Part shown: piece by piece, positions 1 through 64,000 of the stretch
Layout: each line of letters begins with the position of its first letter
Numbering within the stretch: position 1 is the stretch's first letter
Source: Paramarasmius palmivorus
Taxonomy: Eukaryota; Basidiomycota; Agaricomycetes; Agaricales; Marasmiaceae
Direction of reading: 5' to 3'
NCBI GenBank assembly: GCA_037176845.1
Contig: JAYKXP010000168.1
Coordinates: 1 to 64,000 of the forward strand
Length of the DNA: 64,000 nt
Position numbers and translations under genes: made by a program
Notes under the pieces: generated by a model
What the model saw: only the letters and a program-made list of their open reading frames with translations
Database searches by the model: none
Told to the model about the DNA's origin: nothing

Positions 1-342
1 TAAAAATTTAATTAATGATCACTATAAATCTTATTTTTAAATTAAACGGTGCAGAGTCTTTGCTTTGCATTTAAACCAAATTAGAAGCAAGTAGCCCTAG
101 CCTAAGCTCTTTAATAGTTCCAGTTCTATAGGAGGAAAAAAAAAAAGAACCTTTCCTCTACACACTCGCACTTTATATTAGGGCTGCATCTGAACGGAGC
201 ATCTACAATTTTTATTATTACGATGCAAACGTGTAGAATGTAGGTAATAATCAAGCATTTGCTCCTCCGTAGGTAGCCTAAGGGAGGAGTGCATCATCAC
301 TTTGGGAAGGACACATAGTTTTATTTTTTTTTTTTTAATAAC
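1..342. other. Intergenic, downstream of rnl
   Basis: No gene recognised. It holds GC-rich mini-palindromes, for example around 264-289 where ctcctccg and gggaggag face each other, of the GC-cluster type seen throughout the window. No copy of the ACCCTCA 3' element is visible here, so the end of the rnl transcript may lie beyond the window. Confidence 0.5.
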
Positions 343-976
343 AACCTTTTAACATCAAGTTTATTTATAAATTAGTACTGCTAAACTTAATACTTTACAG
401 TAAGCTCATTTGCAGCCTAACTAGAAATGTTCTATTTCTTAATTTACGGTTTTAGACTTTTTACGATATGCTAAACAATGTTTATCTAATAAGTAAAAAG
501 ATCCGTTTTTAGTATCTAGGGGTTAGATTCTTGCTTGATATACATTCAGCACTTATCTATTATGTTTGTGGCTACCCAACTATGCGTTCCTAAATTATTA
601 CCTTTTTATATTTAAAATTTCCTTCTTAACCTAAAATATTTATATACCTTAGGCTAAACAATTAATAAATAATAAATTATAAAAAGGAGGCCTTCGCTCA
701 AGCTAAAAAAAGTAGCTCTAACGGAGGGCGCCTTCCTCAATTAGATTTTAATTGAGTCCATTATAATAAAGTAAAAACAATTGGTACACTAGAGAAACAC
801 AGCCTATTGATCCTTTCGTACTAGAAGGTCTGCCCCTTTTTACTACTTATCTCTTCAGAAGATAGGGACCATACTGACTCACGTCGTATTAAACCCAACT
901 CGCGTACCCTTTTAATCGGCGAACAGCCGAACCCTTCCAAGCTTCTTCCCCCGGAGGATAGGATGAGTCGACATCG

Positions 977-1348
977 CAAAACTCTTAACCTTTCAGTTAA
1001 GTTTAGACTATATCTTAATCCAGTATAAAGAGCACAATTTATACAGCTCTGGATTTTGGCGTGTAGTCGTTGAGGGGTTAATTAGTATTACGATTAGCTT
1101 AAATCTATACTAATAACTTCCCTGCTGATTGCCCAATTTTTTAAATTGTTACTTTTCATTTTTTCTGCTGCTTGCAGCTGTATTTAATAAAAAGTATTAA
1201 AAACTCTAAGGGGGTTCCAGCATATAGCCAATTTCTATCTAGATATTACTATCAAGACTCCCCGATGTTTATTTATAAATAAATAAATTTTTTTCTTGCT
1301 TCTCCTACGACCTGCGGAGGATGTGAACGCTGAAGGAGTTGTTTTTTA
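977..1348 (-). other. ORF-less group I intron in rnl (E. coli U2500 site)
   Basis: The exons read CACCT then CGATGTC when this segment is removed, restoring the universal peptidyl-transferase sequence around E. coli U2500. The intron follows a U and ends in G, as group I introns do. Its interior has a catalytic-core look (an AGACTATACG-like element near 1005 and 1055-1070, and a late repeat of the same pairing). It is only 372 nt and encodes no protein, so any mobility would need a homing enzyme in trans. A GC palindrome lies inside at 1298-1340. Boundaries are firm; the secondary structure was not computed. Confidence 0.8.
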
Positions 1349-1569
1349 AGGTGCCAAACCACCGAGACAATGTGTACTCTCGTCGGTGATCAGCCTGTTA
1401 TCCCTAGCGTAACTTTTATTTATTGATCCCCGTCTATTCCATACTATAGCGAGGGGTCACTATGCCCTACTTACGTATCTGTGCGACTTATAGGTCTTTC
1501 AGTTAGGCATGCTTTCCGCCATTAAACTCTGCGCGACCCTTCACTGGTCGATTGACCTCCATTCAATGT

Positions 1570-2100
1570 CTAGCTATACCTTTAATAACTTTAATGTTAA
1601 TTTTTTTTTAATGTTAATTTTTTTTTAATTCCAGTTAAAAATATAAATTTGTTATAATTTAACAAGAATAAATTTTAATTTTTTTATAGTCCCTCATCCC
1701 CCCATTTTACATTAATATATAAAATAAATTAGTCTTCCATTCATGTAAAAGAATAAAGAAGATATGGGAGAAAAATCTTTTTTAAAGATTATCCTTCTGT
1801 GTTTGCAGAAAAGGTGAGTAACTAAGTTTTTTTAATTTCTTAATTAAAAATTAAGTATTTTCCCCTCTTTAATTAAATTTATTAAATTTTAAAAAAGCGG
1901 GAAAGATTATCTGTGAAAAATTAAATTTTTTAATATATAAAAATTTTAGCTATACTGATTACAGCTTCACTAAACGACAGTCTTTTTTCTCAGACTATCT
2001 CCTTAGTCTAAAATAAAAATTTTACTTAGACTTGGTTTGATAATTTTAATAAATAATATTATATATATTACATATTAATTGTTTTTGAAAAATTTGGATG
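1570..2100 (-). other. Large AT-rich insertion in rnl, possible second intron
   Basis: The conserved rRNA stops after GGGCGGTC...CATCC (about 2095-2140) and resumes at GGTCAATCGACC (about 1550-1570). In E. coli only a few tens of nucleotides separate these elements; here about 500 nt do. The element AGGAGATAGTCTGA near 1992-2005 resembles the group I S/P7 strand, so an ORF-less intron is possible, but an expansion segment is equally plausible. It contains no coding sequence. Confidence 0.35.
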
Positions 2101-4650
2101 TACTTTGCTACTCTATTAAAGACGACCGCCCCAGTCAAACTGCCAATTAGTCAACTCTCCCTTTTTGTTCGTATAGAATACAAATAAGGTAAACATAAAC
2201 CCAACCTTAACTATAAGGTTTCCAGAAGTCTATCGACATCCCTATTTTCTATTTGAAAAGGTTGTTCTAGATTTACATGATAACTAACTACAGTAGAAGC
2301 TGCATAGGGTCTTCCCGTCCCTCTGAAGATAACCCGCATCTTCACGGGTAATTCAATTTCACTGAGCAAGTTGTAGAGACAGTGAGACCATCGTTACATT
2401 ATTGATACCGGACCGCATTTAACGGCCAACTGATTTTGCTACCTTAGGATCCTCAAGGTTAAGACCGCTATTAACCAGACTTTCAATTAGTCACATTTTA
2501 CTATGACCGCTCTTATGTTAATGGCATTGGGCAAATTTCATCCAGTATACTATGATATTCATCATCGCACTGAATTGTGTTTTTAGTAAACAGTCGGGGC
2601 CTCCGATTCTGTGCCACCACCTTATATAAATAAGCTATAAATCAGCCTCCTCAACTCCCTTGTATCACAGACTAAGCCTTGCAATATAAGAAAATTTCTT
2701 TCGTGCGAAAGCAGAGGAGTGTAAATTATAGTAAATATATAAGAGGTACCTCTTATCGTCAAACTTATGAGGTAATCTTGCCGAGTTCCTTAACAACTTT
2801 TAGCTCAAACGCCTTAGTATACTCTACCTACGAACCTGTGTCGGTTTAGGGTACGGTAGTTCAATGATATTAAATTAATAAAATAGACTATATTTAAATT
2901 ATTTAAAAAATAATAGAAAAATATTCTGCCAAATTTGTTACCAAATTTGTTTAACTTATTTAATTTTATTAAAATAATATTATTATTAAATATTAATTTC
3001 CTGGTCCATTAATTTATAATTATGATAGGACTTTCTATTATTTACTCATCAGCCATAACTTTGGTTAGGGTCCTTAGAGGCCGCATTAACACTTTTTTGT
3101 AACCCTTTCGTTTTCGGCGAGAAGTTTTAATCTTCTTTAACGTTACTCATGTCAGCATTCTCTCTTCAGTTGCCTCTATAAATAATGAAACACTATTTTT
3201 TCAATAGATTGACTGAATGTTCTACTACCTAGATAAAGAATAAAATTAAAAAAATTTTTTATTCTATACCAACACGATATCGGTTGATTGTTTAAGACCC
3301 GTTAAATTTTCGGCGCTACAGTCTTTCTGCTGATGCGTTGTTACATACGATCATTATAAGTAGCGACTACCAGGCTCACTTAACAGCTGTACTCGATTAT
3401 GCTACGTCCTTAATTTCACTTAACAATCATTTGGGACCTTGATCTGTGTTCTCGGCTGTTTCCGTCTTGACTATTCAACTTAGCATGAATAGTCTGAATA
3501 TCTACTATCAATTTATGTAATTCCGAGATTCGCCTCCAAAGGTAAGAGTTCTACGTCCCCGCATCCTAAACGCCAAAAAGGTACGATGCAATAAAATAAA
3601 TTACTACATACTAAACCTAATTCTTGTTGGGAGTTGCCTTTCTGTACCTCCATAAATCTATAATTTGTAGATGTCATACTTAAATATGTTTCGGTAGAAA
3701 ACCAGATAGCACGAGGTCAGATTGGCATTTCACCGCTTACTTGAACTCATCGGAGAATTATGCAACATTCACCCGTTCGATCAATTATAATCTGGTCCAA
3801 GTAAGATCACCTCGCTTCGGGTCTAATAGAAGTAACTTATCCATCACTATATTATTATAGTCCAGTCGCTTTCGCTAGGGCTTTTAACCTTGCTACTCCT
3901 ATTAACTTGCTGACCCATTATGCAAAAGGTACGCCGTCATTCATTAATCTTTATTTAAAGTAGAATTTCGACTGCTTATAGAGTTACTAATTCAATATTA
4001 TTTCAAACTTAAATTTAAACACCTAAATAAATAGGTAAAATTTAAGAATTTTGGTATAACAACCTATTTTTGTTTCAAAACATTTCCTTTACAGTACTTT
4101 TTCACTATCACTAAATTTATAATACTTAGCCTTAGAGGATGGTTCCCCTATATTCCAACAAGTTATCTCTCGTCGTACTTTTATATTTTATAATTAAATT
4201 ACTTATAAATTTACAGGACTTACTTATATTTTTCACCTATTTTTGAACATAAAAAATTAATTAATTATGTTAATAAAATTAAATATTTTATTTTTTAATT
4301 TATAAGTAAATTAGGCTAATCCGATTTCACTCACCATTACTTTCGGAGTCTCGGTTGATTTCCTTTCCTTTCCTTAATAAAATGTTTTACTTCAGGAAGT
4401 ATTTAATAATTAAGGTTTACCTTAGGATCGCTTTCTGGTTAAAAAAATATTAAAATATTTTTGAAAGCATTTGGTATAATACCCTCCTTTTATATAAATT
4501 TGATAGTTATCCTTAATAACCCCTTTAAAATACTTTGATGTTATTACAATATTGTCATCGATCCTTTTAAAAATTTTTATTTTTTATTGTATCATTATTT
4601 TATTATTATCTATTTATCTAATTATACTTTTTTGCATAAGCAGCTGCCTC

Positions 4651-5176
4651 CTTCGGAAGTACCCATTTGCTAATTTATAAACTGTGCATGCTTCGGTTTC
4701 GCCTCCCTAGTAAATTTTTAGAAATATATGCAAAAAGCTTTATCTATGCTTACTGTGATGGCCTACCTCTTTTTAGCTGGGTTTAAAATTTTATTTATAG
4801 CTTTACTGCAGGGCTCCTCCTACGGAAGAAGTGTTGCCTACTTTTAATAATTTGATGTGTAGTGCACATACATCCAACCATTCATATATGTCATTAAGGA
4901 GATAAGCATAGCCTAAAGTAAATAAGACAAGTGATTTCTCTTGCTACGCAGAAGACGAAGACTTTTATCTTTAATTTTATTACCACAAACTTTGCTAACT
5001 TAACACGTAGCAATTTGTAAAAGGCTAGTAGTGTATAGTACCAAAGCATTGGTCTATAAAATAGTTAGTATGAGTATGGGGGTTAATTTTAATTTTATCC
5101 TTTTTTTGTATTAAATTTAAAAATTTTTAATTAGATATTATTTTATTAAATATCTTTATAATAATATTAAAATAGT
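4651..5176. other. rps3-rnl spacer with GC clusters
   Basis: No gene found. Palindromic GC clusters occur at about 4643-4710 and 4810-4835. A one-base variant of the 3' element (sense ACCCCCAT, about 5074-5081) lies about 100 nt after the rps3 stop and could mark its mRNA end. Confidence 0.4.
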
Positions 5177-7826
5177 TTAAAAGAAATTTTGTGAAGATTT
5201 TACAAGAATAGTAAATGCACCTCTTTTATTTTTATTTGTATATCTAGATAAATCAGTATAATTAATTTTTCCTATAGAAGAACATCCTTTATTAATCATT
5301 TTTACTGTTCTACGAGGTACAGCTTTATAAGTTAGTAAACGTCCGGCTACTTTAATATTTAAACCAGTTAAGAAAGCTGGAATTACATTGCTTTCGGATG
5401 CGCTTGAAGCCTTATTATCCTGTTTTTTAATATTTTTTACTATAGATTTTCTAATTAATTTTCTAGTAATTCTTCTAAATTTTATTTTATTAATCATAAA
5501 ACCTAATAGTCTTGCTAGAATATTACTATCATTATAAGGATAATGTAATCTAATTAATTCTAATTCAACAGGTTTTTTAAATAAATTGTTTAAAACTTCA
5601 ATTAATTTTTTTAATTTTAAAGGATAAGAATTAGTTAATCCTATTTTATTTGTTATATATATTTTTCTGAATTTTTTTCTTATTCGTTTTTTTAATGTAA
5701 AATGATAATCTGATTTTTTTTTTAATCACACATAATTTTTTAATGCATTATTTAATGTTGCACTTCATTTTTTAAAGTTATAAATTTTACCTTTAAGTTG
5801 TTTAGGGCCTAATAAATAATAAAACAATTGAATAGTTATTTTATTTGATTTAATAATAAATATAGGTTTACTAATTAAACAATTCATAGCTCTAAATGAA
5901 GAATATAATAATTTATAAATATTTTGTGCTTCTGGTCTTAAATTGTTATTATAAAAATTATAACTAATAATATTAGAAAAATACATAATAGTTCCATTTC
6001 TTACCATATTATAACTACTCATTGATTTTAAATATTTATTAATAATTGGTTGATTAATATTATTATTAAAATATAATAAATCAACTGGATTAGATTTTAA
6101 GGAAATAGTATCAAATTTAGAATCAAACTTTTTAGTAAATATACCTTTATCTTGAAGAGATGATACTTCTGCTACACCTTCTTTGCTTAGTATTTCTTCC
6201 TTTGCTGGAGAAGCAGAAAGGGATATTGAACTAGCCTCCAATATTGATTGGCTGTCTACTGCACAGCTTTTAGTAATTGATTTAATAGTTTCTTCTATTT
6301 TTATTTTATTTTCATTAATTATTTCTTGCTCTTGCGCCGCAACGAACGGAGCAGCTATATTATTAGTGTTTAGCGTAGATTGATCTGCAATATATGGACT
6401 AGTAATTTTTAAATATATATCTTTTTTATTAGTATTTTCTTCAACTTCTGAGAAGCAGATATTAGATATATTTAAATTTTTATTTGATTTAGTAGCAGAT
6501 GTTACAGGCATAGCATAAGATACTTTTTGTTCAACTTTTTCTCCTCCCCAAATGGAATGGCTTGTTAAAAGCGATGAGTTTAATTTTTTCTTATCCATTC
6601 CTTTAGCTTCAGTTGAGCTAACTGTTAACTGATCAATATTATTTTCATTGTTAATAGAATTATAATTTTTTAAAAATATTTCGTTTATATTAATTATATT
6701 AATTATATATTCTATTTTTTTCATTAAATTATTTAACTTTAATAATAAATAATTAATTTTTTTTTCATTAATTGGTGTATAAACGTTAGGAGTTAAAGAT
6801 TTAGAATTTTTTAAGGATAAGCTAGAAAATAAGTTATAATTATCCATTTCTTTATTATTAACTATATCTTTATAAGTGTCTATTAAGTCATTTTTTAGCG
6901 AAGGCTGTGTAGGTAAGATAAATCTTCCTGCACTTCTAGCAGAGCTTGAGGAAGAAATATTTTGCAGGTGTGAAGCAGCACCTAGTGAAAAATTATAAAT
7001 AGATCTTTTATTATCTTCTGCTTCTTCATCGAATAATAAGGTGAAGCCCTCTCTTTTTTTGCTTCGACTTCTAAGAGCAGGACTAATCAAATTAATTTTA
7101 TAAAAAAATATTAGAAAAACGAATATTTAAATTAAAATATAAATTATTTCTTAAGTATAATATTAAATCTAATTTACTTCCTTTGAATGAATTCATAGTT
7201 AAATTATATTTTTTAATCAATTTGACTAATTTTTTTAATTTTTTATTAAAGTTAGTAATTTTATAATTTAATTTGTTTTTATTTCTTGATCCTTGCTCCG
7301 CAACTAAGGTAGAAGAAGTAATCCCTTTTTTTTTATCACTAATTTTTTTTAAAATAATAGGAGCACTAAAAATAGGTAAAATTCTTTTATCAATTTTTAT
7401 ATTATCCTCTTCCTTATTATTCGAAGAAGAAGCAGGTTCTATTAATTCTGGTTGAAATGACATATAATTAGCTTTTTCTTCTAATTTATCACCTTTTACA
7501 TTTAAAATTTGTCGAATATATTGGTTATATTTTAAGTTATTATAGATATGATTAGGAGATTCACCTGAAACATGTGTAGGCAGATCTAAAAATGGAGATA
7601 TAATATTATTTTGCGCTAGCTGTTCAGTGCTTCCTCCTTTAGGTACTATTGATAAAATAGTTTTATATGACTGTACATTATCATTACCTTTAATAAAATA
7701 TTTATATTTTTTAATAATATTAATTAATAAGTTATTGTGTGTAAGCGCACTTTTTTTTGTTTTTTTTCTTTGCACGCTTTTCACGAACGGGTATTTTTTG
7801 TTTTTTAATTTTTTTAAGTATTTCAT
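5177..7826 (-). CDS. rps3: Ribosomal protein S3, with an apparent +1 frameshift
   Basis: Small-subunit ribosomal protein Rps3 of the fungal mitochondrial (Var1-like) type. The C-terminal part carries the diagnostic stretches PVELELIRLHYPYNDSNILA (5505-5570) and NKRGAFTILVKSS near the end. The N-terminal 242 codons (7826-7098, rich in Lys and Asn) and the rest (from about 7126 to 5177, two UGA read as Trp) are in different frames, overlapping at a run of seven U (7102-7108). Skipping one U joins them into about 880 residues. This is long for the family; the excess is Asn/Lys/Ser-rich spacer including GC-cluster-derived pieces (for example 6325-6356 and 7283-7300). The cause could be a homopolymer sequencing error, a programmed shift or real inactivation. 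A sequencing error seems most likely because both halves are well kept. Confidence 0.88.
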
Positions 7827-9051
7827 TGTTATTTATGTAAATATAAAGTAAATAAAAAAAATTTTTTTTATAATTATCTTTAGCCATCTGTACATATCTG
7901 TTTATTAATAATATCCTTCTTAATATGCTACTCTCTCTCTTCTTATTCTTCGAAGAATAAGCAAAACCTACAAATAAGGAGGAGTATTATTATTAAGTGA
8001 AAGATAGAAAGAGAGAGGCAATATGGAACATTTGATGCCAAAGCAGTTAAGTTAAACAAGCTCAATATAAAGCAGCTTTTACAAGCTTAAATAGCTAACT
8101 ATGCTGAGCAATTCCACAGTTAAAATTTTGTTTGATTTATGATATTTAGGAATGGCAATACATCAATATTTTAAAACCTTATATAGATCGAAGATTATTT
8201 ATATTAAATATAATAAACTTATAATTTTATTTATTTTCGCTAATTTCGTCTGCTCACTCCTCCTTATAGCTGCGTAGCAAGGTAGTAGGTAAGAGAGTAA
8301 TTGATAATAATTATAAATATTCTATTTTTGAATTAAGGTTAAGTAATATATTGGTATAAAGATAATCAATATTTTTTTTAATAGTTTAGTTTATTAGAAA
8401 AGCAACTAATTAAATAATAAATTTATTTAAGAATATTTGCTTTTTTTCTTCACTCTTTAGAGCTAGAGCAACTTTATTTAAAAAGTAGCTTGCTCTAATT
8501 TTAGAAACACTCTTGCTATGTTGCTTACCTGTAGCCTAGTTATAAGTCTATTTTAGGTAAACGCAGCCTTATGGCCTAAAGTATTTACTGAAATATTATT
8601 AAGAATAGATAAAACTAGCTTTATTTCTTATACTCTGTTTTTATTTTAAGAACAAGGATGAATTTCTACTTAGCAGTTAAGCTTCTGTTTAGATGCAAGC
8701 AATAACAGATGCTGTTTTTCTTCTAAGAAGAAGCAGTTATAAGGTAAGGAGAATCTTACTAACTTACTAATAATTAAAATTTAACGTTTAGAAAAAATGC
8801 ATAGAATAAATATTACTTAAAATATAGAGTGAAGGTTAACCTTCAAATAGTATTAGTTTTTCTAATTAAAATTTGAAGTGGCTAAAGTTTAAAATTTTTA
8901 TAGATATAAAACTATATAAAAATAATATATAATTACTATATATTTAGCTTTAGCTTATCTTTTAAAAAAAAGAATTTTTTAAATTAATTTTTTTTATTAA
9001 AATAAAAATATTCCTTTTTTTTTTATAGTTATTAGTTTATATAAGTAATTA
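7827..9051. other. Intergenic region between trnI and rps3
   Basis: About 1.2 kb without a supportable gene. AT-rich sequence is broken by short GC clusters (about 7950-7985, 8245-8300, 8515-8580, 8690-8760). No tRNA fold or ORF with homology was seen. Confidence 0.45.
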
Positions 9052-9120
9052 AGCCCAAGAAGATTTGAACTTCTACAGATTCCTCATCAAGAAATTATTC
9101 TAACCATTAAATTATAGGCT
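9052..9120 (-). tRNA. trnI(gat): tRNA-Ile(GAU)
   Basis: A cloverleaf can be drawn: acceptor AGCCTAT/TTGGGCT (one end mismatch), anticodon stem ATTTC/GGAAT with loop TTGATGA, T loop TTCAAAT. Anticodon GAU reads Ile. Confidence 0.9.
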
Positions 9121-9539
9121 TTTTTTGCTCCCGCCCTCCCATAGGGCCCATAGGGAGGGAAGGAGTACAACTTTGACTGCATGCTAAGCAAAGGCTCTAT
9201 TCCTTACTCCTGTAAGCCCTAAGAAGTATTGTTATTAAACTCCCTCCTACTTGCGGAGCAGGGGATACACAATGCAATTAAAAATATATAAGTATTATTA
9301 ATACACTCCCCTCTTTTGAATCGCTGCTTTGCAAAAATAATAATTTTAGGAATTTTCTAAAAGTTTCACAACACTTTAACCAATCTACCTAGATTAAAAG
9401 TTTAAAAAATTAAAATCTAAAAAATACAATTTACCCTGCTTCTATTATATGATGAAAAAAAGCATTTTTAGTAGTGTAGAGTTTATTTTGCGTTGCTCCG
9501 AACAGGGTTAATGCGAAGCAAGGGGAACAATTATTTATC

Positions 9540-9611
9540 GAGCCCTTCCAGATTCGAACTGGGATAACCCTAATTGACAATTAGATGCTTTACCTATTAA
9601 GCTAAGGGCCC
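9540..9611 (-). tRNA. trnD(gtc): tRNA-Asp(GUC)
   Basis: Acceptor GGGCCCT/AGGGCTC, anticodon stem TCTAA/TTAGG with loop TTGTCAA, T loop TTCGAAT. Anticodon GUC reads Asp. It lies 15 nt after trnW. Confidence 0.93.
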
Positions 9612-9626
9612 TTTTTTTTTAATTTA

Positions 9627-9699
9627 CAAGAATGAGGTGACTCGAACACCTACGATTGATTTTGGAGATCAACATACTGACCAATTATATTACACTCTT
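9627..9699 (-). tRNA. trnW(cca): tRNA-Trp with anticodon CCA
   Basis: Acceptor AAGAGTG/CATTCTT, anticodon stem TTGAT/ATCAA, loop CTCCAAA, T loop TTCGAGT. Anticodon CCA should read only UGG, yet UGA is a frequent Trp codon in every protein gene of this window. Fungal mitochondria that use UGA=Trp normally encode a UCA anticodon. Either a second trnW(uca) lies outside the window or C34 is edited or modified. Confidence 0.92.
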
Positions 9700-10151
9700 A
9701 AATTTATTCATTAAACTTACACTAAAATTTTTACATTAAACTGATCAAGTTACCTAGTAATATTTGAGGACTTTATTAATATATTAAATACTATTATCCT
9801 CTACTTATCCAAATAGAAGATTAAATTTAATTTACAAGCTTTTATCTCACCCCATGCTAAGCAAGGCAGCTTCTTCCATGCTTCGCATGGAGGAGACAAT
9901 CATTTGACATTAAATGACATTGTTTGTTGCTGGTCCTCTTTACTAAAATTAGTACTAGCAATAGTGAAAACGTAGCAAAGAGAATTGAGTGCCACCTAAA
10001 AAATTATAAAATTAAACTTTATGTATATAGTGAGGTACGATACGATAAACAGAGGCTAAACTAGTTACATAACTTAAATTAAAAATAAATTTTTTTCTTC
10101 CTTTCTCGCATCCTTTTGAGCGGCCGAACGGAGTATTAGCTGGAGGAGCTT

Positions 10152-10199
10152 ATTCCTCCTCTTCTGCGTCGGTGCGTAGCGTAGGAAGAAGAAGGCGAA
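10152..10199. repeat. 48-bp GC cluster, copy 1
   Basis: Identical to 16326-16373. It carries inverted halves (cttctgcg / cgtaggaag type) and looks like a mobile GC cluster. Copy 2 sits inside the decayed ORF downstream of cob. Confidence 0.75.
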
Positions 10200-10415
10200 A
10201 TAAGAAATATATAATTTTTACTAAGTTTTGGGAAGATTAACGGGTTAGTGTCCAACACTTTAGTATTTTCTTATTAACAATAAGTCCTACTTTTACTTAC
10301 GGTACTAAAAAAAGTAAGAGTAAACTTAAAAAAATAAAATTTCATTGCTGCTAAGCAGCACTGTCCTCAAAAAAATAAACAAAGAATAGATGCATTATCT
10401 AGTGCCACTAGTGAG

Positions 10416-10422
10416 TGAGGGT
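10416..10422 (-). terminator. ACCCTCA 3' element next to trnH
   Basis: Sense-strand ACCCTCA overlaps the last bases of trnH. It is the first copy downstream of cox2 and its partner ORF, so it may close that transcription unit, but the overlap with the tRNA could be coincidence. Confidence 0.35.
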
Positions 10423-10491
10423 AAAATCAGAGACTTGAACTCCAAATATCGTCGCCACAAGACGTTGTTTTACCATTAAACTAATCTTACC
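10419..10491 (-). tRNA. trnH(gtg): tRNA-His(GUG)
   Basis: Acceptor GGTAAGA/TTTTACC, anticodon stem ACGTC/GACGA (outer pair mismatched) with loop TTGTGGC, T loop TTCAAGT. Anticodon GUG reads His. Confidence 0.88.
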
Positions 10492-11906
10492 TCTTTTAGA
10501 TATTATTTTTTTTAATTTATCTTTATGACTATTTATATATTTTATCAAAAAAAGATTAAACTTAATATATTATATTTTTTAACGATAATCTAATTTTATT
10601 AAAATTAATTAAAAAAAGATAAAGCCATTATAATACTAATACCTTAAGGCTCTATTTATTTTTTTTAGAAGAAAATTTATTAGTAACTTTACATAAAAAC
10701 ATGTGCTTCGCTCAAAAGCGATAATAAGTTTATAGCACTTCTTTCTACGTCTATGGTACCCTTAAAAATAATTAAATATAGTAATAAAATAAAAATTATT
10801 GAGTGTGATCTTAGTGATCCAAACGGAGCAGCGAGGATAATTAAAGTATTGGTTCTTAATAAAATATATAATATATTACCTTGCCGATAAACTACTTATC
10901 CGTAGACTCCGTAGGCCTAGAAGCGAACACTCCTATATATCCAGCCCCTGCTCCGCAAGTAGGAGCCTGTAGCCCCTGCTCCGCAAGTAGGAGGGAGAGG
11001 AGCGCAAAAAACTATAGGACTATTAAGAGTGCTCCTCCATGCATAGCAAGGCAGAAGCAGTCGAAGAATAAGTTATTATTACGGCTGCAGAGCCTGAGCA
11101 AGAATACATCTTTAAAATAAAAGATTTGATCGATAAAATTTTCAAAAATTTAGCATATTTTATAAAACAATAAATACTATAATCAATCATTTAATAATAA
11201 ATTTAATAATTATTTGTTAAACACTGGGCTTTAAATTTTATATTTTATTTTTTTGGTAAGTTAAGTAAGACTTATATATTAAAAAGTTACTTAAATAATT
11301 ACCTATAATAATATTTACTAATATATTTCATACTTAATACTTGCTAAAGATAATTAAGTAAATAAATTATAAATTCTTCTCCCTGCGATGTAAAGTTTCA
11401 TGATTAAAAAATCTATGGATCAGTATAAAAAAATCTAATTAATTAAAATTAGTAAAAATTATAATACTGGTTACAATATTATTAAATTATTGGTTTTTTA
11501 AATAAAGAAATTATATATAATTATTGAATTAAAAATATTAATTTTTTTTTTATATTAATTTAATAAATTTGAGATACTTTTATGCTTTTATAAAGGAAAT
11601 ATTATTAATGCTTTGCTGCTGTAATTATATCATGCATAGCTACAGCCTATTTTTAACCTTATATTTATAATTACTTTAAAATTATATTATGTATGAATTT
11701 GCTCTGCAGATTTAAATGGCAATAAACATTAGTAAAGTTTAATATCTTTAATATTACTTTAAAGTAGAAAGATATATCCTTTGCTGCTTAGAGCCTTAGA
11801 GTTTATTCCTCTTGAATCTCCTTATTATTCGAATTCGAAGAAGATACCATAATGAGCCATAAGGAAAGAATGTGATGGCATAATACTATTATCTTTATTT
11901 CATGTC
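10492..11906. other. Intergenic region downstream of the cox2 unit
   Basis: About 1.4 kb, no supportable gene. A 22-bp direct repeat (gcccctgctccgcaagtagg plus ag) occurs twice at 10943-10993 inside a GC-cluster patch that also creates a spurious plus-strand reading frame. The rest is AT-rich spacer. Confidence 0.45.
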
Positions 11907-12485
11907 TTAATTATCTTCTAAATCTCCTTCATATCCAGAATTTTTTTCAGATTTTTTAAAATCTGAGATTATTTTATCCGTTTTTACTCGAACTTTATCT
12001 AAAGTTCCATCTCTTTCAGGATCATAATCAAAAGATTCAGCATCATTCATAAATAAAAATTCATATATTTTATCACCTTTTTTTTTAAAAAATACTTCAC
12101 AATCTGGATCATCATCATAATATTCCTTTTCTTTAAGTATTTTTTTAATTTTTTTTGAAAGATAATTATTATTATTATTAGGTTTAGGATTGTGATTATG
12201 GTTTAAGTTAGAATTTGAAGAATCATTTAAAGGTCCAGAATTATTTATATTAGATCCTCTTCCTCCGTTTGCACCAAAAGAATCACTGAAATTCATTGAA
12301 TCAATTTCATAAAAATTATCTAAATAATTTAATTCATTAAAAATGTAAAAATCACTTGTACTAATATAGATCATTAAAATTATAAAAATTCTAAGTATTA
12401 TAAAAAATTTTATAGAATTTAAATATAATAATATAGCAAAAATTTTTAAATTAAGCTTGTGAATCCAACCATATAAGGAATTCAT
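11907..12485 (-). CDS. Accessory ORF overlapping the cox2 3' end
   Basis: Unrecognised protein of about 192 residues if the ATG at 12485 is used (other in-frame starts exist upstream, in a frame overlapping cox2, and downstream near 12375). Visible features: an N-terminal hydrophobic stretch of about 35 residues ([14 protein letters not shown] then [14 protein letters not shown]), an Asn/Ser-rich linker with an [13 protein letters not shown] tract, then a charged, acidic C-terminus ([12 protein letters not shown]). It overlaps cox2 by 35 nt in another frame and no 3' element separates them, so it is probably co-transcribed with cox2. Predicted to be membrane-anchored with a soluble tail. Coding status is moderately likely given its length and codon coherence. 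Confidence 0.6.
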
Positions 12486-13209
12486 TACTTGTAACTGCTT
12501 CAACCGCAATAGGCATGAATCCATGCCATACACCACAGATTTCAGAACACTGCCCATAGAATGTCCCAGTTCTTTCAGCAAGAAATGAAGCTTGATTAAG
12601 TCTTCCTGGAACACAATCTAATTTAAGTCCTAAAGATGGCACAGCAAAAGAATGTATTACATCAGCACCTGTAACAATTAATCTAATATGGCAATCCACT
12701 GGAACTACTAATTTATTATCAACATCTAATAATCTAAATTGTCCTAATTCTAAATCTGATTCAGGTATCATATAAGAATCAAAATCTATAGCATCTCCAC
12801 TTTCAGTAATAAAATCACTATATTCATAAGACCAATATCATTGGTGACCTACTACTTTTATAGTTAATGTAGGAGATAATACTTCATCCATTAAGTATAA
12901 TAGTTTAAATGAAGGGAAGGCAATTGCTATTAAAATTAATGCTGGTGTAATAGTCCATACTAATTCTATAATTGAACCATGTGTTAAATATTTGTGCGCT
13001 ATAGGATTTTTTTTATCATTATAGTAATAAATTATTGAGAAAAGAACTCAAAAAACTGAAAAGCTTATTAAAACTAAATAAAATCCTACTGTATTATGTA
13101 ATGTAACAATACCTGTAAATACAGGTGCAGCACTATCTTGAAAACCTAATTGTCATGGTTGTGCAGCATCGTTAAATATAGTATTAAAGTTTGAAAATAA
13201 ATGTGTCAT
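12451..13209 (-). CDS. cox2: Cytochrome c oxidase subunit 2
   Basis: Complex IV subunit carrying the CuA centre in the intermembrane space. It is 252 residues, intact under code 4, starting MTHLFSNFN and ending LDSQA. Two N-terminal membrane helices are followed by the cupredoxin domain; [13 protein letters not shown] and the CuA ligand region [16 protein letters not shown] are present. UGA encodes the first Trp of QWYW, UGG the second. No intron. The 3' end overlaps the accessory ORF at 11907-12485. Confidence 0.98.
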
Positions 13210-14422
13210 TTTTAATTTAAAATTTTTGTCAGTCTTAATTTACTGATTCATCTTTTTTAATTTTTTTAAAATAATTAAAAGAGCTAGATCCCCCTTTATT
13301 TAGATTATCTTATCAAATTATTACTCATTTACTTTACCATCAACAACTGAGATAAAGGAAACTATTATTTAATAAATGAAAGCAGTCTAAACGGGCTCTA
13401 TTTTCTCCATCAAACAAATTTACCTTATAAGGGCCTTTACAGACGGTCCTACCATAGGCCTATAACAAAATAGAACTATAGAAAAATAGGGCTCCTTCGG
13501 AAGGAGAAAGAGTTTTTTAGTGTTAATGAAGGGTCAAGGTGGCAATTATTTTAGATTATTAAAAAAGAGAATTTAAACACCAATTCTATTATTTAATCAA
13601 TTAAGAAATTAGTTTTTTTCTAGCGCTTATTCCTTGCTTAGCATGGAGGAGCAAGATAAAAATTTTTATTTCTGAATTGAATGGCATAATAAAACACTAG
13701 AATTTTTATTTCCTACATTTAGTTCGGTGCTAGAATAAGGCAACAAATCCTGCAACTTAAGTTTGCAAAATTGTATCCTTATATGTTTTAAGTAGGAATA
13801 ATACAGTTGCTTTAGTATACCATAATTTATACTAGATATGCTCCTCCATGCAAGCAAGAAGCGTAAGAATGAAGGCTAATTTAAACTTTTTTTTTGTTTC
13901 GCTAACGCAGGCTGAAGTAGCCTAAGTTTAGTAGCAAGAAAAACAGGCAAGGAAGACGTTGCTTTAAAAATTAAAGTATGCGTGTCTGAGAACTTTTACT
14001 TTAGTAAAGTTTTAGTTATGCAAAAGTAGTATAGCTACTTAGAGCTATTTCTCCTTATATAAACCTTAAAATAAGCAATTTAAGATAAAGATTGAAAGAA
14101 AAATAACTAAAGAATCAAGAAGTACTAAAGAACAAAGGAACACCTTCTGCTTCTTCCATGCGATGCAGTGGAGGAGCCCATTAGGCCATAGAGAACTATG
14201 GTGCAAACGCAAGTAGTGGTACTCGAAAAAATAATTAAAGCATCTCCTTACCATACATAAAAATTAGAATTTAGTATAAATATAGAATAGTATCTTAAGA
14301 TTAATCTTTGGCTTATAATTCTCATACTACTTAAAATATTATAAGGAATAATAATATATAGCTACTATGTAGGGATAGAGGCTTGCATATACTTTTATTA
14401 ATAAATATTTAGTAGTATGATC
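13210..14422. other. Spacer upstream of cox2
   Basis: About 1.2 kb that would hold the cox2 leader. No gene recognised; GC clusters lie at about 13385-13510, 13625-13655, 13840-13960 and 14145-14260. Short reading frames here are composed of cluster sequence. Confidence 0.4.
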
Positions 14423-14528
14423 TAAGAAGTAAAGGAATTGAACCTTTAAAATATCATTATATAAAATATAACTTACATTATTAAAATTTATATAACAAAA
14501 TTTTTAATTTACTCATAAATTACTTCTT
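14423..14528 (-). tRNA. tRNA-like element, unusually long (possible pseudo-tRNA)
   Basis: A perfect 7-bp acceptor (AAGAAGT/ACTTCTT), a T arm AAAGG-TTCAATT-CCTTT and a D-arm-like hairpin are present, but the element is 106 nt. The anticodon arm is overgrown (AAAATTT/AAATTTT around TGTTATAT) and an extra hairpin TTATAT/ATATAA precedes the T arm. No standard 7-nt anticodon loop can be assigned. It may be a decayed or interrupted tRNA. Confidence 0.4.
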
Positions 14529-15529
14529 CCTTGCTTAGCATGGAGTACTAATTTTTATTGTAGCCAAAATTATACACTGTGCTGCTGCAACCATAAAGAA
14601 TATCATTTATAATATTATTTTACTGCAGCGTCTGCGTAGCAAAGGGTATTAAGTAAAGTTCCTATCCATCACTTGTGGGTGTTTACCCTTACTTAGCTAG
14701 GAGAAAACCTATTTGGATTCTAGAACTAGAAAAAAATAAAGAAACTTCCCTTCTTGCACTTCTTCCTTGCTTAGCATGGAGGAGCATGAGAGAATATTTA
14801 TTGAAGATTTTTGCATCTTCCTTGCGAAGTAGGAACCAGTAAACATAGGAAATCTAGATTTCCTCCTTCGGTCTAATGACTAGCGAATAAAAGCCATAGA
14901 AAAATATTAAACAATCATAGCATAGGTCTACGCTGCTACGCAGTGCTAGTATAAATCTTTATATGCAGCTTTGTTTTACCACTAGTAGCAAAGTTAGCCT
15001 ATTGTCTGCTTAGGCTAAGCAAGGAAAGGTCTGCTGCTTTTTTTGCTATGCATCAAAGCCTGCTAATAATTGCTTACGCGACCTAGCTAAGAAGCAAAGC
15101 CATAATTGTTTATTAATATAAGTAATTATCTTTTATAATTTTGTTTAAAATAATATAAAATAAAACTTAAATGAGGGTTTAATTTAATAAATTAATTTTA
15201 AATAAAATTTTATTAAAAAATAGTTAATCTAATTAATTTAACTTTGTATAAAGTTCCTTTCATAATCCTTCATTAGTGTAATTAGTGACACTGGTGAATA
15301 CGAATGCTGCTATATCTCTTTTTTAATCTGCTGCTCCTTGCTACGCAGATAAGCTGATAAGATAAGGTAGTATTCTAAAATAAAAAGCAGTAGCTACTTC
15401 TCCCTCCCTATGGGCCCTTCGGAAGGAATATATTAAAAAAAAAGAAAAAGAGTAAAAATTAAATGATCCTATTAGCTTATTAATAGTTAAAAATTGATCA
15501 AAAACAAATAGCTATTTACTTCTTATAAA
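14529..15529. other. Intergenic region with GC clusters
   Basis: No gene found. GC clusters are dense (14520-14545, 14620-14650, 14760-14880, 14930-15110, 15330-15430). Confidence 0.4.
15172..15178 (-). terminator. ACCCTCA 3' element after the cob unit
   Basis: Sense sequence TTAAACCCTCATTTAAG, about 350 nt past the decayed ORF that follows cob. Proposed 3' end of the cob transcript. Confidence 0.5.
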
Positions 15530-16330
15530 TTAGTTAAATTTATATAAGCTTGAGTGTATTGTAAATATAAACAAAATAAGGTTTTTGTATAAGCAATTGA
15601 ATTGTAAGTAGTTACATTGTTTTATTATTTGATTATAATCCACATTACCACCACTATCATTATTACTACTATCATTTTTGGAAGAAGTAAAAACTTCACT
15701 TTGAACTGAATTGTTAACTTGAGAATTAGAATCTAAAGATGATCCAAATATCTCTATATTATATAGTTTTCTAATTTCTTCAAATTCATCATTAGTATTA
15801 TTTAAGATTAAATAAGGATTTCTTTTTTCAGTTCTTAATTGAGCTTCTAAACCATTTAAATTGTTTGTAAACAATTCTTTTAAAGCATAAAACTTTAAAA
15901 CCTGCTATATCATTAAAAACTTCTTGTTTATTAATATGTTCTTTATCTTTCTCAAATCCATTTTCTAATTCAATAGTTTTTAATCTAAATTCATGAGTAT
16001 TATGACAAACAGAAATATAATAATTTTTATAAGCTTCATTATTTTTAAAGGCTTCTAAGTAATTATTTAAATCTGATTCATTAAAATTTTTATTTTTTTT
16101 TTAATTAGATAGAATATCATTAGATTTTTCTATTGATAATTATATTAGTTTTACTTTATCCTCAGATGATAACTCTTCATTTTGCATAATATTATTTATT
16201 AAGTATATATCAATTATTTTGAGCTATTTCACTTCTAACCAATTCATCAAAGTTTATAGAATCTTTGTTATTATTGTAACTATTAAAATTATTGTTAGAT
16301 ACTGGATCATTATAATTTATTACAAATTCC
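15530..16330 (-). pseudogene. Decayed accessory ORF downstream of cob
   Basis: Coherent peptide segments continue across frame breaks. One frame reads DSINFDELVRSEIAQNN (about 16205-16270), a second NFNESDLNNYLEAFKNNEAY to VFNDIAGFKVL (about 15900-16095, with a stop cluster before it), and a third the 114-codon stretch from 15874 to 15530 (GLEAQLRTEKRNPYLILNN). The last two join at about 15890 with a one-base shift. The product would be a soluble acidic Asn/Ser-rich protein. A 48-bp GC cluster interrupts its 5' side at 16326-16373. Not matched to a known family; it resembles the soluble tails of other accessory ORFs here. Confidence 0.55.
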
Positions 16331-16373
16331 TCCTCTTCTGCGTCGGTGCGTAGCGTAGGAAGAAGAAGGCGAA
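16326..16373. repeat. 48-bp GC cluster, copy 2
   Basis: Identical to 10152-10199; it lies between the cob stop and the decayed ORF. Confidence 0.75.
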
Positions 16374-16413
16374 GAAGTTTTCTTTTTTTTATATCCTGTA
16401 CCTTCTAAATGAA

Positions 16414-19400
16414 TTATAAAACTTCATTCTCTGTTAATGAAATATCTAATAAAGTATTTTCAATTATTCCTATTAATGGTGTAATAAACAAGAAATGAGC
16501 AAAATAGTAAAATGTAGAGATTTGTCCTATTTGTAAGTATGGATAATCAGGGTGTTGAGATCCAATCCAAAATAATATTAAAAAATTAACTACAAAAATT
16601 CAGTAAGCAAATTTCATTAAAGGTCTAAATTGTACACTTCTTACTCTAGATATATCTGTAACAGGTAATATTAATAAAATTAATAATGAACCAAACATTG
16701 CAACTACTCCAAGCAATTTATTTGGAATACTTCTAAGTATAGCATAAAATGGTAATAAATCGTTATTATATAAATATAATCTATTTTGGAGTTATCTTGT
16801 ATAGCATATCTTTATGCATATACGGAGATATACGGTCTCTTATATTATTCATACTTTCTTCTCAAATATAAATTCTATATCCTTTTTTATGATTATGAAT
16901 AGTACATTTAATAAGAAAATCAGGTGCAAATAAGTTTTCTAAAGTACTTTTTAATAATGTAATATCTTCCAGTGTAAAACTATAAGTACTTAAATGTAAA
17001 CCTTTATTTTGAAGAGAACCGTCATCCATAATTCAATAAGCTAATCCTATTGGAGTTAATAATTGATTTATATTTAAAGGAACTATTTTTTTATTTTCTT
17101 CATTATAGAATAAATTTCTATATTTATTAAAACAAGGTAAAGTTAATGTGGCAAAAGAAATTGAAGAATAAGTATTTTTAGTTCTTTTATCTATAAATGT
17201 TCTAGATTTAGGTGAAAAATCTTTTGAGATAAAATCTTTAAATAATTCTAAAATGTGATAAAAATAATTTAAGTGATGTATTCTTAAACTACTTTGACCA
17301 TATATAAATCTACTATTACCATTTCTAGATTGAATATGACCATCACCTAATAATAAACCAATTATTATTTCATTTAATGGATTATCTATATTGATTTTTG
17401 ATCTTTCGACTTTACTTAATCTTTTTTTAATTAAAGTCGAGTAATTATTTTTATACAATAAACTTCAAGAAGTTGTCAAATCAAAATAATAAATATATTA
17501 TATTTACATATCCTTAATCTTTCAATTAAGGTTGGACTATCTCTTCATCCTTTAATTAAATTTTTAAAGGAGCTTCACGTATAGTCTCTGAGGATCCTAC
17601 TATAATATAAATTAGATTATATTAATTGGTTTCCTGCTGATTGTCCATTATCTCGCTATTCCTATTTTGTTATTTACGGCCCTCCCTAGCTCCTTCCGAA
17701 GGAGCCATAGGGAGGGAGGGAAAAGCGAGAATATCTTTAAGATTTTTACTTAATTATTTTTATTTAGGAGTACTTAAGGCTTTAGGAGTTTCCAGCATAC
17801 AGTGAAGTTTATTTTTCAAAAGATTACTCTTAAGCATGACATTTATTTTATCATTCAGGAACAATAGAAGCAGGAGTTACCATTGGATTAGCAGGTATAT
17901 AGTTATCACTGTGTCCCAATAGATTTGGATAATAAAATACAATTATAGATAATACTAAAAAGAATGCAAATATTGTAACTAGATCTTTAAAGATAAAGTA
18001 AGGATAGAATGCAATTCTATCTCCAGCTGCAGATATTCCATTAGGATTATTTGATCCATGTATATGAAGAGCAATTAAGTGAGCTACTACTAAAGCAGCT
18101 AATAAAAATGGTAAAATATAATGTAATGAGAAGAATCTATTTAATGTAGCATTATTAACTGAGCATTTATGTTGGTAGTTACATATTTAATATATATTAA
18201 ATATTCTTACTACACTCAATAAATTTCTTTATTGATCGGACTATATCATGATCTTTTGCTTATTTAATAATTTGAAGGTATTTTAATTTTTTCTGAATAT
18301 CTAGGTATAGTACGTAATTGTTTTATTCATAATAAATATTGTAATTTTTTATTTCCCAATAACTTTACAGGTGTATTGTTTAAGAATTTAATAACATTTT
18401 CTATTGATCTTACTCCTGTAACTTTCAATTTATAGCAATTCGTTTTATCTATATGTATAGCAGTAGATAAAGATAAATATTTATGAATAGCAGATAATAA
18501 TATATCTCCATCTTTTTGAGCTATATCGAAACTAGCAACTAAATAATTTTTAACTTTATCTAAGTTATATACACTAAAACAACCTTCAGCTTCTATAAAT
18601 CCTACTAATCAAGCAGGAAAATAATCAGCAGTAATAATAGAATCTATTGAATTTACAGATTGATTACTTCTAATATATTCAGGCAAATCTTCTGCTTCTG
18701 ATATATTTGAAAGTAAAGCTTTTTTAAATCTTAAATAATCATATTGTTTATTGGAAAACATAGGATATTTATCAAAAATAGGTATAATAAAATTTTTTAA
18801 ATGATCTTTATTTCTAATTCTTAAAGCCACCATTTCTATTTTTTCTATATTTCTAAAACTTACTACACCTACACCTAATAAATTTTTAATTTTATAAATC
18901 AATTGTACATCTCTAATTGATAATTCTATACCTAATTCATACGTCAAATATTTACCTTTTTTCGTTATGGTAAAATATCCATCACCTTCAAATAAACCTA
19001 CTAAATAAGCATATGTAAGATCTCCTGCATGTAGTCTCTGAGAGGCTTCTGAAGTATGTATACTTCTCACCCCTGCTGATTGTCTCCATGTCATTGCAAT
19101 TTTCACGTAAATAATTGATATTAAAATCAAGAATAAATCGTATGCAATTTCTAAATTGGGAGATGTTCCAGCATTAAGCAGAATTTTTAACATTACGTCA
19201 CCGTAATGTGGTTCATTTATAAAACCACCTCAGATTAACTCTACAATATCTTGTCCAAATACTGGAATGGCTGATAATAAGTTAGTTATTACTGTAGCAC
19301 CTCATAGACTCATTTGACCATAAGGTAAAACATACAAACTTACTTATTAATGTAAATATACATAATAAGCTAGAATAACTTTAAATTCGTATATTCTATT

Positions 19401-21105
19401 AGTTAATTTTAACTAAAAGTTTCGACTGTGCATTAAGCAGCATTTCAGCCACCCATTAGTGACCCAGTCTGTCGCGATCATTTATATAACCGACGATCTT
19501 AAAGTTTAAACTTCTTTGATCGTTTTCACTAACATTGCCAAATAATCTTAAAGATTATTCTATATCCCCGTCGGGATATACCACTTTAATCTTTCTTTTT
19601 CTATAAAGATTGCAGAAAGATTGTTACTCGCGGGACTATGATTTAATATAAAAATAAAGTATAAAAAAATATTGATAATAAGATAACTATTTACTTGATA
19701 AATCTTTTACTATTCATTCTCTTTTTACTAATCCTTTTTCTGTTTTTAATGCTCTTCTAATAGTTTTTTCGTTACAGTTTATAGAATTAGCTGCATCCAA
19801 AATAGTAGAATATTCACCGTAAACAGTTCCATTAAGATTATATAAAACTACAGGTCTAGTATGTTTAATACATTTTTTTTTAGTTTCATAAGACATAGGA
19901 GGTCTATTCAAAGCTTTCTCTCTAATTTTTTCTATTGTTTCAGGAGAAAGCTTTTTACCTCTGTTTAAATTACCTATCATTTCCCGTCTAGCGTCACTAT
20001 AAATATCTTTCATTTTTTGACGGTCAACTTCAGTATGTTTATAACCAAAACTAGAACCAGCTTCAGTTAAAATATTATAATTAGGCAATAACAATTTTAA
20101 ATATTTATCTTCTAAATCCAACAATTCTTTATTATTTTCTTTAGTAACAATATCAAGATATAATTCCAAGATAATAAAAGCGAAATTTTTTAATTCATAT
20201 TTTTTTACTGCAGATTTAACTATTTTACTACCTCTGAAATAAATTAAATGATTACTGAATCTAGCATAAAATCTATTAGTTGCCGCAGAACCTATATAAT
20301 AGTCTTTAGTGATTTTATTAACTATCATGTATATACCGCTTAAACCTTTACTTTTATGCAATATTTCTTTTCTAATATTTTCTGAATCTAGGTTTTCAAA
20401 AACATACACAGGATTTAAACATAATTCTTTAATTATTGTATTCAATCTATCCGAAGGCGAAGCCGTAGGAGAACAAGAAGTTTCAATACTTTTATTTAAA
20501 GAAGGAATTGTACTATATCTCCTTTTATTAAGATTATTTAAAAAATATATTGACTTATAATTTAATTTATTATACTTTGCATTTTTAATATTTCCTGCTG
20601 GGTATACTAATACATTACTTTTTCTAAGTAAATTTTGTATAGTATAATACACAATTATTAAAAAGATTATATTAAAAATATTTATATTAAACCATTTTGG
20701 GCTATATTCATAACCCAAGAATCCGATAGCCATCATTAAAATTAATATAATAACTCCTATTGATCATAATAATACTCTAGGACTTCTGTATGAACCATAA
20801 TAAAGACCTCTTCCTACGTGAGCATAAACGAACATAAAGAAGAATGAAGCTACATTAGCGTGAACATATCTTATTATTCAACCATTATTTACATCTCTCA
20901 TAATATGTTCTACACTATTAAAAGCAAAATCCACATGTGGAGTGTAGTGCATAGCTAAAAAACATCCACTTAATATTTGTAATACTAAACATATTCCTAA
21001 TAATGAACCAAAATTTCATAAATAAGATATATTAGCAGGCTCAGGTGAATCTACTATATATGAATTAAATAATCTAAGTAAAACATTATTTTTTAGTAAT
21101 CTCAT
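16414..21105 (-). CDS. cob: Apocytochrome b, four exons
   Basis: Complex III cytochrome b. Exons are 21105-20713, 19334-19222, 18163-17850 and 16760-16414, totalling 1167 nt (388 residues plus UAA). Splicing restores [34 protein letters not shown] and [15 protein letters not shown]. Each intron follows a U and ends in G, as in group I. The sites fall after coding nt 393, 506 and 820; 393 and 506 are familiar fungal cob intron positions. The protein starts [13 protein letters not shown] and ends SLTENEVL, with the quinone-site PEWY motif intact. Several Trp codons are UGA. Confidence 0.96.
16761..17849 (-). other. cob group I intron 3
   Basis: Splits the Tyr codon of PEWY. It contains a LAGLIDADG ORF and, at 17680-17725, a palindromic GC cluster of the ccctccctatggg type between the ORF and the 5' splice site. 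A group I core element is visible near 17520-17600. Confidence 0.85.
16781..17458 (-). CDS. LAGLIDADG homing endonuclease of cob intron 3
   Basis: Intron-encoded DNA endonuclease or maturase. Under code 4 it runs to UAG at 16781. Motif 1 is [12 protein letters not shown], and a second part has [17 protein letters not shown]; the spacing fits a double-motif LAGLIDADG protein of the GDGH type. No ATG opens the frame; UUG at 17458 or another non-AUG codon, or a start further upstream (frame open to about 17500), would be needed, so the 5' end is uncertain. Confidence 0.8.
18164..19221 (-). other. cob group I intron 2
   Basis: Inserted after coding nt 506 (WGG, Phe codon split). Nearly filled by an ORF in frame with exon 2. 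The core strand is visible around 18215-18260. Confidence 0.87.
18264..19193 (-). CDS. LAGLIDADG homing endonuclease of cob intron 2
   Basis: 309 residues from the ATG at 19193; the frame is continuous with cob exon 2, so it may instead be made as a fusion and processed. Two LAGLIDADG motifs: [12 protein letters not shown] (about residues 63-74) and [12 protein letters not shown] (about 195-206), the latter preceded by a UGA Trp. The second half reads through to [12 protein letters not shown] and ends IKIPSNY. The N-terminal [15 protein letters not shown] segment is typical of cob intron ORFs. A Ser/His-rich insert (about residues 39-57) has GC-cluster-like sequence. Confidence 0.9.
19335..20712 (-). 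other. cob group I intron 1
   Basis: Inserted after coding nt 393 (LG|Y). The region 19400-19650 downstream of the ORF carries the GC-richer core, including a hairpin at about 19550-19640. Confidence 0.87.
19687..20712 (-). CDS. GIY-YIG homing endonuclease of cob intron 1
   Basis: About 341 intron-encoded residues in frame with cob exon 1, ending at UAG. After a hydrophobic and basic N-terminal extension, the GIY-YIG nuclease domain starts near intron-ORF residue 125 with [12 protein letters not shown] and DYYIGSA, followed by the Arg-containing helix [11 protein letters not shown] and the Glu-bearing helix. A NUMOD-type basic repeat ([19 protein letters not shown]) and a C-terminal helix-turn-helix ([20 protein letters not shown]) complete a typical DNA-binding tail. 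No internal ATG is strongly placed, so expression as an exon fusion is likely. Confidence 0.9.
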
Positions 21106-22742
21106 ATTTATTTTACTAATCTCCTCCGCAGAAAGAGAATTATTATTTTAATTAACTTTAATAATAATTTTGTAAACTAAAAGCGATCTAAGTAACTGAT
21201 ATATAATATAATCAGTATACTACTATATTAGTGTGTAAACGCAGGCTTTTATCTTTTTGTAGATTAAAGGTGTTCTTCTACGTTGCAAGTAGCAGACCAC
21301 TTATAAATTAATTTACCTAAAAAATTAAAAAAGTTTAATTGATAATATTATAATATACCTTCTCTTCAAAATTAATCATTAAAAATACTAATATACATTT
21401 AGTTAATTTTCCACATTAACTACTGTGTAGTAGACTAGTTTTTTTTTAACCAATATGCGTTTGCTGCCTATGCACTAACTAAAAATAGTCCTACAGCAAT
21501 AAGTAACAGCCCTTCTTTTCATGCTCCGCAAGAAGGTGAAGAAGCAGACTAGCGAAACCCCCCACTCTATTTATGCGAGGAGCAGAAGTTTTAGCAAAGC
21601 ATAAAAATGGTTAGGAAAATAATAGAAGGATTGTGAGTAGATTAAAAAATAAAATTATTTAAGTTCAAGATAAGGTATACATTATAATAATATTCTTGAT
21701 ATAAAATCAAATTTAATAGTAATAGTTTAAAAAATTAAATAAATTATATGATTATTTTAATTATAATAAATTGATTAGGCCATTAAGGATTACACAACAA
21801 ACATAGCTTAGCTCTTCTAGGAGCTACGGAGGAGCATTATTCTTACTAAGCTAGAGTAAATGCGCATTAAAAAGTTTGCGCTCCCGCCCGGCCCCATAAG
21901 ATTGGTAGGGCCCGCCTAAAGGTTCAAAGGGTTGTAAACCAAAGAACTAAAGGACCATAGCGGCTCTTCCTTCCGTATGAGGAGTCTTTCTGCGATGCTT
22001 GCGCATGCATGCTATTAATTAAAAAATTTTAATTAACTTTATTTACTTTTTAACACATACTTTATTTTTAATAATAAAGTGCTTGCTTTTACAACCTTTC
22101 CTTTTAATTTTAAGAATACAAGCTTAAAGTATTTATTATATCAAGCTACATTTAATACAGCAGTGCATTATGATTATGTAGATACATTGACTCTCCTTCT
22201 TGCGCTTGCTACGCAGAAGACGAAGAGCATGCCTTCAAGAGGCTTCTTCTGCGATGAGGAAGGCTTTTATTAACTATTAACTATTTATAATAAAAATTTG
22301 AAAGGATGTGAGCACTGCAGCTTTTCTCTAATTAAGGTATAGCTTAATTTAAAATTAAAATTAAAAACTGCATAAATATTTTAACTCTATTCCGCCCTAG
22401 GGCCTGTAGGGAGGGTAGCGCTATGTTTTGAAATTATTCATAAATCTTTTTTATTATAACTATATATTAAATATAAACACTGTAACAATAATTAATATTA
22501 ATTTTTTAATACATACTATATAATTTTATATTACGATCCTTTTAAGAATTTAGGTTTTTATATTATATTTAATTTAATAGGACTAATATAATAAAAATAA
22601 TTTTTCCTTTCTTCCGAAGGAGGCAGTATCTTCTTCTGCGTCTGCGTCTGCGTCTGCGTAGGAGGAAATATATCAATTAAAATCTAAATCAAGATAATAT
22701 GTAAAAAGGGGTATTTTATATGCATCAGGTGTATTATTATTA
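21106..22742. other. Spacer upstream of cob
   Basis: About 1.6 kb holding the cob leader and GC clusters (21470-21610, 21820-22000, 22195-22265, 22400-22425). A short tandem of tctgcg occurs at 22631-22660. No supportable gene. Confidence 0.4.
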
Positions 22743-22749
22743 TGAGGGT
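22743..22749 (-). terminator. ACCCTCA 3' element after nad1
   Basis: Sense TTTTACCCTCATAATAA, about 540 nt past the nad1 stop and the only copy between nad1 and cob. Confidence 0.5.
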
Positions 22750-23285
22750 AAAATTTTTTTCATTAAAAAATTAATGAGCTATATACAGAAGATATTCTAT
22801 TTTAAATATGATAACACGATTAACTCCTACTCCTTAATTATAACAGAGAATCAGGCTAATAGAAAGTATAACCTTACTATTAGTAATATCTTTATAAAAA
22901 AATAAGAGTGTTTGATTAAATAAAGCAATCAATAAACTAAATTTAGTTTATAAAAGTGCTACTACTTTATGCTTAGTAAGCTATCCTAATATTGCTAAAT
23001 TATAACTATGATGATTTTGCGTAAGCACGCTTACGATTGAACACATTTCTTCGTCTTCTTCCTATCATCCGAACGGAGAAGAAGCAAGGAGGAAAATTTA
23101 TACTTTGAATAAGCTAGAATGAATCGGTGCACTGTTCATTTTTAGTTATTACTGAGTTCGCGTTCTAATAGACACTAGTTAAAATAGTGTATAAAGCATT
23201 GCTTTTTTATGATGCTTATTTAAAGAAGCTAATTATTATTTTCCATATTTCGTACGTTACGTATATTAATTATTAAAATAACTAA
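22750..23285. other. nad1 3' flank
   Basis: No gene found. It contains a GC cluster of the cctatcatccgaacggagaa family at 23061-23090. Confidence 0.4.
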
Positions 23286-24290
23286 TTAAAAAGGTACTCA
23301 ATCAAAAGCTACTAAAATTGAAGGTACTAATATTATTAAAGCTACAGCTACTGGTAAAAGATTTAATCAACATAGATCAATTAATTGATCATATCTTAAT
23401 CTAGGTAAGGTAGCTCTAACCAGAACAAATAAGAAACAAGGGAAACAAGTTTTTAATCCTAAAATAATTGATTGTAAATTAATAACAGAATCATTTACAA
23501 ATATTTCAGGCATATTATAACCTCCAAAAAATAAAATTGAAGTTATACTACTAAATAAAACAATAGATGAATATTCTCCAAGGAAGAAAAATACAAAAGG
23601 CACAGAACTGTGTTCAGTCATAAACCCTGACACTAATTCAGATTCAGCCTCTTGTAGATCAAAGGGTGTTCTCGAAGTTTCTGCTAGCACAGCTATAAAA
23701 TAGAAAAGGAAAACAGGAAATAATGGTATTATAAATCAAATAGCTTGTTGAATTTCAATTATAGTTGTGAAATTAAATGAACCTGTTAAAAATATGATAA
23801 TAAGAATTGCTGAACTTAAAATTAATTCATAAGAAATCATAGCTGCTGTACTTCTTAATGACCCTAAAAAAGCATATTTAGAATTAGCACTTCATCCTGC
23901 AAATAATATACCATAAACTCCTAACGAAGATAAGGCTAATGAATATAAAACACCTAGAGATAGATCAGTAATCGCTAGTCCTTTACCAAAAGGAATTATA
24001 GCTCAACCTAATAAACTAAATACTAATGTAGAAATTGGTGCTAAAAAAAATAAAACTTTATTAGAATGAGAAGGAATAATAGTTTCCTTAAGAATTAATT
24101 TTAGAGCATCAGAGAATGGTTGTAATAATCCATAATAACCTACTATATTAGGTCCTACTCGTCTCTGGTGAGCAGCTAATTGTTTTCTTTCTATAATAGT
24201 CATGAAAGCAACAGCTAATAAAATTGGTAAAATTACACTTAATACATCAATTAAATTAAAAATTAAAGTATAAATTGAAAAGTTTAACAT
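23286..24290 (-). CDS. nad1: NADH dehydrogenase subunit 1
   Basis: Complex I membrane subunit, 334 residues, no intron. Contains [20 protein letters not shown], the matrix-loop [21 protein letters not shown] and the C-terminal FDWVPF. Several Trp are UGA (for example FAGW, CW and FDW). The ATG at 24290 follows a leader that is duplicated almost perfectly at 45316-45476. Confidence 0.98.
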
Positions 24291-24449
24291 TTCTTCGAAG
24301 AAAATTGTGAAAATAAGCTTTATATTTATTTATATAATAAATAACTTATTAAATAAATAAACAATGTATTTTAAATACGCAATAATAGTAATTTAAAAGA
24401 CTATTTTTAAGAATAATAATTAAGAAAAAAAATTGTTAAAATTATATGA
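24288..24449 (-). promoter_or_regulatory. nad1 5' leader (source copy)
   Basis: About 160 bp immediately upstream of and including the nad1 start. It is repeated with only a few differences upstream of the accessory ORF at 44839-45318. Duplication including the start codon implies that it carries the promoter and/or translational leader. Confidence 0.65.
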
Positions 24450-26317
24450 AGTGCTGCAGCTTCCTCCGCTGGGAAAAGGAGATGTGAGCATTATTAGATA
24501 TAAATTAATTTTACCTGCCTCCCGTAGGGCCCGTAAGGCCCGTAGGAAGTGCTGAGTGCAGAGCTGATATAAAACAAAGTTCTAACCATTAGAAGCAAAA
24601 AGAAGCTATAGGAAAGGAGACCAGCTTTTCTTGTATTAGATTATAACGCTTTCTTATCTTGTAACACAAAATTAAACATCTTTTTTTTATGCCAAACGTA
24701 GTCTCTTCGCCTCCTACCTATTAGGTCTTTTAGGTTAGGTAACTTAGATCTGCTTAAGATAAGAAGCATTGTATAGTAAAATAATATGTACTATGATCTA
24801 TTAGAGTAATTATACTCACCTGCTACTCAAGCTACGCAAGCTACGCAAGGGAGACACCTAAATTTTTTATTAACTGTGCAAATGTAATGAACTATACTAA
24901 CAAGCAATTCCTTGTTAAAGCAAAATTTCAACTATTATTACCTAGAAAATTAGATATATAATTATGTATACGCTGCATCGAAGAAGACGAAGGAGAAATA
25001 TATCATACTCCTATCAAAATATAAAAGAGCATTTATACTATTAATAGTAACATAAAATTTTATTCTAGATTAGATGAAAATAGCCTTTTTGTAGTGCTAC
25101 ATAGCTACACATTCTAATTTAAGTCCAAATAAAGTTCTATACAATATTACAGGTAATATGGTGATGACACTCTTATCCAACAGAAATTCTAAATTAAAAA
25201 ATTTTGATTTTGCGTTGCAAGAGGACACACAATTAGACAGGTATGGTTCTTGTAATTTATATCTAAGTCTCGCTCTGTGGCCGAACAGACTGATAGAATT
25301 AACTTATTAAAAGTTAATGAAAACACTGTAACAAATATTTTATATTTATGGTAACAAACCTTATTATAACTAATATTTTTTTTAATTACAAAAATTACTT
25401 GCTGCATGCAGAGATATACTTATAATAATCTCCTTTATTATCGCTTATGATAACCTTGGCACTTAAAATTTAAACTTTTTATAAATAGCTACTGCTTGAA
25501 TACTTCATATTAATCTTTTATAAATTATGGATCAGTGCTAGCAAGCGCTAATTTGATATTTTACATTACTAAGGTTTATTGGGGACCCTACAAATCCTAT
25601 AGAACCCTATGGAAATATCCTTTGCGATAGCAAGCTAATGTAACGCAGTTAATGTTGACCTAAATTAGATTAGTATTTAATATATTTTAGTGATAGCATT
25701 TATAAAAAGTGTTTTCTTGCTCATGCTAAGCTTAACAGGGAAAAGATAAATTTTACTAATAAAGAGGTGCTTTATCCGATAAACAGGAGCTGAATAGTTC
25801 CCATAAAAATTTTATTCCTATCATCCGAACGGAGAAGAAGCAATAGGAGCCGTTAGCAATCCTTATGTTGCAAGAAGTTTTTACTAGTCCTATATCTTTT
25901 TTGAAAAACTATACCTCATTCTTGAAGAAGAGGTTACATTATAAAAAATTTAAGGCAAGGTTTAATACTCTGTAAATTATGTAATATGGGCAAGTTATTA
26001 ATTAAAAATATACTACATGAATGATAACTCAGTAGAAGGTGAAAAATAACCATAAAAAAATTAAATCTTAAAAAATTATCCTAAAAGCTTATTTACTTAT
26101 TTTATATTTCTTTTAATAAAATATTAATGTTAATTTTTTTATAATAAGATAATATAATTATCTCCGGAGGGAGGACGGGTATATAAGTAAAAAAAATATA
26201 AGTATAAATTATGTAAGAATATTTTGAATGCAACAGAAGGTAAAATACTTAATAATGTTTGCTACGTGCTACACCTACGCTTTGTGCAGTTTTAAAAAAT
26301 TAAAAAAGTGAATTAAT
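24450..26317. other. Long intergenic region upstream of nad1
   Basis: About 1.9 kb with no convincing gene. GC clusters at 24455-24560, 24700-24850, 25815-25850 and others. A 51-bp segment at 26071-26121 matches 45776-45825, the 3' tail of an accessory pseudogene, so a remnant of the same ORF probably once lay here. Confidence 0.45.
26071..26121. repeat. Copy of an accessory-ORF 3' end
   Basis: Essentially identical to 45776-45825, which spans the stop codon of the pseudogene at 45801-46569. Only the tail is present here. Confidence 0.7.
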
Positions 26318-26324
26318 TGAGGGT
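26318..26324 (-). terminator. ACCCTCA 3' element after the nad2-nad3-ORF unit
   Basis: Sense TTAAACCCTCAATTAAT, about 160 nt past the stop of the accessory ORF. Confidence 0.5.
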
Positions 26325-26481
26325 TTAATATATTTTATTATAAAATCTTAATTTAAAATACCATAATTAGAATTTGATAAAGCAGAAAATTATTTTAATC
26401 ATTTATGGTTATATTTTATAAAGAAATACTAAAAAGAATTAAAAATTAAAGATAATAGCAGTAATTTTAATAAAAATAATT

Positions 26482-27426
26482 TTATAAAGATTGGAGTCCT
26501 AGCAATACATATTTAATAAACATAATATTAAAAGCTGAGAATAGCCAGATCATAAACATACCTATATAAAAAAAGAGTAAATTACTCTTTCGTCAATAGG
26601 ACAAAATATTAACTAATTTTATTCGAATTTTGTTCCCATATTTATACTTAGATAACCAATCAAAATTATAATTTAAATCAGATAACGATTTTAAAATTAG
26701 AAAAATTATACATAAATTTATAATTATGAAAATACAAATGTATAAATTAAAACTATTTTGAAGCACATCAACTAAGTGAGCTAAATAAGTTTCATTTTCT
26801 AAAGGACAACTAGGTTCAACATTAGATGAAGATTCAAAATTATCACCTCGTTTAGTAATATCTACGTGATCTGCTGGTTGAGTTTTACTTCAAGTACTGG
26901 CTCGTCAAATACTTCTACTATCTTCAAAGGTGAAATAACTAGCACCACCACCAGCTAGAATAAAAGCCATTTTAAAAGTAGGAGGTAAAGAAACAGCTGA
27001 TGATTTAAAAACAGAGGCAGATGCCTTAATTCCGGCGCTAAAGACACTGGCACCTCCTAAAAAAGTTATTCCATCCCAAGCTTTATCCATATCTATCCTT
27101 ATATCAGAAAGTTTTAAAGTTTTGTTATCATCAATATAAATAGTATTTGAAAATAAATCACTAATAGTATAAACATAAAATTCTATATAGTAATATAACA
27201 ATATAACTAAGAACAAAAAAAATAAAAATTTGTTAATAGATTTCAAAGTAATGTATAAAAAATCAAGTCTTTTTATATAATAATATATAAAATATAAAAA
27301 GATACCGAATAAACTACCAAGCAAAAATGTAATATGAGCATAGTTATAATTTATTATATACGTTAAAAAACAAAAATTAATTATAATTTTATAAAACAGT
27401 CTAAATAAAAAATTAATTTTTTTCAT
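26482..27426 (-). CDS. Accessory membrane protein, family A
   Basis: 314 residues under code 4 (ATG 27426, UAA 26482, Trp mostly UGA). Architecture: two N-terminal hydrophobic segments; a short hydrophilic loop (IYIDDNKTLKLSDIRID); a Gly/Ala/Ser-rich hydrophobic hairpin (FLGGASVFSAGIKASASVF, then PPTFKMAFILAGGGASYF); a hydrophilic part; and a C-terminal pair of membrane helices flanking a charged loop that ends in YWRKSN. The same order is seen in the ORFs at 42967-44007 and 62231-63316. It starts 31 nt after the nad3 stop, so it may ride on the nad2-nad3 transcript, although an ACCCTCA element lies between them. Function unknown. Confidence 0.75.
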
Positions 27427-27436
27427 TGTTTATAAT

Positions 27437-27443
27437 TGAGGGT
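27437..27443 (-). terminator. ACCCTCA 3' element directly after nad3
   Basis: Sense TACGTACCCTCAATTATA lies 14 nt past the nad3 stop and 11 nt before the next ORF. This tight placement is one of the best arguments for a 3'-end or intercistronic processing role. Confidence 0.55.
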
Positions 27444-27456
27444 ACGTATGAAAATA

Positions 27457-27828
27457 TTAATTATTATTTATATTATCTGTATTAGATAATGAGATTGCTC
27501 CTGAACCTATTTCTAATACAAATCCTATAGTTAAAACAATAAAAAAAATCATGGCTACTGAGAAACCAAATACACTAACTTGATATAAACAAACTGCTGC
27601 AGGGAAAATTAAAAGTATTTCCAAATCAAATACTAGGAATAATAACCCTACAATATAAAAATGAATTTGAAATGTTGATCTAGTTTGTCCTTCTATAGCA
27701 TTAAAACCACATTCATATTGAGAAACTTTAGCTTCATCAGGTTTATGAGAAGCTAATAAAAAATTTAAAAGTAGTAAAACAATAGCTAATATAGGAACTA
27801 AAATAAATAAAAAAAGTAAATTATTCAT
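27457..27828 (-). CDS. nad3: NADH dehydrogenase subunit 3
   Basis: Complex I subunit, 123 residues. The conserved SQYECGFNAIEGQ loop with its Cys and the FDLEILLIFP motif are present. Its AUG overlaps the nad2 stop by one base (UAAUG), the usual fungal arrangement, implying coupled translation. Confidence 0.98.
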   Translation of the reverse strand: MNNLLFLFILVPILAIVLLLLNFLLASHKPDEAKVSQYECGFNAIEGQTRSTFQIHFYIVGLLFLVFDLEILLIFPAAVCLYQVSVFGFSVAMIFFIVLTIGFVLEIGSGAISLSNTDNINNN

Positions 27829-29603
27829 TATTGATTAAATAAAGATATAGATAATAATTGTGTTGTATTTAAGATTAAAGAAGGTTTAAAAATAAAAAAT
27901 AATATAGATAATGTTAAAGTAGATATTAAAAAACTATGTAAATTACTTAATTTTTCATTAGTAATATTAACTTCTGATAAATTAAATTCTAAATTTGCAT
28001 CTACTTCTTTAGAATCTTCATTTGAATTACTTTCAGAAAAGAAGAAGAATGTTTTTATTATTTTTAAATAATATGATGCACTAATTACACTAGCAACTAT
28101 AGCTATAAAAGCTATAAAATTATATCCACTTTGTATTGCTGAATATAAAACATATTGTTTTGAGAAAAATCCTATTAATGGAGGTATACCAGCCATAGAG
28201 AATAAACAAATACTGAAACTTAAACTAATTAAAGGATTTGAGAAGAATTGACCTTTAAATTCAGATATATATCTTATATCTTTAAGATTATTATTAATTA
28301 GATAACTAAATGCAATAATTATTAAAAAAATATTTAAATTAGTAATAATATATTGAATTATATAAAATATAAATGAATCTATAGATTGTTTTGAATGAAT
28401 AGCTAAAGCTAATAAAATAAATCCTATATGAGATATTGTACTATAAGCTAATAGTCTTTTTATTCTATTTTGTGCTAAACCTACTACACTACCAATTATT
28501 ATTGATAATAATGAAGTAATAAGTAATAAGTATTTTATTAATTGATCAATATTAAATTTAAATCCATTTAATTGACCAAATAATGTTAATTGGTCTATTA
28601 AATCTATATGTAAATATAAGTCTAATAATAATATTAAAATTGATATTTTTGGTATAAGAGTTAATCAAATAGTTACTATAGTAGGTGTTTCATCGTATAC
28701 ATCAGGTGATCAATTATGAAAAGGAGCAGCTGAAATTTTTATTAAAAATCCTACAAAAATAAAGATTAAACCTAAAAATATTGATCCACTTAATTCTTTA
28801 GAAAAGAAAGGATAGATAAAATCTATAAAATTATTATTTATTTCTATATAATATATAGATAGTAAACTGTAAATAGATTCAAAATTTGTTAATCCTGTAT
28901 AAGCATAAAGTAAACCTGCTCCAAATAAAATTAAACAAGATGCTAAAGCACCTAATAAAAAATATTTTAATCCAGCAGATGTAGATAACTCAGAATCTCT
29001 ATATAGTGTAGATAAAACATATAAAGAAAATGATTGTAATTCTATACTTAAATACATTGATATTAAATCAGAACTAGACATTAATAATGAAGCTCCTAAA
29101 GAACTAAATAAAACTATAATAGAATAGTTTATAGAATGACTTACAAATTTATTATTATTAAGTATAGAATAATTTTTTTGATCCGCAGTGGCGTAGACAG
29201 CAGATGAATCTATACTTTTATTTATATTATTATTTTCTAATAAGATACTATTTAATAAAGTATATAAATATGAATTTTTATGTAATGAAGTATTATATGA
29301 ATTAGGTAAATTTGAATTTTTAACTTCTATTATTCTTTCTTCTTGATTAGGTCATGAAACTAAAATAATAGACCCTATTATTAATAAAAAACTTTCTAAA
29401 ATTTGAGAATGTGTAGTAATATTGAATAATCCACTATATATCCCTATTCCTGAAAAACTATCTAAATTATAAATACTATTATAACTTAATAGACCAGAAA
29501 ATAGTAAAATTATAGCTGATATTCTATGATAAAAATCCTCAGATAATTTATCATTTATTAAAGCTTTACAAATAATTAAAATAATGATTGATAAAAAAAG
29601 CAT
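27828..29603 (-). CDS. nad2: NADH dehydrogenase subunit 2
   Basis: Complex I antiporter-like subunit, 591 residues, no intron. Conserved elements include [20 protein letters not shown], the proton-channel region [37 protein letters not shown] and [15 protein letters not shown]. The N-terminal part (about residues 20-70, DNA 29398-29552) is copied at 42478-42634 and 59171-59323 into chimeric ORFs. A hydrophilic Asn/Ser-rich stretch (about residues 85-140) is unusual. Confidence 0.97.
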
Positions 29604-30253
29604 TTAAAAACCTACATTTTTTTTTTTGAGTGATATCCTAACGGTGCGAGAGGTCCTAAAAGTAATCCTAAAAAATAGTCAGAACGGAGCAGCTGGATGA
29701 TAAATTTATCCTGCATTAAAACAAAAGCGCTAATTAATATATAGGATAAGTCTTAGGTGAATTTTAAACTAATAACATAATGGAAGGCTCCATTCTTGCA
29801 AAGCATAAAATCCAATTTAATTATTTAGAAATAAATTTTATGCTATGATAATAGTATACAGTTAAATTGTTTAAAAATTTATTTTTTTATTTAAAGACAC
29901 ACTAGTAAAATTTAACTTGTGCTAATCTACAAGGTTTAATTTTGTTTTAAGTGCAGCGTACCACACATAGAATATAAGATGCTTTATGATACTTATTTAT
30001 TACTACGCTTCTTTTTCTAGTCTCTGTTAGGAATAGAAGTATACTTCTTACTCTCCTCTCCCTAGTGAAGCAGGGGAGTATAACCTTAATACTTTAAAAA
30101 AAACAATAATAAAATAAGATCAAAATAAAATTGCGTTCGCATACTAAAGAACTTCTTATTAAAACTTTACCTAAAGTTATTATGATTCCTAACGGAAAGC
30201 TATTTAAGTGAATATTTTAATTTAATTATTTTATTAATATTACTTTATTATTA
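29604..30253. other. Spacer upstream of nad2
   Basis: No gene found; short GC clusters (29640-29700, 30000-30080). Confidence 0.4.
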
Positions 30254-30340
30254 CGGGCATTGTCGGATTTGAACCGACGACTTCAGTAGAAGTACTCGTT
30301 TTCAAGACGAGCGCCATAAACCAGACTCGACCAAATGCCC
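30254..30340 (-). tRNA. trnS(tga): tRNA-Ser(UGA)
   Basis: Type II tRNA, 87 nt, acceptor AATGCCC/GGGCATT, anticodon stem CTCGT/ACGAG with loop CTTGAAA, a long variable arm ACTTCTACTGAAGT and T loop TTCAAAT. Confidence 0.95.
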
Positions 30341-30850
30341 TTTATACTATTTAATTACTAAATTATTATAAAAATAACAAATTTTAATAATTTTATATAA
30401 CTCTATTTATACCCTTATTAAAAACAAAGATCAAGATACAGCTCCTACAGGCTACGGAAAATGCTATCATAGGAAAAAAAAAAAAGATTTATAAGCTAAT
30501 TAAAAAAAAATTAAATTATTAAAATAGTTTATTAGCCTTATATTATATTATAACATATAAAAACTTAGTAAATATAGTTACGCTAATAGTACTATTGATA
30601 ATAGTTTTGTGCTTATGCAGAAAGGTGTATAGCTAAGACTAGCCTCTTTTATATTTTTACTTTTGCTCCAGCTTCTTCTCCGTTCGGATGAATTGCTACA
30701 AGCTTAGAATATAAGCTTTTTTGCAAAGGATGTGTGGATACTATTTAGCTTCTGCGATGCATGCTATAATGGAGCATATTTTTAGAAAGTGAAGTTATGT
30801 ACATTTCTCTATTGCGAAGCAGGAGCAGCGTAAAAATATATTTATAAATT

Positions 30851-30922
30851 AAGACCTAAGGGAATTGAACCCTTATAATATCCATTATGAGCGAACTGCA
30901 TTAACCAATTATGCTAAAGTCT
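30851..30922 (-). tRNA. trnM(cat): tRNA-Met(CAU), first copy
   Basis: Acceptor AGACTTT/TAGGTCT, weak anticodon stem GTTCG/TGGAT with loop CTCATAA, T loop TTCAATT. A different tRNA from trnM at 47591; which is the initiator is not resolved. Confidence 0.85.
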
Positions 30923-31886
30923 TTCCCCTATTTTTATTATTTATCATATTCTTTTAAAAACTACTAAATTTATTATTATCCAAATCTTATAATAAAAATT
31001 AGTAATAAACCAGCACATCTTGGTAATATTTTACAATACTCCTTTTTGCGCTTCTTCCTATCATCCGAACGGAGAAGAAGCATGGAGGAGCATGAGCCAA
31101 AATATATTAGTGAACGGATTGGCTTTTCTAAATCCTGCATACTGGCTAATAAGTGCATTTGAGCGGAGAAGAGAAAAAAATTTAAATTTTAATAATCTTT
31201 CATTATTATTTTTACAGCTTAATAATAAAACTTATAATAACTGAGAAAATGTTGCTGGCCAAACAAAGATCCTTCTTCATCTTATTTTTGCTTTACTTTT
31301 GCGGGGATAAACGTATTATTATTCTACTTCTTCTACAACTCTTCGCTTCGCTAACTATGCTACTTTTATAAAGCTAAGCCAAAATTTTAGAATTGAAAAA
31401 GCTCTATACAACATTAACTGTTATCAATTAAGAAGTTGTCTATATTATTAAGTATATCCTTTTGCTGCTATACATAAAATATACACAGATAAAAGAAAGA
31501 AAGATGTTTGCTGTGCAGTTCTTAAAGAAAAGGACCGCGGCCATTCCTTAAGAAATTAAGCTATTGTGAGTGCTGCATGCTCCGCAAGAAGGATGCTGCA
31601 GAGTAGATCTAAACATTTAATTTTAAGTTAACTCTAAACCAATTCGTATTGGTATAACTAGGAAGCCATACTTGCTTGCATATGTATTTAGTAATATACT
31701 GTATTTAGTAAGCTCTAATTAAAACACGCACTGCGAAGCAAGTGAGCGTATAATATGCTAATAAATAATTTTTTTATAGTATTATTCTGCGTTATTCCCC
31801 CCCCCCCCTACGTTGTAGTGCTTTCATAGGACGGTGTAAACCTAGGTATCTAACCTGTGTTAAAAAAAAGGTGAGTGCTCGATAGA
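30923..31886. other. Spacer downstream of atp6
   Basis: About 1 kb with GC clusters (31055-31100 of the cctatcatccgaacggag family, 31569-31612 duplicated at 33006-33049) and a run of twelve C at 31797-31808. No gene. Confidence 0.45.
31569..31612. repeat. 44-bp direct repeat, copy 1
   Basis: Identical to 33006-33049. The two copies flank the atp6 transcription unit. Confidence 0.8.
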
Positions 31887-31893
31887 TGAGGGT
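31887..31893 (-). terminator. ACCCTCA 3' element after atp6
   Basis: Sense CATACGCACCCTCATC, about 55 nt past the atp6 stop. It shows the extended form CATACGCACCCTCAT also found at 62192. Confidence 0.55.
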
Positions 31894-31947
31894 GCGTATG
31901 CTGCTTAGCAGCTTTGCTACGGGTCTATATGTAAAATATTTAAATAA

Positions 31948-32715
31948 TTAGTGTAAATCTATTGCGTCTTTAAGGTATGAACATACTAATAATGTTAGAA
32001 CGAAACTTTGGATGAAAGAAACTGCTATTTCTAATCCAATTAATCCTAAGAAAATAGTAAATGGTATTAAAGTTAAAATTGCAACTATTACACTACTTGA
32101 AAATAATTTATATAAGAATGTTGATAATATTTTTAATAGAGTGTGTCCAGCTGTAAGGTTAGCAAATAATCGAACTCCTAAAGAGATTGCTCTAGCAAAA
32201 TAACTAACTAATTCTATTAAAACTATTAAAGGAACTAGTGCTAATGGTGTTCCTGAAGGTATAAAATAAGAGAAGAATTTTAATTTATGAATTGATAAAG
32301 ATAAAATTGTAACTCCCATAAATATAGTTACAGAAAAACCTAAAGTAACTATTACACTAGCATTAACTGCAAATGAATAAGGTATATTAGAAATTAAATT
32401 TCCAATTAATACATAAAAAAATATTGAATAAACAAAAGGTAAATATACTTCATTTAATGAACCTATTTGATCTTTAACCATTGTTCCTAAACTTTGATAT
32501 GATGATTCAAAAGCTATAGACCATTTAGAAGGTATTAATTTAGAATCATTGTTACCATATAAATGTAATCCTAAAATTACAAATAATGTTAGTAATGTAT
32601 ATAAACCTAAATTTGTTAAGCTTAAATTAAAAAAACCTAAAATAGGAGCATTAAATCCTATCAAACTGTTTACTTCAAATTGACTTAATGGAGATAAAAT
32701 AAATAATTGAGACAT
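31948..32715 (-). CDS. atp6: ATP synthase subunit a (Atp6)
   Basis: Fo proton-channel subunit, 255 residues. The essential Arg region (LGVRLFANLTAGHTLLKIL) and the C-terminal FIQSFVLTLLVCSYLKDAI are intact. Preceded by a long structured leader duplicated twice elsewhere (60325-60600 and 63330-63530). Confidence 0.98.
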   Translation of the reverse strand: MSQLFILSPLSQFEVNSLIGFNAPILGFFNLSLTNLGLYTLLTLFVILGLHLYGNNDSKLIPSKWSIAFESSYQSLGTMVKDQIGSLNEVYLPFVYSIFFYVLIGNLISNIPYSFAVNASVIVTLGFSVTIFMGVTILSLSIHKLKFFSYFIPSGTPLALVPLIVLIELVSYFARAISLGVRLFANLTAGHTLLKILSTFLYKLFSSSVIVAILTLIPFTIFLGLIGLEIAVSFIQSFVLTLLVCSYLKDAIDLH

Positions 32716-32796
32716 TTTAATAAATAAAAAATATTGGTGTGTCTATAATATAATTTTTGTTTCTTCAACACTTTAGATCTTACGCTACTCTTATTT

Positions 32797-32854
32797 TTGC
32801 TTTGCTGCTTTGCTGCTTTGCTGCTTTGCTGCTTTGCTGCTTTGCTGCTTTGCA
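32797..32854. repeat. tttgctgc tandem octamer
   Basis: About seven units in the atp6 leader. The two copied leaders lack it, so it expanded after or outside the duplications. Confidence 0.9.
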
Positions 32855-33005
32855 AGAAGTTGAAGGTAATACCTCCTACTGCGGAGTAAGGAGCAAGAAA
32901 AAAGTGTGAATGCTTAGACAACGCTGCTACTTCTTCGAAGTGAATGCTGCTAAGCGGCCTTAAATACTATTAAACTAAGTACTATTACTAATTCTCCATT
33001 TAAAT

Positions 33006-33049
33006 AGTGCTGCATGCTCCGCAAGAAGGATGCTGCAGAGTAGATCTAA
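33006..33049. repeat. 44-bp direct repeat, copy 2
   Basis: Identical to 31569-31612; lies between nad6 and atp6. Confidence 0.8.
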
Positions 33050-33159
33050 GAACTTAGAATTGTAGTAAAAAAGGAAAGGTTATTTCATCTAAGAAATTTG
33101 ATTTTTAAGTTTTAATATTAAATTTATTTATTTAAACAATTAGTTTATATTAGTCTCAA

Positions 33160-33783
33160 TTAGTCTTTATTAGATTTTGAAATAATTATTGTAGCAAACA
33201 TTGATAATAATAAAATAATACTTAAAGTTATTAATAATATAGCTCCATAAGTATATAAATTATGACCTAAAACTTCTATTTGTTGAAAGATTGTAATTAA
33301 TAAATCCGAAGATGAAGAATAATAAGTATTATCTACAATTGAATTAATTAAATTAATTTTTAGTATATAATAATTTGAGAATAATCCATTTGAAAAAGTA
33401 ATTTTATCTAATAAAGCTGATAAAACTGGCACATTATTATAATTAAATTTAATTATTGAAAAAATTATAAATATAAATAATGAACCTACAGCTAATGCTA
33501 AAGGTAAAGTTTTAGTATATTGACTACCTGTTTCTAAAATATCTGTAAGTTTAATATTAATCATCATAATTACAAACAAAAATAGAACAGCTATAGCCCC
33601 AACATAAACAATTATATAAGAAATTCCTATAAAATTTATTCCAATTAAAATAAGATAACCTGCAGATAATACAAAAGTACCTATTAGAAAAAGTACTGAT
33701 ATAACAGGATTTTTAGAAGTGATAGAAAAAATACTTGATAGTAATGTAGCAAAAGCTAAGATATTTATTAATAAAGTTGTCAT
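33160..33783 (-). CDS. nad6: NADH dehydrogenase subunit 6
   Basis: Complex I subunit, 207 residues, intact. Recognised by SITSKNPVISVLFLIGTFV, the GISYIIVYVGAIAVLFLFVI pi-bulge helix and the C-terminal LGHNLYTYGAILLI. No 3' element separates it from atp6, so nad6-atp6 may be one transcript. Confidence 0.97.
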   Translation of the reverse strand: MTTLLINILAFATLLSSIFSITSKNPVISVLFLIGTFVLSAGYLILIGINFIGISYIIVYVGAIAVLFLFVIMMINIKLTDILETGSQYTKTLPLALAVGSLFIFIIFSIIKFNYNNVPVLSALLDKITFSNGLFSNYYILKINLINSIVDNTYYSSSSDLLITIFQQIEVLGHNLYTYGAILLITLSIILLLSMFATIIISKSNKD

Positions 33784-35286
33784 TGTATATAGAGAAATGA
33801 AAATTTTAGCTTACTGTTTTAACCTTTTATTTTTTTTTAATTTTTATAATTATTACGACCACCTGCTTCTTCTTCGTTCTTTCAGAAGGATGCGAGAAAC
33901 ATTTGATGCGTTAGAGCAAGCGAGAGTATTTAAAATTTAATTAATAGATTATGCTTTTTTTTCCTTCGCCTTACTTTGTGATTACGCTTATGCTGCTAGC
34001 AAGAAGCTAGAGCGAGATAAAAAGAAAAAAAGGATGCGCAGGATAGTAGTAGTCGATAATTATATAAAATTTTAAAAATTTAAAGTTAAAAAATCAAAGC
34101 TTAAAGACTATCTTAAATATTTTATGTTAACTATCAATAAGTTTGATAATTAAAAAGAAAAAAAAAATTAACAAAGGAAATAGAATCACTACAAATTTTA
34201 GAGGAAGCAAGCTACTAGGGTTCTTCTTGCTCCTACTACGCACCGAAGGACCTGAAGGACCTGAAGGACCTGAAGGACCAAATGCTATTTTTTTGTATGC
34301 TTTCCGTTGTATTAATTATAGAAAATTTTAGTGACTATTACTTTTCTGCTCCGTTTGGGCACGGAACGAGTACCAACCAGTAACTTCTTTTAAAAGCAAT
34401 AAAAAAGAAGCGCAAAATAATTGCACTATAATATAAAAAAAATTTTTTTTTCTTCCACCTCCTACGGCTTCTTATCTTTTGCTCCTGCATTCTATAGAAA
34501 TAGATGTTCCTCCTTCCGAAGGAGGAAGGAAAAATATACACTACATGTGCGAAGCGCGAAGTTGCATAGGAAAGGGGTATTTACATAAAAATGTTGTAAA
34601 GTAGATAAGATAGAAGGTTTAACCTAGAATAATATAACCTGATACATAAAATTTTTAATCTTATTTATATAAAAGGATACCATACTTCAAAAGAAGATGG
34701 ATAATGCCTAAGCATTGTATTTTTAAAAACAATAAAAAAAAGTTGATTTAATCTTTATTCTAATACTGAGCTATATTGATGATAAAGATAATTAAAAAGA
34801 AAGGTAAATTATGCTGCTCATGGTTGAACTGCCGTAGATTTACATGCCTAATTTCTTCTTCTTCCTACGCTACGCAGAGGGGAAGGAATAAGCAAAAAAA
34901 AAGGCTCCTTTAATGTACTATATATTCCGTAGTTATACTTCGCAATTCTAGTCTATGCTCCGCAAGAAGGAGTCTGTAGGACTAAAGAATTATAAGAGAT
35001 ACCTTTCACTATGCGAATATAAAAACGTTAGTATAAGAATAAAGTTAATTCTTTTATTTAATTTGTAATTAAAAAAAAAAACCGATAACTAAAAAAATTA
35101 AAATTAGTTATAAGGTTTATAATAGTAATAGTGCTACTTATTATAATATTTGATAAAATTTTCCTATTATTTTATAAATACTAATTGAGTCTTAATATTA
35201 ATTATAAAAAGAACTATAGAGCTAATTCTTTTAATTTGTTGTAACGTAAATATATTATTTATATTTTTTTATATTAATAAAATATT
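33784..35286. other. Spacer upstream of nad6
   Basis: About 1.5 kb with GC clusters and a cctgaagga 9-mer repeated four times (34244-34279). Small reading frames here consist of cluster DNA. No gene. Confidence 0.45.
34244..34279. repeat. cctgaagga tandem repeat
   Basis: Four 9-bp units in spacer DNA. Confidence 0.9.
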
Positions 35287-35369
35287 GAGTAGTCTAGGAA
35301 TCGAACCTAGTACGGTTATAAACCAATTCTTTTACAGAGAATCACCATTACCAATCGGATCACCTACCC
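35287..35369 (-). tRNA. trnY(gta): tRNA-Tyr(GUA)
   Basis: Type II tRNA with acceptor GGGTAGG/ACTACTC (last pair mismatched), anticodon stem ATTCT/AGAAT, loop CTGTAAA, variable arm and T loop TTCGATT. Confidence 0.93.
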
Positions 35370-35624
35370 TTCTTTTTTTAATTTTACTTTTTCTACTTAA
35401 TAATAGTTAACATCATAGCAGCTCCATTTGGATAACAAAATATTATTTCTAACTCCTTAAGTATTAATTATAATATTAAAACGGTACTTGCTACGCTAAT
35501 AAAGCAACAATTAGGAGCAAAGCTATGAGCAGCAGAATCACTTAAAAATATAAGTAGTTTGGAGCTTAATTAGAAGAAATTTTTACTTAACTCATACAAA
35601 ACACTATCTAGAAAGTTACTATAC

Positions 35625-35729
35625 TAATGCTCCTTAAAAGAACGCTTCCATCCTTAATTATATTTGCATGCTGCAAACGCTGGAGTAGATGCCTATTGGT
35701 CTCTCAGAACGGGGAAGAGGAATGTTGCT
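35625..35729. repeat. 105-bp direct repeat, copy 1
   Basis: Identical to 36373-36477. The two copies flank trnK and trnQ, 748 bp apart, a configuration open to recombinational excision of that segment. Confidence 0.9.
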
Positions 35730-35906
35730 CTAGTAGTATGTTTTGCAAGCACAAAACTATTGTAATTGAGCAAAGAGAAAAAAGCACCCTTCCTAACTGA
35801 GCTTAATCTCCTTTTGCTGCTTCTTCATACTTATCTACTAATTGAGAAGCTTGTTTAGATAAGAACACTACTATGACCAACTTCTAAACTCTTAAATTTA
35901 ATGACT

Positions 35907-35979
35907 TGAAAACACATGGACTTGAACCAAGACTTTCCCATTAAAAGTGGGACACTCAACCTATTCGAGTTCTGTTTTC
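35907..35979 (-). tRNA. trnK(ttt): tRNA-Lys(UUU)
   Basis: Perfect acceptor GAAAACA/TGTTTTC, anticodon stem TCCCA/TGGGA with loop CTTTTAA, T loop TTCAAGT. Confidence 0.95.
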
Positions 35980-36214
35980 CTATTAAATTTATTAAATATT
36001 ATATTTATTTTTTAAACAGCAATTTGTACGTGATAACGTTAAAATGTCCCCTCGCTTCTCGGCATCCTTCTTTTCGAAGGAAGAAAAAGGAGCAACACAT
36101 CTAGATATAAACTATAAACGTAGAATTAGGATTCTGTCCTTTTGCTTATTAAAAAGCTGTGCTTAGTATGTTGCAAAAATTTTTATTATTTATTTTTTTT
36201 TTAATATAAAAAGA

Positions 36215-36288
36215 CTGAGTTGACCAGATTCGAACTGATATTAGCCACTACCAAAAAATGGTGTTTTTCCAAATTAAACTACAACTCA
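36215..36288 (-). tRNA. trnQ(ttg): tRNA-Gln(UUG)
   Basis: Perfect acceptor TGAGTTG/CAACTCA, anticodon stem CCATT/AGTGG with loop TTTTGGT giving UUG, T stem ATCAG/CTGGT. The loop register is less obvious because of a U run; the Gln assignment also fits the general shape of fungal trnQ. Confidence 0.85.
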
Positions 36289-36372
36289 TACACCTATATA
36301 ATATGAATAATTTTTACATTATAATTAAAAACACTATCTTGCTTTCCGCATTCGCGTTTGCAAGCTAATTTT

Positions 36373-36477
36373 TAATGCTCCTTAAAAGAACGCTTCCATC
36401 CTTAATTATATTTGCATGCTGCAAACGCTGGAGTAGATGCCTATTGGTCTCTCAGAACGGGGAAGAGGAATGTTGCT
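36373..36477. repeat. 105-bp direct repeat, copy 2
   Basis: Identical to 35625-35729. Confidence 0.9.
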
Positions 36478-37027
36478 ATTCTTTTGCATGTGCATGTGAA
36501 CGCAGCCTTTTAATTAGGGGCCTTACTATTAGTGAGCTGCAAAGTGTGGATATTTTACTAGATTTTTAAAAAGAACAATAGGAAAAGATACGTAGTTAAG
36601 TAAACCTATATTAGTATTAGAATAATTACACAATTAATATTGTAGCAAAACCTGTTCAACAATCCTACTTTTAGAAGCCATTTAAAAATCTTTTGTTCGA
36701 GCGGAGAGCTTGCGAAAAGCAGCCTCTTATTTTAAAAGTAAATGAACAAAAAAAAGAGGTTCGCTCTCTGTAGGAAGAACGGAGCTGCCTCCTTTTTAAT
36801 TTTTATTGTTTATTCCTCCCTCCCTCCCTATGGGCCCTATGGGCGGAAGAGTGCAAACGCAGGAGAACTATAATAATATAGATGATTAGTTAAGCTACCA
36901 CTCCTATTAAATAGTTGAATTTTTTTTTTAATTTTTTTAGTACACTCTTATTCTTCGTCTTTTCTTTGTAGAACAATAACGGAGGCTTCTTATTTTGCTA
37001 CTTCGTACTTCATACAAACAAATATTA
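36478..37027. other. Spacer between trnT and trnQ
   Basis: No gene. GC cluster tccctatgggccctatgggc at 36825-36850. Confidence 0.4.
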
Positions 37028-37100
37028 AGCCGAAAAATGGAATCGAACCATTATTTAAATCTTACAAGGAATTTGTTTTAACCATTTAAACTATTTCGAC
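37028..37100 (-). tRNA. trnT(tgt): tRNA-Thr(UGU)
   Basis: Acceptor GTCGAAA/TTTCGGC, anticodon stem AATTC/GATTT with one U-U mismatch, loop CTTGTAA, T stem AATGG/CCATT. Confidence 0.88.
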
Positions 37101-37397
37101 TATTACTAAAATCCTTTTCTTCCGAAGGAGGAAGAAAAAACAGAAATAATTCCATACTTTTATTAATTATAATTTTTTTACCAAAGAAGATAGAAGGGAT
37201 GGATGTTTGCGTTAATGCTTTTAAGCAAAGAATGCAACGTTTGGGAGAGAGTAGCAGGCTTATTTATTTAATTATCTTACATTTATAAATAAAAGGTAAA
37301 TACCCCACCAAAATAAACATCATTTTTATTAAATAATATTAAAATTGTAATAGAATTTATTAAAAAAAAAAAGATTTAGAATTTTTAGTGTATGCTT

Positions 37398-37469
37398 TGC
37401 CCCGGGAGAGAATTGAACTCCCATATTTATAGCTTCAATATAACGCTTTGACCACTAAGCAACCGAGGC
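37398..37469 (-). tRNA. trnF(gaa): tRNA-Phe(GAA)
   Basis: Acceptor GCCTCGG/CCGGGGC, anticodon stem TTATA/TATAA with loop TTGAAGC, T loop TTCAATT. Confidence 0.94.
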
Positions 37470-37904
37470 TAAATTTTTTTTAACTAGATTAAAACCCTCT
37501 TTGCAAAGCAAAGCAAGGCTCCTTATTCTAAAAAGAAAAGATAATAGGCTGAGTGCGATGTTAGCACATTAATAACAGATACTAATAAGTACACTTTCTT
37601 CTTGCGCTACGCTGCTACGCAGGCATGAAAATTTACTTTATTTAGTAATTTAGTAAATTTATCTAAGTAATAAAGTAGCTAGAAAAATACTAAATAATTT
37701 AGAACTATTAATCCTTAACTTAAGATCTATGATGAATTATCATATTACTGATTACTGACTACCTGAAAGAATATCAATTTATTATAATTAGAATAAATAA
37801 TCACCGCTTTTGCGAACGCTGCTTGAATTTTCTAATTAAAACAAGGTCAACTTTTCCTGCTTTGCAAGGAGGATTAAAATTTTTTTAGGCTAAGTAATTT
37901 TAAT

Positions 37905-37977
37905 TGGAGAAAGATAGACTCGAACTATCATTTTTTATATTGCAAATATAACTGATTACCAATTATCATATTTCCCC
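37905..37977 (-). tRNA. trnA(tgc): tRNA-Ala(UGC)
   Basis: Acceptor GGGGAAA/TTTCTCC, anticodon stem TTATA/TATAA with loop TTTGCAA, T loop TTCGAGT. Confidence 0.94.
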
Positions 37978-38237
37978 TATTATAATATTATGTAAATTTT
38001 ATTAATTTATTTTTAATACTACACTTCTCTTTTATATTTTTATTTATTTTAAAGTAATTACTTGAAATTTAACCCTGTTAATCTACATAAGTTTATGTAT
38101 GCTAGTTTCTTCCTATCTTCCGAACGGAGAAGAAGCATTAGGAGCCTTCTTCTGCAAATCGAAGAAAACAGGTTTTTTTCCCTCCCTAATTGCTTGTGCA
38201 GCAAAGCAGTAAAGCAGGAAGAGTAATAATATTAAAA

Positions 38238-38310
38238 AACATCTTATAGGACTCGAACCTATAATCTTTTGCTTCGAAGGCAACTGCTATTACCATTTAG
38301 CTAAAGATGT
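38238..38310 (-). tRNA. trnR(tcg): tRNA-Arg(UCG)
   Basis: Perfect acceptor ACATCTT/AAGATGT, anticodon loop CTTCGAA in stem GTTGC/GCAAA (one mismatch), T stem TATAG/CTATA. Confidence 0.92.
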
Positions 38311-39048
38311 GAAATTTATAATCTATGTTTTCTCCCTTTACATTCTCTCAAAAAAAAAAAGCTAAAGCATCTCTCCCCCCCCTATGGGAGGGAGGCCGCT
38401 AAAGAGAGAAGTATTTAATAAAAAAATTTTATGCTTTGTAGAACGGATGAATAGAGAATGGGAAATCTTTAATAGGGTGCAATAAAAGGTATACGTAGTT
38501 TAGAATACTACTAATTTTTGCTACTTTCTTTTAAATTATTATATTTTTATTCTATAATTTATATTTTTTTAATATAAATTTGTTCTCTGTTCGGAAAGAA
38601 AACATATAGTATATAACTATATTAATATTATAGAAAACTTATAAATTACTTTATTTCCGTTCCCTAATTTTGTAAGGGAGTAGAAATTAAAAAAAAAATT
38701 AAAAAATCTTTTATGATTTACAGATAAGAACGCTAAATAACTACTCAGTAATAAAGTAGAACGTATGCAAGTTAAATTAACTTAAATAACTGAGCTGATT
38801 TTTATGCTTTGCATTTTTTCCTAAAATTGGTTCCTAACTCCAATAAGGTCTAAACTCAATTAAGAAGTTATAGCCGGTCTTGCATCCGAACGGAGAAGAA
38901 GCAGCTGAATTAGCAGCGCTTTTGCTAAAGGAGAAAAAATTTTGTTATAGTAAAATTTAATCTTAGTAAAGAATTATCTTTTACATGCTTTATTCACAAA
39001 TAATTTAATATTAATTATAATATAAAATTTTTATTTAAAATTAAATTT
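38311..39048. other. Spacer downstream of nad4
   Basis: No gene. Contains GC clusters at 38370-38400 and 38880-38930, the latter of the tccgaacggagaagaagc family. Confidence 0.4.
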
Positions 39049-39055
39049 TGAGGGT
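39049..39055 (-). terminator. ACCCTCA 3' element after nad4
   Basis: Sense AATAAACCCTCAAAATTTAA, about 135 nt past the nad4 stop. Confidence 0.5.
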
Positions 39056-39189
39056 TTATTTTAACATTATTTTTAAATTTGGTTTTTAATAATGCTTACA
39101 AATTGAACAATTGGTAGTTTAGATCCATTAATCTATGTTTATTTAATAATATTACAATATATGTTTAATTAAATATATTATATAATTTA

Positions 39190-40635
39190 CTAAACACTGT
39201 ATAAAAGAGAACTTACTGAGATGTGCAATGTATTTAAAATTGCATTTGGTAAAATTCCTAATAATACAGTAGGTATTAATAAAGATATTAATAAAAAGAA
39301 TTCTCTTCTGTTAATATCTTTTAATATATTTAAATGAGTAGAATAACTACCATAAGACAATCTGTTATATAAGAATAATGAATAACAAGCAGATAAAACA
39401 ATACTTGTAGCACCTAAAATTGCAGTTATAGGATTTTTTTCAAATATACCTAACAATGACAATTGTTCTCCTAAGAAATTTAGAGTTAAAGGTATTCCAG
39501 TGTTAGCTAAAGTAAATACAAAAAATAATATTGTAAATACAGGCATGTAAGTTACTAATCCTTTAATATAGTTAATTATTCTAGTATGAGTTCTATCATA
39601 AATTATACCTCCAACACAAATAAATAATGCTGGTGATACAAAACCATGTGCTATTGATAATAAAATGGCTCCTTCTATTCCTTGGATTGTATTTGAAAAT
39701 AGTCCTAATACTACTACTCCCATATGTGCTATACTTGAATAAGCAATTAATCTTTTAGTATCTTGTTGTACTATAGTTGAAAATGAAGAGTAAATAATAC
39801 TTATTATACAAATAGTTTGAACTAAAGGTGAAAAGTAATGAGTTGCATCTGGTAAAAAGTTTATTAACACTCTTAGATAACCATAAGTTGCTAGTTTTAG
39901 TATTGTGGCTGCTAGTAGAATAGATCCTGCTAATACTGAATCAGCATGAGCTTTTGGTAATCAAATTATGAAAGGATATAGTGGAGTTTTAACGGCAAAA
40001 CCTACAAAAAATCCTATCCATAAAACTTTTTGAAAATCAGAATTAATTTCATATAAAGATAATAATTGAAAATCAGTAGATCCTATATAACTATAAATTG
40101 TTAATATACTTAGTAACATAGGTAAACTTCCAGCTAAAGTATATAAAAAGAATAATAATGCGGATCTATATTTATCTTGTCCGTGCCCAAATATTACTAT
40201 AACAATAAATAATACAGGTAAAACACTTTCAAAAAAAATATAAAAAAGTAATAAATCTAAAGAAACAAAAGCACATATTTGTAAACTTTCTAAAATTAAA
40301 AACGAAATTAAAAAAATTTTTAAATTATTAGTTATATTTGTGTAATTAGATAATAAAGCTACTGGTGTAACAAAAGTTGTCAATAAAACAAAATATAATG
40401 AAATACTATCAACACCAAAATTTAAATGATACAAATTTAAATGATTAAATTCTGTTACAAACTGAAATTGAGTTATATTAGAATCAAATTGATATCACAT
40501 AAATAAAGAAATAAAAAAATTTATTAAAGAAGTTGTTAATGCTATTTGTTTCATTTTTAATTGATTAGATTCCTCTCTCATAGGTAATAATATAATTGAT
40601 CCAAAGATAGGTATAAGTAAAAGTAAATTTATCAT
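39190..40635 (-). CDS. nad4: NADH dehydrogenase subunit 4
   Basis: Complex I antiporter-like subunit, 481 residues, no intron. Contains LLFYIFFESVLPVLFIVIVI, GFAVKTPLYPFIIWLPKAHA (Trp by UGA), KRLIAYSSIAHMGVV and IAHGFVSPALF. The ATG at 40635 gives MINLLLLIPIFGS. Confidence 0.98.
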
Positions 40636-41341
40636 TATATTAGTATAGAATTAGTATAATTGTTAGATAACAATATTTATTTTTTATTCCGCATCCTATA
40701 TTATGCAAGGTTATCTTGTTATTATAGATAAAGAATGTATTAATTATATTCTAAATTAATTATATAAAACTTAATCTTAATTAAATATATTTAATTGTTT
40801 TGCTTGCTAGCTCATATGCAGATACGCTGCTACGCTAGAGTGTTGAGTGGGGAGATAATTTTATAAAGCTGAAAATAGTCTGTTAGTGTCTCCTTCCAAA
40901 GGAAGGGAGAGGGAAAAAAATTACTTTATTTTTTTATTTTTTTATCCTTCTTTTATAAATTTAAACTTATTAATGCTTTGCTGCTGCAAAGATGTGATTG
41001 CAAATTGCTTAACTGGACAAAACTCTAGCCTAGCCTGACCTATGCTACTCCTCCGTCAGTAGGACCCGTAGGAAGTTTCTAATGAGATACAGATAGGTAA
41101 AGGTATTGACCATTTTTATAGTTTAGGTAAGCGTATAGATTTTTTTTAATGGAGAAAAAATATTAGTAATAAATTACGATTTAAGTTAACTCAAATAAGG
41201 GTAATTTTAACATTCTTTTTAGTCATAGAATATTAAGGTTTAATAAATGAGTGGAATTACAACTAAAGAAGTATTTTATAGTTATGTTTATCACTAATAA
41301 GAAAGAATAGGAATTAAAATTGAGATATGAAAATTAAGATA
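40636..41341. other. Spacer upstream of nad4
   Basis: No gene. GC clusters at 40800-40920 and 41040-41080. At 41275-41345 it carries a degenerate copy of the TATGACTAATAAGAATGAGGGT-type block (plus-strand text) found with other 3' elements at 60810 and 62170. Confidence 0.4.
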
Positions 41342-41348
41342 TGAGGGT
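41342..41348 (-). terminator. ACCCTCA 3' element after accessory ORF
   Basis: Sense CATATAAACCCTCATATCTT, about 140 nt past the ORF at 41484-42251. Confidence 0.5.
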
Positions 41349-41483
41349 TTATATGAACGCATTAATGTTTTAATTAAAATTTAATTAAAATTTATTTTAA
41401 TCCGATAATTGATAAAAGTTGTTTGGTTAAGTATTCAGGGTAAAAAAAAGTTATTAAGAAATTAAAGGCTGTATTTAAACATA

Positions 41484-42251
41484 TTATTGAACATAAATTA
41501 ATATATTTATAAATATAATTGTAGATGAAACAATAAAAATTAAGAAAAAATCTATTAATGAATAATATAATTGAAATTTACGTCTCAACTGAATAAATCT
41601 ACTTATTTTAGGATATTTTATTTCTAATTGAAGTCTATCAATTAATATATTTCCATAAAATATAATAAATAATGATATTAAAGAAATTATTATAACAATA
41701 CAACCTGTAACATTTACTATAGCAACACATTGATCAAATGTTAAAGAAGATAAAAATTCTGATATATCAGATAAATATTTTGAAGTGTTACCACTACCTT
41801 TATTTATTTCTTCTAATATCTTACTTAATTCATTACCGAATTTTTGTCCAGAATTAGCTAATATATCGCCTTTTTCCTTAAATTCTTTAACAAGTTTAAC
41901 TAATTCTTCAGAAGTTAATTTTTCTAAAGCATCAGGGTCATAAAAACGATTACCTAGTTCTTTATAAACATCCAAATCGCCTTTGAATTCCTCATTAGCT
42001 TTATTAATCATATCCATATGTTTCTGATTTATATTAGTCTTAATTATTACTTCGTATTGGTCATCAATTTTACGTTGTCATAATTCCTGTCTTACAGAAT
42101 GTTCTTGTATATTATTATTTAAATTATTTATTGTTTGTTCATGATTACTCATATTTTTTTTAGCCTTTACTCCATTAATAGTGTTGAATACACCCATTGT
42201 AAAAGTAGTTAAAGTCATTCCTTGAAAAAATCTTGTTAATTTATTATTCAT
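41484..42251 (-). CDS. Accessory membrane protein in a nad3-like position
   Basis: 255 residues (one UGA Trp), starting MNNKLTRFFQGMTLTTF. A mildly hydrophobic Gly/Thr-rich N-terminus (about residues 9-28) is followed by a long Asn/Gln/Glu/Lys-rich, probably coiled or helical, soluble region, and then two C-terminal membrane helices around the charged loop LEIKYPKISRFIQLRRKF. That C-terminal design matches family B loops (NKYPRISKFI). Its ATG overlaps the stop of the shrunken nad2 copy just as nad3 follows nad2, and even the first residues MNN match Nad3. Function unknown. Confidence 0.75.
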
Positions 42252-42696
42252 TATTAAATAATTGTTGTGTTGTATTTAAGATTAAAGAAGGTATATAATA
42301 TATAGTATAATAATCATCTATTCTAACTTGATTTGTACGAGAAAGTAGATAAAGATATAAAATATGTGAATGTGTATTAATATTGGATAATCCTTTATAT
42401 AAAGATTGTAATTCTATACTTAAGATACTATTTAATAAAGTATATAAATATAAAATTTTATGTAATAAAAAACATTCTAAATTTTGAGAACGTGTAGTAA
42501 TATTGAATAATCCATTATATATCCCTATTCCTGAAAAACTATCTAAATTATAAATAATATTATAACTTAATAGACCAGAAAATAGTAAAATTATAACTGA
42601 TATTCTATGATAAAAACCCGTAGATAATTTACCATTTTTGTATAATAAAAATTTGAAATATGATAATAATTTTCTCATTCTTTTAATAATTATCAT
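42244..42696 (-). pseudogene. Shrunken, chimeric nad2 copy
   Basis: 150-codon frame built from nad2 pieces joined by internal deletions: a new start MIIIKRMRKLLSYFKFLLYK, then [19 protein letters not shown] and [15 protein letters not shown] (nad2 residues about 22-65), [17 protein letters not shown], and the nad2 C-terminal PSLILNTTQ. It cannot be a functional Nad2. The open frame and its overlap with the next ORF suggest it is kept as a translated leader that feeds ribosomes to the ORF at 41484-42251. Confidence 0.75.
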
Positions 42697-42899
42697 CTTT
42701 AATAATAATATTAGGGCATATAGGTATTTAATGGTTTTTATAGTTTAGAAGATCGTAGAAAATTTTAAATTAAAAAACAAAAAATATAATTTTAAAAAGA
42801 TAATTGAATTTCACAGAATTTAGTAAATTTTAGATGTTTTAATTATAATAAATACAGAAAATTAAGAGTTTTAGGAAGAATCTATATTTAATAAAATAA

Positions 42900-42906
42900 T
42901 GAGGGT
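42900..42906 (-). terminator. ACCCTCA 3' element
   Basis: Sense TTACCCTCATTATTTTATTA, about 60 nt past the stop of the family A ORF at 42967-44007. Confidence 0.5.
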
Positions 42907-42966
42907 AAGAAACTACAATTTTAGTTAAATACCTATGAATATTTCCTATTTTAAAGAGGAAATTAA

Positions 42967-44007
42967 CTATTTTTTTTTAAAGCTTATATATTGGTGTAAA
43001 TCAATATCTAAAGACTCATAAGGGATTTGATTAGTGATTAATCAATATAAAGCATGACATAAACCAAATAAACCTATAAAAATTAAAACTGGTAAATAAA
43101 ATAAAGTAAGTTTACTTAAAAAAGCTTGATAATTAACATAAAGAGAAATAAATTTATTGTTAAATTTCTTAATTATTCTATCTTTATTTAATAAAAATAT
43201 TACATTAAAAATAAATACTATAAATAAGAAGACTATACTAATAGCCAAAATAAGAAGAATAACTTCAATAAACATTCGTTGACCGATAAGATCATCGAAG
43301 AATCCTTCAACATATACAGGATTTAATAATTGCATAGTTTCTTTAAAAATTAAATCAATAAACTTAGTAATTAAAGAAGAAATATCTAAATCTAAAGAAG
43401 GTAAAAAATTATTAGCGCTTTTTTCAACCACATCTTTTACAGCTGTGTCTACAGCACTTTGATTGGCAGATTTCAATGCTTCAGAAACAAAACTATCCAT
43501 AGTAGTCTTAGATACATTATTAACCGTATCTATACTAGGTCAAGAACCTGTTCTCTTATACTCTGAGTAACTTCACATTAGTCTATTAAAACCTACTGAA
43601 TTTTCTATAGCAGAATGATAAGTAATAGTACTTGCACTAACACCACTAGCACCTAAAGCACCTAATACTCTTAATCTAGGAGAGATACCAGGCATTTTAC
43701 TTAAAGCCATGAATGTGGCTAATCCTGTACCTACTATACTGATGCTTTGGGGAACCCCACTAGGTCATCATCTTACAGGATCTACCTTATTTGGTAAATC
43801 AGTAGACTCCCCATTAGGTATCACATAAGATACTAAATCAACACCGAAAATCTGAGATAAATATGAAAAAATCCCTGTAACGAATGAAAAAATATTAATA
43901 AAAATATAAAATAAAATAATAAATTTGAAAATATTAAATAAATATATAGATAATTTATTTAATATTTTAATTCCAGAATTAGGAATTTTAATTTTAAAAT
44001 TGTTCAT
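42967..44007 (-). CDS. Accessory membrane protein, family A
   Basis: 346 residues from the ATG at 44007 (UGA Trp at six sites), stop UAG. Order of parts: N-terminal hydrophobic segments (IYLFNIFKFIILFYIFINI); a Gly-rich hydrophobic pair (SISIVGTGLATFMAL, then KMPGISPRLRVLGALGASG); a Ser/Lys/Asp-rich soluble region (residues about 150-235); then two membrane helices with the loop LNKDRIIKKFNNKFI between them, and a tail ending FKKK. The signature K-x-P-G-x-S-P-R...G-A-x-G aligns with KHSMGFLPKWGIISLGGAG of the ORF at 62231. It begins MNN inside a short upstream ORF (43994-44206). Function unknown. Confidence 0.75.
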
Positions 44008-44206
44008 GATATTTGTAGTAGTTGTAAGTAAAAAAATAAAACACAAGAAGTAAACCAAAGTGTCCAATATCAAATGTTAACTCAAATATTCAGTTAATTA
44101 AATTAAATTTATATAAACCTAATAAATTATTATACAAGGATGTAAAAACTCTTAGGTCTTTTGTCCCTATGTTTTCCAGTCAATAAAAAAAAGAATTATT
44201 AAACAT
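43994..44206 (-). CDS. Short upstream ORF overlapping the family A start
   Basis: 70 codons starting MFNNSFFYWLENIG with a hydrophobic C-terminal half (FGLLLVFYFFTYNYYKYHEQF). It overlaps the next ORF's ATG at 44007 in another frame. It could be a coupled leader peptide, or the separated N-terminus of the same protein after a frameshift. Its first bases resemble the start of cob (CTAAAAAATAATGTTT), possibly another borrowed start. Confidence 0.45.
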
Positions 44207-44782
44207 TATTTTTTAGTTAATTAAAATAGTTAAATTTTAATTATAATTCCTAAGAATATTCTAGTTCATTACCCCTCGATAGCAAACTCCCTTCAGCACT
44301 TCATTTAAAAAAACATCCTATTATCATATAAATGATATGGTAAATTCTTATTTCACTAAAATCTATAAAGATATAAAATAAATACCTAATAGTAAAAATA
44401 TTAAATACTAGTGATAATAAGAAAACACTCAAGTGGACTCCAACCTTAACCTAAAATTAACTTGCTTAAAGGAATAAAATAAGAGAGGTACTAGCACCCT
44501 TACGTTTATTTGAGACTATGAATCTCACCTTCTAAGTTAAAGAAAATCCAAATTAAGACTAGTTTAACCGATTTGACCTCACTTCTCATCTAAATAGAAG
44601 CGAGAGAGATATATTATATCTCTACAAAAGTTTTTTCATTAATGGTATACCATTTATGAAAAAACCATGGATAAGAGTTGGGATTAGTAGGCTACTGAAA
44701 ATATTAAAAATATAAGCCTAAGTAAATAATTAAACAAATAAAGGATTTTATAATGAATTAAGGATTTGGTAGAAGCGCTAGA
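44207..44782. other. Spacer upstream of the family A ORF
   Basis: No gene. A perfect-looking inverted repeat occurs at about 44630-44670 (aagttttttcat/atgaaaaaac). Confidence 0.4.
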
Positions 44783-44789
44783 TGAGGGT
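44783..44789 (-). terminator. ACCCTCA 3' element
   Basis: Sense TTTTACCCTCATCTAGCG, about 50 nt past the stop of the ORF at 44839-45318. Confidence 0.5.
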
Positions 44790-44838
44790 AAAAATATCTT
44801 ATTAAAATATTAAATAAAAAATTATTAATATGATAGTA

Positions 44839-45318
44839 CTAATATTTACCAGTTGTTTTATAAATAAATAATAAAGAAAAGAACAATAATAAAAATAAAC
44901 AAATTAGACAAATTATAATTTCAATACTAAAATAAATTAAACTGAATTTCTTATATCTGTTGATTAATTTACTTAATAGAGGATATTTACTTTCATAATT
45001 ACTTTTTTGAATTAATAAGTAAGCTATTATATAACCTAGAATATTTAAAAAACTTAATAGACATATAAGACTTATTATAAATATCCCCCAAGAATATTGT
45101 GTTAATACATTATTAGTATCGTTTACATTTATATCTAAATAACTTAAAATTAATGGTAAAGAATAAGAATATCTAAAATTACTATTTTTCATTATTTTTG
45201 TCATTATTAAGATCTTCTTTTTATGTAATTCTTTGATAAATTGAATGTAAGTTATAACTGAAGCACCACCGGTAAAACCCGCTGCAAATGATTTCCAATT
45301 TACAATTTTGTTAAACAT
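44839..45318 (-). CDS. Accessory membrane protein, family B, under a nad1 leader
   Basis: 159 residues. A short Gly-rich N-terminus (FAAGFTGGASVITY), a basic linker, the family B junction SLPLILSYLDINVNDTNN, then helix-loop-helix with loop LIQKSNYESKYPLLSKLI and a final membrane helix. Closest relatives in the window are the ORFs at 59628 and 61141. Its ATG sits at the same point of a nad1 leader copy (45316-45476) as the nad1 ATG does, so it should be expressed with nad1-like timing. Function unknown. Confidence 0.78.
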   Translation of the reverse strand: MFNKIVNWKSFAAGFTGGASVITYIQFIKELHKKKILIMTKIMKNSNFRYSYSLPLILSYLDINVNDTNNVLTQYSWGIFIISLICLLSFLNILGYIIAYLLIQKSNYESKYPLLSKLINRYKKFSLIYFSIEIIICLICLFLLLFFSLLFIYKTTGKY

Positions 45319-45476
45319 TTCTTCTAAGAAAATTGTGAAAATAAGCTTTATATTTATTTAAATAATAAATAACTTATTAAATAAATAAACAATGTATTTT
45401 AAATACGCAAGAAAGAATATTTAAAAGACTATTTTTAAGAATAATAATTAAGAAAAAAATGTTAAAATTATATGAT
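45316..45476 (-). promoter_or_regulatory. Copied nad1 5' leader
   Basis: Matches 24288-24449 over about 160 bp with few differences, including the first ATG and the gapped A run. Positions shared with nad1 end abruptly at about 45477. Confidence 0.85.
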
Positions 45477-45800
45477 TAGTTTAAAGTTGGTATTTAGCCT
45501 GTACTCCGTTCTTAAAAAGAAAAAGATACTTGAAAACGATATCTGTCCCTGTCTGTACTCCGTTCTTAAAAATAAATTTTATATTACTTCTATATGATAT
45601 AATAGATACTTAAATCTAAGTATATAAAGAATTAGTATAGCGATGCGAGATTATGCTACTATATTTAGTCTACATCTTCACTATTAAAATATCAATTTAT
45701 TTAGTTTTAATGAGTAGAGTAAAAATTTAACTTTAGTTAAAGAAAACACTGTAACAATAAAAAATTTTAAAAATAAAAATTATCCTAAAAGCTTATTTAC
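45477..45800. other. Spacer with a short tandem motif
   Basis: The 19-mer ctgtactccgttcttaaaa occurs twice (about 45500 and 45552). No gene. Confidence 0.45.
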
Positions 45801-46569
45801 TTATTTTATATTTCTTTTAATAAAAATTAATTTATCTAAAAGATTAAAAATTTTACTTTTTATTTCCTTATTATCTTCTTGACACATAGATTCATTACGT
45901 TGTATACTCTTTATTCATTCTTCAGCTTCATTCTTATTAATAACACCCTTTTCTTCAAATGAATTAACAATTGCATTTTCTTCTTTATAAAGATCTAATT
46001 CTTTACCGTTAAAATGTAAACAGGCATCCTGATATTTCTTTTTGTGTATCTGTATCAGGTAAAATTATATAAGCTAATTAGGGAAAATAAAAAAATATAG
46101 GTTCTAAACCTTTAGCTTTTCTAAGTTCATCAATACCAGCCATTCCTCCGAAAATTACTCCCTTCCTTTGGAACACTGTTTCACAAAACCCCTTACTACA
46201 TCAAATTATTTTTGCAGCTAAAGAAGCTAATCTATCTAAAGGCTAATTTCTTACATCTAACTCCTCACTCTTAAAAACTTTAATCATATATTTAATTCTA
46301 TGATAAGTGATAAAAATTTGATAAATACTAAACATAATAAATAAAATTACACAAATTACTAAAGAAATAAAGTATAACTTTTCATCCCCTAAAAAAATTA
46401 GTCTATTAGTAATTAAGAGTATAACACTTATACCTCCTAAAACTCTAAAAACTCTAACAATTGGATTTTGAATAAACTGTAATATATTTTTTGGTAAAGT
46501 AGGTGTATTATAACCTTTCTTTATTCCTGTAAGTACACTAGAAAAAAATTCATTTGTTGTATAAAACAA
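45801..46569 (-). pseudogene. Decayed accessory membrane-protein gene
   Basis: The first 108 codons are open (46569-46243): an N-terminal Tyr/Thr/Lys segment, two membrane helices and a tail ending KSEELDVRN. After an in-frame UAG, the same frame continues PLDRLASLAAKIIWCSKGF, FGGMAGIDELRKAKGLEPIF up to a UAA near 46080; after a one-base shift near 46030 it runs on as DACLHFNGKELDLYKEENAI to a final UAA at 45801. Two stops and a shift make inactivation likely. The hydrophobic Gly-containing middle and charged tail place it near family A. The tail is also duplicated at 26071-26121. Confidence 0.65.
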
Positions 46570-47078
46570 GCACTTTTGCTAATTAAATACTATAGTAGTT
46601 AACAATTCTTTTTTCCTTGCTTCTTTGAAGAAGTTTTAGGAAATGAATATTTTAAGCCATATATAACATAAATTAAATTCTTATATATGGATGCGCAGCT
46701 GCGCAGCTGCGCAGCCCTAGTTACTTTAAAATAAGTATACCACCCTGTAAGGCTCCAGGCTCTTCCTAAGGAAGAATAGATTTCACATTAAACAGTTGGC
46801 CGCAGGAGGAGTAGATTACCTCTAATAAAGGTAATCAGATAGATAACTTATTTCAATCTCAACAGGAATATTGTTTTATAATTTCTAAATATTTAGAAAA
46901 GAAATTATTTTTAAAATTTTTCAAATTTCTTCTCTTCTTTTTTTTAAGATAATTTTTATTTATTAAACTTATCAAAATAATATTACTTTCATATTTATTT
47001 GTGTTAAACGATAATAAAAATTTTTATGTAAGCGCTAAGCAGCGAACGCAGTAAACACACTAAACGCTACAAGCTTCA
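46570..47078. other. Spacer downstream of atp9
   Basis: No gene. GC clusters at 46690-46715 (gctgcgcagctgcgcagc) and 46740-46810. Confidence 0.4.
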
Positions 47079-47085
47079 TGAGGGT
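47079..47085 (-). terminator. ACCCTCA 3' element after atp9
   Basis: Sense AATACCCTCATGAAGC, about 50 nt past the atp9 stop. Confidence 0.55.
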
Positions 47086-47135
47086 ATTAAATTTAAAAAT
47101 CTACCAATGAAAAACAATGTTTGATAGATTTTAAA

Positions 47136-47357
47136 TTATGAGTATAATAATAAGAAGGCCACCATTAATGCAAATAATCCTGTAGCTTCCGCTAAAGCGA
47201 AACCTAAAATTGCATAAGTGAATAATTGACCTCTAATTTGAGGGTTTCTAGCTGTAGATGATATTAATGAAGAAAAGATCACACCGATCCCAACTCCAGC
47301 TCCTATTAGACCTGAACATGCTAAACCTGCTCCTATGTATTTTGCAGCAACTAACAT
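47136..47357 (-). CDS. atp9: ATP synthase subunit c (Atp9)
   Basis: Fo c-ring subunit, 73 residues, two membrane helices. [19 protein letters not shown] with the RNP loop and [13 protein letters not shown] with the proton-binding Glu are intact. Both the gene's 5' half and its leader have been copied, separately, to 60945-61069 and about 61810-61955. Confidence 0.98.
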
Positions 47358-47379
47358 TTTTCAAATATATTGTTTTTTC

Positions 47380-47535
47380 CTGAATTCTACTTCTTAAAAT
47401 TGAATGAATTGAAGGATATTTATATATTATTAAATTAATTAAAATATATCGTAGCATACTACGCCTTCTCTAATTATTAGAATATAGTATTAAGAATAAA
47501 ATAATGTGAATAATTAGGAAAATTGAAAAAAGATA
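47380..47535 (-). promoter_or_regulatory. atp9 5' leader (source copy)
   Basis: Segment starting just upstream of the atp9 ATG; contains the sense string GAAGGCGTAGTATGCTACG and is repeated at about 61810-61955. Confidence 0.6.
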
Positions 47536-47590
47536 ACTTAATTTATATTGTTTTAATAGTTTATATTAAAGATTATTTTGATTTTATTAT

Positions 47591-47663
47591 AGCCGAAAGA
47601 AGGAATTGAACCTACTTTTTACCGTCATGAATGGTATGTTTTAACCAATTAAACTATTTCAGC
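47591..47663 (-). tRNA. trnM(cat): tRNA-Met(CAU), second copy
   Basis: Acceptor GCTGAAA/TTTCGGC, anticodon stem TACCA/CGGTA (inner mismatch) with loop TTCATGA, T loop TTCAATT. Confidence 0.9.
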
Positions 47664-48938
47664 ACAGTACAAAAAAGAAAGAATTTTATTTTACCTTAAA
47701 AAGCACTCTGCTTCTTCGAAAAAGCTTGATATAAAGCTACACTCTCCTGAAAACGCAGATTACTCCAGCATTCGCTATATTACATATTTTACATGCATAG
47801 CTGCTTACACAAGGGTGTAAGAATTACGCACACCTTCATTTCCAATTATCTTTACTCTTTCTCGCATCCTTCGGAGCTTCGGAGTGGCCGAACGAAAAAA
47901 AAAGCCACTAGAAAGGATTCCTTAAAATCTCCCTTTTTGCACCATAGCAGAGAGTATAGAAAGGAAAAGTGCCGCCCTCTAATTGAAGTAATAGGGCCAA
48001 TAGAGGGGGATTTTTAAGCAAAAAATTGAGAATGCGAAATAAAAAGAATCAAGTACAATTTAAGCTGCTTATCTGCTAATTAGTTAAGTAGAGTTAGATT
48101 TTATCTATAGGACAAGTTTTGTAAATACTATTAACAATATAATTATATAACAGTTTACTGATATTCTAAACATAAACAGGTTAGGATATAGGATTTTTTT
48201 TTTAATAACTTTATTTAATTATTTTTTAGCTACGCCACTGCGCAGCAACAAACTAAAGTGTTAGATAAAATATTATATGATTTGATTTTTTTTTAAAGTT
48301 AAAACTTTCTAATTTAATTATCCCTAAAATTGTTTTTCTTCTTCATGCTCCGCAAGCAGTAGGAGGAAATATATCCTTAAAAATTAACCTTGAACCTTCC
48401 CTAAATTTTATTTAACATTATTTATTAAATCAAAAATTTCAGTTTTAGATATCTTAACTCTCTTTTAAAACTTTCTAATTAGAATAATAAAATTATATTT
48501 TGCATCTATTCTCTACTTTAAAAGGGAGAACTAGGAGCAGCTTCTTTTTTGCATGGAGGACCTACTTGCAACACACTTTACACCTAATTACTTAGATAAT
48601 AAGTCTAAAAAAAAAGTGCTTGCTTTGTGGCTCCGCTAGCTGGAGAATAAAGCTCTATTGACTATTTGATAGGAACTAATCTCTTGTTTAAATGCATCCA
48701 TCCCTTTTTGGGAAGGAATGGAGTATAATGATAATACTGTAAGTGTGATGTGATGATAGTAGAATAAGGTAAACTTTGCAGTCTAGGTCTAATGTAAATT
48801 TACATTTTACTATATTAGTATATTTTTCAAAGATATAAAAAATTTTTTAAACTTAAACTAAAGTTAAATAAATAAAATTAGTTTCTTCTGTGTACGCTTT
48901 ATAATAAATTAGTTAATATTTTTATTAAATGATTTTAG
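47664..48938. other. Spacer between trnL and trnM
   Basis: About 1.3 kb, no supportable gene; GC clusters at 47845-47910, 48340-48365, 48515-48560 and 48620-48660. Confidence 0.45.
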
Positions 48939-49021
48939 TACGAATAAAGAGACTTGAACCCTTACAATAAAAAATTATGAGTGCCTAAAACCCACCCGTC
49001 TACCAATTCCGGCATATTCGT
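48939..49021 (-). tRNA. trnL(tag): tRNA-Leu(UAG)
   Basis: Type II tRNA, acceptor ACGAATA/TATTCGT, anticodon stem TGGGT/ACTCA with loop TTTAGGC, variable arm, T loop TTCAAGT. Confidence 0.92.
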
Positions 49022-49940
49022 TTAATATTTTTTTTTTAATGTAGTATAAAACACCCTCTTCTGCGAAGCGAAGGAACTAACTCATTTAGCAATGAAGGAA
49101 ATATTCTTTACTAAAACCAGTGTGTTGCGATGCAAGAAGCACTCCCCTTCAAATACATTTTACCACTAAATCTACGATGGATATCTACAGCTTTTTAAGC
49201 AAGCTAAGAAAGCTATATTAGCTCCTCCCCTATAGGAGGGCGGGAGGCTAACAATAAGAGTGATATTTTAAAATATAGTTCTTGCTCCTCCATGCTAAGC
49301 ATGGAAGAAGCGCAGGCAGGCAGTTAAACTATTCCTGCGTTATTGCTTAGCCCTAACTACAGCTATACCTCCTTCGCTTCGCAGAAGAAGGGTGCTTGAA
49401 TAAACAATAGTATCCTCCGTATATATTACTGTGCATAAATAAGCTAAGTAAAGAAAAGAGGGAAGGGAAGGATAGAGCGATAACTAATGATAAAATAAAA
49501 AAGATAAAAGCTTAAATATTTAAGATGTAAGTTGGAATACTGCTTAATATGATCTTTCTAAAAAGGAACCAGCCATTAAATTTTGCTGCTTTTGCTACTA
49601 TGATAATTAGTGGATATAGAATGTACCGTATAAAGCTGCCTGTAGCCTCATTTTTTAAAGTTATGTTACTAGTATGGCTAGCGTTTGCACAGTTATTTAT
49701 TTTAGCTAAAATAAAAAAAAATTATATTATCGATAAAAGCTTTAAATAAGAACACACGTATAATGTTAACTACAATTTACAGAGTTGATCCGTAAGAGAC
49801 TTAGCGCCTAGCAATAACAAAGGGGTTCTTACTATTAAGTTATATTAAACACAGGAATATGCTAACACAGCATAATAAATAATAGTATTATTTTAAAATT
49901 ATAAACATTAACTTAAAACTACAGTTTATTAATTGTATAA
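49022..49940. other. Spacer between trnV and trnL
   Basis: No supportable gene. GC clusters at 49065-49150, 49220-49260 and 49280-49400. A short plus-strand frame at 49549-49749 is not supported. Confidence 0.4.
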
Positions 49941-50012
49941 TAAGGAGTAGAGTAATCGAAACTCTGTCTTCAACGTGTAAAGTTGACGCTAAAACCACTC
50001 AGCTAACCCCTT
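49941..50012 (-). tRNA. trnV(tac): tRNA-Val(UAC)
   Basis: Acceptor AAGGGGT/ACTCCTT, anticodon stem TCAAC/GTTGA with loop TTTACAC, T loop TTCGATT. Confidence 0.93.
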
Positions 50013-50235
50013 CTTGTTAAGCTTATTAATGCTTATATAATTCTACACTTGCTTATGTATAATTTATAACGCAATAAGCAAAAAAAAAAAAAAGCCATTT
50101 ACGTTTTGCTCCTTCTGCGAAGCTAAGGAGAAATGCAAATGCGTGAAACTAATTAGTTAATCTGAAGCTTTGATCTGTTATCTTTAATAACTTAAAAAAA
50201 CTGCGAATGCAGGTGCAGCGTATTCACTTTATTTA

Positions 50236-50242
50236 TGAGGGT
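50236..50242 (-). terminator. ACCCTCA 3' element at the end of rns
   Basis: Sense AAATTTATTTTAACCCTCAT follows the last rns helix within about 20 nt. Placement at an rRNA 3' terminus supports a role in 3'-end formation. Confidence 0.6.
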
Positions 50243-50247
50243 TAAAA

Positions 50248-52095
50248 TAAATTTATTTTCCAGCAGCACCTTCCAGTACAGCTACCTTGCTATGACTTTT
50301 GAGATGTTACTCAAATGGGTTAAAAATAGCTAATTATTTAAACAAAGATGTTTTTTTTTCAAAAAGATTTATTAAATCAATAAAGTTTTTAATTTTATAT
50401 TAAAACTAAATATCTTTGAATAGTTATAATTAGGCTACAATTTCCCCCTATCCGAATTCCTTCCCAGTGACAGACGGTTAGTTCATCACGGATGCACTCT
50501 TCACCGTTGCGGCTAGTGATCAACGATTACTCGAAATTCCTTCTTCATGTCGCCGAATTTCAGGCAACAATCCGTCAAAAAAATTTTAATAATATTAACT
50601 TTCTTTAATGATTAGCTATTCCTTATGATCCTTAAATTTTTCTAATTTTATTTAGAAAAACATAACATATTTATTGTGAAAATAATTCAATAAATATAAG
50701 GTCTGGTTTTTGCATCACTTTGTAAAAGTCCTTGTGGCACATCTATAGCCCAGTTCATTAGGGCCATAACGACTTGTCTTAGCCCCAAATGAAAGTATAT
50801 AAAATTCATTAATTGTAAAGTATAAATTTACAACAGGGATTTTGTCCGTTAGTGGATTTAACCTAACTTCTCAAAACACGGACTGACGACAGCCATGCAA
50901 CACCTGTAAACGAGTTATTAAGTTAATAATAACTACTCATATATTACTATAAAAGAATTATATCACATTCTTCTATTACTTAATTTTATTTAAGAAAATA
51001 AAAAAATGCCAATACAATTTTCTAAGTAAATACGGCTATACAAGAACTGGTAAGATTTTACGCGGATTATCGTATTAAATAACATGCTTCACTTCGTTTG
51101 CTCCGAGACCGACTAATTTTTTTGGTTCCAGTTTTGCAACCGTACTCTCAAGGCGGAATGGTTATCGCGTTAACATCGGTACTAGTTTTAAAAAAAAACT
51201 AACAATCTACCATTCATCGTTGACTGTGGGAGGTACCAGGGTCTCTAATCCTATTTCCTTTTCCCACCTTCGTATCTCAGCGTCGATCAATATTAGATAA
51301 AAAGCTTTCACCTTTAGTATTCCATTTAGTATTTGCATATTTAATCCCTACACTAAATATTATTCGGCTTATCCTCAATTTGATTCTATCTTAAATTAAT
51401 TTTATTTTTAAAATCAAACAATATTTTTATTTGAAATAGCTATTATAAAAATAAAACTTTTAAGCTGCCTACATACCCTTTACGCCTGGTCAATGTGACT
51501 AACGTTCGCGTTTCTGGCCTTACCGAGTCTTCTGGCACCAGATTTGGACAACACTTAGAGTAAGGTAGCATCATTTTTTTCCCTTACTATGGACATTTAT
51601 CACTTCTCCCGAAGATCAAAATGTGATTTCAGTTAGCTAGTTCACTCTTTCGAGCATTGACTAATATTCTTGACTGCTGGTAGTTTAACACTACTAGGGA
51701 CATTTCATTCCCAATGTGGCCATCTGATCTCTCAAACATGGCTTCTGATCGTTGGCTTGGTAGGCTTTTACCCTACCAACTACCCTTAAACAGAATAGAT
51801 CGAATCTTATAGCAGAAAATTTCCTTTATTTAATAAATAGCTTATTTATCTTTACTTAAATTTAAATTAAAAATTTAAACTAATAAGTAAATTATCTCCT
51901 ATTTAAGAAGACTACAAGGTATCTAATCTATATTACTCACCTTTACACCTTATTTTTTATAAGTTTATATTATTTTAAATAATAATTAACTTATTATAAA
52001 CAATGATTCGCATGTCTTAAAACTACTGAAAAACGTTCAATCAGAACCAAAATTAAATTCTTCTAAATAATTAAACAATTATATATTTTCCTAAT
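50248..52095 (-). rRNA. rns: Small subunit (SSU) rRNA
   Basis: Mitochondrial SSU rRNA. Landmarks in sense orientation: GGTTCTGATTGAACG near the 5' end (about 52050), the 530-loop region with GTGCCAGAAGACTCGG (about 51530), the GTACTCTCAAGG-containing segment (about 51150), and the 3' decoding part with AACAAGGTAGCTGTACTGG and the terminal helix (50260-50300). No intron is evident; length about 1.85 kb is within the fungal range. Ends are estimates (5' within about 50 nt). Confidence 0.93.
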
Positions 52096-52712
52096 TGTTA
52101 TATTTTATATGCTTAATGCAATATTTATTATCTCTTTTAATAATAAAATTTTTTTAATTAATCTTTATTTTATATTACTTAATATTTTATAAACTATATT
52201 AGAGATAGATTAAGCTTAGTAAATAATATTATTGATTATAAGTATAATTACTGAAAATATACCAAGATAATACCCCTTTTACCTTAATATATGTCTAATA
52301 ATATTTACAAAGGTAATTTTTACTCACATAAGAACTAACAAATTTATTTTAAATTCGTTAAGACTCCTTCCCTCCCTCCCTATGGGAGGGAGGGCCGGAT
52401 GGGCCCTATGGGAGGGCGGGAGCGGAACGAACGGAGAAAATATCCTTTTACTATTGATTTTTTTTATCTCTCACTCTAGCCTTCGCAGCCTTATTCAAGC
52501 CTAAGCTAATAATAAAATCGTAAACACAAGGCGGAAGGAACAAAGAGACCAAAGACCAAAGAAAAAAGCATACCATCCTTCCAATAGGGCCCTATAAGAA
52601 GGGAGTTATCAATTCTTTAATACTTTAGTTTTTCTGCGCAAAGTAGAAGGACTAGTGATAGGAGAGAGTGTTAATTTACTATAGTAATTAGTAAATAAAT
52701 AATTTACAAATA
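52096..52712. other. Spacer upstream of rns
   Basis: It should hold the rns promoter or processing site. A large palindromic GC cluster sits at 52368-52432 (ccctccctatgggagggagg, then gggccctatgggagggcggg). No gene. Confidence 0.45.
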
Positions 52713-52719
52713 TGAGGGT
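52713..52719 (-). terminator. ACCCTCA 3' element after nad5
   Basis: Sense TTACGCACCCTCATATTTG, about 370 nt past the nad5 stop. Confidence 0.5.
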
Positions 52720-53084
52720 GCGTAACAAAACCCTTTTTTATTTTCTCCTTCTGCTCCGTCTTTTGTAGGACATAAATTATACTAGGATATTTAGGCCTTC
52801 GGAGTCCCTCTTTCCTTATGGTTGCAAGGAAGTGTCACCTAGTAATTGAAAAATTATAAAAGCATTCATTTTTCGCTCACTGCTTACCTTTGGATTCCTA
52901 GCTACGCAGCTGGGAAATAAGAAAGTAAGAAACTAGCTATGAAAAAATATAATATTAGCACATAAAGAAGGATAGATTTTGGATTGTTACACACCGTAAG
53001 GATAAAAAAAAAGAATTGGTTTTATTAGTGTACCTAATTTGTAGTAACATAATTTTAGATTGAATAAAAAGCTATGTTAGATAA
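52720..53084. other. nad5 3' flank
   Basis: No gene; GC-richer patches at 52740-52830 and 52900-52925. Confidence 0.4.
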
Positions 53085-55085
53085 TTATGCACTTTTATTA
53101 TTTTGATTTGCACTATAATTTATAAACAGAGAATAAATCAAAATTACAGTAATTTTTATAAATTCATTAATACTATCATTAAATATAAATGAACTAAATA
53201 ATACAGTTAGTAAAAATAAAAATCCTATTGTTATATATAGAGCATATGTTGTAATTACACCTGAGTCTAATTTAGCAATATCTTTAGCTATTTTTATAAT
53301 TGAATTACTTAATCCATAAGGTCCTACTAGTTCAATAACACCTCTATCTATTTGTTTTGATATAGCATAACCTCATTTAAATCCTCTATTAATTACATAT
53401 TGATTATAAATTACATCAAAATAATATTTACTATTAAATAGACTATATAATTTTCTTCCTATTAATGTTTTAGTAATACTATTAATTATTTCAGGTTTTT
53501 TAATATATAAAATTAAAGCAGATATAGCCCCTATTAAACTTAATAAAGATGGTAGTAATTTAGTTACTACATTAAGAGAATATTCAGCTTCAACTAAAGT
53601 TATATTATTAGGATGAATAAATAATGAATTACCAAAAAAATCTGAACCAATACCTACAAACATATCAGAAAATAGATATCCAAAAAAAATACTAAATAAA
53701 GATAATATTATTAATGGAATTATTACTGCTCATTCAGATTCATGACTACCTAAATAAGATTGTTTATTACCATTTGGTGCAGTTAGGAATACTAAGCTAA
53801 TTAATCTAAAACTATAAAAAGCAGTAATTCCAGCCGTTATAGAACCTAAAATAAAAGCATACATTTGACTAAAATTATAATTACCATAAGCTAATTCAAT
53901 TATTAAATCTTTACTGTAAAATCCAGATAAAAATGGAGTAGCTAATAATGATAATGTACCAACTAACATAACTGAATAAGAGAAAGGTAAAAATTTTATT
54001 AATCCACCCATTTTTCTAACATCTTGTTGATCTGAAAAGGAATGAATTACAGCACCTGCTGCTAAGAATAATAAAGCTTTAAAGAAAGCATGGTTAACTG
54101 TGTGGAATAAAGCTACATTATATTGACTAAGACCAATAGCCATTACCATATAACCTAATTGTGATATAGTTGAAAAAGCAATAATTCTTTTTAAATCATT
54201 TTGTACTAATCCAGAAGTAGCAGCAAAAAAAGCTGTAGAAGCTCCTACTATAGTTATAACCATAAGTGCTGTAGGACTATATTCTAATATAGGTGAACAT
54301 CTTAATAGTAAATAGATTCCTGCTGTAACCAGTGTAGCAGCATGTAGTAAAGCTGATACTGGAGTTGGAGCCTCCATACTTCCTGGTAATCAACTATGTA
54401 ATGGTATTTGAGCTGATTTAGCACAAGCACCACCAAATAATAATAAAGCTATTATAGAAATAGCTGTTTCATTCATATAAGGTACTAATGAAAATACAGA
54501 AGAATAATTTAAAGATCCAAATAAAGCAAATATAGCAAAAAAACCTATACTCATTAACATATCACCTTGTCTATTCATAGTAAATGCAAGTATAGCTGCT
54601 TTATTTGATTGTATTCTTGTAAAGTAGAAATTAATTAGTAAATATGAAACAACTCCTATAGCTTCCCAACCTACAAACATAACAAAAAAGTTAGCTCCAG
54701 TTATTAAAACTAACATTCCAAATGTAAAGGCTGAAAGATAAGAAAAAAATCTTTGAATATGAGGATCAGAAGATAAATAAGAAATACTATAAATGTGAAT
54801 TGCAGTTGAACAATATAGAACAGCCATAGCTAACATAACTGTTAATTGGTCAAAATAAAATACTCAAGATATAGTCATAAATTCTGAATCTATCCAACTT
54901 CCTAAGTTAACTTCAACAGGAGAACCACATAAACAAACTTGATAGAAAGCTACAGATATTAATAAAGATGATAATCCTAAACAAACACAGGAAATAATTT
55001 GGGAACCAGTAATACCTAATTTTCTCCCTAAGAAACCCGCTCCAATTGAACCTAATAGAGGTAATAATAATATTGATAAATACAT
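53085..55085 (-). CDS. nad5: NADH dehydrogenase subunit 5
   Basis: Complex I antiporter-like subunit, 666 residues, no intron. Contains [70 protein letters not shown] and the C-terminal traverse-helix region. The stop UAA is at 53085. The start lies 4 nt after the nad4L stop, implying a dicistronic mRNA. Confidence 0.98.
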
Positions 55086-55089
55086 TTTT

Positions 55090-55356
55090 TTAGTTTCTTA
55101 TTGAAATTGTACCTCTTAATCTATAGAATGCAACAAGAATACTTAAACCAATTACTGACTCTGCACCAGCAATAGATATTATATATAAACTGAAAGTTTG
55201 CCCTACATTATCATCAAATCCATAGGAACTGATTAACACTAGTAGAGTTACAGCTAATAACATTATTTCAATAGCAATGATCATAAGTATAATATTTTTT
55301 CTATTTAATATAAAACCTAAAATACCTATTAAAAATAAGAATATTGATAAATTCAT
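55090..55356 (-). CDS. nad4L: NADH dehydrogenase subunit 4L
   Basis: Complex I subunit, 88 residues from the ATG at 55356 (MNLSIFLFLIGILGFILN); an in-frame upstream ATG at 55428 would add a Lys/Phe-rich, A+T-tract-encoded extension that is more likely leader. IEIMLLAVTLLVL and GAESVIGLSILV match the family. Confidence 0.96.
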   Translation of the reverse strand: MNLSIFLFLIGILGFILNRKNIILMIIAIEIMLLAVTLLVLISSYGFDDNVGQTFSLYIISIAGAESVIGLSILVAFYRLRGTISIRN

Positions 55357-55440
55357 TAGTTTAAATATTTTGTTGTTAAACTTAGTAGTTTTTTGAAAAA
55401 TGAATTTTTTTGTTTTAAAAAAAAACAAATAAACTATAAA
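55357..55440 (-). promoter_or_regulatory. nad4L 5' leader (source copy)
   Basis: A/T-rich leader with the sense order TTATAGTTTATTTG, A/T runs, TCAAAAAACTA. The same series precedes the accessory ORF at 55580-55999. Confidence 0.5.
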
Positions 55441-55579
55441 AAAAAATAAGAATTACTCTAACTAGAGCTAAATTTTTTATATGCTATGCTTTCTGCGTTA
55501 GCACATAAAGTAATAAAAAATTATACCTAAAATACAAATATTTAATGAAAAGGATCCATTAAATTAATAGAATAACTTT

Positions 55580-55999
55580 CTAATATGTAGTTTTATTATT
55601 ATTATCAACACTTTGAACTTTAACTAGATCTTTAGCCTCTTTAACATTATCATCACCAGCGCATAAAATTTCATTAATTATATTTAATCCAAAATAACTT
55701 GAAATATAAATACATATAATAAAACATATACTATATATTACCAATTTTTGTATAATTCTGACTAATATATATCTAGAAAATTTAAAGTTGTTTAAAATAA
55801 AATTAGAAATAATGAAAGAAATTACAAAACTAATAATCATACTTATAAGACCAATAATTGATAAATCATTTACAAATCTATAAAAAATTACAATTACAAA
55901 ACTATACGAAATTAATTCTAAAAATTTAGATTTTATTAAAACCAAATATTGGTATATGAGATATTTAATTTTATTTAAAATTAAAGAAATATTTTTCAT
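55580..55999 (-). CDS. Accessory membrane protein under a nad4L-like leader
   Basis: 139 residues. A basic N-terminus (MKNISLILNKIKYLIYQYL), about four hydrophobic segments and a hydrophilic tail (AGDDNVKEAKDLVKVQSVDN). It resembles the N-terminal membrane half of family A without the Gly-rich and C-terminal parts. It lies between a nad4L leader copy (56010-56085) and nad4L, with no 3' element before nad4L, so it is probably co-transcribed with nad4L-nad5. Function unknown. Confidence 0.68.
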   Translation of the reverse strand: MKNISLILNKIKYLIYQYLVLIKSKFLELISYSFVIVIFYRFVNDLSIIGLISMIISFVISFIISNFILNNFKFSRYILVRIIQKLVIYSICFIICIYISSYFGLNIINEILCAGDDNVKEAKDLVKVQSVDNNNKTTY

Positions 56000-56009
56000 T
56001 TTTGTTATT

Positions 56010-56085
56010 TTTTACAGTTAAACTTAATAGTTTTTTGAAAAATTAATTTTTTTTTTTAATTAACAAATAAACTATAAAAAAAATA
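56010..56085 (-). promoter_or_regulatory. Copied nad4L 5' leader
   Basis: Shares TTATAGTTTATTTGTTAA-like, poly-A/T and TTTTTCAAAAAACTA blocks with 55381-55440. Low complexity weakens the case, but the order and the position just upstream of an ORF agree. Confidence 0.55.
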
Positions 56086-56340
56086 GGAGGATTACAGCTA
56101 CTACTTCCTTATGCAGTAGCTCTCTTTAGCTTTAGCACCCGAACGGATGATTTAGCCGGAGGAAACAACTGAACGGAGCGAACAGAGCGAAGAGAGCGAA
56201 CGGAGCCGTGTTAACACACTAACGCAGAAGTGGGATGCAGGTGAAGCAGAAGATATAATTTATATAAAATTTAGAATGGCCAGTTTACTATGGCTGCTTT
56301 GAAGACAAAAAAATAGCTATAAGAAATAATAAAAAAAAAT
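56086..56340. other. GC-cluster patch upstream of the nad4L leader copy
   Basis: Contains a short tandem of gagcgaac-type units at 56168-56205. A variant 3' element (sense AACCCTTATT) lies at about 56339-56346, just after the stop of the ORF at 56397. Confidence 0.45.
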
Positions 56341-56396
56341 AAGGGTTAATATAATATTTAATTAAATAAAGGCTTAATGTAAATTAGATATTAATA

Positions 56397-56837
56397 CTAA
56401 AAAAAATAAATTAACGATAAAAAATTAATAATAAATATCACACTATACAATAAAATTAATTTTAGATAGAATTTTACAAAAGAATTTTTTTTTTCTTCTT
56501 GCTTTTGCTCTAGCTCTTCCGCTCTACCTATGGAAATAGGTAGTCCCCGCTTTCATTCAGATTCTCCCATCCCTCCTACGGAGGGCCGGGAGGAGAAATC
56601 ACCTATAGTATGAGTATGAGTTGGAGTATGAGTAGGAGTAGAAATATTAATACTATTTTTTAATTCTAATAATCAATTTTTAATTTTATTAGGATAGTAA
56701 ATAGGAATTATATAATTTTTATTATAATAGAACATTATTATTAAGTATAATTTAACAATATAGTAAATAACCATTATTAAACTCATAATACAACAATATT
56801 TAATAAAATAAATTGATAAACTATTAAAATTTTGCAT
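56397..56837 (-). CDS. Accessory membrane protein with GC cluster inside its frame
   Basis: 146 residues, one or two UGA Trp. An N-terminal helix (CCIMSLIMVIYYIVKLYLII), a Tyr/Asn linker, a THTPTHTHT tract, a GC-rich middle (SSRPSVGGMGESEWKRGLP, DNA 56495-56600) that is recognisably palindromic GC-cluster DNA, then a C-terminal helix (LKLILLYSVIFIINFLSLIY). The cluster is traversed in frame. It begins 63 nt after the cox3 stop and may be co-transcribed with cox3. Its upstream text (ATAACACACAACAATTATTTA) resembles the nad2-end leader. Function unknown. Confidence 0.6.
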
Positions 56838-56899
56838 TTTTTATAAATAATTGTTGTGTGTTATTTTTAAACTAAGAAATTTTTATTTAAATAATATAA

Positions 56900-57724
56900 C
56901 TAATTGCTTCCCCAGAAGTATACTGCCACAAATAGGAATAATCATACAACGTCAACAAAGTGTCAATAAAGTATTCCAGTTTCAACACCTATATGTCCTT
57001 GTTTAGAAACATTATAGTTAATAATTCTAATGAAACCAACAATAATAAAGATAGTTCCTATAATTACGTGGAACCCGTGTAGACCTGTAGAGGCATAAAA
57101 TGTAGTTCCAAATACACTATCTGCTATTGTAAATTGTGAATCTGAGTATTCAATATATTGAAATATAGTAAATACTACAGCTAATACGATAGTAATAAAT
57201 AAACTATTTATTGTATGTTTTCTTTTTCCAGCTATAAAAGCATGGTGAGCATAAGTGATAAATGCTCCACTAGATAATAATAAGAAAGTATTAAGTAATG
57301 GAATAGCAAAAGGATCTAAAGGTGTTATACCTACAGGAGGTCATTGTCCTCCTATTTCAATACTAGGTACTATACTTGAGTGAAAGTAAGCTCAAAATAC
57401 AGAAATAAAAGCAAATACTTCACTAATTACGAAAAGTATAAATCCTAGCATTAAACCATTTTTAACTTCTTTTGTGTGGTGACCTAAAAAACTTCCCTCA
57501 GTATTAACATCTCCTAATCAAAAGTACATTATAGATAATGTTAATAATAATCCTAAACTTAATAATAATTCTCCATTATAAAATCCGTGTATTGATAACA
57601 CTGCTCCTATTGCACTAAAGAACAGGGATCAACTTATTAAAAAAGGTCAAGGTGATTGATCTACTAAATGATATGAATGAGATTGAAATTTAGATTTATT
57701 GTTTATTATTTGTAAATTTGTCAT
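56900..57724 (-). CDS. cox3: Cytochrome c oxidase subunit 3
   Basis: Complex IV subunit, 274 residues, no intron. HSYHLVDQSPWPFLISW at the start, EGSFLGHHTKEVKNGLMLGF, TGLHGFHVIIGTIFI and the C-terminal YWHFVDVVWLFLFVAVYFWG are present. Trp is mostly UGA in the N-terminal third. Confidence 0.98.
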
Positions 57725-58387
57725 TATTATAAAATAATTATATTTCCTTTTCGGAAGATATAGACACTAACATGACGATTCTATTAAGAAATCTAATAAT
57801 TATGTTTTAAATATAGCAAGCCAATTATTACTTATACTAATTTATAATTATTATTATTAATTCTATCCAGTATCAAAAATCTAATATTAATACAAGATAA
57901 ATTAAAGATTGTCAATAAAATCCAAGTACATAAATATGTACTAGTTAGTTGCTTAAAAAAAAAGTCTAAAATTTTATTTTAGACCTACTCTTTTAGTTTT
58001 TATTCAACATGACTTAAAAAAAAGTTTAGCTAATAATAATATTTACTTCGGTGCAAATCAAGAAAATAATATTAATAATATTATTTTGGGTTGCTACGCG
58101 CTACGATGAGGGTTAAAAAAAATATTTTAATTTAAAATGTAAAATTAAAATATTAATAGTGGTTATTTACTAATTAGAATTATTACTATTAATTATATAT
58201 AATTATACTAGCAATAAAAAGATTCAGTATAGACAAGTTTTTTTTAACTTTTAATTATAAAAAGAGGATTTTAGTTAAACCACTAAAAATTTTTTTAACC
58301 TAGTTTTTTATAGAAAAGAAAATAATTAATAACAATCTATATTATTGTATAAATGAAAAACATGAGAGGACTAAGATTTACCAATAG
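57725..58387. other. cox3 leader region
   Basis: About 660 nt with no gene; holds the 3' element of the upstream chimeric ORF at 58107. Confidence 0.45.
58107..58113 (-). terminator. ACCCTCA 3' element
   Basis: Sense TTTTTAACCCTCATCGTAG, about 275 nt past the stop of the chimeric ORF. Confidence 0.5.
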
Positions 58388-59434
58388 TTAAATAAATACA
58401 TAATAAAGAGAATACAATATTAAAATAATTAAATAAAATACTAATTCAGATTTACATCATTCTTTATAATAATTAAAAAGTTCTTTATTTTTACTAATTT
58501 GTACTAAATAATTAATAAATCTTTTAAAAATATTAGGTAAGGAATTTGGAATTAAAATATTGCCTTTTTTTTCTATAATATTAAATAAATACAATATAAT
58601 ACCACTTATAACTATAGAAATCAATAACATAAAAAATATAAATATACTTAAATAATTAATATAATACAATAAACTAATTCCATCAGACATAAAGAATATT
58701 AATATTAGTGTTACAATAATTAGAACTCATACTTTTACTTTTTTAAGTAAAAAGAATAAACCTAAAAAACTTGATTTACCTAGTCCGTAGGAGGAGGAAG
58801 AATTATTATCACTATTTGATTCTGACATATTATTTATTAAATCTAAAAAATTTAAATTTATAATATTGAAAGTTATACCAAAAAAATTTAAGACTGTGAA
58901 AATGATAATTGAAAATATAAAGATAATTATTATTTTAGAAAAGTAAGATATTGTATTAAATTTAAAATAATATTTTTTTATTAAAAGATTTTTTGAATGT
59001 TTAATAATGTAGTGATCTATTAATATTACAATTATAAATGATGTCATGAATATTAATCTAAATGTAGATAAATTAATAGAAAATATATTTTCCTTCGAAG
59101 ATGGAATAAAACTAAATTTAGTTACGGATGATAATATATTTGTATTAACACTAATATCTGTTAATACTTTACAATGTGTAGTAATATTGAATAATCCACT
59201 ATATATCCCTATTCCTGAAAAACTATCTAAATTATAAATACTATTATAACTTAATAGACCAGAAAATAGTAAAATTATAGCTGATATTCTATGATAAAAA
59301 TCCTCAGATAATTTACCATTTTTGTATAATAAAAATTTGAAATATGATAATAATTTTCTCATTCTTTTAATAATTATCATCTTTAATAATAATATTAGGG
59401 CATATAGGTAGGGTAAAAGTAGGGTGGGCGTCAA
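58388..59434 (-). CDS. Chimeric nad2/accessory membrane protein
   Basis: 348 residues (two UGA Trp). The N-terminus (about residues 18-90: [47 protein letters not shown]) is nad2 sequence with the same replaced start as the copy at 42696; after residue 90 it switches to unrelated accessory sequence. That part has several membrane helices, an Asn/Ser-rich linker (MSESNSDNNSSSSYG), and a C-terminal helix-loop-helix with charged loop IEKKGNILIPNSLPNIFKRF, like families A and B. The nad2-derived DNA (59171-59323) is almost identical to nad2 itself, so the fusion is recent or kept identical by conversion. Function unknown. Confidence 0.75.
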
Positions 59435-59554
59435 CGTTTATGGTTAATTTTAGTACAGAATGGTGAATTTTTAATTGTGCGTAATTGCAGATAGTTTTAG
59501 ATTTTATTTTATAATTATGTATATGACTAATAAGGTTGAGTGGGGATTAAAAAA

Positions 59555-59561
59555 TGAGGGT
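59555..59561 (-). terminator. ACCCTCA 3' element
   Basis: Sense TTTTTATACCCTCATTTTTT, about 65 nt past the stop of the ORF at 59628-60308. Confidence 0.5.
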
Positions 59562-59627
59562 ATAAAAATTCTATTTGATTTAAACACCTATGGTTAAAAA
59601 TTTTATCTGGATATGTAAAAATAATAA

Positions 59628-60308
59628 TTAAGATTTGATATTAGAATAAAGAATTAAAAAAGAGAATATAATAAGTATGCTTAAACAAATAAAACAAAGA
59701 ACAACTTCAATTATATATAACAAAATTGTACCTTTTTTATACCTATTTATAAATTTACTAATTCGAGGATATTTATTTTCATAGTTACCCTTCTGAATTA
59801 AATAATAGGTAATTGAATAACCAACTATATTTACAAGACAGAAAAATGAAACCAAACTTAAAAAGAAAACACTATATGAAAAATGCATAAAATTACTATC
59901 ACTATCACTAATCTGAATATCTAAGTTAGATATTATTCAAGGGAAAATGAAAACATGTTTTAAACTATTTACCTTATTTTTTATTTTCATTAGATGGTTC
60001 ATTACTTGTTTTGTTATCTTCAACTTTTTTATCTTCTTTTTCTTATCTTTATCATCATTATTATCTGATCCAGAACTAGAACCATTATCAGGTTTGAAAT
60101 TATTATAAAGATTAGCAGCTGCTGCAATGGTTATTATACCTCTACTTCCTATATCAAATGCTTTTTCAATACCTTTTTTACCGGATAATAAGATTATTAA
60201 ACCTAAATTTAATAATATAATACCAATAACAAAAAATAAATCTAAATTATTTAATTCTAGAAAATGAGATATAAAATGAGAGTTTAATTGAGCATTAGAG
60301 AAGATCAT
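59628..60308 (-). CDS. Accessory membrane protein, family B, under an atp6 leader
   Basis: 226 residues, joined through one UGA Trp. N-terminal helix (LFFVIGIILLNLGLIILL), Gly/Ala-rich segment (GSRGIITIAAAANLY), charged linker (SDNNDDKDKKKKIKKLK), junction FPWIISNLDIQISDSDSN, then two membrane helices around the loop LIQKGNYENKYPRISKFI. It aligns over its full length with the ORF at 61141-61785. Upstream lies a 275-bp copy of the atp6 leader. Function unknown. Confidence 0.8.
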
Positions 60309-60324
60309 TAAAATTAATTAAAAA

Positions 60325-60600
60325 TAATTGATGTGTCTATAATATAATTTTTGTTTCTTCACACCTTAGTTCTTAAACTATTTTTCTATTAATAGAAAAT
60401 ACACTGATCTTATGATCCGTAGATGTTAGAGATATAGTTTATCCTATATTTAGGAAGAGATACTATAATAGTGTGAATGCTTAACCAAAGCAGTGTCATT
60501 GATTAAGCGGCCTTAATTACTATTTAAATAAGTAAAAAAGGAAAGGTTATTTCATTTAAGAAATTTGATTTTTAAGTTTTAATTATTTAATTATTAATTG
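60325..60600 (-). promoter_or_regulatory. Copied atp6 5' leader, copy 1
   Basis: Matches 32716-33110 in order: TATAATATAATTTTTGTTTC block (plus strand), the gtgtgaatgctta...ttaagcggcc hairpin, and the ggaaaggttatttcatttaag block. The hairpin stem differs from atp6 by a compensated pair. Confidence 0.85.
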
Positions 60601-60833
60601 TGAGATTTTTTTTCCATTCTTTTAATCCGAACGGAGAGGGTTAATTATCATTCATTATCATATTTAATAATATTAGGGCATATAGGCAAGGATATAGGTA
60701 GGGGAGTAGAGGAGAGGTGAAGAAGATAGGTTTTTATGTTTTGTTTTTACACATATTTAAGAATTTTGATTTGTATGCAATTACAACTAATGAGCATATT
60801 TAATTTTAAAGGTATGTATATGACTAATAAGAA

Positions 60834-60840
60834 TGAGGGT
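60834..60840 (-). terminator. ACCCTCA 3' element
   Basis: Sense GCACCCTCATTCTTATTAG; with its flank (TATGTATATGACTAATAAGA on the plus strand) it is a near copy of the block at 62170-62198. Confidence 0.5.
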
Positions 60841-60944
60841 GCATATAAATTATTATTTTTAAAATAATTTTTATTAGTTAGGAGACGAGAATTTAGTTTA
60901 AAGTTATAATTGACGCACATGAAACTATGATAACTATTTTCTCA

Positions 60945-61069
60945 TTTGAGGGTTTCTAGCTGTAGATAATATTAATGAAGAAAAGATCACACCGATCCCA
61001 ACTCCAGCTCCTATTAAACCTGAACATGCTAAACCTGCTTTAAGAATTTAACTTAACAGCAACTAACAT
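60945..61069 (-). pseudogene. atp9 5'-half fragment
   Basis: Copy of the first about 40 codons of atp9 (47238-47357). After MLVA the sequence diverges and hits a stop, then matches the [26 protein letters not shown] part closely until the ARNP loop. It cannot yield Atp9. It sits between the family B ORF and its 3' element, at the junction of two leader cassettes. Confidence 0.85.
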
Positions 61070-61140
61070 TTTTCATATTATAAATTTGATAAATTGAGGT
61101 AGTAAATCACTATTAATAAGTGAATTTTATTTAAGATAAA

Positions 61141-61785
61141 CTAGTTTTTACCAATATTAGAATAAAGAAATGCAAATGAAAAGATACTTAATAATAATAA
61201 ACAAGTAAAGCAAAGAAAAGCTTCAATAACATAAAAAAATAAAGTGCTATTTTTAAAATAATTAATGAATTTACTAAGTTGAGGATATCTTGTTTCATAA
61301 TTACCTTTTTGAATAAGATAATATGTAATTGAACAACCTAGTACATTTATAAAGCAAATTAAACCTATAAAACTTAATAAAAATATACCAAAAGATAATT
61401 GAGTCATGTTAGAATCTGATTCACTAATATTAATATTAGATATAACTCAAGGTAATATGAATGCATAATTCAAATTTTTTTTATTTATTTTCATTAGATT
61501 TACTTTCTTCTTTTTCACCTCATCTTTTTTATTATCATCTTCCTTTTTATTATCATTGCTAGAACTAGATCTGGAACTATTTTTACTCTTATCGAATCAA
61601 ATTTTATATATTATAGTTCCTCCAGCACCTATTCCTACAACTTTTTGTACTTCACCTAATATTTTACTAGTTTTACCTGAAAATAATATTAAAATACTTA
61701 AAGAAATAACTACAATTATATAATTAAAATCTAGTAAAGTTAATATATTTTCAATTAAATTAAATTGAGAATTTACGAAGACCAC
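61141..61785 (-). CDS. Accessory membrane protein, family B, under an atp9 leader
   Basis: 214 residues (two UGA Trp). N-terminal helix (YIIVVISLSILILFSG), Gly-rich segment (VVGIGAGGTIIYKIW), Ser/Asp/Lys linker (SSSSNDNKKEDDNKKDEVKK), junction ILPWVISNINISESDSN, then two membrane helices flanking LIQKGNYETRYPQLSKFI. A clear paralog of 59628-60308. Preceded by a copied atp9 leader. Function unknown. Confidence 0.8.
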
Positions 61786-61809
61786 TTTTAATCAAAAATA
61801 AGTTTCCCT

Positions 61810-61955
61810 TTGATTCTACTTCTTAAAATTGAATGAATTGAAGGATGTTTATATATCTTAATTTAGGATATATCGTAGCATACTACACCTTCTCTAATTA
61901 TTAGAATATAGTATTAAGAATAAAATAATGTGAATTCTAGGGAATTGAAAAAAGG
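61810..61955 (-). promoter_or_regulatory. Copied atp9 5' leader
   Basis: Matches about 47380-47535 over roughly 145 bp, including the ttctacttcttaaaattgaa and ctctaattattagaatatag strings (plus strand). Confidence 0.85.
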
Positions 61956-62191
61956 ATTATTTTGAGAGGGTAATATTATTTTAAGTAAATAATGATTACT
62001 ATAGATAACTATTCTTTTAATTATCATTCATTATCATCTTTAATAATATTAGGGGATATAGATAGGGAAGAAGAGAGGTGGGAGGAGGTGTTTATGGTTT
62101 GTTGTAGTACAGAATTAGGGTTTTTATAATGTGTGTAATTGCTACTAGAGAGGGTATTTTATTTTATAGTTATGTATATGACTAATAAGAA

Positions 62192-62198
62192 TGAGGGT
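62192..62198 (-). terminator. ACCCTCA 3' element, extended form
   Basis: Sense TTTTCATACGCACCCTCATT, about 35 nt past the stop of the family A ORF. Confidence 0.55.
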
Positions 62199-62230
62199 GC
62201 GTATGAAAACATTTAAACTTTAATTAAATT

Positions 62231-63316
62231 TTATGAAAATAAAAATCTTAGTCTATTTAAAGCTAGTAATGTCGTCAAAGAAAAAGATAATAATAAGGTT
62301 GTAATTAAAAAGATTCAAACACTATTACTTTTTTGTCACGTATTAACATATCTAAATAATAATGTATTAATGAATCGACCTAACAAATATTTATTTAAAA
62401 ATTTTATTTCTATAGATTTAGAATTAACTAACAGTTTACATAATAAAATAATAATTAAGATTATTATAAGACAAATTTTAATACATTCTAATAACAAACT
62501 ATTGTTAAGCATTTCTAGTATAAATAATTCATTAGAATCTAAAGGACATTTTATGAAAGAATCTAAATTTAATTTATAATCAGGCTCTGTTAAAGGTGAA
62601 GGTTTTGTTCAATCAACACTTACTTTTTCAACTTCCTTAGTAACTGATAAACCAGCTTTTCATTCTTGTTTATCTAATAAGAATTTTAAGCTCATAGGAT
62701 TTTTATTACTTAAAGAATCTGGTTTTATTTCAAATTGAGAGGAATTAAAAGCCAATTTAAAAGCATTACTTTCTGATTCACTTTTTGTTTTAACCATTTC
62801 TTTAGCTTCAATTTGAGTTGGACCAGCAACTATAATTTCACCACTATTATTAACAGTAGGTGGTCAAAAATTAGATAATATTCTATATTGTAATGATAAT
62901 CCTGCTCCACCTAAAGATATAATACCTCATTTAGGTAGAAATCCCATACTATGTTTAGAAATTAGCATAGCTGCAATACGTGCTCCAGCTATAAAAGTAA
63001 ATGTTTGACTAAGGTTATCGGATAAAACCCTGATTAATTCTCCTTTAATTATAACGGTCTGATTATTAATTATAACATTGTAATCTGAAAATATTATATT
63101 ATTGTGCATATATAAATTAACAAATATTAATGATGTAATAAGAATAGATAAATAAACAAAACATGATAAATTTATACTATTTAAAATATTATTGAATTTT
63201 ACTTTGATATAACTACCAAAGAAATCTTTCAAAATTAATATGAAAACTACATAATGTAGTACTACGGATGATAAAATGATAAACAATTTAAAAAATAAAA
63301 AATAAAATAAAGTCAT
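62231..63316 (-). CDS. Accessory membrane protein, family A, under an atp6 leader
   Basis: 361 residues under code 4 (six UGA Trp). Two N-terminal membrane regions; a short loop (IINNQTVIIKGELIRV); the Gly/Ala-rich hairpin FIAGARIAAMLISKHSMGFL then KWGIISLGGAGLSLQYR; a hydrophilic middle (about residues 145-260, KTKSESESN, EWKAGLSVTKEVEKV); then a C-terminal membrane hairpin with a basic loop and YVNTWQKSNSVWIF. The W-x-KSN element is shared with YWRKSN of the ORF at 26482. A copied atp6 leader lies just upstream. Function unknown. Confidence 0.78.
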
Positions 63317-63329
63317 TAAATTAATAATA

Positions 63330-63530
63330 ATAATTGGTGTATCTATAATATAATTTTTGTTTCTTCAACACTTCACTTAAATTATTATAAAGTGTGAATG
63401 CTTAGACAACTCAGTTACTTATTTGAAGTTGAAGTTGCTAAGCGGCCTTAATTACAAGTTATACTTATAAAAAGGAAAGGTTATTTCATCTAAGAAATTT
63501 AAATTTAAAGTTTTAATTATTGATTTATTA
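63330..63530 (-). promoter_or_regulatory. Copied atp6 5' leader, copy 2
   Basis: Same three blocks as the atp6 leader, with the gtgtgaatgcttag...ctaagcggcc hairpin intact and the spacer shortened. Confidence 0.85.
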
Positions 63531-63562
63531 ATTGTGATTTTTTCCATTCTTTTAATATCTAA

Positions 63563-64000
63563 TTATTCATTATCAAATGGTGATGGAAGTGGAGATAAAT
63601 CTTTATCTTCTAATTCTTTTAATCTTTCTCTACTAATTCGTAACAATATTTTTTTAGGTTCTGGAGAATCCGGTTTTATAAGTATAGATTCCGGAGAATT
63701 AGGTAATGAATCAGATGCATAGGATGAAGAAACATTAGGTTTTATTGTTATGGAAGAGCTAGTAGAAGTTGGAGAACTATTACTATTTAAATCTATTAAA
63801 TCTGAAGCTGAACTAGTAGATGATGTGGGACTAGAATCAGGACTTTTAAAGAATTTTTTATAATTTTCCTCATTTAAATTAGAAGAACTAGTAGAAGTAG
63901 GTGAACTATCAGTATTTACTCCTTTAGAAGTTTTTTCTGAAGATATATAAGATAAAATTGAATCTTTATAATAATAAAGTACAGCACCTATCACAACTAT
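63563..64000 (-). CDS. Accessory Ser/Pro-rich protein, 5' end outside the window
   Basis: At least 145 residues; the frame is open to the window edge (begins IVVIGAVLYYYKDS), so the start is missing. A hydrophobic segment at the visible N-terminus is followed by a low-complexity tail with repeats of SSPTSTSSS and ends ISRERLKELEDKDLSPLPSP plus FDNE. Probably the soluble C-terminal tail of another accessory membrane protein. Function unknown. Confidence 0.6.
   Translation of the reverse strand: MVVIGAVLYYYKDSILSYISSEKTSKGVNTDSSPTSTSSSNLNEENYKKFFKSPDSSPTSSTSSASDLIDLNSNSSPTSTSSSITIKPNVSSSYASDSLPNSPESILIKPDSPEPKKILLRISRERLKELEDKDLSPLPSPFDNE

Follow-up and report, generated by a model that had tools for sequence, protein, structure and literature searches.

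Long intergenic ORFs of this fungal mitogenome were found directly behind copies of the 5' leaders of respiratory genes. The arrangement is real, and by sequence comparison it is a sharper variant of one known from Heterobasidion, with a function that can be proposed. A reading with a probability of about 0.6 takes the accessory ORFs for modular cassettes of a mitogenome that recombines and has them expressed via copied core leaders. Their position behind copied respiratory start regions suggests that they borrow the signals for producing respiratory proteins.

The window, the whole analysed stretch of 64,000 nt, is contained in a circular mitogenome of ~79 kb, in which nearly all genes lie on the minus strand. 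A total of 13 long, intergenic accessory ORFs were counted. All ORFs named in an earlier sequence-only reading of this DNA were present on the minus strand with code 4, and the coordinates in their names were ORF 3' ends. The probability of staying open was ≤2e-5 for each of the 13. No Pfam/NCBIfam domain reached the cut-off in the 10 ORFs tested, and Kyte-Doolittle hydropathy gave 1–5 transmembrane (TM) segments in all 12 ORFs tested. When o59628 and o62231 were searched against the PDB sequences, no hit fell below E 0.14, and predicted structures had low confidence (mean pLDDT 52.8 and 36.1). A search of the organism's own genome with the same two ORFs gave matches on contig C168 alone, at a low sensitivity that missed o26482. 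The viral contigs searched with A1, A2, and cox3 contained no relatives, and the genome contigs searched with cox3 gave only bacterial records among the best 80 of 582 loci.

Table 1. Coordinates of accessory ORFs, copied core-gene pieces, and shared elements in the window.
Feature	Position	Strand	Description
o63563	63563..64000 in window	-	accessory ORF, 360 aa; extends to contig position 64645
Captured nad6-atp6 spacer (atp6 leader)	63317..63533	-	upstream of o62231; two GC-rich stretches present at the atp6 locus are missing
o62231	62231..63316	-	accessory ORF, 361 aa; family B; 4 predicted TM segments (Kyte-Doolittle); blastp paralogue of o26482, 5e-8
ACCCTCA	62192..62198	-	behind o62231; further copies 59555, 60834, 58107, 44783, 42900, 41342, also behind core genes
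29-nt block	62161..62189	-	common to four accessory trailers (41273, 59506, 60803, 62161); 4 matches, up to 3 mismatches, 0.00 expected
Repeated cassette junction	62017..62064	-	similar near 63563, 60641-60703, 59373-59424, 42689-42726
Captured atp9 leader	61813..61954	-	upstream of o61141; 89% vs 47384-47532, E 7e-47 (self-blastn)
o61141	61141..61785	-	accessory ORF, 214 aa from GTG 61785; family A
Dead atp9 5' CDS fragment	60940..61078	-	downstream of o61141; 89% to 47232-47366; early stop read from alignment
Captured atp6 spacer	60309..60626	-	upstream of o59628
o59628	59628..60308	-	accessory ORF, 226 aa; family A
o58388	58388..59380	-	accessory ORF, 330 aa; in-frame fusion with nad2 codons about 17-68
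o56397	56397..56837	-	accessory ORF, 146 aa; behind cox3; without captured leader
Copied nad4L leader	56017..56083	-	at o55580; 87% vs 55375-55445, 1e-17 (self-blastn)
o55580	55580..55999	-	accessory ORF, 139 aa; upstream of nad4L
Captured nad1 leader	45310..45475	-	at o44839; 94.7% vs 24282-24449, E 5e-68 (self-blastn); start codon in register
o44839	44839..45318	-	accessory ORF, 159 aa; family A
o42967	42967..44007	-	accessory ORF, 346 aa; without captured leader
o42244 (mini-nad2)	42244..42696	-	150 aa; in-frame mosaic of N-terminal, middle, and C-terminal nad2 pieces
o41484	41484..42251	-	accessory ORF, 255 aa; family A via C-terminal domain
o26482	26482..27426	-	accessory ORF, 314 aa; family B; 30 nt behind nad3; without captured leader

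The 13 accessory leaders were compared with 14 core leaders by local scores, with 60 shuffles each as control. Six of the 13 each matched a single core gene (atp6 twice, atp9, nad4L, nad1, and the nad2/nad3 junction). The scores of these matches were 69–275, against at most 51 for the best shuffle. The match of the o42244 leader was marginal (50 vs 49 for shuffles), and no captured leader was found among the 14 core leaders for 6 of the 13 ORFs. For cox1 this comparison took an internal ATG; a separate search of the 1100 nt upstream of cox1 gave no match to cox1 as leader donor (scores 22–36).

Self-blastn and alignment found every leader pair of the sequence-only reading, which had placed o62231, o61141, o59628, and o55580 behind copies of the atp6, atp9, atp6, and nad4L leaders and had started o44839 at the ATG position of a copied nad1 leader. 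The similarity persisted when the pairs were aligned. Six pieces within 63295-63533 and 60306-60599 matched the atp6 spacer at 32694-33132 with 83–93% identity (E 5e-4 to 3e-20 per piece), and the spacer copies of o59628 and o62231 share about 23–27 nt beyond what atp6 shares. The other nad4L leader copy, at 55375-55445, stands before nad4L itself. The use of nad2 ends by o58388 and o41484 was likewise borne out by nad2 pieces within 58388-59380 and 42244-42696 (84–97% identity, self-blastn). Start codons were in register for the nad1 and atp6 leader pairs, and homology stopped 17–27 nt before the start codon for nad4L and atp9. Leader homology ended at most about 30 nt from the start codon, with junctions near the start in six cases.

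The o63563 ORF, whose own leader matched none of the 14 core leaders, is separated by ~30 nt from the copied atp6 spacer downstream of it, mirroring the position of nad6 at the genuine spacer. The first 9 nt of nad3 form the beginning of o41484, and mini-nad2 overlaps this start by 8 nt. Mini-nad2 stays open across 150 codons despite several deletions (given its own composition, the chance of staying open is about 3.5e-6). In the nad2-fusion ORFs, the ATG comes from the cassette-junction stretches 59373-59424 and 42689-42726.

Family A consists of o59628, o61141, o44839, and o41484, the last by hhalign (81.5%, E 1.2e-5), and family B of o62231 and o26482. Profile comparison did not link the families to each other or to the remaining ORFs (no other forward match exceeded 4.9%, and no reversed control 2.1%). 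The single proliferating gene family of the earlier reading was rejected, at least two separate families being detectable. Weak blastp hits (for example o11907/o58388, 2e-4) were set aside because the run had not been corrected for composition and gave hits between unrelated core genes as well.

The four family A paralogues carry four different upstream pieces (atp6, atp9, nad1, and nad2/nad3) on related coding sequences, which we regard as the strongest sequence evidence for borrowed leaders. The o59628 and o61141 ORFs are homologous from codon 1, where the leaders switch (atp6 vs atp9). The start of o61141 is probably GTG 61785 rather than ATG 61494, because this GTG aligns with codon 1 of o59628. 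In alignments of at most three sequences each, all from one mitogenome, dN/dS was 0.44 for o59628 vs o61141 (differences by codon position 73/42/94), 0.44–0.49 among paralogues, and up to 0.66 in one of three pairs for the C-terminal 105 codons. These values indicate purifying selection on the family A proteins.

Both captured copies of the atp6 leader retain its hairpin, and one of them shows compensatory changes. In two stems, 58 of 60 cells were paired over three copies and two pairs were changed on both sides, while slid controls paired at 26–54%. The covariation was modest, being reached by 54 of 500 shuffles. In the o59628 hairpin, seven changes left 9 of 10 pairs (Monte Carlo P 0.011); three other stem tests were not significant (P 0.14–0.29). 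Stability relative to shuffles gave z of -1.26, -1.93, and -3.14 for three atp6-type hairpins and -0.07 and -0.95 for two atp9-leader stretches. Hairpin conservation gave moderate support to the view that the copied leaders still work.

The following route may be proposed. Coding sequences are joined near the start codon to duplicated core-gene intercistronic spacers holding the 5' leader. Cleavage of the long transcript, with ACCCTCA and tRNAs as the probable sites, would leave the accessory mRNA with an atp6, atp9, nad1, or nad4L leader; therefore, the machinery initiating on the core leader would translate the accessory membrane protein as well. For o41484, mini-nad2 would bring ribosomes to the overlapping start, as nad2 does for nad3. 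Paralogues with different leaders, the pairing hairpin, the start-codon junctions, and purifying selection make it plausible that the leader copies supply translational signals. We infer that the copied leaders are used in expression and that nuclear translational activators may recognize them. It is a tentative further step that nuclear activators acting on Atp6, Atp9, or Nad1 synthesis drive the accessory proteins as well, that paralogues switched leader repeatedly, and that unknown membrane proteins are placed at respiratory assembly sites as assembly regulators or selfish genes.

To our knowledge, the acquisition of translational leader signals by new mitochondrial genes has hardly been studied. 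In budding yeast, mRNA-specific activators acting on 5' leaders are reported to govern mitochondrial translation (PMC3978653). The paralogues with four different leaders form a natural leader-swap set, directly testable by RNA mapping. Borrowed leaders are also a possible route for the expression and retention of many unexplained mushroom mitogenome ORFs.

Alternatively, repeat-mediated recombination may have joined ORFs and duplicated spacers as a neutral by-product, the leader copies being recent footprints without a role in expression. Repeats are abundant, and a stop-broken ORF-like stretch lies at about 45700-46700. The copied atp9 leader was no better conserved than the adjoining dead atp9 CDS fragment (89.6% vs 90.4%); therefore, recency alone could explain leader identity. 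Clustered differences were no longer taken to indicate constraint on the leader copies, since the dead fragment shows equal clustering. The equal conservation of the atp9 leader and dead fragment, the six ORFs without a captured leader, and the marginal o42244 match speak against borrowed leaders, the first two favoring the neutral account. This account is nevertheless rather unlikely, given six junctions near start codons, four paralogues with four leaders, selection on family A, and hairpin pairing kept despite changes.

It is less likely still that the ORFs are mobile inserts that landed just upstream of core start codons, with leader copies restoring the host gene's leader and ORF expression incidental. 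The o55580 ORF is flanked by two nad4L leaders, and o61141 lies between the atp9 leader and the atp9 5' CDS fragment, which speaks for this view. However, no endonuclease or integrase family reached the cut-off in the 10 ORFs tested, and tblastn (E 1e-3) found no atp6 or nad1 coding remnant behind o59628, o62231, or o44839.

Plant mitochondrial chimeric CMS ORFs combine novel ORFs with core-gene pieces, and the ORFs described here are likewise joined to such pieces, although here, in a fungus, it is mainly leaders that were copied, with neither phenotype nor restorer known. That they are selfish CMS-like genes in a nucleus-mitochondrion conflict, spreading via hijacked respiratory expression signals, is speculative and very improbable, even with hydrophobic-segment proteins without known domain behind respiratory leaders and with the effects on mitonuclear growth to which an intergenic mitochondrial ORF of Heterobasidion parviporum was linked (PMC10512249). 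A genome search with PF03175 (family B DNA polymerase, plasmid-type) gave no match, but its control was equally silent, so the result carries no weight.

Himmelstrand et al. (2023) reported that in Heterobasidion cox2 and intergenic ORFs are preceded by 5' ends of two uORFs and of the core genes nad2, cox3, and atp8 (PA_nad2, PA_cox3, PA_atp8), and proposed an expression role for the partial core genes. Nearly all these intergenic ORFs have TM regions, and uORF9 is paired with a partial nad2 (PMC10234125). Thus, the claim that no fungal system had been described is in part incorrect, a looser form having been known since 2023. As in Heterobasidion, core-gene 5' parts were found directly upstream of intergenic TM-protein ORFs (nad2 at o58388 and o42244/o41484, and four other core-gene leaders). 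Unlike the pieces in that report, most copied pieces here are 5' leaders ending near the start codon, from atp6, atp9, nad1, and nad4L; paralogues bear different leaders, and mini-nad2 runs into the start of the ORF that follows. The present analysis also covered leader structure and trailers. Among the titles and abstract beginnings of the literature listed, a scope that most subscription papers fall outside, PMC10234125 was the sole paper recognized as dealing with leader capture by fungal mitochondrial ORFs, and no such capture was found in the available parts of PMC8581569, PMC8672057, and PMC12842788. Agaricomycete ncORFs/uORFs are described as intergenic and often clustered, with TM segments in 5 of 6 H. 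irregulare ncORFs (Himmelstrand et al. 2014, PMC4201751). The accessory ORFs share the location, clustering, and TM segments and, in the subsets tested for each (10 and 12 of 13), are long intergenic ORFs without known domain and with TM segments; they differ from the ncORFs described there in forming two paralogue families with copied leaders.

The window contained 19 copies of ACCCTCA vs 2.5 expected, all on the minus strand, and outside listed genes 21 minus and 1 plus copies were found. Of these 21 non-coding sites, 13 followed a gene end by at most 200 nt, where 1.97 were expected; none of 20,000 random placements reached 13. The element was said to close each cassette. It was found 39–307 nt past the stop in 8 of 13 accessory ORFs, but its use as a cassette boundary was rejected, since it also follows core genes and rns (50236, within 12 nt). 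ACCCTCA is a general strand-specific element of core and accessory genes. Its location on the coding strand behind mRNAs and the small rRNA is that of a 3'-end signal, and it may act as one. ACCCTCA resembles the C-core of Schizosaccharomyces pombe (fission yeast) mitochondria (PMC4618339); unlike the C-core, it is known here as a sequence correlation, and the two may be independent.

The leaders of the accessory ORFs, which are named here by their lower coordinate (the 3' end on the minus strand), were investigated by scoring the upstream stretches of 13 accessory ORFs (250 nt each) against those of 14 core genes (450 nt each). The control was 60 shuffles per accessory leader, each scored over all 14 core leaders. 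Six of the 13 ORFs matched the leader of one core gene; the top shuffled score for these leaders was at most 51 (best of 60 shuffles per leader, 14 core leaders), and self-blastn was consistent with the scoring. This agreed with the sequence-only reading, which had placed accessory ORFs behind copied core leaders, and at the level of sequence the arrangement is real.

Accessory ORFs with copied core leaders, and minor features (window coordinates unless marked)
Feature	Position	Matched core gene	Score	Remark
o44839 (family A)	44839	nad1	275	
o61141 (family A)	61141	atp9	216	
o55580	55580	nad4L	105	
o62231 (family B)	62231-63316	atp6	93	
o59628 (family A)	59628	atp6	91	
o41484 (family A)	41484	nad3	69	upstream sequence is the nad2 3' end
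ORF-like stretch	45700-46700			upstream of the copied nad1 leader; stops and frame changes; piece 45752-45831 recurs at 26047-26128
Exact direct repeat	31569-31612 = 33006-33049			one copy is a GC-rich insert within the atp6 leader
Exact direct repeat	35625-35729 = 36373-36477			
Exact direct repeat	10152-10199 = 16326-16373			
o11907	11907-12557			216 aa; overlaps the cox2 end in a different frame
rps3	5177-7826			frame-shifted; open (882 aa) in the copy at the other contig end
Inverted mosaic of core-gene pieces	contig 73645-73817			short; near tRNA genes; exact cox1 (90 nt) and cox3 (54 nt) pieces and a 29-nt nad5-like piece

Against nad5 the o55580 leader reached an equal score, since the stretch upstream of nad5 includes nad4L with its leader. 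The match of the o42244 leader was discounted (score 50; its best shuffle reached 49). No match to the 14 core leaders was found for o58388, o42967, o26482, o56397, o63563 and o11907. The cox1 leader in this scoring was taken from an internal ATG; cox1 gave no match as donor across 1100 nt upstream (scores 22–36).

Apart from atp8, which lies on the plus strand beyond the window (contig 78171), the listed mitochondrial genes were all encoded on the minus strand, so the coordinates first read as ORF starts are 3' ends, and the leaders lie at higher coordinates. Start codons were in register in the nad1 and atp6 alignments; the blastn match stopped 17–27 nt short of the starts in the atp9 and nad4L copies. 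The nad3 copy extended 9 nt into the gene, and the Nad3 and o41484 proteins both start with MNN. The proposed use of nad2 ends was borne out. o58388 holds nad2 codons ~17–68 in frame, and o41484 follows mini-nad2 (o42244, 42244–42696), which overlaps its start by 8 nt and is open across 150 codons.

A 29-nt trailer block, with four matches where none were expected, followed o62231, o61141, o59628 and o41484. A junction was repeated between cassettes and at two sites provided the ATG of nad2-fusion ORFs. Leaders, coding sequences and trailers have been shuffled independently of one another, since the family B ORF o62231 and the family A ORF o59628 agree in leader type and trailer type. The copied pieces resemble intercistronic spacers. 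Upstream of o62231, the atp6 copy extends to ~30 nt from the o63563 end, and the matching part of the real atp6 spacer likewise reaches ~30 nt from the nad6 end. Neither GC-rich stretch found in today's atp6 leader occurs in the o62231 copy. In the o59628 copy the first is missing, and unrelated sequence replaces the second. Both copies have an extra 23–27 nt in common, absent from atp6, and therefore one was probably derived from the other. o61141 is flanked by the copied atp9 leader on one side and a copied broken atp9 gene start on the other.

In family A, o59628, o61141 and o44839 were linked by blastp (2e-35 to 2e-57), and the C-terminal domain of o41484 placed it in the same family (hhalign E 1.2e-5, with a probability of 81.5% against 0.3% for the reversed control). 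Family B consisted of o62231 and o26482 (blastp 5e-8); the remaining accessory ORFs were linked to neither family by blastp or hhalign. Hydrophobic segments were present in all 12 accessory ORFs tested, and no Pfam or NCBIfam family reached the cut-off in the 10 tested. Differences by codon position in the three close family A pairs were 73/42/94, 59/49/79 and 60/45/68. The dN/dS values were 0.44, 0.44 and 0.49 (0.34, 0.32 and 0.66 over the last 105 codons), and are only rough because dS was 0.85–1.14. These patterns point to purifying selection. Divergence of the nad1 leader copy was ~5% against a paralogue dS near 1, which suggests that divergence of the coding sequences preceded attachment of the leaders, unless leader likeness is maintained by constraint or conversion.

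In budding yeast, translational activators work on mRNA-specific 5' leaders (PMC3978653). If basidiomycetes resemble budding yeast, a coding sequence whose start codon is joined to a core leader would be translated alongside the core gene. The placement of o41484 behind mini-nad2 would parallel nad2/nad3, where stop and start overlap. GTG is proposed as the start codon of o61141; a GTG start has been reported for Pleurotus ostreatus cox1 (PMC12842788).

In the atp6 leader and its copies RNAalifold gave two stems, which enclose sequences of very different length. The named stems had 58 of 60 cells paired, with two pairs changed on both sides, and slid control structures were 26–54% paired; the covariation was equalled by 54 of 500 shuffles. 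In the o59628 hairpin, 9 of 10 pairs survive seven changes (Monte Carlo P 0.011), and the other three stem tests gave P 0.14, 0.18 and 0.29. The atp6-type hairpin had stability z-scores of −1.26, −1.93 and −3.14, and the atp9-type had −0.07 and −0.95. The dead atp9 fragment next to the copied atp9 leader speaks against function: at 90.4% identity it was no less well preserved than the leader (89.6%), and differences were clustered in both. The evidence that the copied leaders work is moderate and not decisive. Their use in expression is likely.

In Heterobasidion, 5' ends of nad2, cox3, atp8 and two uORFs lie upstream of cox2 and intergenic ORFs, uORF9 adjoins a partial nad2, and an expression role was proposed for the partial 5' ends (Himmelstrand et al. 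2023, PMC10234125). Mitonuclear growth effects have been linked to indels that lie before an intergenic mitochondrial ORF (Clergeot and Olson 2021, PMC10512249). Among the papers listed in the literature searches, whose coverage left out most subscription titles, none was seen to describe bare captured leaders that stop at the start codon, paralogues differing in leader, or conserved leader structure. The present arrangement is sharper than that described there; its general kind is already known.

Outside listed genes, with introns counted as outside, there were 21 minus-strand copies of ACCCTCA and a single plus-strand copy (1.15 expected). Thirteen of the 21 lay within 200 nt behind the end of a gene, ORF or rRNA; random placement gave a mean of 1.97 and a maximum of 10, and never reached 13 in 20,000 trials. 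The element lay within 150 nt behind nad3, atp6, nad4, atp9, rns and cox1, and 543 and 372 nt behind nad1 and nad5. It had been said to close each accessory cassette. It stood behind eight accessory ORFs and also behind core genes and rns, but was absent behind o63563, o56397 and o55580, as behind nad6, nad4L and cox3; each of these six likely shares a transcript with the next gene. Of the two elements following o61141, one falls within the atp9 fragment as a coincidence of its coding sequence. The rule is incomplete, because rps3 and rnl have no element behind them and the next one is 1.2–2.0 kb from cox2 and cob. ACCCTCA behaves like a candidate 3'-end signal. It compares with the fission-yeast C-core, whose targets are mRNAs and the small rRNA (PMC4618339). 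The top over-represented 7-mer outside listed genes on the minus strand of the whole circle was CCGTTCG (14 against 0.18 expected; 1 on plus), which may belong to a mobile GC cluster.

The contig has 91,159 bases in an assembly of 68.3 Mb. Its ends overlap by ~12.1 kb at 99.76% identity (window 1–12154, contig 79014–91159), and the molecule is therefore probably a circle of ~79.0 kb. Both rRNAs, 23 tRNA genes (16 in the window, 7 in other contig stretches) and the fungal core genes, translated with code 4, were present. The mitogenome was judged to be Agaricomycete-like. Pfam supported all 10 genes tested, confirming nad1, nad3, nad4L, nad5, nad6, atp6, atp9 and cox3 and assigning nad2 and nad4 to the antiporter-like family; cob, cox1, cox2, rps3 and atp8 carry presumptive names, and the distinction of nad2 from nad4 is likewise presumptive. 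Since rps3 is frame-shifted in the window and open in the other copy, the window probably contains sequence errors.
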